Below the pieces are notes generated by a model that searched no databases, was not told the DNA's origin, and saw only the letters and a list, made by a program, of their open reading frames with translations. From assembly GCA_009761415.1 (NCBI GenBank), contig QUOL01000014.1, positions 868,001 through 932,000 of the forward strand: a DNA stretch of 64,000 nucleotides, given 5' to 3'. Below are positions 1-64,000 of this stretch, one piece after another. The position numbers and the translations under genes were made by a program. The stretch comes from Sarcomyxa edulis. Lineage: Eukaryota > Basidiomycota > Agaricomycetes > Agaricales > Mycenaceae. Every line of letters begins with the position of its first letter. Within the stretch, counting starts at the first letter, position 1.

Positions 1-1513
1 TCACCGAATTCCCTTCGCCCCTATTGTAAAATCCCACTAAATCTAATTTATCAGACTTGTCACTCAGAGGATTGCACGCTAAGTCTTGTTTCTCCAATCC
101 CCGCGAACACGACGAACTCGACTGCGCGGTAGGAGCAAGTACGCCGAGCTGATGTAACATGAAGACTCGATTATCTGGCAAATCCGTCCAACGTTCGGAA
201 AAAGGAGGAGGTCGTGGCAAACTCGAAGCTACCCACGTCGATGTTTTCCCAAGCTTCCCAGTATCAAAAGTAGTTTCTCCCTCAATGTTGTATCCACTCG
301 GTTGATTTTGATTGTGGTTCCAGTTGAGGAATTCGAGTAGAATCGGTGCTTCACCCAGTCGGTTATCCGGAAAGGGCTCAGCTTGTCCACGAACAGGTTC
401 AGGTCGGTTATCCGGAAGTGAAGCACTGCTCGCTGTAAGGACCCGATTGATGTCAGACGAGGAGAGATCTGCTAGAAGAAGAGAATTGCGAGGTAGCAAT
501 TCCGGCAAAGGGCGAGGAAATGATATCGGCCCAGGATCGAGAAGAGGTGGTAATGCTGTCAAGCAGGAGACTTCAAGAGAATCTCTATCCGAGCGCCTAC
601 GAGGGCTACTCCCAGCATTTCCTTCACCCCCATCACTCGTTCCTAAGACTCCCACAGCCGTTATGGGTCCAGCCAGACAACTGATCTTGTTGTCGAAAAA
701 CAGGTCGTGGTGTTGAAACTTCGCTTGAGGATTTGGTGAGAGCTCGGATGTTGACGACAGCGTGTCACTTCGGGAGCGTGTTTGGAATGACGGAACCACT
801 AAAGGAGATGAATTCCGTGAATCGTCCAGTATTGGAGGTGTAAGCACTGAAGTGTGCAAGGGATTTCGAGGCGATGGGCGGGTAGACATTGTTTTTGAGT
901 CAGGCCTATGTCCAACCTTGATTTCCGGTGATTCGTCTGCCAGGCAATCCGTGGCAAGCGAGTCGTGTCTGTGAGAGGACGCACCCAGGCAATCCATGAG
1001 TGCGTTGGGCCCTCTCACGGTGACCCGGGTAGGTGTAGCTGAGAACATGGCCTGTCGTGAGGATTCAAGTTGGATTTCCGACATTACCTGGACTTGAAGA
1101 CCAGTGTCGGCGACGAATTCTCTATCCGACAAAGAGAAGCATCTGACATCAAACCATTCTCTGGCTAGATGTAACCGACGCGAAAGCAAGTCCCAAACAG
1201 CTTTGAGTTCTTCAAACGTGCCTACACAACGTAAGGTGGATGTTAACAAAAGAGCAGGGTCGATGATGAAAAGTGGCCTCGGTTGAAGGCTAACTGTCTT
1301 CTCGAGTAGGTCTTGAAAGGCATCGACAGCCTCCTCGAGTTCGAGAAGTAGGAGAGGGTGTAATGACTGATAGTGATGTTCCAGATGAGTGATGGTATCT
1401 CGAGAATCTGTCAAAATGAGCTCGGAAAGTCCGAGAATGATATCAGATATTGAATAATCATCAATGAAGGGTTCGTGGTATTGGTACCACAATTCTAGCA
1501 TGGGGTTCTCCAT
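1..1513 (-). CDS. Unrecognised Ser/Pro-rich protein, 3' end off the window
   Basis: From an ATG at 1513 the minus strand stays open to base 2 (504 codons, no stop seen), so the C-terminus lies outside the window. The N-terminal ~150 residues look folded and are rich in Leu and acidic residues. The rest is Ser/Pro-rich and low in complexity. A short L/FPDNR motif occurs three times in the C-terminal part. I recognise no domain. No splice sites are needed, and the start codon was chosen because it is the first ATG of the open stretch; an upstream exon between 1515 and 1739 is possible. It could be a host gene or an antisense ORF of old element debris. The length and the absence of stops favour a real coding exon. 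Confidence 0.5.
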   Translation of the reverse strand, partial: MENPMLELWYQYHEPFIDDYSISDIILGLSELILTDSRDTITHLEHHYQSLHPLLLLELEEAVDAFQDLLEKTVSLQPRPLFIIDPALLLTSTLRCVGTFEELKAVWDLLSRRLHLAREWFDVRCFSLSDREFVADTGLQVQVMSEIQLESSRQAMFSATPTRVTVRGPNALMDCLGASSHRHDSLATDCLADESPEIKVGHRPDSKTMSTRPSPRNPLHTSVLTPPILDDSRNSSPLVVPSFQTRSRSDTLSSTSELSPNPQAKFQHHDLFFDNKISCLAGPITAVGVLGTSDGGEGNAGSSPRRRSDRDSLEVSCLTALPPLLDPGPISFPRPLPELLPRNSLLLADLSSSDINRVLTASSASLPDNRPEPVRGQAEPFPDNRLGEAPILLEFLNWNHNQNQPSGYNIEGETTFDTGKLGKTSTWVASSLPRPPPFSERWTDLPDNRVFMLHQLGVLAPTAQSSSSCSRGLEKQDLACNPLSDKSDKLDLVGFYNRGEGNSV

Positions 1514-2002
1514 GTTAGATGGAGAGAATGCTCTTGTGCGACCAGCCAGGTTGAAACGAAGTCCGGATTTGTCCACCATTGTAACGACCCTGGGAACGGG
1601 GCGAGACAATTATTGATTCCTTTTCGTTCAATGAGCTGGCGAGTCGGAAGAGCGTAGAATGGTGTACTCCGTTGAGTACTGAGAGTCGATCAGATAAGAA
1701 GAGATAAGATGATTGCGGATGCCAGGTAGGATTATACACCTCCTGGCAGACGCAGAATATAGATCAAAGTAGCCCCAAGCCCGCTGGCACACTCTATCAC
1801 TTAAGATGAGATGCCAAAGGCTTATTGGGGTGTTTGTTTGATGTAGTAAGAAGATGATATTCCATGAAGTACCGAGAGGTGGTAACTACAGCTTGTGATC
1901 CAAATAACTGTAAACAACTCTGTCACTTCAAGAATATGGAACGAAAAATGTAGGTAAGCCTAGCCAATGCTAGGAACTGAAGGATAAGTATATAGTAGTA
2001 GG
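1514..2002. other. Non-coding spacer, nothing recognised
   Basis: It lies between the partial minus-strand gene and the first recognisable Ty3/gypsy codons. A minus-strand ORF of 74 codons (1515-1739) could be a 5' exon of the neighbouring gene, but no convincing splice pair or family was seen. Confidence 0.4.
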
Positions 2003-2122
2003 GTATGTGCCCGTAACCCGTTACAGGTAGCTGCATTTTTTTCCGCGAAGTTGAATTCTGCGCAGCAGAACTACCCAGTTCATGAGGTAGAAATGCTCGC
2101 GGGGGTTGAGACGATGTTACGC
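2003..2122 (+). pseudogene. Ty3/gypsy RNase H fragment, left half of the interrupted relic
   Basis: In frame this reads through a typical gypsy RNase H block (FFSAKLNSAQQNYPV, then EMLAGVETMLR) up to the CGC codon at 2120-2122, where the LTR of the younger element begins. The same frame resumes after the right LTR with RHRDILG, so the insertion split a single ORF. No upstream reverse transcriptase motifs were found, so the relic was already truncated at its 5' end. Confidence 0.85.
2119..2122. repeat. Target-site duplication ACGC, left copy
   Basis: ACGC abuts the TG start of the left LTR. The matching ACGC is at 13831-13834. Removing one copy and the element restores the RNase H reading frame. 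Confidence 0.8.
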
Positions 2123-3870
2123 TGTGATGAGGACTGCGGCGCTAGGAGTAGATGTGCTAGACTCCTAACTATAGTTCGCCTCTAGGGGGTAAGGTGACGT
2201 TTTCTCGGAGGGGATTTTACGTAGCGAGAAATCCTAATGCCCAGTGACTTGTGTTTGGATAATGTGTTCGTAAAACGGTGGTGAGGTGGGTATGAGATGA
2301 TGAGGTGTAAGGTAAGCTTCGGACTTGTAGGATTGTTCTCGGTAGGCCGTTTAGAGGCTTCGGACAGCTATAGGTTCGTTCTTGAAAAACCTACGAAGGC
2401 CTCGGATAGCTTTCGGAGAGCTGATCGATGCTTCGGACGGCTTATAAAACGTCTTCGGAGAGCTATCGAGGGCTTCGGACAGCTATAAGTTCGATCTTGG
2501 AGAACCTACGAGGGCCTCGGACAGCTTTTGGTGAGCTGACCGATGCTTTGTATAGCTATAAAACGTCTTCGGAGAGCTATCGAAGGTTTCGGACAGCTCT
2601 GAACTGATTTCGGAGAGCTTCGAGGGTTTCGGACAGCTATGGACTGATTTCGGAGAGCTTCCTTTGTTCCGGGAGTGGTACTGCCGACTGAATCAAGTCC
2701 TTTTTCTTTTGTTTTGACCGACTCCTGTAATCGTTCCTTGTCTCGGTTTCAGAAGTATGAGAAAGAGATAGAATTCCTATAGAGAGTAACTGGGTAGTTG
2801 GTCGATTCGGGTATGTTCCTCTGGTTCTCGTCCACACTGGTTCTATCTACCGTTCTCCATGTCCTATCCTACTTTATATATGAATTCCTTCCCTGTCCTT
2901 GCCTAATTCTTCACCCCGAGTGCCATCCCAAGGTCCCCGAGATCTCCAATGATGAAACAGATCCGGTATTGGTTTTGATGTGTCCGAACCTCGCTCAGTG
3001 TGAAAGGTTAGGGCCTGAGGTGTTCTCTGAAAGCGTTGCAAGGTGAATTTGTGAAGGGATGAAACATGTCCGAGTGAGCAGGATGATGGGGAGCTTCCGA
3101 TAGATTTTTCCAAGATGCGACGGCCAAAGTTGTCCGAGAAGAGTGAATTTGATGTGGGTTGCTAGGCGGAGACCTGTAGTGTCTTTGTTAGCGGGCGATA
3201 CCTCGCTTACAAGTGCTGTGTCATGTGATAAACACAGAGGGAAGAATATTCCGTAGCACCACTTGGTCAGGGTGGACGGAGGTCTTAACGAGGCGTCCAG
3301 ATGCATGGAAAGGTGTGAATTGAGATCACAATGTAAAGGGAATATGTCCGATTTGATAGGAAGAACAGCTCAGGGCAGCAAGCATCACGTTGGCGGTATG
3401 TCGACTGGTGGCAATGTTTTGTCGGTGAAGTATCTCTCGATGAGGTCTTCTAGAGGTGAAAGGGAACCTGCTGAAACGATTTGGGATCTGTCCGAAGGAT
3501 CTAGGGGGCTGCGGAGAGGTGATCGAGTACATTGGGCCTTCGGTCAGGTGAAACAACGATAGGGAATTGGGTTCTGGCGGTAGATTTCCTTCGGAGAAAT
3601 TGTTCGTGTGTGATTTCAAGTATTCCGAAACGTTCTGAGACGTGACCGAAGGCGGGTTAGCGTTTGGTGAGTGGATGAAGAGGCCGCTTTCGGGGAGAAA
3701 CCGTCAAGTAGCGGGTACTTGGTGTCTTTCAGTGTCCGGTCATTCGAAAAGTAAGTCGTTTGTGGTGATGCCACCAGTATCTCTGTAGTTAGCTATGTCT
3801 GAGGAGTCGCATAAGAGTAGGTTGTTGTATAGTTGTCGATTCCTTGGCTGGGGATGCTGGCATCCTCACA
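2123..3870 (-). repeat. Long terminal repeat, left copy (3' LTR if the element is on minus)
   Basis: 1748 bp, beginning TGTGATGAGG and ending CATCCTCACA, with 5-bp terminal inverted repeats TGTGA/TCACA. No difference from 12083-13830 was found. Small ORFs in either strand of the repeat are not convincing genes. A TATATAAAG on the minus strand (2872-2880) is a candidate U3 promoter. Plus-strand TATAAAA also occurs twice in the internal tandem repeats. Confidence 0.9.
2359..2660. repeat. Tandem array with TTCGGA(C/G)AGCT core in the left LTR
   Basis: Two ~115-bp units start at 2359 and 2474, followed by two ~40-bp units starting at 2588 and 2628. Each unit opens with TTCGGACAGCT, and variants of this 11-mer recur inside the units. 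Such clustered repeats in an LTR usually act as enhancer-like binding sites. The identical array is in the right LTR. Confidence 0.8.
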
Positions 3871-3879
3871 CTTCCTCCT
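3871..3879 (-). other. Candidate polypurine tract (minus strand)
   Basis: The plus strand reads CTTCCTCCT immediately after the LTR, which is AGGAGGAAG on the minus strand abutting the TGTGAGG start of the LTR in that orientation. This is where the second-strand primer of an LTR retrotransposon should lie. The right end shows no comparable purine run in plus orientation. Confidence 0.6.
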
Positions 3880-3977
3880 AACTTTTAAATATCGACCGTC
3901 CCCGGTCGATCATCCGGAGGGCAAACACAACAACGTGTCCACGACCAAAACAGGGCAAGGACGACCGGCCGAGGACC

Positions 3978-3984
3978 TATAAAT
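3978..3984 (+). promoter_or_regulatory. TATA box of cargo gene A
   Basis: TATAAAT lies ~50 bases before the ATG at 4030, matching the spacing seen for the other cargo genes. Confidence 0.6.
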
Positions 3985-4029
3985 CCCAAGGTTAAGACAG
4001 CCAGAGCTTTCCTGAAAGCAACAAGCCAA

Positions 4030-4968
4030 ATGGATCCCATAGCAAAAGAACTCTTCTTTACGCGCTGCCTCGATCTAGACGGGATAGATGGCGATATTAC
4101 GATGGCAACTTTCCTCGGATACCTGCGTAACAATATCCGTCCCATGGTTCACCTAGTTGTTAGCTGCATTTTTCAGGATGCAGTGGCGGACGTTCTCCTT
4201 CCGGAGTTCTCGAGTCACGGTGTATACACGTTGAGAAAGCACGTTAAAATCTTGTGCCAGCACATGGTGAGTGCGTGTGCGCCTTTCAGGGGGTCCGTGC
4301 TAATTGCGAAGGTCAAGGTATTCATGCTCAGACTTAGATGGGTACTGAAGGGGAGGTGCATGGACGATACCACGGAGCCGTTTCCCAAGGAAGCAGTGAC
4401 CGCCGTTTACCAGGTGCAGCGGTGCGTCCACGTCGTAGGGTTTTCCGGGGATCAGGACGAGGACGAGGCACATAAGATCGACGTTATCTTGTACTTCATA
4501 GAAGAATATGCCCGCCGATCGACATTCGGCGTCGCTTTCGATTACATCGAGGCGGACCCGCGTGGTCGGTTCCATGCGCATGCCGTGTTGAAGAAGCATC
4601 CATACAGCGGTCCCAGGGTACATCGAGATGGTACGATTAGTACGGACAGGGGCAACAGCCTCGAGGGGGAAGAAAATTCGGCTAACAACGAAGACGAAGG
4701 CATATCCGTCATAAGTATTGCAACGGACGACGGGGACGAAGAAATGGAGGTGGCCGAGGTAGAAAGGGCCTTGTCCGGTAAGAATTCTGACACTTTAGCG
4801 GTGCGGCAACGAGCTGATCGGAGAGGTACAGTCCAGCCACTCGCGAGCTTGGCAACACACGGGGCATTTCGCCTGCTTTTGGAGACGTTATCCGAAGAGG
4901 AGAGGAACGGTTTGATTGGCGGGGCGGCGATTATCGAACAGGGACTAAACAATTTGTCGGGGGCATGA
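4030..4968 (+). CDS. Cargo protein A, founder-like member of the A-E family
   Basis: The frame is open for 312 codons. A 51-nt intron (4267-4317, GTGAGT donor, CTAAT branch-like site, AAG acceptor) is inferred at the same phase-0 position as in B-E and gives 295 residues. Because 51 is a multiple of three and contains no stop, the retained form is also open. The N-terminal half has the family motif FLGYLRNNIRPM; the second half has FPKEA at the place of IPSEV, IPSEM and VPSEA in relatives. The last ~100 residues are acidic, Ser/Asn-rich and unique to this member. No known family is recognised. It is the first gene downstream of the left LTR and has its own TATA box. Confidence 0.75.
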   Translation: MDPIAKELFFTRCLDLDGIDGDITMATFLGYLRNNIRPMVHLVVSCIFQDAVADVLLPEFSSHGVYTLRKHVKILCQHMVSACAPFRGSVLIAKVKVFMLRLRWVLKGRCMDDTTEPFPKEAVTAVYQVQRCVHVVGFSGDQDEDEAHKIDVILYFIEEYARRSTFGVAFDYIEADPRGRFHAHAVLKKHPYSGPRVHRDGTISTDRGNSLEGEENSANNEDEGISVISIATDDGDEEMEVAEVERALSGKNSDTLAVRQRADRRGTVQPLASLATHGAFRLLLETLSEEERNGLIGGAAIIEQGLNNLSGA

Positions 4969-5028
4969 GGCGGCAAGAAGAGGGAAGGGTTCGGAGAGGT
5001 GATCGAGGGCATGCAGTCATCATGTACA

Positions 5029-5034
5029 TATAAA
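5029..5034 (+). promoter_or_regulatory. TATA box of cargo gene B
   Basis: TATAAA lies 30 bases before the ATG at 5064. Confidence 0.6.
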
Positions 5035-5063
5035 CGACGAGTCCTTTCGTGTTGAAAATCGAA

Positions 5064-5653
5064 ATGCCTGCCCGCAGTATGCAAATGGCTCGCGAGAGGC
5101 TCTGCGACTACTTCATGACGCTGAACGTCCCATCCTTTATTCGACCCGTGTTCTATCCGCACGAGGGCTTCGATGGATTCTTTCGCAAACGCCTTCGTAT
5201 GATGTTCGGTGTCATCCAGGCGACGCTTCCCCATAGGGTGACAGCATTTCCCGATGACACCGATAGCGTTATCGGGCAATATACGCTGTCGAGGCGGCTT
5301 ATGCGGTTTTTCGTCGAGAACGTTGTACGGGCTTCCACCGTTTTTCAGCGGGGCAACGCAGAGATACTAAAAAAAAATATCCTTCTGCGCAGGAACTCAT
5401 CGTTGCATACCGTCAGCGGGCCAGGACCGATGCCAACGCCGCCGAATTTAAAATTCCTTCAGAGGTATCCCGTATGATGGAGTTCAGTCTTATCGTTTAT
5501 GACAAGGTCGGATTTCATGGGGACTGGGCCCTCAGCAGCGTCGGTCAGAGGAGGGAAATGCTTCAATCACTAAAAGACGAGGCCGACGTTAACGCTTCAT
5601 TGACTGGCGGGGCAAAGGAGTATCCCGAATTTGAGGACCTGGTGTTCTGGTAA
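5064..5653 (+). CDS. Cargo protein B, A-E family
   Basis: Two exons, 5064-5324 and 5393-5653, around a 68-nt GT-AG intron with an ACTAA-type branch site; both exons are 261 nt and the product is 173 aa. Unspliced, the frame ends soon after the intron, so splicing is needed. The N-terminal half carries GFDGFFRKRLRMM, matching GFTNFLRFRLRPMM of protein C. The second half carries IPSEV and ends near YPEF. An in-frame GTG lies upstream, but 5064 is the first ATG and sits at the expected distance from the TATA box. Function unknown; mostly hydrophobic and basic helices, no signal peptide seen. Confidence 0.75.
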
Positions 5654-6713
5654 GCAGGCGCCGTCGGTCTCGTTCTTTGGGCCCCTCAGAGGGATACTAA
5701 TAGTCGGAAATTCGCATTTTAGAGCGCACGCGTAGCGGGGAAGCTTTCCTGGATGTGACCGAGGGGTTTTGTCGTCGTTGGTACCTTAACGGATAAACAC
5801 TCCTTTCGCGTGCCGCGTTTGAATATCTTGTAGTTTATGGAATGCACTGTCGGTTCGGAGGGCAACGACGGTCTCGGGCAGCCTCCCAACCTCCTTTATA
5901 AAGGGTACCGATGTCCGATGATTCCACCCGCTGTGCGCAGACATTTGAATCGCGGACAGTTCGTAACTCCGTCAGCGGCTCTTGATGAGAGGAAAGTTCA
6001 GAGGGAAGGCGAGTGAGATGAGAACGGAGAGAGGTTATTAATGCTTTCAGAGCTTTTCTCCTTTACAATTTCGCTATATCGCTCAGTGGCCTGGTCATCA
6101 TTTCGTTCTTCCGTAGCCTCGCCTTTATACGATGTCAGGATGATCTTCTCGTCCCGTTCAACAACTCGGCCGGCGCAGGATGCTGTTCTCTTCTTCAAGA
6201 TGATGCAGTTGCATTTCTACAGCGCTCAAAGCCGACAGCCGTCAAGCGCCAGTGGCTTCATGAAGTCATGGCCGTTTAGATCGAGGTGGCTTGCGTCCTG
6301 ATCGTCGTTGTTCTTACGGCGCAGTTGAGACTGTTCGGGTTAATACGCGTGCGAGTGATGTGACCGCGATCTTGCGAAATCTTTGCGAAGGAACAAGACA
6401 CGGCGAAGTGTATCAGGTGAGGCAAGGACCTGCGACAATAGTCGAAAAGATGGTCCCAGGGTAGCGGCGCGACGTGGCGGCCAGCTCGTGTTCTTTTGCA
6501 TGTGGCATTCGCAATCGTTCCGTGAGCATCTATACCGAAGAACATGCGTCTTTACTGCTTCTGATAAGGCACGGTCCGGAAAATCCAACGGTTAACAGTG
6601 GCTGCACGGAGTCCGTTCGGACACCTCTTATCGGTCCGAGACGTCAGTCCTAAGTCCGATGAGGTATAAAGAACGCCAGCTGGCGCAGGATAGCCATCGT
6701 TATTCCAGCCAAA
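5654..6713 (+). pseudogene. Gap in the cargo array, possibly a decayed sixth A-E copy
   Basis: This 1.06-kb gap between genes B and C has a TATAAA at 5897-5902 but no intact gene. One frame around 6040-6285 translates to a hydrophobic segment with an FRAFLL...FFRSL pattern faintly like the first exon of the family, followed by a stop, a possible 51-nt intron and a second short open stretch. The resemblance is weak and could be chance. The spacing of the array makes a lost copy plausible. Nothing else is seen here. Confidence 0.3.
6665..6670 (+). promoter_or_regulatory. TATA box of cargo gene C
   Basis: TATAAA lies ~44 bases before the ATG at 6714. Confidence 0.6.
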
Positions 6714-7309
6714 ATGTCGCATGTCGTTAGTTCATCTTTTACTCAAGCTCTCCGAGACGAGTTTTTGTCGTACGCTCAACCTCCTGAAGTTCTTGCCGGG
6801 GATTTCGCTCCTACCGAGGGCTTTACAAATTTCCTTCGGTTCCGCCTCCGCCCTATGATGGAGATCGTCGAGCGGGGGTACGCGGCTTATCTTATAACGA
6901 GTTCCCCGAGAGACACCGTTGAACCAATCATATGGAGCGAGACGAAAGGCTGGTTCCGCATCGTGTTGGATCATTTGGTAGGCGTCCGTGGTTCACTCGG
7001 TGAGCTTCGGAGTGTTAACCTTACGTCTTCTAGGATGCCATTCTACGGTTTAGGGATAGGGTGACGGCAATTGGCCGAGGAGACGAGGCCGTGGTTCCGT
7101 CAGAAGCGTTGCGCCTCGCAAGCATGGTGCAGCTATTCCTTATCCATCACGGAGTTGAGCTCGGGTACGATGAGGATGTACTTGTGAAGAGGAAGGATTT
7201 AACGAAGGAGTTCCTTTGGTCTATCGTCCCTGTAATGCTCCGAGAGGCAGTTGCCGTGGAATTTCCGGAGTTCGTGATACGGTTGGCAGGGGAGGGTACG
7301 GGCAAGTAG
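6714..7309 (+). CDS. Cargo protein C, A-E family
   Basis: Exons 6714-6977 and 7034-7309 flank a 56-nt intron (GTAGGC...TTCTAG, phase 0), giving 179 aa. The N-terminal half contains GFTNFLRFRLRPMM, the clearest form of the family motif; exon 2 contains VPSEA and later FPEF. The joined frame aligns along its length with B and, less closely, with A, D and E, including the intron position. No catalytic or metal-binding residues are evident. Function is unknown. The compact, mostly helical pattern would suit a structural or adaptor role, but that is only a guess. Confidence 0.78.
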
Positions 7310-7347
7310 AAGGGGTGTCCGATAGCTGAATAGCGCGATATTTTTAG

Positions 7348-7353
7348 TATAAA
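7348..7353 (+). promoter_or_regulatory. TATA box of cargo gene D
   Basis: TATAAA lies ~42 bases before the ATG at 7395. Confidence 0.6.
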
Positions 7354-7394
7354 GAGGGTGAATCAATTCCTCCGTACAGGTCACCGCAGAGCCC

Positions 7395-8113
7395 ATGAAA
7401 ATTATGGAACCCCTACACCAAGTCCTTTTGAACACTCTTGCCCAAGAGGCAGCAACGTTCGATATCCTTGATCGTGACGGAATGATTCACTATCTCAGGT
7501 GCCTCCTGCGCCCCGCTGTCGGCCTCGTTGCCGATTTTATATTCCGTGAACTCGGGCCCGATGGCTACTTCGTAGCTTTAACTGGTCGCGAGAGGGTTCC
7601 CTACTACTGCAATGCGCAAATCGTGTTGCTCCTCGCGGTACGTTGGTCTAAACTTGACCCTTAGCGATCTCATTGTTTAACGGGTTTTCACTTGATCGGT
7701 AACAGGTCCATTTCCACAGCCAGTGGCAGGAGCTGAACAAGCAGGACAGGCGTTTATACATGATTCCGTCCGAGATGAATAGAACGATTAGCCATTTGCG
7801 CTTGATTTGTCGGGCTGTCCGAATTCAGCCAGCAAGCCCCATTCATTGGGAGGTCGAAGCCGTCCGAGCTCTTACCGAGCTTAGCATACGCGCCCTGGCG
7901 GCTTACGCGTCGGCTGAAGATGCCTTCGATTGGCCGGAGTACGAGAAGCCCGGGGATGCCGCGTTGGAAAGCGCGATGACCAGATCGATCCGTCTCGATC
8001 TCCTCGAAAGGGTCGTACCTAAGCGCGTTGTCGTAGTCGAGGGGGAGTCCGAAGGTGCAGGATATAGCGACGCGGAGGACTGGCCAGGGTCAGAGGAGGA
8101 AACGACGGAGTAA
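7395..8113 (+). CDS. Cargo protein D, A-E family
   Basis: Exons 7395-7637 and 7706-8113 surround a 68-nt intron (GTACGT...AACAG, phase 0); product 216 aa. The family motif appears as MIHYLRCLLRPA. Exon 2 opens with VHFHSQW and contains IPSEM, then WPEY at the place of FPEF/YPEF. The last ~40 residues are acidic and Ser/Gly-rich. Without splicing the frame stops within the intron. Function unknown. Confidence 0.77.
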
Positions 8114-8157
8114 AGTAACGCTCCCAGAATCATATGCCACTTATTGTAGTCTGCATA

Positions 8158-8163
8158 TATAAA
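8158..8163 (+). promoter_or_regulatory. TATA box of cargo gene E
   Basis: TATAAA lies ~52 bases before the ATG at 8215. Confidence 0.6.
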
Positions 8164-8214
8164 CCTCCCCGAATCGTTTGCTCTGATCCTTAAGTCAGTA
8201 AAGTTCCATCAACG

Positions 8215-9150
8215 ATGTCCTTTATTCTCCGTTTGTCTGCAAATCGCTTTCCCGAAAATCCCCAGGATCCCGACCTCGAAAATGAGAGGTCTCCGACCAC
8301 CATCTGGTCTCGGTCAATTCGTAGCCTCCTAGGCATCGTTCATCTCTCCGTAAATGGGAGGTGTCCGACGGACGTTCCTCTCGAGGAAAGGCTCTGGGTC
8401 AGGACCCTCCTCACCCGGATCGTCAATTACGTAGTAAGCGGCTCGCTTGTTTTTCCTTCATCGTTCCTCTTTCAACATCGTCCGTCCAGCATCAAGCTAT
8501 GAAGCTCCGAGCCTCCGAAGCCATTAAATCAGGTTCTTGGGATACCATTCCAATTCCCGCTCAAGCCACCACTACCGTCGCCATGCTCGAGTTCTTTCTG
8601 AAGAACTTTGGTTTCGAGGGGGACTACGTTGCGGTCAACGTTAGGAACGTTGGGTATCTTTTATCGTCGGTGAAGAGCGAGATGGTTGCCCAGGCGCGTT
8701 TTACTTATTTCTTGGTTCTCATCCTTCGCTGATTTATTTCTTTTCGTCCTTTTCTAGGTCGGATACGTCGGAACCGCCCTGGATTTTGATGGTTTTGAGT
8801 CATCCGATGCGTACAACGTGTACGGCGTGCTTCCCGAAATGAAGCAGCAGCAAGTCAACGACTTGCTCAGATCGCGGGCGGCTTTCGTTCCCAATCCTAT
8901 TCTTCCTGCTCCTCAATATCCTCTTGTCCCCTTCGTCGCGAGGTTTCCCGTGAAAGAGGGCTTTGAAGAGGTCCGTCTTCATGGAGACGTTCCCGATCCT
9001 CGTCTCGGAGGCCTCCACCAAGTTCATTTCGGCCCTGGAACTTTCGGACAGGTAGATCCTCGGAACGCTGCGACGCGTGGGAGAGGTCGCGGAGGGGCAA
9101 GGGCTAATCGTCGAGGAGCTGGAGCGGTACCTGATACTACCATTCTGTAG
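8215..9150 (+). CDS. Cargo protein E, A-E family with RGG-type tail
   Basis: Exon 1 is 8215-8433, followed by a 56-nt intron (GTAAGC...GTCCAG) at the family's phase-0 position. Exon 2 starts at 8490. A second intron ends at 8757; its donor is either GC (CAG|GCGCGT, intron 8694-8757) or a weak GT (8685), and both keep frame. Exon 3 is 8758-9150. The GC-AG model gives 271 aa. The family motif is weak here (IWSRSIRSLLGI), and PSEA is replaced by IPAQA. The C-terminal ~30 residues are Arg/Gly-rich (RGRGRGGAR), as in RNA-binding proteins or gag nucleocapsids. An AATAAA polyadenylation-like signal follows at ~9187. Function unknown. Confidence 0.7.
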
Positions 9151-9971
9151 ACCGTCCGATGAGTTTCCGATTCCTTGTTTCTGTAAAATAAATGCCTGAT
9201 AACAGGCGCATAATTCGTTCATAATTTTGCATAGTGTGAGACCCAGCGTCTCGGTCTCCTTGTAAATCTGTAAAACGTCGTGAGTTGCATACTTTTATCA
9301 TATCAGCGCATAATTGGGTTCGGTCTGCGTCAGTAGATCCGCTGGCCAGCCAGATCTACCGTCTCCGAACCCCGCATAGTCGTTCTTCTTCCAATTTCTT
9401 TCGATCGTTTGTCGTCCGTGGTCTTTTCGCAGTATTTCGTCACTGTGTACAGGAGAGCCGTCGCTCTCTATCCGTTATGGGTTTATGACTCCCATGGCGC
9501 AAACTTATCCGTTTCGTGCTTGCTTTTAATCGTTCGTTCTTCTTATTGACTTCCTGGGTACCGTTTTTTAACCCTTAACTTTTTATGTTCGATGACTTCC
9601 ATTATCTCATTCCCAATCGTGCTTGTTCGCCTGGATATGCTTGCTCCGACAATTTTTATCTCCATGATCGTCGTTCTCCGGTCTCGATTTTCTTCGTTTT
9701 TCGATGTGATCGAGCCCGATCTCCTTTAGGCTGTCCGATCCTTCGGTTACCAGTGGATGTTTGGCATCGGCTTCCCCTTTGTTTGGCGCCGCCGCGAGAT
9801 GCGAAGCGCGATTAGATCGACACGTGCCTGGAGATACCCGAAATGAGATCGCCGAGGTATGGAATCACTTTCGAACTTTATCGATCAAATCTCTCTCGCC
9901 CTCTGCCCACCACTTTTCCAATACCAGACGCGCCTCGATCACCTCTCCCATCTCTTCTGAAGATCATCCCA
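9151..9971 (+). other. Intergenic spacer between cargo genes E and F
   Basis: It holds the 3' end of gene E and the presumed promoter of gene F. No TATA box was found near the F start; the last ~100 bases are pyrimidine-rich, as in many fungal core promoters. Short ORFs here (for example 9285-9488 and 9585-9815) show no family resemblance. Confidence 0.5.
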
Positions 9972-11737
9972 ATGTCTTTGCCATCGTCTGCGCCCCTAGC
10001 CGCTCCCGATTTCACGTTCTCCGAGGCTTTCAACCTTGCGCTATCTGGTGGTTTACCTACGACAAGGGTTCCAACGCAGGTTATGGCTTCTATGAAATCG
10101 TCGCGAAGGATCCCTGGTTCGGGGTACGGTTTGATCGAAGAACTCCGACCAGTAACCGCTAGAAGTCGCGAGGAGCTCCATTCAGCGTGTGTGGCATTCC
10201 TACACATCGGGTGGACGCCTCCTTTCCCCCCAGCTTTCGACAATTTCCCTACCCTTGACGACGATATTATTGGCTTCGTCCGCCAGCTCGTTGTCGTCCC
10301 CGATTTCTTCCTGGAGGCCCTCGAGTATAATCTCCCCGTTCGTCGCACTCCCCTCTTCCTTCCTGCTAAGGAAGAGACTCCTGCTCCGTGGTACGGTAGC
10401 TTTGAAAAGATACTGGGGACATCCGAGTTTCCCAACTTGTCCGAGAACGAGATCGACGAGCTTGGTAAGTCAGTTCTTACTTTCCCTTCCTCCTTTAATT
10501 GATTCCGATTCATTCTTTTCAGCCGAAGATACCGATTCCGGTCCTAGCGGCGTCGCTATAGTTCACACGACAGATCCACCCCCAGCGATTATCGGTGCCT
10601 CGAGCGTCGTCAATCCCGAAAGTTCGGAGGGAGACGTCCCGCCCCCCGAGGTAAGAGTCAAGTATCCTCGTGGAGTTAAACGCGCAAGGGAAGAATTCGA
10701 CACGGACATCGTCCGTCCTCGTATCAAACCCGTAGTCCTTCCTCCCTCGTCGATTCCGAGTCGCGCGGTTCCTATCAAAAAACCCCCAGGTATTTCTTCG
10801 AAAAGAGCAGGTCGTATTCTGAAGGCCCAGCAGCCTTATCTTATCCGTCACCTGGTACGTTTTTCTCTTCCGTTCTTCCTTCTAGTACTAAAATACCCTG
10901 CTTTATAGGACTGGCGTTGCAGCAGATGTATCAAGCACAACGTCACCTGTAACGGGCATCGTAGTCACGCTTGCGATAGGTGCTTTGCTCGGAGGACCGG
11001 CTGTGATATTCACGAGGACGAAGGTCTCCTCGATCTTTCCCGTGCCATCGAACTGGGAGAAATCGTTATCGCGCCAAAGAAAGTTGCTCCCGTATCCGAA
11101 ACCTCCGACAGTCTTCCTGGTCCTTCGACCATCGATGAGCGGCGAGAAATGCCTTCTAGAGACAAGGGAAAGGGGAAGGCTCGCGAGGTTTCACCGGTCG
11201 GCGTCGAGGAATCCCAGTTCGCACCTTTAAAAATTCGTGGTGCGTTTTCTTTTCTATTCAAGGATCGCATTCTTGAATCTATCGTTCTTTGTTTTATTTG
11301 CAGTACCCAGGCCCGTCGGTGGTTATTATGCCGCGGAGCCAGCACCCAGTAGTACTTTGTCTGAAGTGCCGATCTCTTTCGGCGAGATGCGTATGCCCGA
11401 AACTCGCAAGATCGTTCCTCCGCAAGAACCCGCAAGTCGATCCGAAGGTCTCGATAATACGGGTAACATCGAACCATCCAGCACTTCCGAACCCTCCTCG
11501 ATCAATCCCTCGTTCGCCTCCCAGGGTCAACAGGTCACAGGTCGTCGAAGGAAATGGAAGTCGATGGTTGACAGTTTGAGAGTCAGGATACTTGACGGTG
11601 CTGCTGGTGTCGAGGTCTTTGGTAAGCTTGCCCCAGTCATCCGTGATCAGTTGTCGGGTATTATCGATGCCGCAATATCGCAAGTCGAAGATCAATACGG
11701 GTTTATATTTGAGGAGGAGCAGGCCGATTCCACGTAA
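9972..11737 (+). CDS. Cargo protein F with Zn(II)2Cys6-type cluster
   Basis: Four exons (9972-10464, 10523-10854, 10909-11239, 11304-11737) join in frame to 529 aa; all three introns are GT-AG, 54-64 nt. The start is the ATG of MSLPSSAPL; an in-frame ATG at 9843 would add 43 residues. Residues ~279-307 have six Cys spaced C-x2-C-x6-C-x7-C-x2-C-x6-C, the fungal binuclear zinc cluster spacing, followed by a basic stretch. Flanking parts are Pro/Ser-rich with a KRAREE patch that may be a nuclear signal. The C-terminal ~80 residues look helical. A DNA- or RNA-binding role is inferred from the cluster; similar clusters occur in regulators and in Agaricomycete transposon-related ORFs. Confidence 0.75.
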
Positions 11738-12060
11738 AATAGTAGTTCGATTTTGGAAGTAATATTTTCGTTTCCTATGTAATTTTTATAGGAGAGTAAT
11801 CCACGATTTGTTTCTTTTTATTTTGGACACCAAGAGACGTGTGTCTTGTTCTAATATAGTTGTCGGGAGTGGCGTCTTGTGGATAGGGGCGAGAAGTGAC
11901 TCTTTTCTGTGTGATGTCTATGTTTTGGAAGGGAGCGTCTAGGATGAGAATCAATCGAGATTTTATTGATGATTTGGACGGAGTGATTTCTTCGGAGGGG
12001 TCGTTTTATGGAGAATAGACGGATAATTGCGATGTTCGGTAAGCTTGGGGAGAAGCTTAC
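11738..12060. other. Spacer between cargo gene F and the primer-site region
   Basis: AT-rich 3' flank of gene F. Read on the minus strand it lies where a retroelement leader would be. No ORF of note. Confidence 0.5.
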
Positions 12061-12065
12061 TCCCC
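12039..12065 (-). other. Palindromic hairpin beside the candidate primer site
   Basis: GTAAGCTT and AAGCTTAC form an 8-bp perfect inverted repeat with a 6-base GGGGAG loop, followed by TCCCC that can pair with the loop. In minus orientation it sits directly downstream of the candidate primer site, where retroviral and retrotransposon RNAs carry dimerisation and packaging stem-loops. Role inferred only. Confidence 0.45.
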
Positions 12066-12080
12066 TCGCGGTGGGCTCCA
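12061..12080 (-). other. Candidate primer binding site (minus strand)
   Basis: In minus orientation the bases two nucleotides inside the LTR end read TGGAGCCCACCGCGAGG. A TGG at this position pairs with the CCA of a tRNA primer. The matching tRNA could not be assigned by eye. Confidence 0.5.
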
Positions 12081-12082
12081 GT

Positions 12083-13830
12083 TGTGATGAGGACTGCGGC
12101 GCTAGGAGTAGATGTGCTAGACTCCTAACTATAGTTCGCCTCTAGGGGGTAAGGTGACGTTTTCTCGGAGGGGATTTTACGTAGCGAGAAATCCTAATGC
12201 CCAGTGACTTGTGTTTGGATAATGTGTTCGTAAAACGGTGGTGAGGTGGGTATGAGATGATGAGGTGTAAGGTAAGCTTCGGACTTGTAGGATTGTTCTC
12301 GGTAGGCCGTTTAGAGGCTTCGGACAGCTATAGGTTCGTTCTTGAAAAACCTACGAAGGCCTCGGATAGCTTTCGGAGAGCTGATCGATGCTTCGGACGG
12401 CTTATAAAACGTCTTCGGAGAGCTATCGAGGGCTTCGGACAGCTATAAGTTCGATCTTGGAGAACCTACGAGGGCCTCGGACAGCTTTTGGTGAGCTGAC
12501 CGATGCTTTGTATAGCTATAAAACGTCTTCGGAGAGCTATCGAAGGTTTCGGACAGCTCTGAACTGATTTCGGAGAGCTTCGAGGGTTTCGGACAGCTAT
12601 GGACTGATTTCGGAGAGCTTCCTTTGTTCCGGGAGTGGTACTGCCGACTGAATCAAGTCCTTTTTCTTTTGTTTTGACCGACTCCTGTAATCGTTCCTTG
12701 TCTCGGTTTCAGAAGTATGAGAAAGAGATAGAATTCCTATAGAGAGTAACTGGGTAGTTGGTCGATTCGGGTATGTTCCTCTGGTTCTCGTCCACACTGG
12801 TTCTATCTACCGTTCTCCATGTCCTATCCTACTTTATATATGAATTCCTTCCCTGTCCTTGCCTAATTCTTCACCCCGAGTGCCATCCCAAGGTCCCCGA
12901 GATCTCCAATGATGAAACAGATCCGGTATTGGTTTTGATGTGTCCGAACCTCGCTCAGTGTGAAAGGTTAGGGCCTGAGGTGTTCTCTGAAAGCGTTGCA
13001 AGGTGAATTTGTGAAGGGATGAAACATGTCCGAGTGAGCAGGATGATGGGGAGCTTCCGATAGATTTTTCCAAGATGCGACGGCCAAAGTTGTCCGAGAA
13101 GAGTGAATTTGATGTGGGTTGCTAGGCGGAGACCTGTAGTGTCTTTGTTAGCGGGCGATACCTCGCTTACAAGTGCTGTGTCATGTGATAAACACAGAGG
13201 GAAGAATATTCCGTAGCACCACTTGGTCAGGGTGGACGGAGGTCTTAACGAGGCGTCCAGATGCATGGAAAGGTGTGAATTGAGATCACAATGTAAAGGG
13301 AATATGTCCGATTTGATAGGAAGAACAGCTCAGGGCAGCAAGCATCACGTTGGCGGTATGTCGACTGGTGGCAATGTTTTGTCGGTGAAGTATCTCTCGA
13401 TGAGGTCTTCTAGAGGTGAAAGGGAACCTGCTGAAACGATTTGGGATCTGTCCGAAGGATCTAGGGGGCTGCGGAGAGGTGATCGAGTACATTGGGCCTT
13501 CGGTCAGGTGAAACAACGATAGGGAATTGGGTTCTGGCGGTAGATTTCCTTCGGAGAAATTGTTCGTGTGTGATTTCAAGTATTCCGAAACGTTCTGAGA
13601 CGTGACCGAAGGCGGGTTAGCGTTTGGTGAGTGGATGAAGAGGCCGCTTTCGGGGAGAAACCGTCAAGTAGCGGGTACTTGGTGTCTTTCAGTGTCCGGT
13701 CATTCGAAAAGTAAGTCGTTTGTGGTGATGCCACCAGTATCTCTGTAGTTAGCTATGTCTGAGGAGTCGCATAAGAGTAGGTTGTTGTATAGTTGTCGAT
13801 TCCTTGGCTGGGGATGCTGGCATCCTCACA
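12083..13830 (-). repeat. Long terminal repeat, right copy (5' LTR if the element is on minus)
   Basis: Identical by inspection to 2123-3870, offset by exactly 9960 bases, including the TTCGGA(C/G)AGCT array (12319-12620) and the minus-strand TATATAAAG. Identity across 1748 bp points to a very recent insertion, unless gene conversion or assembly collapse is responsible. Confidence 0.9.
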
Positions 13831-13834
13831 ACGC
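13831..13834. repeat. Target-site duplication ACGC, right copy
   Basis: It follows the CA end of the right LTR directly and matches 2119-2122. Confidence 0.8.
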
Positions 13835-15903
13835 CATCGTGATATACTGGGGAGTCAATTGGCATTGATTTTGTGGGTCCGTTGCCCGAGTCGAAGAATC
13901 GGGATGGAGTTTTCAACTCTATTGCGGTGATAATCGATTTGAAAACGGCGATGGTGCACTTGATACCCAGCCGAACAAACTATAATGCAAGACAAATTGC
14001 TGAGCTCATGTTCGACGAGGTGTATAAATTGCATGGATTACCTAAATCCATTGTGAGTGATCGTGATGTGTTGTTTACTAGCACTTTTTGGAGTACGCTG
14101 CATAGGCTGGTGGGAACGAAGCTTCATATGTCGAGTTCGTACCATCCGCAGTCTGATGGCTCAACGGAGCGAGCAAATCGGACTATGACACAGATGCTGC
14201 GTCAGTGTATCAACGAAAAACAGAAAAACTGGGTCGAAAAATTACCTGGTATTGAATTTGCAATGAACTCGGCCAGGTCGGCGAGTACAAGTTATGCGCC
14301 GTTTTTTCTGAATACTGGGTCCATGCCGCGGCCGATGATTTGGGACTCTCCGAGAGTAGGGGAATATCCTGGAGTGGCTGCGTTTGCAAGTCGGCGGAAG
14401 TTGGCATTGATGGCTGCCCATGACAGCATTATTGACGCTCGAGTCAAACAGACGCGTGCGGCTAACCGTCGACGTCAGCCGAGTCCGTTCAGCGAGGGAG
14501 ACTTGGTGTACGTTACCACGAAGAATATCTCATTTCCGAAGGGCTTGGCAAGGAAAATGATCCCTAAGTACATGGGACCCTATAAAATAGCCAAGAATTT
14601 TGGCAATAACTCATTTGAAGTCGAGTTGCCTAAACACCTGAAGAAAAGAGGTGTTTGGAACGTCTTTCATGCAGAGAAATTGAGGGTACATACCCCAAAT
14701 GATGATCGACTCTTCCCCGGGCGCCTAGACAGTCAGCTCGGGAACGTTGGAGATGTTGAAGGCGAATGGGCCGTGGATCGAATTCTATCCCATGTTGGTA
14801 GGAGAACGGAGGCCGTCTTCGAGATGAAATGGAAGTCAGGAGACATAACATGGATGAGATATTACGATATTACTCACCTGGATGCGCTCGAGGCGTACTA
14901 TGTGCTTATGGGGGTCTCGAGCATAGCTGGGCTTCCTGAGGGAACGGGAAATTTGCCGGTGGATGTACGGATGTCCCTGGGAGGCGTTGAGCTGCGGGAC
15001 GAATCGAGGCCTATAAAGCAAGGGAGAAGACGTCAGGACAAAGGATTTCTTCCCCCTTCAGCACCGAGGGAACTCGAGCTTCTGTTACATTCCATCATCC
15101 ACGACTCTATCAAATACTCTTCTCCGATCCCTCGACGCGCACAGCCGCACCATCGTACTCCATATCCTCGATCTTCCCCTCACTCAGCAAATAGAATGCA
15201 CGTACCCGCCAATATCTATCTGGATCGAACTACACGTGACAAGTTCGAGCTGTACGACGATGTCAGTACATGGGGTACCTATACTATTCATCCTGGTCAG
15301 ATGCGGCAGTTCATCGACTATGATATGCTTTTGCGTCAGCACAAGACGCCCGACTACCAGCCGTTAGGCTATGCAGAGTTCATAGCTATCTATAACTCCG
15401 ATCCCGATTCCAAGACACAGTTTGCGGAGTTTGACAAACTTACCATGGATGTTCACGCCTATGGTGCCGCTGTCAACCGTCTCGAATTCAAGGTCGGTGA
15501 CCGTGACTTTGGGGCGGCACCAACATCGTTGCAGTTGGCACCTGGGGAACGCGTGGTCGGTGCTCAGGAGGACGCGTCGCTTCGATACTCGATGATTCGT
15601 AACATCCAGACGTTGGAGAGGGACGAGGCGTTCAAAACGAAGAAAATCAACCAGCGCGTTGAAGAACGAGCAGCGAAGGACGCCATGACGGTGAGTCTGA
15701 AGAGGAAAGCACGCAAGGAGGCGCGCAAGGAGGCGCGTTTAGCTCGGGCGGCAAACGACGAGTTATTTGGGCCTGACGTGGTGGAGGATGCGATTGCGCA
15801 TGCCGATGCAATGGTAGACGATGCGGATGGGATTGCAGATGATGCACAGGACATGGATGCAGAGGGGGAGGCTGACGAAGAGGCAGCAGTACCGGTGGAG
15901 TGA
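13832..15903 (+). pseudogene. Ty3/gypsy integrase and chromo-like tail, right half of the relic
   Basis: The first codons (RHRDILG) continue the RNase H frame of 2003-2122. At ~13850 the frame jumps into integrase (SIGIDFVGPLP), so the rest of RNase H, the H2C2 finger and the start of integrase are deleted. From ~13862 the frame is open to a TGA at 15901-15903. It shows the integrase core (SDRDVLFTS, then the SYHPQSDGSTERANR block with the catalytic Glu), the C-terminal GPY-type region (KYMGPYKIAKN) and a chromo-like segment ending near YVLMGV. A further ~330 residues follow, including a basic K/R stretch and an acidic end. The element cannot make a functional polyprotein but could retain a translatable integrase fragment. 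Confidence 0.88.
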
Positions 15904-15931
15904 GACATTCAACGAATGTCTGGAGGGCGTA

Positions 15932-16393
15932 TGTAGCGATATCGGATCGCTATTCGGATCACCTTCCTCTTTCGGAAGGCTATCCTTCTCTCTCCCCAAT
16001 TCTCGATACATTCACGTTCGTTCCATCGCTTTCCACCAGCCCGTGTCGACACGCACTCTAGGCTCTCTGGAAAGCTATCTTACTCACTACTACTTACTCT
16101 ACCTAATATTCCGGACGCCGTACGGAGCACCCAGAACCAGGTCTTTCTTACTTACATTCAGTTCACTCGATCACTTGGTCTTGGTACGTCCGTAGGCCTT
16201 CTAAAAATAGCTACCTCATCCTAGTATAAAGGACAGGCTCTTTGTACTAGATACGGTAGCTTTAACCCGAACGACGAACACTTAAACCAGTTACTCCTTG
16301 TTCCAACCTAAGCCCGTGTGCGTTACCGTGACTTGTCACTCTACCGTCACAGGGCCTGACTGGTCTGCAGTTTTGAGCCTTATGATATCAACA
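15932..16393 (+). repeat. Probable 3' LTR of the gypsy relic
   Basis: A purine-rich TGGAGGGCG precedes TGTAGCGATATC, and the stretch closes with GATATCAACA, giving TG...CA ends after ~460 bp. A TATAAA lies at ~16225. There is no second copy in the window to confirm the edges, so the boundaries are tentative. Confidence 0.45.
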
Positions 16394-17079
16394 TGCTTCT
16401 CTGAGTCCACGTATTTTGCAGGGCCAAACATATTTACAATTTCCTTTCTACAATAAGTGGGACTTTGGCAAGACTTTTTAGCACAAGAGTCGGTGGAGTA
16501 GCTTCAGCTGACTTTGAGAAGCCATGTCCCCTCCATTTATCTCGTCTTAGATAGCATATGCATTTGTAGAGCTCCTCCTGGAGTAATCGAGGGTTGACGG
16601 TTGCACATTCGTTAAAGAGCACAGTTGTAAAACTTTAAAGCTCTTTAGGATAATCCATGATGGAGAAGAATCAATCCCCAAATGTGAGGTGGTTTATGCG
16701 CAAAGCACAGGCGGTGAAGATCTTGGACTTCTTGTGATGATTGACAGAGACGTTGATCTGTTGATCTGTTGAAATTGTCTATTAGCCTGAGGATGTTCGT
16801 CAAATATGTGTATTGTTTCTTGACCTTGATCTTGGCCTCGCATTTTGCAAGATAAATATGCAGAGCAGAAATGATTATGTAGTTTGAGTGTTTGAGAAAG
16901 CGATATGAGAATGCTTGAGATTGGATATGTGGTTACAAGACTCGGACGCGTCGCGTTCGATTTCTGACGCGACGGTCACGCCGTCTGTGTGACCGGGCTC
17001 TCTGACGTGCGCGTGATGCGTGACTGACACTACTCTTGGCAGGACTTCGAAGTTCGTGCATCCGAAAAAACATCGTCCC
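16394..17079. other. Intergenic region upstream of the SNIP1-like gene
   Basis: Contains the promoter of the next gene and short meaningless ORFs. No RNA gene or repeat recognised. Confidence 0.5.
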
Positions 17080-18250
17080 ATGCCTCGTTCACGCTCCCCA
17101 TCTGGACAACGACGACGATCTGTAGAACGAGAATACTCTAGAGACACTCGCCATGATCGTAGGGACCATCACACCGGTCGACGCCACGCTGACGACTTGC
17201 CAGGAGAACGGCGCAGATTCGATGACCGTCGGCCTACCAGTAGCAGAGACGAAAAACCCATGAACGGGGACAGACAGACAGATTATAAGCGTCCTAGCGG
17301 TCGTAGTCAAAACGAGGACCGTGACCGGTATGGACGAGGTGACAGAGATCAACGTCGGGATCGGGGCAACGACGGGGAGAGAGAAAGAGATAGGATAAGA
17401 GACAGAGACAGAGACAGAGACCGTGCGGGTCCATCTCGACGGTCAGCCTCTCCACCACCCCGGACTTCACGACCACGGTCCGCTAAACCACCATCTCCGT
17501 CTGTCTCTCGATCAGCTTCACCCGTTGATAAAGCAAAACCAAACTTTGCTCCTTCAGGCCTTCTCGCAGCCGATACTAACACCGTGAAAGCCGTTGACGG
17601 CAGTAGCACTATACTCAAATACAACGAGCCTCCAGAAGCAAGAAAACCCGTGTTAGGCTGGAGATTATACGTATTCAAAGGGAGCGAGCAAGTCGGTGAG
17701 TCCCCTTCGAAACGGTCTTTTTCTCGCAGCATCATTGATGACCTTACGGGTATGTAGAGCTACTCCACATTCATCGTCAAAGCGCATATCTTATTGGGAG
17801 GGACCGCCTGGTCGCGGACATAGCTGTGGACCATCCATCTTGTTCTAAGCAACATGCTGTAATACAATGTGCGTAGTTTCCTTTGTTGTCTATCAAGCTT
17901 TATTGTAATAACATAATTATCACAAAGATCGATATGTACCAGAAAAGGATGAGTTTGGGGGCACAAAGAGCGTTGTCAAGTGAGTCTCATTGTATTCGGG
18001 CTCTGCATACGTGTTGACCCTTCCTCCTCTCGTGATTAGACCATTCATAATTGACTTGGAATCTACCAATGGGACACATGTAAACGACGAGGCCATACCA
18101 GTGTCGAGATACTACGAGCTAAAAGCTGGTGATGGTGCGTTCTTATCTCAACTGGACGATGCAGACGAGCCTGACTATCTCCTCCTTGCAGTAATAAAAT
18201 TTGGGCAGTCTACCCGAGAATATGTTCTTCTGCATGACGAGGCGACATGA
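17080..18250 (+). CDS. PML1: FHA-domain splicing factor, SNIP1/Pml1 family
   Basis: Five exons (17080-17695, 17758-17868, 17928-17979, 18040-18134, 18192-18250) join to 310 aa. The first ~165 residues are an Arg/Ser/Asp-rich, RD/RS-like low-complexity region. A conserved linker (NTVKAVDGSSTILKYNEPPE) leads into an FHA domain with the hallmarks YLIGRDR, HPSCSKQHAVIQYR and LESTNGTHVN, ending at EYVLLHDEAT. This is the full layout of Smad nuclear-interacting protein 1 and yeast Pml1, a subunit of the RES pre-mRNA retention and splicing complex acting in the nucleus; the FHA fold binds a partner peptide of the complex. The ATG at 17080 is the first in frame. All introns are GT-AG, 57-62 nt. Confidence 0.93.
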
Positions 18251-18821
18251 CTTCTCAATCTTCGTGTATAGTGTTCCGAATAAATCATCTACCGAGTCCT
18301 TTCCTTCAATCCATTGCGCGTTAAAGGTCTGGCTTTGTGATATATCACTTAAGATTTTTGTGGATTGTCAGAGTCTGAACTCCTCCAATTGAGACTACCG
18401 TCATTATATATGACTATCGGAATTGGAACTGGTCGTAAAGAAACAGGATGATTGGTGGAGTGGAAATGTGGAAGAGCGTGAGACAAAGGTAGAGTAAGGG
18501 TAGAGGCGTATAGCGGAGAAAGATGAATGATGGACCAGGTGACAAAAACATGATGAGGAAACATGCACTCGAGTTCCAATGTGGAGAAGTATAGTTGTTG
18601 TGGAGAGTAACAATAAGGAAGAAAATAAGAAATAAATGAGAAATAAGTCCTCAAGTGAATGAGATACAAACCAGTACTGTAACATCTGATACAGTTAAGA
18701 TGAAAAGAAAACAAGAAAACGTCGTTAGGAGTCTGTGATCACAAGGAAGAATAAGCCAACGTCGCGAAGAGGCGAAAATCACAGACCAGACTCACCATGA
18801 ACAGAGAAAAACAATCAACAT
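18251..18821. other. Convergent 3' spacer
   Basis: Lies between the 3' ends of the SNIP1-like gene and ZF3. ORFs here are short and purine/pyrimidine biased. Nothing supported. Confidence 0.5.
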
Positions 18822-20302
18822 CTAATCAGTCTGGCAGGCGGTCCCCACACAAGGGAACTTCCTGAGATGCCTGACCAAAGCATCCCTCCTGGAGAGTCTC
18901 GTCAAGCACCCCCCATAGCGCCACTGGCCCTTGTAAAGATATGCATCGTACTCTTTCAGCGCTTCACCCTCAGGAACAAGAACCCCCCTGCACACCCAGA
19001 GTCCTAAGCTGTGTGCGTAGCGCCATTGACGAGAGTGCGCGACGAGGTGCCTCTTCGCATCCGGGCACCGATGCCTGAGGAACACGTAAGAGCAACCTGC
19101 GACGAGACAAGGGGATTTATTGTCTTCGTCCCAATCGACTTGCTTGGCATTGAAACCTTCTGAACAGTCGTAGTTGGTTTGGATGACACGGCAATTTGGA
19201 GGGTCAGAGAGATCCGATTTGATAGAAGTCTTTCTGGTGCGGGACGTCTTGGTGCGAACCTTTGCGTTGATGGGCTCTTCGGGGGCGGCGGGCTTTTTCA
19301 CGGTGCGGGCGCGGTCTGAGGAAGACGTGGATTCGATCGACAAGGGAGAAGTAGCTGGGGAACGAGAGGCGGATGTAAGGGAAGAACCAGACGAAGAAGG
19401 AGAGGGGGAGCTGGCAGACGAAGGAGAAATAGAAGATGAGGCGGAACCAGAAGACGAGGAGCCAGAAGGGGTAGAGCGTTTGCGTGGAGACCAAGCGGAT
19501 GCATTCTTGCGTTTACGAGGACCCATCGGTCTGGAGGGGTCGTATTCGGGGTCTGACACATCTCCCTCATACTCGTCTTCGTCTTCATCCTCGTCCTCCG
19601 ATTCGACTTCGATATAGGTCATCACTTGTTTGCGTGCAGCACGAGGCGGGAGATAGGTCAAGTCTTCCGCGTGTGCCTCTTGCTTGACAGAAAGAGGGGC
19701 AGCGAAAGGCCTGTCGTCCTCGCGCGGGTCCAAGGTAGGTTGAGGAGCGGTGCTAATCCTTCGAGGCAGAGGTGCGAATGGCCTGTCTTCGGGTTCCTGA
19801 ATGGTGACGAGAGTAAGCCAGGGAGTGGCTGCCCGGCTAGGCAAGGGCGGGAAGGGAACGTCGTCTTCTTCAGACCTGTGGCATAGTGTGAGTAAGATAG
19901 CTCGCGACTAAGAAACATCGAGGACATACATAGACGTTACGTCAGACCAGATCTCGCTAATATCACTAGTATCACTGTCATCGTCGAAGTCGCCAGTGTC
20001 CTGACTATACAAGAGGAACCCCGGTTGAGAAACTGAACTCCGAAGATTGGCAAAATAAACACATACGGGGTATCGACCTCCAACGCGTGATAGCGAAGTA
20101 CTTGTCCGGGGTCAGAAGGAGAAGCCAAGTCAGCACTATTGTGTGGCACGGAACGGACGTGCTCGCGTTGATCACGTTGAGCGTTACGCGGTTGATGATG
20201 TGACGGCTCGGTAAGATTGGAGGATGACTCTTCAGGTAGGAAGTCTACAGAGTATGGTTCGAGCCAACGAAGGTCTTCGGGAGTTTGGGAGATGGTAGAC
20301 AT
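18822..20302 (-). CDS. Lineage-specific C2H2-like protein, copy ZF3
   Basis: Three exons (20302-20067, 20004-19930, 19875-18822) give 454 aa. A short N-terminus with the LEPYSVDFLPE block is followed by acidic patches, a Ser-rich low-complexity middle with basic clusters (PRKRKNASAW) and a conserved C-terminal domain. That domain has a finger of the form C-x4-C-x12+-H-x3-H (CLVAGC ... KRHLVAH) and then a C...LSRRDALVRHL...C block like the last finger of fungal C2H2 proteins. It is a diverged paralogue of ZF1 and ZF2, with one small exon fewer. Nuclear DNA binding is plausible but not shown. Confidence 0.85.
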
Positions 20303-21139
20303 GATGAGGGTGATGAAAAGGGCAGAATTCTGGAGAAGAAAGGAGAGGCATGGCCATCCTTATATGCGATTCAGGAATGCGCGCTTTGCAGCCCCTTCAT
20401 ATTATCACGACGAAGGCTAGCGAAGGGTACAAGCACAGTGGCTCTTTCAAACTCCGCGAACTAGACAAAGCAGCGAATTTCCAATTTCCCAAAAAAGGCC
20501 TTGCCGGTGGTTGCCGGTGTCGAAAGGACGTATGATGGCAAGGGATGTATGGACGCTCCTATATGCCCTGCACACGAACAGGCGCATCGTGTGAGAATTC
20601 CGTTCTTGTTGGGATTGGGAGGGCGGTGACTGAGCACTTGGATTCCTTGTCGATATCACAAAGTCATGTCGTTGTCCTGGGGCTCATAAACGACATGCGA
20701 CGCGCTTTGGCTGTGAAATATGGTCAAACGGTTGAGGCTAGGCCGCAGTAACGGTAAAGCGTACCTTCATGACATGATAAGAGCTCTATCACTGGCTGGT
20801 CCAGTTGGTATGTCGGGATCTGTTGGGATACGAAGAGCTAAGAGTGATCAAGATGCTTTTGATGGGGAGGATGAGTTGAATTCTTTGACGTTTTGACGCT
20901 GGTTCAGTCTAAGCTGATAAGGAGAGATAGAGAGAGTATATTGGCCTTGACAGAGAATCGTCCTGGAGCGTCCGACGTACATACTCGTCGCTCGAGCAAG
21001 CAATTTGCAACGGGCTCAGACGCGGCGGCCCAACCTGTGACGTCCGTTACGTTGCTCCTAATTGTCACGGTCTGTCATTGTCTGACTCTGGCCTGGCTGC
21101 TGGCAAGCCGCAAGTCTCTTCGCTCGACATAAGGATCTC
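20303..21139. other. Divergent promoter region of ZF3 and F-box gene 1
   Basis: Bases ~20640-20810 match the flank upstream of ZF1 (~25930-26090) and, inverted, of ZF2 (~45690-45830). The duplications therefore carried promoter DNA as well as the gene. Confidence 0.6.
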
Positions 21140-22858
21140 ATGCATCGTTGTCTCCAAACTCAAGAAATTGTAGCTGTCATAGCTGATTTCGCGTACACGA
21201 CTCCTAGGCCTGGTCTCCGTCCGATTACGGGTAGCGAGACAGAAACAGTATTCGACGACGATCCCCCACGAGGTCATGATACCAGTACCGTTCTCTCGTG
21301 TGCTTTGACGTGTCGAGCCTTTCTAGAGCCATCTCTGGATGCTTTGTGGTCCAGGCAGACGTCGTTGAACCCCCTCATGGCGTGCTTTCCACCCGCCTTG
21401 CTCGACGGTGAATTCAAATATGTACGTGATCACATTCGATGTCTATGCAACATTTTTTCACTCTCGAAGTCCTTTTTCTAGGCATTCCAACGAGCGGTTC
21501 AGCCTAAACACTGGTCCAGAGTAATGTACTATGCTCGTCGAATCAGGCAACTCTCACATCAAGATCGGTTGCCGCCGCTCCAACCTCTCGAAGAATCTAT
21601 GTTCTCATTTTTCAGTATCTATCGTCCTGTCCTCTGCATTTTTTCGAACCTTCGGACTATCGTTTGTAGATCTGCGGCAATGCTGCAATACATCCACATC
21701 TTCCTTGGCCCTAGACTCGAAAATTTCACCTACATCAAATTTGGCAAGCTGTATACGAACTCCCTCGTTCGTCTATTTCCATCCATAGCATGCGTTTCTC
21801 CCTCCATTCAATCTATTGTAATAGATCCCGGCCCTGATGAAGTCTTCTCAGCGAGGCTTGATTCTGTGTTCTGCAAAATCGCTTTATCCCTATCATGCCT
21901 TCGACGCTTTGATTTCCCGCTATTGTCTGTTTCGGAATCAACCTTGTCTTGTCTATCGCGACTCCCCGATCTCGAGTATCTGAGGTTTTGGATTGAATTC
22001 GATCCTGGAGCCTTGTCCATTTCCACGTCCAGAGGATTTCGGGCACTCGAACAGCTCTATATCGACGTGGATTCTGTAGAACATTTTACCTCGTTCATGA
22101 ATCACGTCTCATCTGATGCATTATGGTTTGTCGAGATTGCGCTCCAGATTTTACCTACTGAAAGCATCCTACGAGAAGCCTTTCAAACACTGAAGGAGCA
22201 TAAATGCAACGGTGAATTGGAGCAACAACTATCGGTTAGAAAGTCAGGCCATTGGATAGAGAATGTAGGTGTAGATGGAACCATCTCTCCTTCTCCCATT
22301 ACATCCGACGCTCTCCGTCCTCTCCTTGGACTTGCCATCTGCACAATCAATATCGCCTTACCCTGCTCATACGACATCGACGACTCTTTCATCGAGGACC
22401 TCGCCATAGCATGGCCCAGCCTCTCAGAAGTTCACCTGCTGCCCTCCAAGAGTTTTGACTCTGAGTCGGTATGGACCAGCAACGTCACCGCTACCGCAAT
22501 CGTTCACCTCGCTATCCACTGTCGATTACTCACAAAGATCTCAATCCTTTTCGATGCGACCGAAGTTCCTGATTGGGACGAACTTGAAGAACTGCGACCG
22601 GACGATGGGTACTCAGTCGCTCTTACCACTCTCAATGTCGGAAACTCGCCCATCACGAACCCAGCTGAGGTCGCTGATTTTCTGGCTGAGATGTTTGGCC
22701 GGATCGAGGTCACTGCGTGGGAGGAGGAGGAGGAGGAGGAGGAGGAGGAAGGGGTTGAGACGTATAAGCGATGGAAGGATGTAAATCATATTATACCCAC
22801 CTACTTTCCCTCTCATGCGGAGGGGAAGACGGGTTCCGTGATAAGTGATGATCAATGA
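21140..22858 (+). CDS. F-box protein, Agaricomycete type, copy 1
   Basis: Two exons, 21140-21421 and 21482-22858, around a 60-nt intron, give 552 aa. The N-terminus has the F-box-like pattern of many Agaricomycete genes: MHRCLQTQEIV, then LSCALTCRAFLEPSLDALW. The rest shows irregular leucine-rich segments (LPDLEYLRF, SLSEVHLLP) as in F-box/LRR substrate receptors. Such proteins are expected to link SKP1-cullin ubiquitin ligases to targets; the target is unknown. A run of ~8 Glu near residue 515 comes from a GAG microsatellite. It is convergent with ZF1. Confidence 0.85.
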
Positions 22859-23856
22859 AGCGCTGTGAAGTCAACGATCTTGGCGAGGAGATCGCTCGAA
22901 GAGTATATGTTCTGTCACTGTTATCATCATAACATGTATATTTCACTCTATATAGTCAGCCTGTTTAGCGCGACTGTGGCTAAGTATATTGGTCCCAGTT
23001 CGATTCATGGAAAGCTGCAAGACCGACTTCTAGTTCCGCCTTACTTCGATTTGCGTCCGGTCACGGGATTCAAGTCGCGTCCTCGCGGGTCGCGACTTGA
23101 GATCTACTCGGGAAGATAACGAGTCGTCCTAGTCTCAGATCTTTGTGTCTTCATTATACTCCACCTCTAGAATGTATAAATTTCGCACCACTTCGAACAA
23201 AGCCTTAAGAGTTCAATCCAAAGTGTGTTGTTCTCTCCGAGTTCATGCTCGTCGAGATGTGTAAAATTGAGGCTGCGGACACTATATATGGAACTACTAC
23301 CAAATTCAGGACTGGTCAAAGAGGAATGAAAGAGGGGTGGTTGGGAGAGGGGAGAGGTGGTGGAGGGATGGTGGAATGGTGTTGGGATGATGGAATGGTG
23401 GAAATGGTGGTGGAAATGGTGGAATGGATGGTGGAATGGTGGAATGGATGGTGGAATGGTGGAATGGTGGAATGGTGGAATGGATGGTGGAATGGATGGT
23501 GGAATGGATGGTGGAATGGTGGCAGGCTGGAGAAAAAAGAGGTGGAGGATTGGTGGACCAGAAGAGAATGGGAATGGTAAGTAGAGAATAATGTGATCGA
23601 GCTCCAAATGAGTATATGTCGATGAAGAATGTAAATGACGGGGAACAATGAGAAAAGTAATAAGTCAATCCAAAAAGATAAGAGAGATATGGAACAGAAT
23701 CGGGAATGATGTATGAAGTACAAATGAGTTGGAAGAGAGGGAAAAAATCGTAAATAGTCTATATGTCAAGGAAATAATGAGTCAGCCGATGTTGTGAGAA
23801 GGAAAAGATCGCAAAGAGACGTACCATGAATGAATGAATATCAAGAAGCAAGAAGT
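22859..23856. other. Convergent spacer between F-box 1 and ZF1, with minisatellite
   Basis: Holds both 3' ends and the GGAATGGT-type repeat. Bases ~23220-23340 match, inverted, 48300-48430 between ZF2 and F-box 2. Confidence 0.6.
23370..23522 (+). repeat. Minisatellite of GGAATGGTGGAATG units
   Basis: Short ATGGTGGAATGG-type units repeat with small length changes; the long Trp/Met and His/Ser/Thr ORFs across it are artefacts. The duplicate locus (~48225-48300) has only a few units, so the array grew after duplication. Confidence 0.85.
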
Positions 23857-25555
23857 CTAACGTGCACAAGTGCCCGCCTGGATATGCCTGAGCAGGGCAT
23901 CCGGCCTAGAGAAGGAATTATTGCAGCCCCAAGTCGAAATTCCCGTTACTAGTAGCCGGTATTCAGGATGTCTCTCTAGCACCTCATCAAGTTGCTCCGA
24001 GCAGACCAAGGCCGGCTTTCCACCGCTCTGTGCAAGGTAGAATGCTTTGGAATGCGCGCTCCAATGTCGCCTGTTATCCGTGTGCCTTCCAGCCGTCACC
24101 CGGTAAGTGCAGCCTGGGATGACACACGGAGCTTTACCTTTCGCATCCCAAACGATTGGGGGGTGCCTACTATCGTAATCCTTGACGAGGTCGTAGTTGA
24201 CTTGTCTGTGACGATTACGGGATGGGTTGGGGACTGACTGTGTCGAGGCGGAAGCCTTTTTGGCAGCTCTGGCGCGTTTCGGGGCTCGACCAGATGTGGA
24301 TTGTTGGCCAGACGATTCAGATTTGGTGGAAGAGCGAGAGGACGAGGAAGAGCCGGTGGACGAGGAAGAGGAGCCGGATGGAGAGGGCGCGGATGAGGGG
24401 GTGGGAGAATCGTAAGACGAGAGGGTGGGAGCAGGTGAATGGGAAGAAGAGCCAGAAGACGAGGTGGAACCGCGAGACGTCTTAACGCGACGGCCTCGAG
24501 ATGTGGCCGTGTTCTTCCGCTTCCCGGGGCCCGATGATTTCTCTGGGACGAACTCGTCGTCGCCTGCATCTTCCTCGTCCGATCCCTCCAACTCGGCGTA
24601 GTTCTTGCGCGTGGTCCTGGCAGTGGGTGGTAGATAGGGCGTGGCTGTCGATCGAGGAGAGGTGGTGGATCGGCGGGGAAGTGGTGCGATGCGACGGTTT
24701 TGGGGTGCCTGTACGGTCTTGACGGTACGCGCGGGGGTTGGGGGATTGGCAGCCCTGCTGGGCCCGGGTGCGAAGGAGGCGTCGTCCTCTTCGGAGCTGC
24801 TTTCGTCTTCCTCGGATCTATTGGAGGTAAATAATGGATCAGTTCGCGGCTACACATGAAGGAAATAATTGAAGAACATACTCGGAGACGATGTCAGAAT
24901 GGGCGTCGACATAGTTGTCCGACCTGTGCAAAGAATGTCAGAATACAATATGTGGCATTGATGATTGGATGAGACGTACGAAGACTCGGGGTCAGACATC
25001 TCGCTGTCGGTATCGTCATCATAGAGACGAGATTCTTCTGAGTGACCCTTGGTGTTATAACTATCCAAAATGATTACGAAGTCAGAATAGAACATAGAAT
25101 GTGAAAAAAAAATCGACAACGCACCCAGGGTCAAGCTCCATGCTGCAGTCATAAAACTCATCCTGATCCTGATCCTCACTTCCAGAAGAACTGTCCGAAT
25201 CATCACTATTATCATCGTCGGAGCTAATGTCCTCTTCAGAGTCGGAGGAGTCGCAGTGGACGTGTTCGCGACGCTGAGGAGCTGACGGCGCGGAAATACG
25301 CGAAGGAGAGGGGTCTTCGGAGGTGAAGTCCTTGGAATATGGGAGAAGCCACATCATGTCGTGGTCTACTTTTTCGAAGTAGGGTACGAGATGAAGAAGT
25401 TCTTTGGGGATCTGGTTTAGAGTTTGTGTAGGAATTTTGAAGGTAGATGATGTGAAAGTATAGGAGGGAGAAGTTACATCAGAGATGCCCTCGAGGTATG
25501 GCAAGAGTAAAGGGAGTTTATCGAGGATATGTTTGGGGAATTGGAAGATAGACAT
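23857..25555 (-). CDS. Lineage-specific C2H2-like protein, copy ZF1
   Basis: Four exons (25555-25125, 25060-24980, 24923-24882, 24817-23857) join to 504 aa. The N-terminal MSIFQFPKHILD block and a PYFEKVDHDMMWLLPYSKD segment are shared with ZF2. An acidic Asp/Ser stretch, then a KNYAELEGSDEED motif and a Ser-rich basic region lead into a C-terminal domain with CVIPGC...H-x3-H and a WGCNNSFSRPDALLRH...C block. Exons 2 and 3 (81 and 42 nt) have the same lengths as in ZF2. Probable nucleic-acid-binding protein of unknown target. Confidence 0.87.
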
Positions 25556-27732
25556 CTTGATGAGGGCGATGGTAGAAAGAAAATATTTCTGGGGAGAAAT
25601 AGAGAGAGATGGCCATCCCTTATATACCTTTCTACGTTTTGCTAGCACGAGGTACAGCCCACTAGACGTCCCAACTGCGAAGAGTCCAACCGTTGAACGA
25701 GATTTCCAAATTAGGGAATCAGAGATGGGATCGACCCAAGGAAGCAATTTTCGGTGGCTACCGATCGATCAGAACGAAACGGGGTAATCGCCCGACGCGT
25801 CATTTTTTTGTCTCTTTTGCCATTTTGGGCGGGCCACCACCCAATGCCCAGCGTATGTGCCGCTCAGCCGTGTGAAGATCTGTATATCTGGGCCCAGTGG
25901 AACGGGTCTTGCCGATATCGCAGACTATCCCGATAATTATGGCGTTCGATCAGCACATAAGCAACATGCTACGAACGCTTTGGCTATGAAATTATGGTCA
26001 AACGCTGAGGCCAGGCCGCAGTAATAATGATCATGCACCTTCCAAAAGAGCTCTATAACCGTCCAGTCCACTCGATGTGTCGGGACAGGATACGTGATGA
26101 CTGGACTACTCGACTTTAATCGAGACGTCCAAGTATCGCTAACGCGCTAAGATCAGCATCCGTTCCCAAAAATAGGCTGGACAATAGCTGTGCCGGTGCC
26201 GCATCTCTTGATAAGAGTCAAGAGGCGATGCGCCTCGGGCCAAGCCGAAGACCAGCTGATAACCTCGATCATAGAATCTCACGGGGGTCCTGGCACACTC
26301 CTGGGACCGGGTTGAATAATTACCAGAGACGGGTCCCTGCGTTTTTGGCTGTGATGATTAGAGGTCCAGCAACTTGAAGCTTGAAGCTTGAAGGCGCTAA
26401 GTTGGTAGAGTCGACCAGTAAATGTAAATTTCAGGTATGATGATGATATGTCTACTTTCTTCTAGTTCTTTGTTCGTCGAGAGTGCGTCTATTTGCCGTC
26501 TATGTCACTGGCATATCGAGATAACCACTTTGATGAGAAGAAATGCTTACCATAGGTATTGCTGCAATCGATGTCCCCACATATGTATACCACGATATAT
26601 ATCATATCTCCATCGCTGAGCACGACGACCATCAAGCTGGATCGTAACGATAGGCATACCTTGAACGTTGGACAGTCAATCAACCTTCCTCGTGTCAGCT
26701 CGGACCGTAATCTGATATTTGTTCTAGTTCTTCATGCTATGTTTGTTCTCCACTGACCGCCCAGTCTTTCAAAGAGCTAGCCAAGTCCATCCGACGAAAA
26801 TTTTGAGGATGAGTGGTAGTCGGCTCGGTCGGGATCACTAGCTCCTTCGTCCGGGTTGGTGGTCTGGCGAAGGCTATGAGCTGGAGAGTTGAAAGAATTG
26901 AAGATAGGACAGAGATGGGCTGTAAGTTGAATGAGACTGATTGAAAGAGACTGGAGTCGGAGTCGGACACGAGGATTGAGATACCTATATTTATCCGGTC
27001 ACTCTTTGGTCAGTTTGACTCCAGTCGGAATCAACACTAGTTTTGTTCGACGTAACCACCCCCATAGCTCTCTCTGTCTCCGAACTCAGCCATGATTTCT
27101 GCTTTTTCGTCTATGATGTAGCCTCCCACCCTGCGCTCAACTACACATACGGACTCGGATGGCAGCATGATCACCAACAATCTATCGATGTCGTGCAGTA
27201 CTGTTCTCGAGCCATCCTGGACGCTTCATAGCTCATAGAGATCTTACTGGAACCCATCATGGTGTTTTCTCATTTACTGGTCTGAATTGGCTCCGAACAT
27301 GAAGGTCAGTCAGTGTCACCACCTCCGATTATATGAGACCATTTTCTCGAATCCCATCCAGCACGCGTTACTCCCCGAAATACCGGTCAGAGACTTGTTG
27401 TCACGACTTATAGTTAATAGTTCAGACCTCTTGCAGTTGTGAATTCTTGACAATGGATTTTCTGGCAGACTCAACATTGCTGTGGACTGAGGACTCGTCT
27501 AACCTCAAATATCACGGTCACGGGATGTAGTCGCGTCGCGATGCTCTGGCACTGTTTTTCTTTTTGCCACGCGACTTCCCCGTGGGCTCTGAGCTGACCG
27601 ACACGCACAAATCGGCCCAAACATCCCTTTTCCTTATAAGCCGCCAATCCTTCTGGTTTCCCCCTTTTCTCTCACTTTCAACATCGAACTCCCTCCCCCG
27701 CTCTTCATAATTCGTCGACGTGACTTCAAAGC
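25556..27732. other. Long intergenic stretch
   Basis: The first ~530 bases are ZF1 promoter DNA (TATA-like TATATA at ~25620) homologous to the ZF2 flank; homology ends near 26095. Beyond that only short ORFs are seen. A minus-strand ORF at 26737-26970 has an upstream AT-rich box but no clear start or family. A possible TATA (CCTTATAAGC) at ~27635 precedes the next candidate gene. Confidence 0.5.
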
Positions 27733-28160
27733 ATGACGTGCCCTCCTGATACGCCGTCAGTGAATCACCTCTCTTTATCCCTCACTGCCACTCACCACCT
27801 TACAGGACACTTTCGCCTCTTCATCCTCAAGCAGCCCGCCGTGCTGTCATCTGTTAAAGTCCCCACCCACCATGTGCCACCATCATCCAACATCGTTGTA
27901 CTTCAAAGCTTCCCGCCTTTGGGCGTGTTGGGTACTCGGTGAGTCTTGTCACGCTTCTTACCTCATCGGTGTCGTCTGACGATGTACTTATCAGGAAGCC
28001 TGCCTCTAAGAGCATACACCTACACCTAAGACCCGAGCCCACGGAAGTCGTCCCTCGACCTGAAGAACACGACATTACAGCAGGACCCTCAAAGCCTCAA
28101 CATGAGCTCGACACACGCATACTCTCCACCAGCGGTGGCTTCTGTGGTCGCCGCCTTTGA
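27733..28160 (+). CDS. Possible orphan gene, 123 aa
   Basis: Exons 27733-27938 and 27995-28160 flank a 56-nt GT-AG intron and join in frame. A TATA-like box and a CT-rich leader precede the ATG. The product is rich in Pro, Ser, His and Thr and matches nothing I know. A different frame (28102-28437) is also open, so this may instead be a non-coding transcript or a differently spliced gene. Confidence 0.3.
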
Positions 28161-29186
28161 GTCAGCTCCCTGCTTTTCTGACTTTCTGGCTTTATTTCTG
28201 GGCTGCCTCGACGTATCTGCTCTGCGTGCCCCAAACGTTCCTGAATCCTGGCTGATTCGACGGCGCAAGACTCCATTCAGATCTGAGGAGAAGGTCTATC
28301 CGGGAGCCATCGCCACAAGCGCAGCGCCTTCGAGAAGAACATATTCAGGTCACGGCTTGAGCTCGTTCCACGTCTCTGAACCCACTCGGTCAAGCTTGGA
28401 TCTCTTGGTCCACGACCCGCTTCATGTTCATGAGTGACCGGACTCAGGATCTCTGTTCAATCTCGCCGGCTCCCTTGAAAGTCCCATCTCAGAACAGCGC
28501 TCCCTTTGGCAACAGTCGATAGACAACGCAACTTGTGGCTTGAACGCTGTTGTCAGACTTCCTGCTGGCGACTCTCCGGTTTCCTGAGCCTTCAGACGAC
28601 AAACTTTCTCTCTGCCTGCCTCAACTTCTTGTGCGTTGTGCGTTGGAATCCGAACTGGCATCGCAACGATTCTAGTCTGAGCGGCTCCGATTCTGTTACT
28701 GATTTGGTCCTCGCAAGTTTTGTTCCACTTGCCTGGAGATCTAACCTCGCCCTCTGAAACGTTTGAATCCACCTTTTGAAAATTCTGTTTGACGATGCTC
28801 CTTGTCTTGCATGTCTCCCTGTCTATTTGTTTTGGATTTTGGACGCCTTCGCTCTTTGTGAATTAAGTGCTCCGGTCCCGCCTTAACTCATCTTCACTTC
28901 ATTGCAGCTATCTCTACTCCGGTGAGTTACTTGATATTCCTCATGTCAAAACGAATCATTGATATGATGAGTACGAGCAGAGCCCCGTTGTTTGTTAGAC
29001 AGCAAGTCAACACAGCTCGTCGCGGAACTCAACATGTTTGATCTGGAATATATTGTACATGAATGTCCCCAGGTAGAGAAAGAGCACCTGTGAAGCATAC
29101 GATGAGACGCCTATTGGTAATGAAAGAACCGCATGGAGGGCGCACCGAGAGTTGGAATAATTAGTGTACAAACTTCCATGAATACA
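28161..29186. other. Spacer with no supported gene
   Basis: GC-rich to mixed composition with overlapping ORFs of 80-115 codons in several frames, none recognisable. Confidence 0.4.
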
Positions 29187-30785
<1,599 letters not shown>

Positions 30786-31122
30786 GGTCACTTTATACTC
30801 AACCTATTGCCCGAGCTCCGGGGGCAGTAACCTGACACTTGCATGGCAATTTTGCCACTCAGGAGACGAGCATCTCGTTAGTGAGGGAGACCGTGATTTT
30901 GGTTCGGTTCAGCAGGGTACAACTTCTACCGGAATCCGGGGAAAAATCAAAATCATGCTTATTAGGAGCCCCCAATTCAAGAAGCGATGAAGGTAGAAGA
31001 TTGGCAGAAGATAGAGTGAATGTCAAGGGAATATATGAAGAAATGGATATCTGAGACAATGAGATACGGGTCCGTTCCAAACCGCTAGAAGAGAAAAACT
31101 GATCGTCGTGCTAAGTCGAGGT

Positions 31123-31945
31123 TCAAGACTTCGGTGCTTCAGCGGCATCAGCTGGAGCTGCTGTTATTAATATTGCTTGTGGCTTAGCTGGTGCGTCTCC
31201 TTCTGGTTTGGCGGCGGCGGCTTTCTCCTCTGCAGCGAGTTTGTCTAGCCACTTCGTTACGAATTTCGAATGTGCACCGAAGTTCAACGTCGTGTCGATG
31301 GAGTCTCTGCAGATCCCGCATGTCGTGAGCATCTACCGTAGTGTAGGACGACGGACAACTCTTACCGGACGACGCCTTTGCCATCGATGATAAACGTGAC
31401 CCTTGCATCCGTCAACCCAAGGAGACCCTTGCCTACTCCATAAGCTTTACGCGCTTCGCCTTTCGAATCACTCAAGATTGGATACTGATAACAACGATAT
31501 GAGCGTCGATCGTCAGATATTGGCAGCAATAATGTCGAGCTCTTACCGTCAATTTCTGCTGCTCCACGAATGCTTTCTGTTTCTCGACTGGATCAGCACT
31601 GATACCGACGATCACTGCGTTTCCAGGCTTGAAAGTATCCTTCTCTGTTGGCCGTTCAGTAAGTAAGCGCAGATCACAGCCGATATAGTCTTTCTCACCT
31701 GCAATTGCATCACGGAATTGGCAGGCCTCTTTCGTACAGCCGTATGTTCCTATTGTGAGAAAGCAATGACGATGAGTTGTGGTGGAGACCTACACAAATA
31801 GTCTGATATGAAGGCTACCTGATTTGGGGTAGAAGAACAAGGCAATCGGTACACCCTTGCCCGTCTCCAATGTGAAGGTATCGCCTTTGGAGTCAGGGAG
31901 AGATAGAGCAGGTGCTTGCTTGCCAATCAGTGTGTTGGGTGCCAT
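31123..31945 (-). CDS. PrxQ/BCP-type peroxiredoxin
   Basis: Five exons (31945-31819, 31749-31699, 31644-31547, 31484-31366, 31306-31123) give 192 aa. The active site GTYGCTKEACQFRD has the peroxidatic Cys and a second Cys five residues on, the atypical 2-Cys arrangement of PrxQ/BCP and yeast Dot5. Further family marks are VIVGISADPVEKQ and LTYPILSDSKGEARKAYGV. The enzyme reduces hydrogen peroxide and alkyl hydroperoxides using thioredoxin. The C-terminal ~40 residues are an Ala/Lys/Pro-rich tail not found in bacterial BCP and may be a nuclear or flexible extension. The start MAPNTLIGK fits the family. Confidence 0.93.
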
Positions 31946-32835
31946 AGTCAGTTAAAAGTGAGAAAAGAGGAAGAAAGAGCTTCGGTCGACCGCGTATAAG
32001 TAGAGCGGGAGGTCTCGCCAAGAAGGCTCCGAACGGGTTATATATACTGGAAGTGAGACTAGAAGTTCTCGCACCTTCTATTGATCGAATTGCATGGCCC
32101 AGCCAGTATGTAATACACACTGTTCACGAGCCAATTGTCTCATGGCCTTGTGGGTAAGTAGGCGGGTTCTATCATACTTTGCTATTGTTGTTAAGGAGGT
32201 CTGGAATTGAGACGCATGTCTGTCGCATCGTTGACGGTGTCTTCTGGCACACGCAGCGCTTCTTGACCGGTAGGATGATTGATGGTGCTGCCGAAGCATA
32301 TTGCAGAAGAGACAGTGTCCTTGCAGTCTCAGATGCACATCGTTGACGGGCATGGTAGTAGCGGCCAGAAAAATAGTAGTACATACTATATTCACTATAT
32401 GATTCATCTGCTCGAAGTCATTATCGAACAGCAAGAAGAAGAGACTCAAACGTAGAGGTTGAGTTCCTCACCTTGTGGGCTTTGGAGTTTAAACGCGGGT
32501 GCGGTGATACGACGTATAGGGTGATAATAGGTGTTAAACACGAGAGGGTCTCATCCGTCAGAGACGGACAAACCTGCGTATATATACATGGAGTGCAAGG
32601 TGGATAGATGAAAGCCCGCAGATCAGTTCAAACCGCCGAGGACGGCGTCAAGTTCATGCCAGCGTATTTTGATTGTGTTGTGTCCGGCGTATTCGTTCGG
32701 ACATGCTTGTGGGATCCCTCCCGCGGACAAAGCTCGTAGAACTGCAGCATATGTGAGATGAGATGGCAGGCACGAATAAGTTGCCAGAATTATCAAAGGG
32801 CTACAAAATAATATGGGGTATGTCTAGTCGTCCAA
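31946..32835. other. Spacer between peroxiredoxin and TIM9
   Basis: Upstream region of the peroxiredoxin gene and 3' flank of TIM9. Short ORFs only. Confidence 0.5.
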
Positions 32836-33313
32836 TCATGACTGTTGAGCAGAAGCCATCGCCTCTGTATCGAGAAAAAATCAATAACGAAAAGGTCGTC
32901 CCAAAACACTGGCGTATGGAAGAGACACGGATTTACGCACCTGCATTTTGTTCAGCAAATCGTGTCCCCACTCTCTCCGAATGCTTGATGAATTTTTCAG
33001 TGCAGTTCATGATGCACGTCTCCTACAAACGCATCTGACTGGTCAACACTGAGCAGATCCGCGGAAAAAGTCGTTGTAACGCGCCTCTTTTGACGAGAGT
33101 GCCTTGCTAGTGAAATCATTGCAACACGACGTGAAACACTTTTCCACCAAGTTCGCGTACATCCTCAAGAAATCTTGCATCTACAATACGGGGTCCATTC
33201 CTGTGAGTGACTTGCTCGCTGGGCCTAGATTGGGCTACAAAACTGACTTGTTTCTTCTCGATAACCTTTGTCATATGAGCCTGCTCGGCCGAGTTGAATG
33301 AAGAAAAGTCCAT
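32836..33313 (-). CDS. TIM9: Mitochondrial intermembrane chaperone Tim9
   Basis: Four exons (33313-33248, 33180-33085, 33022-32941, 32864-32836) join to 90 aa, the usual Tim9 size. It starts [14 protein letters not shown] and carries the twin CX3C motif: CFTSC and CIMNC, spaced as in small Tims, with [12 protein letters not shown] between and [15 protein letters not shown] after. With Tim10 it forms the hexamer that guides hydrophobic carriers and beta-barrel precursors across the intermembrane space. The second intron (33084-33023) has a GC donor (GAG|GCGCGT); this joint is fixed by the conserved SSKE-ETC sequence. Confidence 0.95.
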
Positions 33314-33745
33314 GGCGGTGATATCCGAGGAGAGATTGCTCGTAAATGTCGCGGTGATAAATCGGTGAGCAGAGAGAGGACACCGGCGTTGTCGAAAAGA
33401 GAAAAGTGGCTGAAGACGATCTGAGCCACGTGGGCCGCAGAATGACTCCTCCTCAAACTTTTAGAGCAATCGGAAATGTCTCAAACCCTCTGTCTCGTAC
33501 ATCTCCACGGACAAACCAGCCAATCTCTACTTGGTTCGCTTCCAAAAAAAATCACATCAGGATCACACTGTGGATATACATCTTCACGACCCCTGCCCTG
33601 ACCTTCGAAATCTGATCTAGATACAATGTGAGTCCCAGGTCTGGCAAATATGTATAAAAACCCTATGTGTTCACCGTATCCTTAGCTTCATCTCCTCACT
33701 TCCATCTTACTTTCAAGGTCTCATCACTCAATCCTCGACTCCAAC

Positions 33746-35207
33746 ATGACCATGTCCTTCAAAGACGCTCTTTCCCGGCTTGAAAACAGCCGTGTAAAGT
33801 CTACACGACCTTTGATTCCTCCTCAGATTCTTCAGGAGGATTTACCTCTGTGAGCTCAATCAGTCTGATCTCGTAAACCCCGTATGTACTTACCACAAGT
33901 GATGAAAGCTCCCTGCAGGCCGCACAGACCGTCCTCGAGGGTCGTTTGGCCACTGAGAATATTCTTAAAGGAGACGATGACCGCATCATGGTAGTTGTCG
34001 GGTAAGCCATCAGATCTTTGTCCTCCGCATGCCTATCACTAATACACCATATGTTCAGCCCATGCTCAGTTCACAATGTCCCCGCTGCCATCGAATACGC
34101 GAAGCTCCTATCAGAATACGCCGCAGGAGCAAAGGACGACCTCCACATCGTCATGCGTGTCTACTTTGAAAAGCCCCGCACCACAGTCGGATGGAAAGGT
34201 CTGATTAATGACCCCGACATGAACGGCAGCTTCCAGATCAACAAGGGTCTCCGTATTGCTCGCACTCTTCTCCTCGAAGTCGCTAAAATGGGACTCCCAG
34301 CAGGATGCGAATTCCTGGGTGAGTTATTTTTGGCGTTGATCTTTGTACAGTACAGATGGAAATGTCTCACACGTCTCTTTCATCTTATCTTCGACAAAAA
34401 TAGATACCATCACACCTCAATACACCGCCGATCTTGTATCTTGGGGTGCTATCGGAGCACGTACCACCGAATCCCAAGTTCACCGTGAACTCACATCAGC
34501 TCTATCCATGCCTACTGGTTTCAAAAACTCCACCGACGGAAGTGTCGGTGTCGCTATTGACGCTTGCCGTGCCGCAAAGAGTGGACATGTCTTTTTGAGT
34601 GTGGGCAAAGAGGGTCTGAGCAGTATTGTTGAGACCGTGGGCAACCCAGATGTCCATGTGATCTTACGTGGTGGTGCAAAGGGTCCCAACTACGCTGCAG
34701 AATTCGTCCGTGCTGCTGGGGCTCAGTTGGCGAAAGCTGGTCTCCCACAGAAACTCATGGTCAGTAGCCTTGTTTGAAATCACATCCTTCTTTTTACCTC
34801 ACGCTGATCATTTCGTATCTTTTTGGGTGTGATGCTAGATTGACTGCAGTCACGGGAACAGCTCGAAACAACACAGGAAACAACTCGAAGTTGCGGAAGA
34901 TATTGTGAGTTTTCCTTTCAGTCTCATCCGTCCCTGCCATTTATAATATACTCATACGCATCTCAAAAAGGCCCGACAACTCGAATCTGAAGACACGTCC
35001 CCAATGATCATGGGTGTCATGATCGAATCCAACCTCGTCGAGGGCCGTCAAGATATCCCAACTTCAGGACCCGTGGGTCTTGTGTACGGTCAATCCGTCA
35101 CGGATGCTTGCATCTCCTGGGAAGCTACTGTCCCGGTATTAGAGCGCTTGAGAGAGGGTGTCAGGGGCCGTAGGGCCCTGCTCAAGAAACAGACCGGTGG
35201 TTTGTAG
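33746..35207 (+). CDS. ARO3/ARO4: 3-deoxy-7-phosphoheptulonate (DAHP) synthase
   Basis: Six exons (33746-33849, 33900-34001, 34059-34318, 34404-34759, 34839-34904, 34971-35207) join to 374 aa, the normal size of the type I fungal enzyme. Landmarks: VVGPCSVHN, RVYFEKPRTTVGWKG, GARTTESQVHRE, ILRGGAKGPNY, IDCSHGNSSK, MIESNLVEGRQ and VTDACISWE. It condenses phosphoenolpyruvate and erythrose 4-phosphate, the first step of the shikimate pathway, in the cytosol. Fungi have Phe- and Tyr-inhibited isozymes; the two cannot be told apart here by eye. It is divergent from TIM9 over ~430 bp, with a TATAAA at ~33654. Confidence 0.96.
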
Positions 35208-35581
35208 ACGTGTACTCTGTATTCTCCCTTTTCACATCTGTATTTCTTCACTCCCTCTTCCCTCGCACATACTACACATCATACATTCATCAGAATAGAA
35301 GGAGGTCTATGCAACATTGTTCTTTAGAAATAGCATTCTTGTCTTTCATGGCGTCTCCTGATGTTCTGACGCAAGAAGTTGGTTGTGAGTCAAAGGCAGC
35401 GCTTCTTCATCTTCAGAAATTGCCTTCTGGATACAACGTAGAGATCAATGCGTGAAAGTTCGACGTTTGCAATTGAACCCTCGGAATCTTTCTTGTATTA
35501 CGGGGACCAAGTTTCGAATTCGTCTACTTACAAATTACAATGTTACATCTTGTTACATTCATCAATTACCTCCCTACTCCA
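35208..35581. other. Convergent 3' spacer
   Basis: Lies between the DAHP synthase and MBL-fold genes. No gene seen. Confidence 0.6.
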
Positions 35582-36472
35582 TCAGAGTGAAGCTATCTTC
35601 CCCGGCCAGAAAGCCGGCCCCCCTTTATTCTCCTCATACCAAGGCACATCATGCGTCAGTAGAACCCTCACCCTTGGGATTTTATACACTTCCTTGATCC
35701 TCTTAATCGTCTCCTCCGCCGCATCTTTGTCCGTATGAGCACACGCATGCGGGTGACCAAAGAACCCAACCGCTATATCCGATTCACCAGTGATTAAGTT
35801 CCAGTGATGCGCACTATCAGCCGCAAGGTAGATCCACGCGCCATCTGCGGATGTTCGCGCAATGATGTTGAGATGGCCTGGAAGATGGCCTGGGGCGTCG
35901 ACTATGTAGAGACTTCCGTCTTTGTAGAAATCGAGGGCGTGGGGGAAGGGGCCGAGGGGAGGCCATTCAGAGGGTGTTAGTGGTGCGATACGGTCGGAGG
36001 GGACAGCGTCAGACGAAAAGACGGCTTTTGGATCATCTGGGTAAGCGTTTTGTAAGAGAGCGACGCCGTCTACTCCGATGTGGAAAGTGGCGTTTGGGAA
36101 TAGTTTGGCGTTACCGATGTGGTCCCAGTGGAGGTGGGAGAGACAGATGGTTGTGATGTCGGATGGAGATATACCGCCCTTGGCGAGAGATTCGGTCACG
36201 TCTTGGGGGATTTGAGAGGGGAACCATGCTTTGATGCGATTGATGCATTCTGGGGATAGATTTTCCCAGTCGCGACGGATACCCAGGTCAAGGACAAACC
36301 TGGTCTCGGGTTTGGCGGAGTGTGTTAGGAGGAATGAGAGGGAGGGAGAGATACTGATAGCGCCTGGCTTTGGGTTGGAGATGAACATCTCATGACGGAG
36401 TTCGAGAAGACCGGCCTCGAGGGCGGATACATCGCAGTAAGCTTGGTTAGATCCTGGTGCTGGAAGACTCAT
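35582..36472 (-). CDS. Metallo-beta-lactamase-fold hydrolase, lactonase-like
   Basis: A single exon of 296 aa. The metal site motif SHLHWDHIG is present, followed by a later His/Asp set (DAPGHLPGH, AADSAHH, LTHD) in the order of AHL lactonase-like MBL proteins. No signal peptide is seen, so it is probably cytosolic. It likely hydrolyses a cyclic ester or lactone; fungal relatives include lactonases for quorum signals, mycotoxins and carboxymuconolactone-type metabolites. The substrate cannot be inferred from context. It is divergent from the ATG26 gene. Confidence 0.88.
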   Translation of the reverse strand: MSLPAPGSNQAYCDVSALEAGLLELRHEMFISNPKPGAISISPSLSFLLTHSAKPETRFVLDLGIRRDWENLSPECINRIKAWFPSQIPQDVTESLAKGGISPSDITTICLSHLHWDHIGNAKLFPNATFHIGVDGVALLQNAYPDDPKAVFSSDAVPSDRIAPLTPSEWPPLGPFPHALDFYKDGSLYIVDAPGHLPGHLNIIARTSADGAWIYLAADSAHHWNLITGESDIAVGFFGHPHACAHTDKDAAEETIKRIKEVYKIPRVRVLLTHDVPWYEENKGGPAFWPGKIASL

Positions 36473-37209
36473 AGTGTAGTATACAGGCTAACCAAAGTGA
36501 GGCGAGTGACTCGAAGTGCAGCATCCTGGATTATATAGATCAGTCATCAGACTCTCACCTGAGCTCATCTGGCAGGTCCTGGGAGTGAGACGAGTATAAG
36601 TGCAGAGGCTCCACCCTAGCCACCTTTAGATTGACATGTCTCCAGGATAGTAGTCAGAGATTCACCGCAGAGGTCCAAGATGGATGGAGCATCTGCATAA
36701 GTAGGAGGCCGAGTGATGACTGAAAAATCAGTACGTGAGCGGACCCTCGGGCAAGGGTCGGGCGCCTTTCCTTCCTAAATGTCATCTCCTCGAAAAACAC
36801 CCTGTAAGGTGCGGCTTCGAAGCTGAGAACGTCTTGCCATTTTTCGAGTGCTTTTAGGTCGTGTGCTCGTCGTGTGCAGCTTTGAAGTGTGAAATTGCGT
36901 GAAAGCTAGGTGCTCGTCTTGTGATGATATTGGTATTATTATACTCGGCCGCTGAAGCGCTGAATAACGCGTGCACTCTTCTTCCTCGTTTCCTCCATCG
37001 CAAAGCGCTCTAGCAATGATTTATATGATACTCTTGCTACAGCTTACAGCATGCCCTTATCTCTCGGGTCCGGTTCTATCCCTCTTTTTTTTCGGAGGAT
37101 AATACATGCATACGCGTACGGCCCTCCCATGTGAAATCTATTTAAGGAAATCATCGGCAGTCTCTGTCTTTTCCGCTCACCCCTGTTCTTGTTTGAACAT
37201 CTCTCTCTA
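36473..37209. other. Divergent promoter region of MBL hydrolase and ATG26
   Basis: No ORF of note. A TATATA-like element lies ~50 bases upstream of the MBL start on the minus strand. Confidence 0.5.
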
Positions 37210-40200
37210 ATGCCCTCTCGTGTTGTCGACGAAGGTAACGACTCGGACTCTTCTACAAATGAACAGGATTCCACCGAGGAACCACCCCAGGGATCCCCGT
37301 TCTTCTCCCAGATCTATACAGACGCAGAACGGTATGACAAGATCCTAGCTCATAGCCGGGACGATGACCCCAAGAGTCCCAACGATTCTGCTATCGATGT
37401 CGGCCGTTTAGGAGGTTTTGCTGATCTAGTAGGTCGCGACCTCGGCCCCTCCGAGAAAGCAGTTGCTGGGAGATGGGCAAAACTGTCTGTTGCAGGTGAC
37501 TCCTGGACACCCGGGGTTGACCACGACGAGCTCGATCTTGGACCCGGTCCACACGAGGCTCTACCACCTGGATTCGAGGTAACTAGTGATTCCGAAGACC
37601 TTGACTCTCCAAGCGTAGAACATCCCGAATTCGATTTCGAAGCCCCTGTCATCCGACGGACCACCACCACGAATGATGAAAGCTGGAAACTCGAACCGGA
37701 CGAGATCGTCCGCTTGTTAGTGCAGGAATTCGGATCGTTGACAGCAAAGGATGAGGAGGAGAAGGTCATTCTCGAAACTGACGGTTGTCTGTTCCAAGAC
37801 GTCATTGTGATGGTGAGTCTAATTTGAGGAGACTATTCCTTCAAACTATCTAACAATTTGCAGGGTGTAATTCATTTAACAACCCATCGCTTGGCGTTCC
37901 ATGCCACCCTACTGTCTACTCGCCCAGACTTACTCCCTAGCCAACAAATCATCAAAGCCGGACCCGCAGTGCTGCATCGTAAAGGGTGGCACGTCAAACG
38001 ACGACTTTGGATCGAACTCTCCCATGACATGATCTGCACATATGCTTCCAGTCGTGATGAAGATCGAATTAAACCTCTTCGCACAGTCCTTCGTGAGTGC
38101 GTCTATCCTCTCATTGCTACAATTCAATGATCGACTATGTGATTTTCCACAGTATCATGCATCAAAAGGATATATCCTATCGACCCTGCCCGGCCAACAT
38201 ATCTGCACCTTTCTTTTGATACCACAAGTAAACACCAAGATGGTTATGCAGAATTCGACACGGAAGAATCTGCTCAAGACTGGAAGCGAGAACTTCTAGG
38301 TTGGAAGATTTTGCATCCCTTCTCTGCGTTCTCGTACTCATCCCATGCATATATATCTAGGTGCTATATTCCTCTATCGTCATCGCCGCCGCGAAGCCCT
38401 CGATGGTACCCACTCCGACGAATCCAACGGAATTCGCTTGAGTATTCCCCTCCATCGAGTATCATCCTACAAATTCGGTGCAGCATTTGGACAGCATTCT
38501 GCCGTTGCACTTCATGTCCGTCTTTCCCAGTCAGATATCAACCAAGATGTATTAGGCAATAAACATTATCAAGTCGTCCACATCACTCCTGTAGCGGGAC
38601 TCGCGACATGGAATCATTTGGGTGATTACATTGCTGCGGCGAAGAGACGAGAACGACGAGAACGCAGGAAGACAAAAGAGACTGGGCAGCCTGAGCCTGA
38701 ATCTCCGGTCTTTATAGATTGGGGAGCGCTGAGTTTTGATGAATCAGGGGATAAGTTGAGGAAGGCGGAGGCTTTAGGCAGAAAGGAAAAGACTATCCGA
38801 ATGGCTCTAGCACTCAGTCCTGATTCTGACGTGTGGAGTACGTGCTGAATATTTTCTCTCTGTGGGACATCTCCACCTAAACAATTTTTCTTTTCTGTAG
38901 TCGCTCGCGCATGGATATTGCGCAGTATCTGCTCTTCAGGATACTTTGTCATTTCACGGCACTACGTCGGTTTTTGGTCGAAGTCCCTCACTCTAGATGA
39001 TACCCGATATCGTATACCAATGCACACAGTCAAGAGTGCCAAAATCTTTACCCGAAAACTCATCATAATCAACACATACGGCCTCGCCATCGAACTTGAA
39101 GGACGCCCAGATATCAGATTCGAGTTCAGACAAGCAGAGGTCAGGGATGAGGCCATCAAACGAATCAATGCTGCCGTACAAATCAGCAGAGAATCACTGG
39201 ATAGCCCACCAACGTCCCCAGCGTCTCCCAATTTCAGTAATAACACACATAGCGACTCCCTCTCGCATCTCATACCCTCCCGAAGCATAACTGGCATCCT
39301 CGCCCCTCTATCCCGGTCCATCGCAGCCGTGATAGGACTTGGCCTGCCCGAAGCCCTCCAGCTCCGTATGCCCAAAGCGATCAACCTTCCGCGAGAGGTC
39401 TTACGCGCACGGCCGTCGATGCATTTTGTGTGTTTGACGATTGGCTCCAGAGGCGATGTGCAGCCCTATATTGCGCTTGGGCTGGGGTTAATGAAGGAGG
39501 GCCATAGGGTCACGATATGTACGCATGCGGAGTATCAGGTTTGGATCGAAGGGTTTGGGATTGGGTTTAAGAGTGCTGGGGGAGATCCGGGAGCGTAAGT
39601 GGCTTTTCCTTACTTAAGTGTTGGCTTGCAGTGAGCGGTCGAAGCTGATGGTTTTGCCTTTCAAGGTTGATGAAATTGTCGGTGGAAAACAAGATGTTCT
39701 CACCTGATTTCTTTAGGGAGAGTCTTACCAATGTGGGTAGAGTTCCTGATCCTGCGGGCTGTAACTCACTCATCCTTCTTTTCTATCTTTTCTTTTGTTC
39801 AGTTCCGTCCATGGATCGATCAACGTATGTCTTATTCTGCGCTAGTAGTAATATTTGTTCTGAACTCAAAATATTGTCGATCAGTGCTTCTTGACGCCTG
39901 GGAAGGATGCCAGGGTGCCGATGTCCTCTTAGAGAGCCCGTCAGCTATGGCAGGTGTTCATATTGCCGAAGCACTTGGTATGTTTTCCTTATAGTTATAT
40001 CTCGAGAGATTCATGCTAATTTCATCCCGGATGTTTGGTCAAATAGGCATCCCGTACTTCCGTACATTCACTATGCCTTGGACAAAGTACGTAGTTTTCT
40101 TCCAGCCATCTTGACCATTTCATCTAATCTAATGATATTTTAGAACGACTCAATTCCCCCACGCATTCCTTAGTCCACCTGTTGATGCTCCGCACTTCAA

Positions 40201-41505
40201 TTACGCCTCATATGTACTCTTCGATAACGTCCTCTGGGCTGCGACCTCCGGTCAAATCAACAGGTGGCGACGACATACCTTGGGTTTGGGGAATACTGAT
40301 ATGGGCCATTTGGCGCAGAGCAAGATTATCTTCATATATAATTTCTCGTCGGTGAGTAGACTTCCGTCTGTCTTCCTTTTTCGTTGATGACGCAAACTGA
40401 CGGTCAAAACTTAGGCGGTCGTACCAAAGCCGTTAGATTGGTCGGACACTGTCATTATCTCGGGATACTGGTTCCTCGATAACCCAGATATCGGTTGGGA
40501 ACCTCCACGAGAGCTCCTCGACTGGATGAAAAAGGCGCGGGATGACCAAAAACCGATTGTCTATATTGGATTTGGGAGCATTACTGTTCCACATCCGAAT
40601 CACCTTACTGCTCATATCGTCAAAGCTGTCTTGAAAAGTGAGTGCTTATCTCTTCACCCTTGGTATTCGAACACTACTGACATGTGGGCGCAAATCTAGG
40701 TGGCGTTAGAGCTATTATATCCAAAGGCTGGTCTGCTCGGATGAGCAGTAGTAAGGACGACGGTCCCGCGGTTGAGATACCCCCGGAATGTTTTGCTGTG
40801 GATAAGATACCTCATGAGTAAGTCGTCTGATCCTTCTTTTTAAACCTCGTTGATTCACTCATCTAATCTCAAGTTGGCTTTTCCCTCGTATCGATGCTGC
40901 GATGCATCATGGAGGCGCTGGAACCACTGGAGCCAGTCTAAGAGGTTAATATTTCGCCTTTTATCGCATCTCTTCTCTCTAATAATGATGTCTTGCGTGC
41001 AGCCGGTATACCCACGTTGATTAAACCTTGGTTTGGGTATGGATATATATATCTTTTTCTGACAGGCAGAGACTAAAACCCTTATGACCATATAGTGATC
41101 AGTATTTCTGGGCATCGAGGGTCCAGAAACTTGGGGTATGTCTTTCTATGTACTACTCACCGCGCAAGCTAATCAAATTTTTTTGATACCAGGCTGGCCT
41201 CAAGGTTTCAGGCACGCGTGCTAATGATATTGCAGATGCTCTGACCAAAGGAACAACCAACCGGTATGTGTCATTTTGATCTGTGCTTTCGCGTACTCAA
41301 CATATATTTGTCGTCCGTCAGAATCATGAAAGAGAAAGCCGCAGCTATTGGTGTCAAAATACGAGCGGTGAGTCGTCAACCCTTCGAAGATCTTTTACGG
41401 TGCTCAATATCTTCATTGCATCTTCAGGAGGATGGTGTCCATACCGCGATTCACGCCATCTATACATATCTCCCCCGAGCCTCTAGAGATCGCACATCTT
41501 TGTGA
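37210..41505 (+). CDS. ATG26: Sterol 3-beta-glucosyltransferase Atg26
   Basis: A multi-exon gene (more than ten introns), first exon 37210-37812, last stop at 41503-41505. Order of domains: acidic N-terminus; GRAM start ([16 protein letters not shown]); PH domain split around a basic K/R/E insertion; second GRAM ([18 protein letters not shown]); N-terminal glycosyltransferase ([17 protein letters not shown]); and the UDP-sugar/sterol half with [10 protein letters not shown] and [17 protein letters not shown]. This is the full GRAM-PH-GRAM-GT architecture of fungal Atg26, which adds glucose from UDP-glucose to ergosterol at membranes and supports pexophagy in some fungi. The upstream in-frame TTG was rejected in favour of the first ATG. 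Confidence 0.94.
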
Positions 41506-41869
41506 TATATGTATCATCTGTCCTCACCCTACGTCGTGGGTGAGGTATATAATTGCCAATCTGTAAGATATTGTCAATATTTTGTTTGTAGAGGATGCAT
41601 TACTTCCGAATGTACACAGCCAAGTAACGGTCCAGGAGCTATATAGATGTACTACTAGTATCGTTGGAATTACTATATGATGTTGTTACTATACTGTATA
41701 TTATATCGTATCTCTCTGCAAATGATTACCTCCACTCACAGCGTCTGCACCTTCGTAACACGATCGTAGGGAGGTCCGGATTTAGAGATTACAGAAAGAC
41801 GCGCCACGTGGACAGAAGCTCGTCGTCTTGACCCTTGCCCTCGATCATCGCGGTCGTACATGCAGGAGA

Positions 41870-44405
41870 ATGTCGAAAACTCCTAGATCCAGCACACCTT
41901 CGCGTGTTAGTACACCTGCTCTCATCAGATCCTCTCCTTCTCGTCTTGCCATTCCTCCTGCTGTCCGCCCATCTCCATCACTTTCAAATCTCAATATTCA
42001 TTCTCATAGTTCTGCTTCGACATCCAAGTCAAGTCTCTCCACGGATATCGCCAGTATTCCCCCGGTATCCTCTCCACCACAGAGTCAGGTCCTAGATAGC
42101 TCTTCATCCTCTGTGGCGAACCTTGACTTGAACAGTGAGGGAATTCTTCTTCAAGACGCAGACGCCGATGTAGAGGTCGCTGACACCGAGGAAGTCATGG
42201 GCCGAGTCGAAACTTCTGCTGGTGAAGAGTCGTCCAAGAAGACCCTTCGGGATCAGCTCAGGAAAACCCTGAGTCAGAGACGATCGCGACCAGGTAAGCT
42301 TATATCCGTGATTGACTTGGCCAAGACGTAGTAGGAACGTCTCAAAAAGGATACAATACTTAAGATATGAATTCCGCACGATCCCGGCAGAAGAGGAAAC
42401 AACTAGACATGGACAATATACCTTTAGACCCAGGTGAGAAGGATCGATTCTATCTCGTCGAGTACTGAACGTTGACGATACGCCATGCCTACAGCATCAA
42501 GATACCCGCCACGCGAATACTTTATTCTCACTGATGCTGGAAAGCCCGTCTTTACCAGGTAAGTCTATAAAGTGCCTCATCGTACATAGTTTCTGCTCAT
42601 CGATTGTATAGCCGTGCAGATGGTGAAGGTTCCGATAATATGACGTCTACCATTGGCATCATGCAAGCTCTGATATCAGTGTTCATCGACGACAACGATA
42701 AATTGCGTTGTATCAACGCCGGAAACACACGCATCACATTTTTGCTGCGTTCTCCGCTTTACTACGTCTGTGCGTCCTCTTGGGGAGAACCTGAGTCTGT
42801 TGTAAGTCACACTCTTTTGCCCAAGCTTCTGCTTCAATCATTTTGATGGACGAATGCACTGATGCTCGTGAAGGAAGACACGGTCTCATTTAGAATATCT
42901 CCATCTGCAAATCCTCAGTATCGTCACAGTCTCACAACTGCGGCGTATATTTGAACGCAGGACGAACTTTGACTTGAGACGCCTGCTTAACGGTAAGCCA
43001 TACACGTCTTCATACACTCCCTGCTGACAAGTTCTCGTATAGGGGCAGAAACCTTTCTCACCTCACTCATAGGTCGATTAGAATTTGATATCGCTATCAA
43101 CACATCATCATTACTTTGCCTCAAGTTAGAGGCAAGTTTGCGGAAACGAGCGGCGGACGCACTTGTCCCAACCTCGAAGATGAAAGTCTGTGGCGCGTCA
43201 TACTTATTTCTTGTTGAAAGTTTGCTGAGATATGCGATAGGATGTGTTGTATGTCATTTTGGTGGCGAGAGGTCGCGTGGTCACTCTCATCCGACCGAAA
43301 AAACACTCAATACATCCAGCTGGTTATTTGGTCTCTTTCTTAGTCTCAACTTTTGTTCTGACAGAATTGCGATCTAGATATACATATATTGCTCAACACG
43401 ATTCATTCACCGTCTATTCTCAACTCTCCGGCATCAGCGTCCTGGATCCCAGTTTGCCTCCCAAAATTTAACCCGACTGGCTTTGTGAACGCATACATAT
43501 CGTTCCTACGAAAGGATGACGGACAGGAATTCCAGGCGCAACCTCGTTCTTCTGAATCAGAGTCTCATTCGGGATCCGAACCACAGAGTCCATCGCCGCA
43601 AGTTCCTGAAGAACGGTCTGTGACTGCATCGAAACGACATAAGAGAAACGACTCTTTAAATGACATGGGTGGTTATTCTGGCCACGAGCTTGACTCTGGA
43701 ATAGCACTTGTGTGCATCAGTGGCGGTGGGGAATTTGAGACTATCAGAGGATGGTGCGATACAGTTACTCGGGTACAATATCTACCGTCTTCATATTCGA
43801 CTGGAAGCATCCTGACATAGGTTTCCGATCATCCAGAAACTAGAGAGCGACGGGATACTGGAGGCGATAATAAGTGCTTTCCGGTCAGGCCTGACTGAAT
43901 ATTCTGTGTCTGAGCTGGGTATACCTGGCCTCAGACATTTTGTCTACAAGAGTCGTGCGCAGGTACAGGTGACTGTGCCGATGTTCGAGGATCCTTACGA
44001 TGATATTCAGGAGAGGAGACGGTAAGCCGATTCTACATGTCTGCGACGTTCCTAGTGCTGATTTTGGTTCTTCGTGCAATTCGACTAGAATAACGACTCT
44101 ATACCAGATATTGCATGATGCTATACATGCAAAGTCGGGACAGGGGGGCACGTTGAAACTGCAATACATACGTACTGACAAAGAGAGCGTCATGGGATGG
44201 GTGAATCACTTCATCTCTTGGTCTATTATCACATCTAACACAAACTTTCGACATCACCGTACAGATAACCCAACCGTTCGAGTTGTACATCGCGTTATCT
44301 CCACTGTTGCCCAAAAGTGCTGCCGTGGGCGCTGCTAATTCTGTAGCGAGATGGGTCAAGAAGGAAGAGAGCCGATTGTTTTTGAGGGACGCACCTGTGT
44401 TCTGA
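41870..44405 (+). CDS. MON1: Vacuolar fusion protein Mon1
   Basis: A multi-exon gene; first exon 41870-42293, stop at 44403-44405. A Ser/Pro-rich N-terminus is followed by the first longin domain (YFILTDAGKPVFTSR, then GIMQALISVF and RITFLLRSPLYYV), a second (HILLNTIHSP, WIPVCLPKFNPTGFVNAYISF) and a third C-terminal one ending in PFELYIALSPLLPKSAAV. With Ccz1, Mon1 forms the guanine nucleotide exchange factor for Rab7/Ypt7 on late endosomes and vacuoles. A Ser/Glu-rich insertion sits between the second and third blocks. Length and motif order are complete. Confidence 0.93.
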
Positions 44406-44576
44406 CCAGAGGCCCTAAAATATATACCGTGCACTCCCTGTGGTAGCTACTGGCTCTCATTCGATACTATGTCACAAGCAAACTATTGAGCGTGGATATA
44501 ATTCGAATTTTTAGCGAATTTACGAGTCGCGCGTTGAGTTGTTCGCACGACCAACTTACTGACAACTTCTACGGCC

Positions 44577-45320
44577 ATGTCGTTCAGTCTGCTGGGCTCG
44601 ATGGGCTGGTCCTCCCGCTTGGTCCCATCCATCACAAAGACCATTCCTGTCCTATCGCGAGGTCTGGCCGACGCCTCAGTCTCCTCTGCAAAGCCTTCAC
44701 TATCCCACCTACCTATACCACCACGAAGGGGTATCAACAAACTCCCAACCCGGTTCTCTCCTAGCTTACCACTCATTCCACAATCCTCGTTAGAATCATT
44801 CTCAACTCCAGCCGACTTCCTGAAGGCTATTGGGCGGTCTTCGGAGAAAAAACTTGACATCGATGACTGGAAGAAATTCTGGAATACAACCGGGGCTGAC
44901 ATGAAGAAAGCTGGATTGGCTGTTCGAGATCGAAGGTACGCCCATCTTAGCCCTCGAGTCTGATAGTCTCGTTGGGTCTAACAGTGGAGATACGTGGTTC
45001 TCAGGTATATCCTATGGTGTATGTGGAAATATCGATTAGGCGTGCCTACCAGCGAATTTGTCCACGAAGCAAAGCCCAAGAAGACCATCCGAGGGTGAGC
45101 CTTTCATCCAACAAATAGGTATGCAGTCATGTTGATACGCTTACACAGGTGGGGCCCGGCTGTACAAAACGGAAAACGGATACGCTCTCGACGAATGAAG
45201 ACCATGAAGAGCTCGACAAAAGAGAAGAAGAGGGAGACTGACAGGAAGAAGGAGAGAAGAAGAGCAAGAAAGAGTAGTCAAAAAGCGAAGGCGAAGAGGA
45301 TATTACAGAGCAGGACGTGA
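44577..45320 (+). CDS. FYV4: Mitochondrial small-subunit ribosomal protein mS41
   Basis: Three exons (44577-44935, 45005-45094, 45149-45320) give 206 aa. A Ser/Arg-rich mitochondrial presequence is followed by the mS41 domain: TPADFLKAIGR, DWKKFWNT, MKKAGLAVRDRRYILWCMWKYR and RGWGPAVQNGKRIRSRR. A C-terminal tail of ~40 residues is almost all Lys, Arg and Glu. mS41 (yeast Fyv4) belongs to the mitoribosome small subunit. An alternative third-exon frame would end a few residues after RGG and would break the conserved GPxVQNGKR motif, so it was not used. Confidence 0.88.
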
Positions 45321-46186
45321 ATTCTACATATTCTGACCCATCTGAACAAGGTTAGCGCCTTGGAGTTCTACAGCTTACAACTATCACAGCCAGAGCGCAC
45401 GCCTATTCTCGGACACCGTTCCTTGGTAAATGTTAGAACCGTATTCTGGGCAACCTTCGAGAGACAACGACTTTGGATAGCAGCTGCTCATCGGCGTTCT
45501 CTGAGGTGCATCATCGCCCTCTCGTGTTTTTACTGACTCCCTCTTCGATAACTGTTCATCAGAATAGACGGGACCGGCCCTTGTACACTGTTCCCTATTT
45601 CAGAAGAGTGCTGGTCCCTAACAATGCCTTTGGATGGCTCGGAAGTCGACATGTCCGGTCATCCCTCCTTCGTCATCGTGTTCCGACCTATCCAATGGAC
45701 TGGCCAGTTATAGAGCTCTCTTTTCGATGTCACGAAGGTGCATGATCAATATTACTGCGGCCTGGCCTCAGCGCTTGACCAAATTTCACAGCCAAAGCGG
45801 TTGTAGCATGTTGTTTATGTGCTGACTGAACGTCAAAATAACCAGGATGGTCTGCGATATCGGCAAGCCCGTCTCACCGGGCCCAATCACAACAGATCTT
45901 CACACGGGTGAGCGGAACATAGGCTGGGCATGGGGCGGTCTCCCGCCCAAAATGGCAAGGCAAGAGCTTTTGATCGATCGGTGTTCCCTATACGGTAATT
46001 GTTATTTGGAAATTCGCTGCTTGGACGTTCAACGCTTGGACCCTTCGATTTTGACGCTTCATGATACCATAGGGTGTACCTCGCGCTATCAACAAAACGG
46101 GGCACCCTGGATAACATATAAAGGATGGCCGTGTCTTCCTGTTTTTCCCCCAGAAATATTCTCTTTCTACCATCGCCCTCATTAGC
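45321..46186. other. ZF2 promoter region, inverted copy of the ZF1 flank
   Basis: From ~45690 on this matches, in reverse complement, the ZF1 upstream flank (25570-26095). A TATAAA at ~46115 lies ~70 bases before the ZF2 ATG. Confidence 0.65.
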
Positions 46187-47893
46187 ATGTCTATCTTCCA
46201 GTTCCCCAAGCACATCGTCGATGAGCTCCCTCGGCTGTTGCCTTACCTCGAGGGCTACACCTCTGATATAACTTCTCCCTCATATACTCCCGCATCAAGG
46301 AACTTCAAAATTCATCCCCAATGTCTCGAACGCATTCCAGAACAACTTCTTTATCTCGTACCCTACTTCGAGCAGGTGGACCAAGACCTTTTGTGGCTCT
46401 TGCCATACTCCAAGGACTTCACTACTGAAGACTCCTCTCCCTCGCATATTCCCGTTCCGTCAACTCATCAGCGTCACGATCACGTCCAGTACGACTCGTG
46501 CGACTCTGAAGAGGACAATAGCTTCGCGGATGACAGCAGTGATGACTCGGATAGTTGTTCTGACTCTGAAGACGAGTTCTACGACTGCAAATCCTTCGAA
46601 ATTGACCTTGGGTGCGTTGTCGATTTATTTAGCACTCTTTGACTTGTTCTGACTGCATAATCGCCTTGAACAGTTCCAACACCAATGGTCACTTCGACCA
46701 ATATCGTCTCGGTGACGATGATACCGACAGCGAGATGACTGATCCTGAATCCTCGTACGTTTCTTCTCATCATCGCCCTGAAGAACTGCATTCTTATATC
46801 TTTCACATAGGTTGAACAAGAATGAAGAGGTTCATGCTGCCATCGTCTCTGAGTATGTTCTTCATTTCTTTTCTCCATGTAGCCTCAAACTCAACCATCA
46901 TTTCCCTCCAGATCTGAAGAAGACGACGCCTCCTTCGCAGCCGAGCCCATGAGGGCATCTAGTGCCCCGACTCCTGCGCGTATCGTCGAGACCGTCCAGT
47001 CAGAACAAGACCGTCGCATCGCACCACTTCCCCGCCGGTCCATTGCTCCTCCTCAATCGACCGCTACACTATATCTCTTCCCCACTGCCAGGACTACGCG
47101 CAAGAACTACGCAGAGTTAGAAGAATCGGACGACGAAAACGCTAGCGACGACGAGTTCGTTCCCGAGAAATCATCAGGCTCCGGGAAACGGAAGAACAAG
47201 TCGAAATCTCGAGGTCGTCGCATGAAGACGTCTTTCGATTCCGGCTCGTCTTCCGGCTCTTCCTCCCCTTCCCCCGCTCCCACCACCTCATCTTATGGTT
47301 CTCCCGCCCCCTCATCCTACGGTTCTCCCGCCCCCTCATCCTACGACTCTCCCTCTCCATCCGGTTCTTCCTCTTCGTCCTCCGCCGCCTCTTCGTCGTC
47401 TCGCTCTTCCGCCAAATCCAAATCCAAACCCAAACCCAAATCCTCTGGCCGAAAATCCAAATCTGGTCGAGCCCCGAAACGCGCCAGCGCTGTCAAAAAG
47501 GCTGCCGCCCCAAAAAAGAAACAGCCACGCATCAACACACCCCGTTCTCGTCGCACTCAAGTCGACTACGACCTTGCCAACGATTACGAGGTTCATCACG
47601 ACCCAGTCGTTTGGGATGAGAACGGCGAAGCGCCGTGCGTCCTCTGCGATCTAGTATTGAAGGCTGGACGGAAGGCGGATAACAAACGACATTACAGGAC
47701 GCACTGTAAACAGTTCTGCATTGCCCAGCAGACTGGCCAGCGCATCTGGGTCTGCTCGGAGGAAGTTGATCAGGTGCTAGACAACTATCCTGAGTACCGG
47801 CTGCCGGGCTATTCGCATTGGGGGTGCAAGGGATCATTCTGCAGGAAGGATACAATGGTCAGGCATATCAAGAATGGCACCTGTGCGCGTTAG
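46187..47893 (+). CDS. Lineage-specific C2H2-like protein, copy ZF2
   Basis: Four exons (46187-46611, 46674-46754, 46811-46852, 46912-47893) join to 509 aa. The N-terminus MSIFQFPKHIVDELP and the YLVPYFEQVDQDLLWLLPYSKD segment match ZF1. A Ser/Pro/Lys-rich middle region contains short tandem PAPSSY-type repeats. The C-terminal domain has CVLC...KRHYRTH (C-x2-C and H-x3-H) and a WGCKGSFCRKDTMVRH...C block. Its place opposite F-box 2 mirrors ZF1 and F-box 1. Probable nuclear nucleic-acid-binding protein. Confidence 0.88.
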
Positions 47894-48791
47894 ACTGCCC
47901 ATTTCTTGATATTCATCCATTCATGGTACGTCCGTCTGCGGTCTTTTCCTTCTCGCAACATTGGCTGATTTATCACTTCCTTGAACTACAGACTAATTTA
48001 CGACGTTCTCTCTCTTCTATCTCATTTGTACACCATACATCATCCCGAACCTGTTCTATACTTTTTTTCTATCTTTTCGACTCATCACTTTTCTCATTGT
48101 TCCCCGTCATCTACATCTTCATCGACATAGAGTCATTTGGACATTTGGAGCTCGATCATAGTATTCTCTACCTAGCATTCACATTCTCCTCTGGTCTACC
48201 AATCTTCCACCTCTCTCTTCTCCATCCTTCCACCATTCCACCATTTCCACACCCATTCCACCATTTCCACCACCATTCCACAATCCCGCCACCACCTCCC
48301 AAATACTCCTCCTCCATTCCTCTTTGACCATTCTTGAATTTGTTAGTAGTCCCGTATATAGTGTCTGCAGCCTCAATTCTACACACCTCGACGAGCATAG
48401 ACTCGGAGAGGACGACACACCAGACGCGAGATGAACTTCGAGTATTTGTTCGCAGTGATGTTATATACATCTTGAGAGGTGAAGTCAAATGAGGACACGA
48501 AGATCTGAGAGTAAAGATGACTCGTCTTGAAAACGAATGCTCTCACCGAGAAGACTGCGCGATTTATAGTCGCGACGCGACTTGAATCCCGTGACCGTTA
48601 TATCGCGGATGCAAATCGAAGGTAAGTACTTCAATCATGCAGCTTTCTATGGATTGAGCCGGTATCATGTCAGCCCCAGTCGCGCTGAACAGCATCATAT
48701 CAAAAAATACATATATATGTCGTAAATGTCATGAGAGAAAGACAATACAATACTCTTCAAACGTTTGTCCTTACCACCTTTGCCAGTCTTA
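47894..48791. other. Convergent spacer between ZF2 and F-box 2
   Basis: Inverted homologue of 22859-23856, with a short CCATTCCACC repeat stretch at ~48225-48300. A palindromic GTCGCGACGCGAC-type motif near 48565 also occurs near 23090 and 27540. Confidence 0.6.
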
Positions 48792-50449
48792 TCAATTTCC
48801 AGAACTCGTTCCTTCCTCCGAACTAGCATAGGTGGGATAAATGAAGGTGGGTATAATCCGATTGACTTCCTTCCACCGCTTGGTAACACGTCCATGCCCT
48901 TGCCACGCAATAACCTGAATGTAGCCAAACATCTCTGACAGAAAATCAGCGACTTCAGTCGGATTCTTGATTGGGGAGTTTCCAACTATAAGCATAGTAA
49001 GAGCGACCGAGTACCCTCCGAACGGTCGCATTTCCTCGAGGTAGTCCCAACCGGGAACTTCGGTCGCATCGAAGATCATGAAAATCATTCTGAGTTTGCG
49101 ACAATGGATAGCGAGGTGGACGATGGCGATAGCGGTGAGAGATATCATCCCGGTGTCTTCGGAATCTGATGGGGGCATGAGGTGTAATACTTCAAGATTG
49201 GGCCATGCCATGGCGAGGTCTTTGATGAGAGAGTCGGGGATGTCGTATGCGCAGGGCAGGGAGATGTGGATTGTGCTGATGGGAAGTCCGAGGAGAGGGA
49301 GGAGAGTTTTGGGTATTATGGGTGTAGGGAGATTAGTCTCATCGTCTATCCAATAGTCTGAGCATCGAACATGTATTTGGTGTAATTCGTTGCCGGATTT
49401 GTGTTCCTTCAGTGCTTGAAAGGCGCTTTCCAGGAGGCCTGCGGTGGGCAATGTATCGAGTGCGAGTGCGACACTCCCTACTGCAGGAGATGAGACGTGC
49501 TTCAAGAGTGAGAGAAAGTTTCCTATAGAATCCGTGGCGATGAAAAGTTCTTTGAGGCTCGGAAACCCTGCGGAGATGGGTAATGATCCAAAATCGAAAG
49601 CAATGTACACTGTCATCTTGAAAAGATTGGGAATTTGCGAGAGGCCGGTCAAAGTTGGTTCGGAAACCGGTAATTCTTGAAAACAGAATTCCTCGAGGGA
49701 AGGTAGGGAGACAGCTATTTCGCACAATTCGAAATCGAAAGACGGTGCAAGGTCATCACAGCGGTCAGGACTTATATCGAGCACCAGGGACCGAAGAGAT
49801 GGAGACATGCACATCAAGGACGGAGGTAAGCGAACGAGTGCGTTTTCGGGAAGCTCTTCTTCATCTTTTTTGTTGATATAGACGAAGCGTTCGAGTTTGG
49901 GGCCAAGAAATATGTGGATGTGGTGAAGCATATCTGAAGATCGACATACTATGGATCGAAGACTCGGAAATATGCAGAGGACAGGGCGGTAGACGCTAAT
50001 AATCGAGAATATTGACTTGTCAGGATCCATCAGCCGCACGCAGGTCGAATCTTCATGTTCGAGTTCCCTGATTCGACGAGCATAGAACAATACTCTGGCC
50101 CAGTCTTCTCTGGACTGCACGCGTTCTCCAATGGACTATAGATAAGGACACCAAGATGTGAAAACATGTCGTATGAATATTGAATATAGTCACTTACAAT
50201 TGAGCGACCTTCGCCCACGGCAGATGGGAAGCACAGCCAGAGAGGACCCAACGATATCTGCTTGTACCATAAAACATCCAGGGATGGCTCCAGAAAGGCA
50301 CGGCACGTCAAGGCAAACGAGAGAACAGCACCCGTGTCCGGTGGCTCGTATGGTATCGTACTATCCGTTCTTGAACGCAGACTAGGGGTCATATATACGA
50401 GATCGAGGATCATGGCTACAAGTTCTGGAATCTGGAGACATCGATGCAT
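48792..50449 (-). CDS. F-box protein, Agaricomycete type, copy 2
   Basis: Exons 50449-50198 and 50135-48792 with a 62-nt intron give 531 aa. The N-terminus MHRCLQIPELV and LSFALTCRAFLEPSLDVLW match F-box 1, as do the intron position and the block around HIHIFLGPKLERF. Leucine-rich segments follow. It is the inverted duplicate of F-box 1. An upstream in-frame GTG at 50467 was not used. The start lies ~110 bp from the divergent Scm3-like gene. Confidence 0.85.
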
Positions 50450-50559
50450 GGCCTGAGTGGTCGACACGACGTCCCTCCGTATCAGCGTATGTCGAGATTG
50501 ATGAGAAAGGGCGCGTGAGAAAATTCAGACGCGACTTCAAGGCCTGCTCCTCGACGTCC

Positions 50560-53500
50560 ATGCAAAGAGATAGTCGACATCCCTCTCATTCTCCCCACAA
50601 TACTCTCTCTTTCTTTCCATCTCCATATCGTCTCACAGACTCAGCTCCTCCTTCGAAACGCCAAAGAACTTCCTCGACTCCTCGTCCCCATCACAATGCA
50701 TCTTCGTCCTCATCTTCGACACCACCCATCGACATCAACGCCGAACGTGAAGCATCGACACTCCGTATGCTTGACTCATGGTCCCACCTTGTCGAAAGAT
50801 ACACGCGTCGTCTCGACGAAGATGATATAATCGATCTGCGCACTAACAAGATAGTCAAAGATCGTGGTGTCCTCCGGGCCTCTTCTAATATCAAATTTGG
50901 CTCTTTTGCAGATCCTGATCCTGACCCTCGTGCACTGCAAAGAACTGAAAGCGACGATGGGGATGCATATGTCGATCCAGACGTAGACGAGTTGGATATG
51001 TTGTCTGAGCCGACGCCACTGCCACTGCAGAAACAAGCTATCACTGAGGTGGTGAAACGATTGCCACCGGTGAGAGTAATTGATCCTGCTGATGCTCAGG
51101 ATTTGAAGGCATTTTTGGAGGCTGAGAGGGTGAGGAGAGAGACGTATGGAAGTGATTTGGAGGAAGAAGAAGAAGAAAGCGTGGAAGAAGATCTAGAGGA
51201 GGAGGAGGAACAAAAAGAAAGTGAAAGTGAACCTGATGAAGAAGAGGATGCGCATACAGAGGTTTCGTCCAATCCTCCGGATGAAGACGACGACGCCGAA
51301 ACGCATGAAGACCAGGTGGACAACAGACGATCTCCGTATCCTTCTCATGTTCAGGCTCGTGCACAAATCCAGGACGAATCTGAGGACGAGCTTGGCGCGT
51401 GGCCTGAAGATGAAGGGACGACTATGATTGCACATAACCTGACTATCGAAAGGCAGCAGGATGACGATGATTCTGAGGATCCACCAAGTCCCAGCCCTCT
51501 CCCTCGTCCTATGTCTACTCGATCTCGTCCTCTACTACCCACTCCCGTAGATGATACGCCAACTCCGAATCCAACTCCCCCACCACCCCCACCGAAAGAC
51601 ATCTCAAATCGTCGATCTCAATCCAAACTGCCCTCCAGACCAAAGCCAAAACCACTATTCACCCCTCCCCTCTTGACCCCAACTCCAACACCTACTACAA
51701 ATCAACTCCAAACGCCACCCATGTCCTCCTCGGAACCTATTTCCGACTATAACAATATTTCTAAATACTATCGACGTGACTACTCCATTCCCTTCTCAGA
51801 CCTCCCACCTCTGCCTCCGTCTTCTCCCCTTCCCCCATCTGCATCATCTCCGCCACCGCCCTCTTCACCTCAAAAATCCAACTCCACTCCTCGACCTCGA
51901 CCAAAACCTCGACCAAAGAAGCCCACTTCTGCTCTTAATGAGCCACCTCATCTAGATCTGACTAAACTCTCGAAAACGCCTCTCCAGAGACGGAAATCCC
52001 AGGTAGCTTCATCTCTAGCACGAGCATCAACACCACCGCCTCCCCCGAAAGAGAAACGAAAACCAAGATTGATTCCTGAAGTTGTTATTACTCGGCGTGC
52101 GAGTGATCTTCATCCTCATCATGCATCCACCTCTGCGTCTGCTTCTACTTCTGCTTCTGCGTCTACGTCGAAACCGAAACCGAAACCAACGAGAAAAACG
52201 AAACTGGTTCCTTCTCCTTCGACGCGTCTGGAAGAAGAGGATGATGAGGAGGAGGAGGAGCGGAACGTGGACGGGAAGGAAACAAAGGTCAAGGCCAAGT
52301 CTACATTCAAATCTACATCTACGTCGAATACAACCACGACGCCAACGACGCCACCAAAATCTACCCCGAGACCGAAAACGCCAATACCCACACGCGCTCG
52401 TTCATCTTCCCGTGTTACGCGTTCGCATCCTGGACCTCAATCAGAACCTCAACTAGCCCAGAGTGATGCTGATGGGGATGAAGATGAGGATGGGAATGAC
52501 GTTGATGGGGATGACGAAGACGGGAATGAGGATGAAGAAGAAGGAAAGGATGCTAACAACGATCCGTTGAACATCCCTCCTTCGCCTGTTTCGGATCGAA
52601 GGAAGTCACGATCGCGAGGTAGGAGTCAGAGTAAGGGTAGGAGGAGGGTGGAATCTGAAGAGGATGAGGAGGAGCGAGTAGTTGACAAGCAGGAGAAGGA
52701 GAAGGGCAAGGGCAAGGGTAAAGCTAAAGCTAAAGAGAATGCACTCACCCCCGCACCAAAACCCAAAGTCGCACCGAAACCAAAGACAACGCGTAACTCC
52801 ACGTCCACGTCCAAGCAGACATCATCATCTTCCCTGCCCATATCTGACTCTGATTCGACGACGCCTAGTAAGAAACGGTCGATACCGGGTCCCCGAAAAC
52901 GGAAACGCGTCGCGTCGACTGGGTCTGTGGATGAAAGTACTCAGGCGGAGACGGAGACGAATACGCCGATGCAGACACGTACACAGACACAGCGAGGACG
53001 GTCGAAGAATCCTGAGAACCACAAGACTCCAGGATCAAGTATACGATTGAGGAGTCCTATTCTCAGTGGTACGTATCCGTTCCAAAAAAAGATATCGGGT
53101 ATATGTTGACCTCCGTCTCATCTCGTAGATTTCGAACAACGATCCACTCCTGCACCTATATCTAAAGCATCAACATCGAAATCCCGAGCACGTTCACAAT
53201 CTGCCGTTACGCGTAGTTCTTCCTCCCGTCCGCTTGATTCCCCTTCTCATGATCGTTCTCATTCTGCGTACTCACAACCTCCATACACGCCACATCACCC
53301 ACACCCTCACTCGTACTCTCAGCCTCCGCATCCCCAACCCCCTCTCCCCTTGCACCTCCCACCAATCCAAGACTTCCAAGACCCCCGTGCACAATACATC
53401 ATCTCCCAAGCTATCTCTCAAGCCGTACAACAGCTTTCTTTGCTTGGTGGCATTCCTGGTTCAGGTGCGGGTTCGTATGAGGCGTTCGTTTCTGGTTCTT

Positions 53501-54213
53501 TATCGGCATCGGCATCGTCTGCTTCATCGTCCTTGTATCCCATACCTTGGCCGACGTACCATCCAGGCTCAGGATCATCATCCTCGATCTCGGCGTATAA
53601 TACTCCGAAACATCGTGCATACCCGCACGACCATGACTCTTCGTACTCACACTCGTATTCGAGCCCACTGCCACCTTCATCCCCGCCACCCCCATCATCC
53701 TCTTCGCCTCCTCCTCCTCCATCATCCTCATCCCCTCTGAAACCCAAATCCAGACACCAAGATGGACATGGGAGTGGGACTGGAAGTGGGAAGAAGGCAG
53801 GATCACTGGTGAGAAGGAGTAAATCCCGAGGAAGGCGTGTCTCTTTCGTTTTTGATGAGGAACAGACTGTAGCTGAGAAGGAACGGGATGATGATGAGGA
53901 TGAGGACGCGATGGTTATCAGCCCGTCTGCCCGAGGTGCGAAGGGCAAGGGGAAGGGCAAGGCTCGCGCGGTTGATGATGACGATGAAGATGAAGATGAG
54001 AGGACGTCGCCGTCGAGGCGAGGACGGAGGTTTGAGAGGGCACAAACCCCTGGACCTCCATCTCGTTTGTCGCCGTCGCCACCGCCAGGCCATGGAAAGG
54101 CTGGCAAGAGCCACGGTGTGGCGCAGCCTGAGGATGGAAGTCGTTCTGGTGCTAGCACTGGTCGAGGGAGAAGTCGATCAGTTGCGAGCACTAGAACAAA
54201 GTCAAAGCCGTAG
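50560..54213 (+). CDS. SCM3: Scm3/HJURP-like centromere protein (CENP-A chaperone candidate)
   Basis: Two exons (50560-53068, 53129-54213) give 1197 aa. Near residue 80 is the conserved short block SWSHLVERYTRRLDEDD followed by IDLRTNKIVKDRGVLR, the pattern of the Scm3/HJURP domain that binds CENP-A/H4. The rest is disordered: acidic runs, Pro-rich stretches, many basic RKRK-type patches and Ser/Thr/Lys repeats. Scm3 loads CENP-A at centromeres. Basidiomycete homologues are long and mostly disordered, which fits, but outside the block nothing confirms the call. The first in-frame ATG is 50560; the codon at 50515 is GTG. Confidence 0.68.
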
Positions 54214-54412
54214 TATCACTATCAGTGCATGCTGTCGTTGGTGTATCTTGTATCCTTACTTATATCTTTGATTATTGCTTAAGCTTAGTATCTATCTTCG
54301 ATATCTGAGAATCTAATTATAACGGGAGCGAGTACGCGTTACGTAAGTCTCATCAACTTCGACTTGTTTTCCACCCACTGCACACCAAGTCTGAATCTTC
54401 GAATTGCTAGCC

Positions 54413-55259
54413 ATGTCCAAGTACGCACCACACAAACGATCCTCAAACCAACCAAGAGCTACTTCATCTACGATATGCCAGAAATGTCTGGGAACAGGTA
54501 TGTACACCACCCCACCACTCCACCCTCATCATACGGCTACTATTAGTACTCAAATACTCACACTTCCCACTACTCGCAGGCCACTTCATCTACGAATGCA
54601 AATCCACCCGGCCATACGTCTCCCGTCCTTCCAGAACGCAACAACTCGAGAACCCGCGGGTGCTCGCAAAGTTGAAGGCTGAAGGGAAGCCTACGTATGA
54701 GGTTCCTGAGGAGTTTAAGAATAAGTGAGTCTTCGCTCGTTCGGTTCTGATACTTGCATGTGCATTGTATTGGGCTGAGTCTGTCGTATCGTGGTCCGTG
54801 GGTCTCATTTGCTTCGTTGTATTAGGAGCGGAACGGCAAACCGAATCTTAGAGGCGAAAGAGAAGGAGAGGAAGGATGCGGTGGATGTGGATGGTTCGGG
54901 CAAAGGGAAGGAGAAGGTGAGATCTAGGAAGAAAGCAAAACGGTACGACTCTCGTGCCGCCGTAACTATAAGTCATCCAGCAGCTAAGCGCTAAAATCTT
55001 CACGTTTACTAGATCATCTTCACATTCTGGTTCAGACTCAGACTCAGACTCAAACTCGGATACCTCTTCATCCAGCTCATCCTCTTCATCATCCTCCAGC
55101 TCATCCTCATCCTCGGACTCAGATTCCTCGCGTTCAAGAGAACGCGACCGCAAGCGGCGTGTACCTACCAAAAAACGTCGTTCGGGGTCACCGTCCTCTG
55201 CTAGCGGTAGCGGCGATGAGTCTGATGCACCAAGAGGACCAGGTAGAGGCAGGAAATAA
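54413..55259 (+). CDS. CCHC zinc-knuckle protein, ZCCHC10-like
   Basis: Four exons (54413-54497, 54580-54724, 54826-54942, 55013-55259) give 197 aa. The N-terminus has one knuckle CQKCLGTGHFIYEC (C-x2-C-x4-H-x4-C), then KSTRPYVSRPSRTQQL, a stretch typical of ZCCHC10 and fungal homologues. The C-terminal half is a poly-Ser/Asp region and basic RSRERDRKRR-like patches ending in GPGRGRK. A nuclear RNA-binding, splicing-associated role is likely from the family. All introns are GT-AG. Confidence 0.88.
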
Positions 55260-55456
55260 TGGTGATGGTGATAGTGTTTTGATACCCTTCGAAACTGTTT
55301 TGTGTACATACTCATACTCCCACCAGGTCTGTAATCTAGTGATACTCACTTGTACTGGTCCAAATTGGTCGCAGTAGGGTCTGTGCTGTGGCCGTGGGTG
55401 ACGGCATCGCTTCCGAGTCATTCCATTACTCAGACCGACGCACAAAGACCACTTGC

Positions 55457-55640
55457 ATGCATCGTTATCTCCAAATTCGCTCATACCCACAACACTCAGT
55501 TCTTCCCAGTTTGCCGCGTACAGACGACAAGTCATCCAACGGTGATCGCCCCACCATCCTTGACGTATTGTGCGGTTCTCGAGCCGTCCCTAGACTCTAA
55601 GATGCTTCGTAGTCTAAACAGACAACGTTACTTTGGCAGC
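55457..55640 (+). pseudogene. F-box gene relic
   Basis: ATGCATCGTTATCTCCAAAT matches the start of F-box genes 1 and 2, and ~110 bases further on the sequence encoding the CRAFLEPSLD segment is recognisable but out of frame, with a stop just after. Nothing of the long C-terminal part remains. It is squeezed between the zinc-knuckle and V-ATPase genes. Confidence 0.6.
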
Positions 55641-55874
55641 AGGATGACCTGTTCATGTTACTGGTCACCGACGAACAAAATCACTGCTTGTGGAGGATGT
55701 TCTTGAACCTATGCACAAGATATAGGCGACTCAGATGATAGTCGATCCATGTTCGATTCCGCTGGCCTTGGTAATCCTCATCGAGGTCCATGCCACTGAG
55801 GCAGCTATGTATCATGGTATGTAGCGGCAAACATGCTATTCCAAATCGTACTGTAGCATCGATACAGTCTATGT

Positions 55875-56803
55875 TCAGCATTCCGCTGACGTTGCTTTTG
55901 TGTTCATGATCAGCGCCACAATCAGTCTACGAAGTTACGAAGCAACAAGTTAGAGAGCTGAAAGTTCAGTGGAAGGAGTTGGCGCACCCGTACAACCCCA
56001 ACACTTCCGCGAAGATGAGGATGAGGACCATTGATACGAATACTTTTGATTCGTGGACGTATGCTCGTACGCACTGCGAAATCGGAGGTAGAGTCGTGTC
56101 AGAGTCACAGTAGGAGCAGTAGGAGCAGAAGGATGTTAAGAAGACGATGGAATCGATGGGGAATGATGAATAGAAACGGGTACGTGAATAGAAGGTAAAC
56201 AGGATAGCATGCTACGCACCGAATCACCAACAATCCCAATAGCCCACCCGGCAGCCATACCTGAAAACCCACATGCAAGACCTGCTCCTAGGTGTACGAA
56301 GCCGGCGAAGAGTGTGTAGTCGTGTGGTGTTACTGTGATTTCGGATAGTTAGCTAGCTATATGCGGACGAGGACGACTGGGGTTGGGACTAACACGATCC
56401 AGCAATGAGCACCGAGACTACTAGGCCGTAAACGGCGATGATACCTGACATGACGACGGGTATGAGAGACTGTATGCCGGTCATTGAGACTCATTATCAG
56501 CATTGTCATTGCGAGTATATATCGCTCCTCACCTTCATAATCAACTCTGGCCTAAACGTCCCCAATCCTGCGATACCGATACCAGCCTTTGATGTCCCGA
56601 ACGCTGCACCTACCGCTATTTACACGTCATTGCATATGAGATGATAGTGTCTCGAGATGTATATGAAGTGTTACGCACTGCTGAATATCATCTAGAACAG
56701 CTATCCATTGTCAGTAGATGAAACGAGAGCCGGGAGTTGGACTGACCGCTGAAGCGACACCTGCGAAACCGAAGAATGGGGCGTAGGGTGGACACGTTGA
56801 CAT
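55875..56803 (-). CDS. VMA3: V-ATPase proteolipid subunit c
   Basis: Seven exons (56803-56747, 56691-56679, 56615-56533, 56469-56394, 56332-56220, 56073-55988, 55926-55875) join to 159 aa, against ~160 in yeast Vma3. Four transmembrane helices are visible: [51 protein letters not shown], and the last with the proton-carrying Glu in [11 protein letters not shown]. It forms the c-ring of the Vo sector on vacuole and endomembranes. One donor is GTTAGT. It is divergent from ECM16 over 200 bp. Confidence 0.94.
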
Positions 56804-57003
56804 GGCGGAGCACTGGAGAGGGTAGTCGAGTTAAGTATGCTTGGAGTTGGAGGCAGAAGGCAGTAGTAAGTATCGTGGCTTGGCTCAACTTGTCCTTGTT
56901 TCAATTTAGACCACGACAGCCGAATCCGATCATTGAAGTTTCCTGCCTGTTTCTGCCAAAAACTTTTCATACATCCTCAACCACGACCCTCGGACGCGTA
57001 CCC

Positions 57004-61673
<4,670 letters not shown>

Positions 61674-61826
61674 CCATGTCAATGATACAATCGATATAAT
61701 ACAGTTATAATGCAATGCGATGGGTCTATATGTAAGTAAGCGCAGTTCTAGCACGAAAGCTAATAATGATAAAATATGGCAGGGTATGAATGCGATGTAG
61801 AGATCCAGAGCGATGTGAACGTTGTC

Positions 61827-64000
61827 TTATGGCCGTCGTCTATGGTTGGAAGGACCAGCAGAGTTTTCTTCGGGTGCAGGACGCTTTGGACGAGTGAATA
61901 AAGGATCAACGTCAGGTGGTAAGGTAGTAGAGCTCACTTTATCTTTGTTAGGCTTGGGGATGAATAAATTAGGACCTGCTTTTGGCCGTTTGACTGATGG
62001 AATCCTCGGTTTTTGGGCTTTGTGGTCATCGCCAGATGGAACGGGGGCTGGAGGTTGGCGTCTTGGAGGGTCCTCATCGTCCGCTCGTCGTTTCAAATTA
62101 TTCCGCTTCTCAGCATTAGTATTGCTCGATATATGCTTTGCTGGCGTCAAGGTCGGGGTTTCCTTGCGAGTGTCCAGTGCACTAGCAGCTGACATCGAAG
62201 GAACCCTATTGACAAGAGCTTTCAATTCGCTTGGGGTAGCTAGGTCTGTCGGAACGGGGTGTGAAGACAAAGGTTTAGATATCTTCGAACTCGGAGGCAA
62301 AGATGGCTGAGGAGCGTTAGATGCAGTGGTGAAATATGAAGAGTCAATCTAGAAAGAGAAAGTCAGAATATTTTTCTTCGACGTCTATAGTCGTACATAC
62401 GTCTGTCATGAATGCGCGCGATCGGGCATCAAGTATGATCTCTTTCCAGGTGTTGTCGCTGCGTTCTAACGTGGCACTATTCCCGAGAATGAAGAGGGAC
62501 GACTTCGCACGAGTAATGGCAACGTTCATCCGTCGAGTATCTTGTTCATAGTCAAAATACGAGCAATCCGTCTGGAAGGAAATAACATACCTGCAACAAA
62601 TCCCACTCTTTCGAGACCTGGACCTGCACGAACGCAAGATAGTATGATGATATCCTTCTCTTGACCTTGAAATCCATCCACAGTATTGAAGTCTACTTTT
62701 TCTCGAATGTCACGACCAAATCGTTGCTCAAAAGCATTTTGAAGAGCGGTGATTTGAGCCCGGTACATCGTCACTACGCCAACTTTACAATCGAAATCGA
62801 AAGCGGAGAATTCCTGGCGAAGTCTTGAGTACAAGGCGACGGCTACCTGACACTCCGCATGATTTCTGACGGAGCGATTAACTTGGTCCTCTATGCCTCG
62901 AGAAACATTGAAGAATCGATAAGTCCCGAACTTGGGATGCGAATGCCAAGGACGTTTGGTTTTGAGATCCATCTCAGGACCATCTTGAAGTCGACCTTGA
63001 TAGAAAATTCGACTCGGAAGCTGGCTGATATCGGGATGCATACGGTATTGAATACTTGAGTAGGTCATGAGCATCCAAAGCATGACATGAGCAAAATTGT
63101 CGACTTGCCTCAAGAGATGCACGGCATCTGGTCTGTTTTTTTGAAGACGCACAAAGAGAGATTGGTTATATTGGTATTGGGAGGCCTATACAGATGGATG
63201 GTCAGATAACTCCACCCCACGGGAAGAGAAAACAACAAACCTCTTGCGATATGACTGTGGGCGGAAGTTGCTGGGGATCTGAGAGATAATGTCAAGCTAC
63301 CGCCGCGGACGGAATTGTCTCAGACGCAAACGCACCACCGACCATGATGCATCGCCTGCACTGATACTTCAGAGGAATCAAGGAGCTGAGTTCTATAGCT
63401 TGTGCGGCTTCATCGATAATGACCATCTCGAATTCGAATTGCGAAAGAATATCATGCCCAGCACCAGACAAGGTACTGCAAATGACATCGGCTTCACTCA
63501 GGACCTCAACCCGAAATTTGCGGCGAGTAGCATCGAGGTTACGAGACTCCGACTTTTGTTTGTCTTTGAGTCGGTCAAATTGTTGCGTCAAGGCCATTCT
63601 TCTGGCATTGAGTCTGCTAATATCATCCAGTAACTTGGCCGACCTTGTAGCGTTATCGTGAAGCGCGGATAACTCCTCATACGTCTTTTGCCTCTGCGTT
63701 CTGACAGTGTTAAGTTCGTTCCGGAGTGCTGCTATCTCGTTGGTAGTGTCCTTTGGGGGTAAGTGCCCGTTGAGTTTCTCTTCGACCAGATTGTCCAAGG
63801 ATATGTCCTTCACGCTTGTGTTGACCGACTTCTCCGCACCTACACGAACGACTTTGAACTGTTTCTGAGACCCGCGGAATTCCTGTTTGATACGACTAGC
63901 TACTTCGTCAATGGCTGCATTACTCGGAGCACAGATGAGGATTTTCTTGCAAGGTCGTTTCTCTGCTGGGGGAGCACTCCGTCCAGGATGTATGGCTACC
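61827..64000 (-). CDS. SEN1: Sen1 helicase, C-terminal part, cut by the right edge
   Basis: The gene enters from the right edge at ILICAPSNAAIDEVASRIK, just after where motif I should be. It continues through a coiled prong-like insert (NTVRTQRQKTYEELSALHDN), IDEAAQAIE (motif II), DPQQLPPTVISQE (III), IQYRMHPDIS (IV), VDGFQGQEKDIIILSCVR (V) and RMNVAITRAKSSLFI (VI). The C-terminal ~170 residues are a basic, Pro-rich tail. Several GT-AG introns interrupt it. Sen1 is the superfamily 1 RNA/DNA helicase that terminates non-coding transcription and resolves R-loops. The N-terminal domain and Walker A are outside the window. Confidence 0.93.

Follow-up and report, generated by a model that had tools for sequence, protein, structure and literature searches.

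An antisense cassette of intron-bearing genes in a probably trans-mobilised Ty3/Gypsy-type LTR retrotransposon of Sarcomyxa edulis

Structure and orientation of the element

Examination of a 64,000-nt stretch of the Sarcomyxa edulis genome (assembly GCA_009761415.1, contig QUOL01000014.1, positions 868,001-932,000 of the forward strand; hereafter the window, within which all coordinates are given) revealed an LTR element with an interior of 8212 bp. Its two LTRs (2123..3870 and 12083..13830) are 1748 bp long, show 0 mismatches over these 1748 positions, end in TG...CA, which reads the same on either strand, and are flanked by the target-site duplication ACGC at 2119..2122 and 13831..13834. Two features set the orientation: the polypurine tract (PPT) AGGAGGAAG, adjoining the left LTR at 3871..3879 in the minus-strand reading, and the primer binding site (PBS) TGGAGCCCACCGCGAGGG at 12063..12080, whose 18 nt are complementary to the 3' end of tRNA-Lys(CTT) including the CCA. 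Both fit only the minus orientation; the element therefore runs on the minus strand, with its 5' LTR at 12083..13830 and its 3' LTR at 2123..3870. The identity of the primer tRNA was called by ARAGORN with introns allowed; without introns the program returned zero tRNA, and with introns none in a second sequence, the 5' end of which is missing. The leader region of the genomic RNA (11738..12062, minus strand) lies between the PBS and the 3' end of gene G and can be aligned to the leader of longer, gag-pol-bearing relatives, in a set of four short and three long copies.

The interior contains six gene models with nine introns, and since the element is on the minus strand all six are antisense to its genomic RNA. 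Tblastn with the gag and pol ORFs of the family found neither inside the element, the best pol match in the window (13978-14616) belonging to a separate, older Ty3 relic external to the element. These observations bear out an earlier reading of the sequence alone, which had reported identical LTRs with TG...CA ends, the ACGC duplication, and an interior of about 8.2 kb with at least six intron-bearing genes and no gag-pol; the perfect match of the LTRs also agrees with its view of a young element. Orientation, gag-pol-bearing siblings and the variable island formed by gene G are additions to that reading.

LTRs, a short target duplication, a PBS to a host tRNA and a PPT are all present, as in Ty3/Gypsy elements. 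LARDs (large retrotransposon derivatives) are large LTR elements with a conserved but non-coding interior; the window element resembles them in size and in lacking gag-pol, but its interior holds six protein genes under selection. Cargo carriers of the Starship type are DNA transposons with a captain tyrosine recombinase and no LTRs. Such a carrier, or any other DNA transposon with cargo, is ruled out by the LTRs, PBS and PPT, and no recombinase family was found by Pfam among the proteins scanned.

Genes A to F

Genes A to F were compared across 12 copies and G across nine. Each contains at least one intron, retained in all copies examined, and dN/dS within the cassette ranges from 0.01 to 0.14. 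All are on the plus strand. Gene A (4030..4968; exons 4030-4266 and 4318-4968; 295 aa) has a 51-nt intron and a TATA motif at 3978, and is intact in 11 of 12 copies, with a dN/dS of 0.10. A single-exon model of A, broken in 3 of 12 copies, was discarded as the indels of two of these three sit within the 51-nt intron. The other genes are intact in 12 of 12 copies: B (5064..5653; exons 5064-5324 and 5393-5653; 173 aa; TATA at 5029), with the lowest dN/dS (0.01); D (6714..7309; exons 6714-6977 and 7034-7309; 179 aa; TATA at 6665; dN/dS 0.08), a paralogue of B (E 3e-9); E (7395..8113; exons 7395-7637 and 7706-8113; 216 aa; TATA at 7348; dN/dS 0.14); and F (8215..9150; exons 8215-8433, 8490-8693 and 8758-9150; 271 aa; TATA at 8156/8158; dN/dS 0.11). 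For F, a second intron starting at 8670 was superseded by a GC-AG intron at 8694, which makes exon 2 equal in length to that of its counterpart in a sister family. Between B and D, the plus-strand interval 5897..6663 marks the position of a lost gene C. It begins with an orphan TATA motif and has no conserved reading frame, so a working gene C in the window is ruled out; the sister family has an unbroken C model.

The earlier view of a multigene cassette with TATA boxes is supported: in five genes, A, B, D, E and F, TATAWA occurs 35-59 bp before the ATG. The 120 bp ahead of G contain none, and the motif at 5897 precedes no gene. Five cassette genes look like paralogues with a common phase-0 intron, judging from their sequences; the sixth gene, G, bears a Zn2Cys6-like motif. 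Protein searches returned one match each for A and F, both on short contigs: for A, 78% identity across 70% of a query of 359 aa that comprised A plus its intron and upstream frame, and for F, 65% over 48% of F. No relative was found in viral contigs with either pol or A, and PF04195 (TRP28) was absent from the proteins scanned with Pfam.

Short and long copies in the genome

The possibility that the element is single-copy can be set aside: at least 40 LTR matches are present (97-100% identical among the best 40 of 110 candidates), together with 31 loci of B and 31 of F, of which 29 are common to both lists by comparison. Two forms of the family can be distinguished among the B loci. At 12 of 31, a type-1 G lies at the usual 4.6 kb and the copy has no pol of its own. 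At 15 of 31, G is of type 2, and 14 of these 15 have an adjacent pol on the strand opposite the cassette; the LTRs of these long relatives (15 cassette loci) are near-identical to those of the short copies. Three further loci (C2:1484900, C8:22605 and C38:1735869), whose nearest type-1 G is 7.9-16.8 kb away, are of uncertain class, and one (C11:4648) is cut by a contig end.

Opposite the cassette, the long copies carry an 878-aa ORF that includes an aspartyl protease, as well as a pol ORF of 1280 aa in which RNase H (534-663) precedes an integrase H2C2 domain (838-893), the Ty3/Gypsy order that the window copy, having no gag-pol, does not itself display. Pfam detected only these two domains in pol, without reverse transcriptase or integrase core, and the gag ORF gave no Pfam match to a capsid domain. 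Full-length pol is open in at least 12 copies at 98-100% identity and has a stop in one more (36 of 175 candidates scored). That the same cassette is found in these long Ty3-type copies, with pol beside 14 of 15 type-2 G genes, and in a sister family speaks against the initial view of a separate kind of stand-alone cargo element.

Element ends could be scored in 17 pairs. In 15 of them the 4-bp duplications match, all centred on CG, and in 11 of the 15 the sequence is other than ACGC; several copies with different duplications are therefore present, as had been anticipated for a mobile family. Two pairs have unequal duplications. A search for the empty site of the window insertion gave 18 matches to the joined flanks and no clean one: only a diverged match on C39 (79%) spans the joint, by 11 bases, and the remainder of that match is 0.9 kb away. 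Some copies are located near contig ends, for which assembly breakage is likelier than subtelomeric targeting. The latter was rejected as neither of the two contig starts read (C34 and C8) has a telomere-repeat array, and C8 starts within a gag ORF.

A sister family with the same gene order

The cassette is also carried by a sister family, for which one locus was read and eight B and nine F loci were found by search. Its pol is 79% identical and its cassette proteins 29-53% identical to those of the present family, and its order is A-B-C-D-E-F within a set of seven genes. Because this order is common to families so far apart, the cassette is an old accessory region. In the locus read, B, C, E and F each have the phase-0 intron in the corresponding position; in D the top-scored intron is one base off phase 0 and the second-best model fits. 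Pol is absent from the vicinity of two of the eight sister B loci and found only at 22-31 kb for two others. Scoring of every candidate in this genome (77 of 77 for B, 82 of 82 for F) revealed no further group of homologues of either gene.

Gene G, a hypervariable island

Gene G (9972..11737, plus strand; exons 9972-10464, 10523-10854, 10909-11239 and 11304-11737; 529 aa) is intact in all nine copies compared and hypervariable between them. Fungal transcription factors of the Zn2Cys6 class have the pattern CX2CX6CX5-12CX2CX6-8C, and residues 279-307 of G contain a motif with this spacing, CX2CX6CX7CX2CX6C. Against PF00172, G scores 13.1 bits, under the cut-off of 21, with a match to positions 20-31 of 39 only. 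A protein search with G gave no match (7994 candidates scored), and the predicted fold of exon 1 alone has a mean pLDDT of 38.

Silent divergence in G is about ten times that of the neighbouring genes. Type-1 G has a dN/dS of 0.14 at a mean dS of 0.63, and pN/pS is 0.04-0.07 in the part with the zinc motif and 0.04-0.55 across the gene, staying below 1 in all 14 analysis windows, which rules out positive selection on G as a whole. Nearest neighbours switch along G from copy to copy, plain evidence of exchange; by its sequence, G is a mosaic, hypervariable island. The long copies C1 and C34, for instance, are 74-85% identical across G and 96-99% on one side of it; where pol adjoins G their identity is 91.5%, and in gag it is 98-99%.

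This diversity may be neutral, G having escaped homogenisation by template switching so that old differences remain. Such an account, to which we grant somewhat less than an even chance and which is compatible with the rest of our interpretation, agrees with the absence of any analysis window with pN/pS above 1, with the exchange seen among copies, and with a variant common to two of the three long copies compared at 97-99%. The dip in identity between C1 and C34 is local to G, however, and would require either that exchange is hindered there or that variants are maintained by selection.

Origin and role of the cassette

In both its structure and its movement in trans, the window element is very probably a non-autonomous copy, inserted recently, of an LTR retrotransposon of Ty3/Gypsy type; for the short copies generally, such movement is likely on the sequence evidence. 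The full layout is LTR-PBS-gag-pol-(G F E D B A, reversed)-PPT-LTR; in the short copies both LTRs, the PBS, the PPT and the antisense cassette are present while gag and pol are missing. The LTR promoter would produce the minus-strand genomic RNA, and the Gag-Pol of long elements would package and copy the RNA of short ones in trans. Cassette genes may be expressed from the opposite strand as separate spliced mRNAs. These genes are antisense to the genomic RNA, where their splice sites would be unreadable, and this would account for the persistence of the nine introns through retrotransposition. Template switching between co-packaged RNAs may keep the LTRs and genes A-F alike while old variants of G persist.

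Since the G lineages of the short copies differ from those of the long ones, the short copies look like an old engine-less lineage in which accessory genes have been kept. The G-leader joint is identical in four short copies; together with the dN/dS of type-1 G at its high dS, this is consistent with a single loss of gag-pol, after which the short lineage was long under selection. Much the same pattern would result if long ancestors with a type-1 G had lost gag-pol repeatedly. Exchange with long copies could also, as a side effect, produce the purifying selection seen on A-F in short copies, and only G argues against this.

About evenly balanced, in our judgement, is the proposal that the cassette proteins are accessory nuclear factors that raise expression or survival of the element, with G as the DNA-contacting member that sets specificity. 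A fuller version is possible but doubtful: the cassette would be an evolved accessory genome, with G variants of differing specificities (for silencing escape or for recognition of own versus other) kept apart by balancing selection and a long-lived engine-less lineage paying its way with accessory proteins.

A selfish protection unit of the poison-antidote or drive-like sort would account for the deep, mosaic lineages of G and for the persistence of the cassette genes where gag-pol is missing. It is nevertheless improbable: dN/dS values of 0.14, as in G, or 0.01, as in B, are low for such systems, Pfam named no toxin or membrane family, and the zinc motif suggests nucleic-acid binding. Capture of a host gene cluster, carried as cargo and maybe serving the host, is highly improbable, even though the cassette genes resemble host genes in their introns and TATA boxes and none resembles gag-pol. 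In a search of this genome only, homologues of B and F are confined to two element-type groups (two of eight sister B loci having no pol nearby); the cassette order common to both families implies an old association, and the small genes look like mutual paralogues rather than a mixed host cluster. Mis-assembly of the two repeats or of the missing gag-pol is hardly credible: contigs C8, C11, C22 and C25 do have an end within or near one of these elements, a family that troubles the assembler, and duplications are unequal at two pairs of ends, but they match, with CG at the centre, at 15 of 17, and short copies have their own type of G, which could not have arisen through collapse of long ones.

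Relation to known elements and significance

Antisense additional ORFs in LTR elements are already known, and the multigene intron-bearing set in S. edulis is a new variant of them. The closest fungal likeness is the Gypsy element Boty/BcGypsy1 of Botrytis cinerea, with an additional antisense gene, brtn; by the description in the cited passages it has one such gene, against six here (PMC7264820, PMC8365987). The suggestion that such a form was undescribed in fungi must therefore be narrowed, as a single antisense gene has a precedent; a multigene, intron-bearing antisense cassette was not among the literature matches listed. In plants, the Gypsy elements Retand, Grande (gene23) and RIRE2 carry one antisense ORF or a few, located between pol and the 3' LTR (PMC11963269), and the word "intron" is absent from the Retand text. 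The present family differs from them in having six genes, or seven in the sister family, of which five or six are likely tandem paralogues with a common intron, and in its one hypervariable zinc-motif gene, any sequence relation being compared through Pfam only. TelKA2n of bdelloid rotifers has a single env-like ORF3 instead of an antisense gene set, and variation in ORF3 was reported to be mostly neutral and at the level of gag and pol, unlike that of G. A possible functional model for the cassette is offered by the anti-silencing VANC proteins of Arabidopsis VANDAL elements, diversified element-encoded proteins that act on the DNA of the element itself (PMC5735166). VANDALs are plant DNA transposons, and no homology is claimed.

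While antisense genes of LTR retrotransposons have been described in plants and Botrytis, the set reported here is old, being common to two families, is under strong selection, and occurs within one fungal genome both with and without gag-pol. These two forms separate the role of the accessory genes from that of the engine and make the question testable. The antisense layout provides a simple rule by which intron-bearing genes can live inside a retroelement, and the G island supplies a naturally occurring variant series with which the targets of such proteins could be identified.

LTRs, copy number and target sites

The LTRs of the window element (2123-3870 and 12083-13830), which the sequence-only reading had called near-identical, are both 1748 bp long with 0 mismatches, have TG...CA ends and are flanked on each side by ACGC. 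Searching the 35.65-Mb genome (40 contigs) with this LTR, a check proposed in the same reading, revealed a multicopy family with at least 40 matches, 97-100% identical, among 110 candidates of which 40 were scored. LTR pairs differ at 0-2 positions per ~1748 bp in eight of nine elements compared, and at 8 in the ninth (the outer pair on contig C38).

Identical 4-bp target duplications occur at 15 of 17 scorable end pairs, nine from one set of elements and six, including two solo LTRs, from a second; the count leaves out four rows pairing LTRs of different elements and the ends at C34:2441 and C22, which were not scorable. All 15 (window 2119-2122; ends in loci L009-L027 and L040-L057) follow the pattern [ACG]CG[CGT], symmetric by complement, and CG also occupies positions 2-3 in the two unequal pairs, C3 and C11:652620-687332. 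Because CG is central in every matched duplication, the sites point to a strong integration preference of the family for CpG; CG accounts for 6.1% of the window's dinucleotides, and the chance of 15 of 15 is ~5e-19 assuming independent sites. At C38:359989-379704 (L021-L022), an array of LTR, interior, LTR, part interior and LTR, with a divergent middle LTR and a single outer ACGG duplication, likely arose by recombination between copies. Contigs C8, C11, C22 and C25 start or stop in or near these elements, C8 starting within a gag ORF, and such ends probably reflect breaks in the assembly at long, nearly identical repeats.

On its right (13843-15903) the insertion is bordered by the integrase end of an older Ty3 element, in which SH3_Tf2-1 scores above cut-off and rve below it; in the left flank, tblastn with another Ty3 ORF detected no pol. 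An inverted 1.2-kb pair elsewhere in the window (24391-25625 and 46116-47317, 76.5% identity) did not match the element in the comparison that revealed it.

Cassette genes and their sister family

At least six intron-bearing genes without polymerase or integrase had been claimed for the interior. Six models, each with introns, were built on the plus strand, A (295 aa, 1 intron), B (173 aa, 1), D (179 aa, 1), E (216 aa, 1), F (271 aa, 2) and G (529 aa, 3), and tblastn with the family's gag and pol finds neither inside the element. Integrity was compared in 12 of 31 copies, nine short (cassette without gag-pol) and three long (cassette with gag-pol): B, D, E and F are each intact in all 12, A in 11 (a single stop, in C34b) and G in all nine short copies. 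Splice sites are preserved across the copies examined, with a GC donor at F intron 2 in 12 of 12 and one GC donor each in the G introns of C38a and C34b. Mean dN/dS is 0.10 for A, 0.01 for B, 0.08 for D, 0.14 for E, 0.11 for F and 0.14 for G (short copies only), and mean dS is 0.04-0.06 for A-F against 0.63 for G (maximum 1.04).

Homologues of B at 33-39% identity were found at 8 further places and of F at 9 (all candidates scored). Four of the eight sister B loci have a sister-type pol or pol piece on the opposite strand no more than 15 kb away, two have one at 22-31 kb and two have none. Sister cassette content was read from one locus, L039, adjoining a pol (C12:989273) 79% identical to that of the main family; its order, A, B, C, D, E, F and a cysteine-motif protein, is that of the window family, with ortholog identities of 36% for B, 29% for D, 30% for E, 53% for F and 37% for A (tblastn). 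Gene C is unbroken in the sister model; between B and D of the window family a TATA box survives at 5897, no reading frame is conserved, and the gene is lost.

The B and D proteins are similar at E 3e-9, and A, E and F resemble other cassette proteins only weakly, at E 0.01 or worse. A, B, D, E and F, and likewise sister B, C, E and F, share a phase-0 intron at residues 73-88, in the same alignment region and preceding a common proline motif; for sister D the top-scored model is one base off phase 0 and the second-best fits. We take A-F to be a putative single family formed by tandem duplication; for A, E and F the layout counts for more here than the score.

Orientation of the element, and gag-pol of long copies

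On the minus strand, TGGAGCCCACCGCGAGGG lies 2 nt into the interior from the right-hand LTR and has 18-nt complementarity to a tRNA 3' end including CCA, and AGGAGGAAG adjoins the left-hand LTR immediately ahead of TGTG. Since both signals are so placed, the window element runs minus, with its cassette genes antisense to its own RNA. The tRNA tail pattern has six mismatch-free occurrences in the genome; two were read with ARAGORN, one being tRNA-Lys(CTT) and the other, its sequence cut short, uncalled.

The interior has at least 21 genome matches (21 of 37 candidates scored), 10 whole or near-whole, 8 covering the first 5.7 kb only and 3 other parts. The copies on C1 and C12, both read through to the far LTR, diverge from the window interior after 5.6 kb, and their remainder carries, antisense to the cassette, a pol ORF (1280 or 1270 aa) and a second ORF (878 or 869 aa). 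The copy at C34:15756 has kept an 824-aa gag ORF and lost most of pol. Pfam recognised RNase H and integrase H2C2 in long-copy pol, without a reverse transcriptase or integrase-core match, and in the second ORF an aspartyl protease, without a capsid match. At least 12 full-length pol copies are open at 98-100% identity, and a further one is interrupted by a stop, with 36 of 175 candidates scored. The C12 copy contains a nested Ty3 element with an open 1650-aa ORF (L010:734-5686), whose tail resembles, by eye, a chromodomain.

Two classes of copies

Among the 31 B loci, 12 show type-1 G at the standard spacing of 4.6 kb and lack a pol of their own; the sole pol match within 20 kb of them (C8:19321) is part of an adjacent type-2 copy. 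Type-2 G occurs at 15 loci, and 14 of these have pol inside 20 kb, at about 6 kb in 12 cases and at 13 kb in two. For three more loci, whose class is uncertain, the nearest type-1 G is 7.9-16.8 kb away, and the last locus is truncated at the end of its contig. Identity to the first G exon of the window is 83-96% for type-1 G and 38-40% for type-2 G in its N-terminal part, with no intermediates. These distinct types, together with the association of pol with type 2, argue that the short copies did not arise by fresh deletion from present-day long copies. They look like an older lineage having LTRs and A-F in common with the long copies, and leader regions can be aligned between four short and three long copies.

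Identity of the eight other short copies to the window, taken in 400-bp steps, is 94.5-99.8% over 3871-9470 and 73.5-97.2%, in blocks, from 9871 on. The nearest neighbour of a copy switches along G, that of the window being C34a, C6b, C11 and then C38a; C34a and C5 are nearly identical across all of G. Short-copy G is conserved at residues 81-160, 241-320 (the zinc region) and 481-520. Among long copies, the identity of C1 and C34 (the latter without most of pol) falls from 96-99% ahead of G to 74-85% within it, then stands at 91.5% over the next 400 bp and at 98-99% in gag; C1 and C12 dip similarly at G (75-84%), then reach 88% and 94-98% in pol, and C34 and C12 have a single G variant in common (97-99%). 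For two ORF pieces of G, C1 against C34 gives dN/dS of 0.11 and 0.19 at dS 0.70-0.71. The G island is old diversity retained at one gene within homogenised sequence. Balancing selection would maintain such diversity, and a local bar to exchange might.

Proposed mechanism

Antisense ORFs are described in plant elements (PMC7264820), in Retand, where they are thought DNA-binding and non-autonomous members exist (PMC11963269), and as the gene brtn of Boty (PMC8365987); rotifer TelKA2n (PMC5408684) and VANC (PMC5735166) offer further comparisons. A fungal LTR survey notes complex elements that carry numerous extra domains from multiple insertions, and a word search of its text returned neither 'antisense' nor 'intron' (PMC3248453). 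Among the open-access papers listed, no description of a multigene, intron-bearing antisense cassette was found.

Element structure, copies and selection are established from the sequence. We propose that short copies would be mobilised in trans by Gag-Pol, with template switching between element RNAs, and that the cassette genes would be expressed antisense to the element RNA; introns would survive because genomic RNA carries their splice signals in an unreadable sense. The zinc motif of G scores under the Pfam cut-off, the small cassette proteins have no above-cut-off Pfam family match, and fold prediction of one G exon alone yielded no usable structure. Our first choice, at even odds and the weakest step of the model, is that the cassette proteins may act as nuclear regulation or anti-silencing factors.
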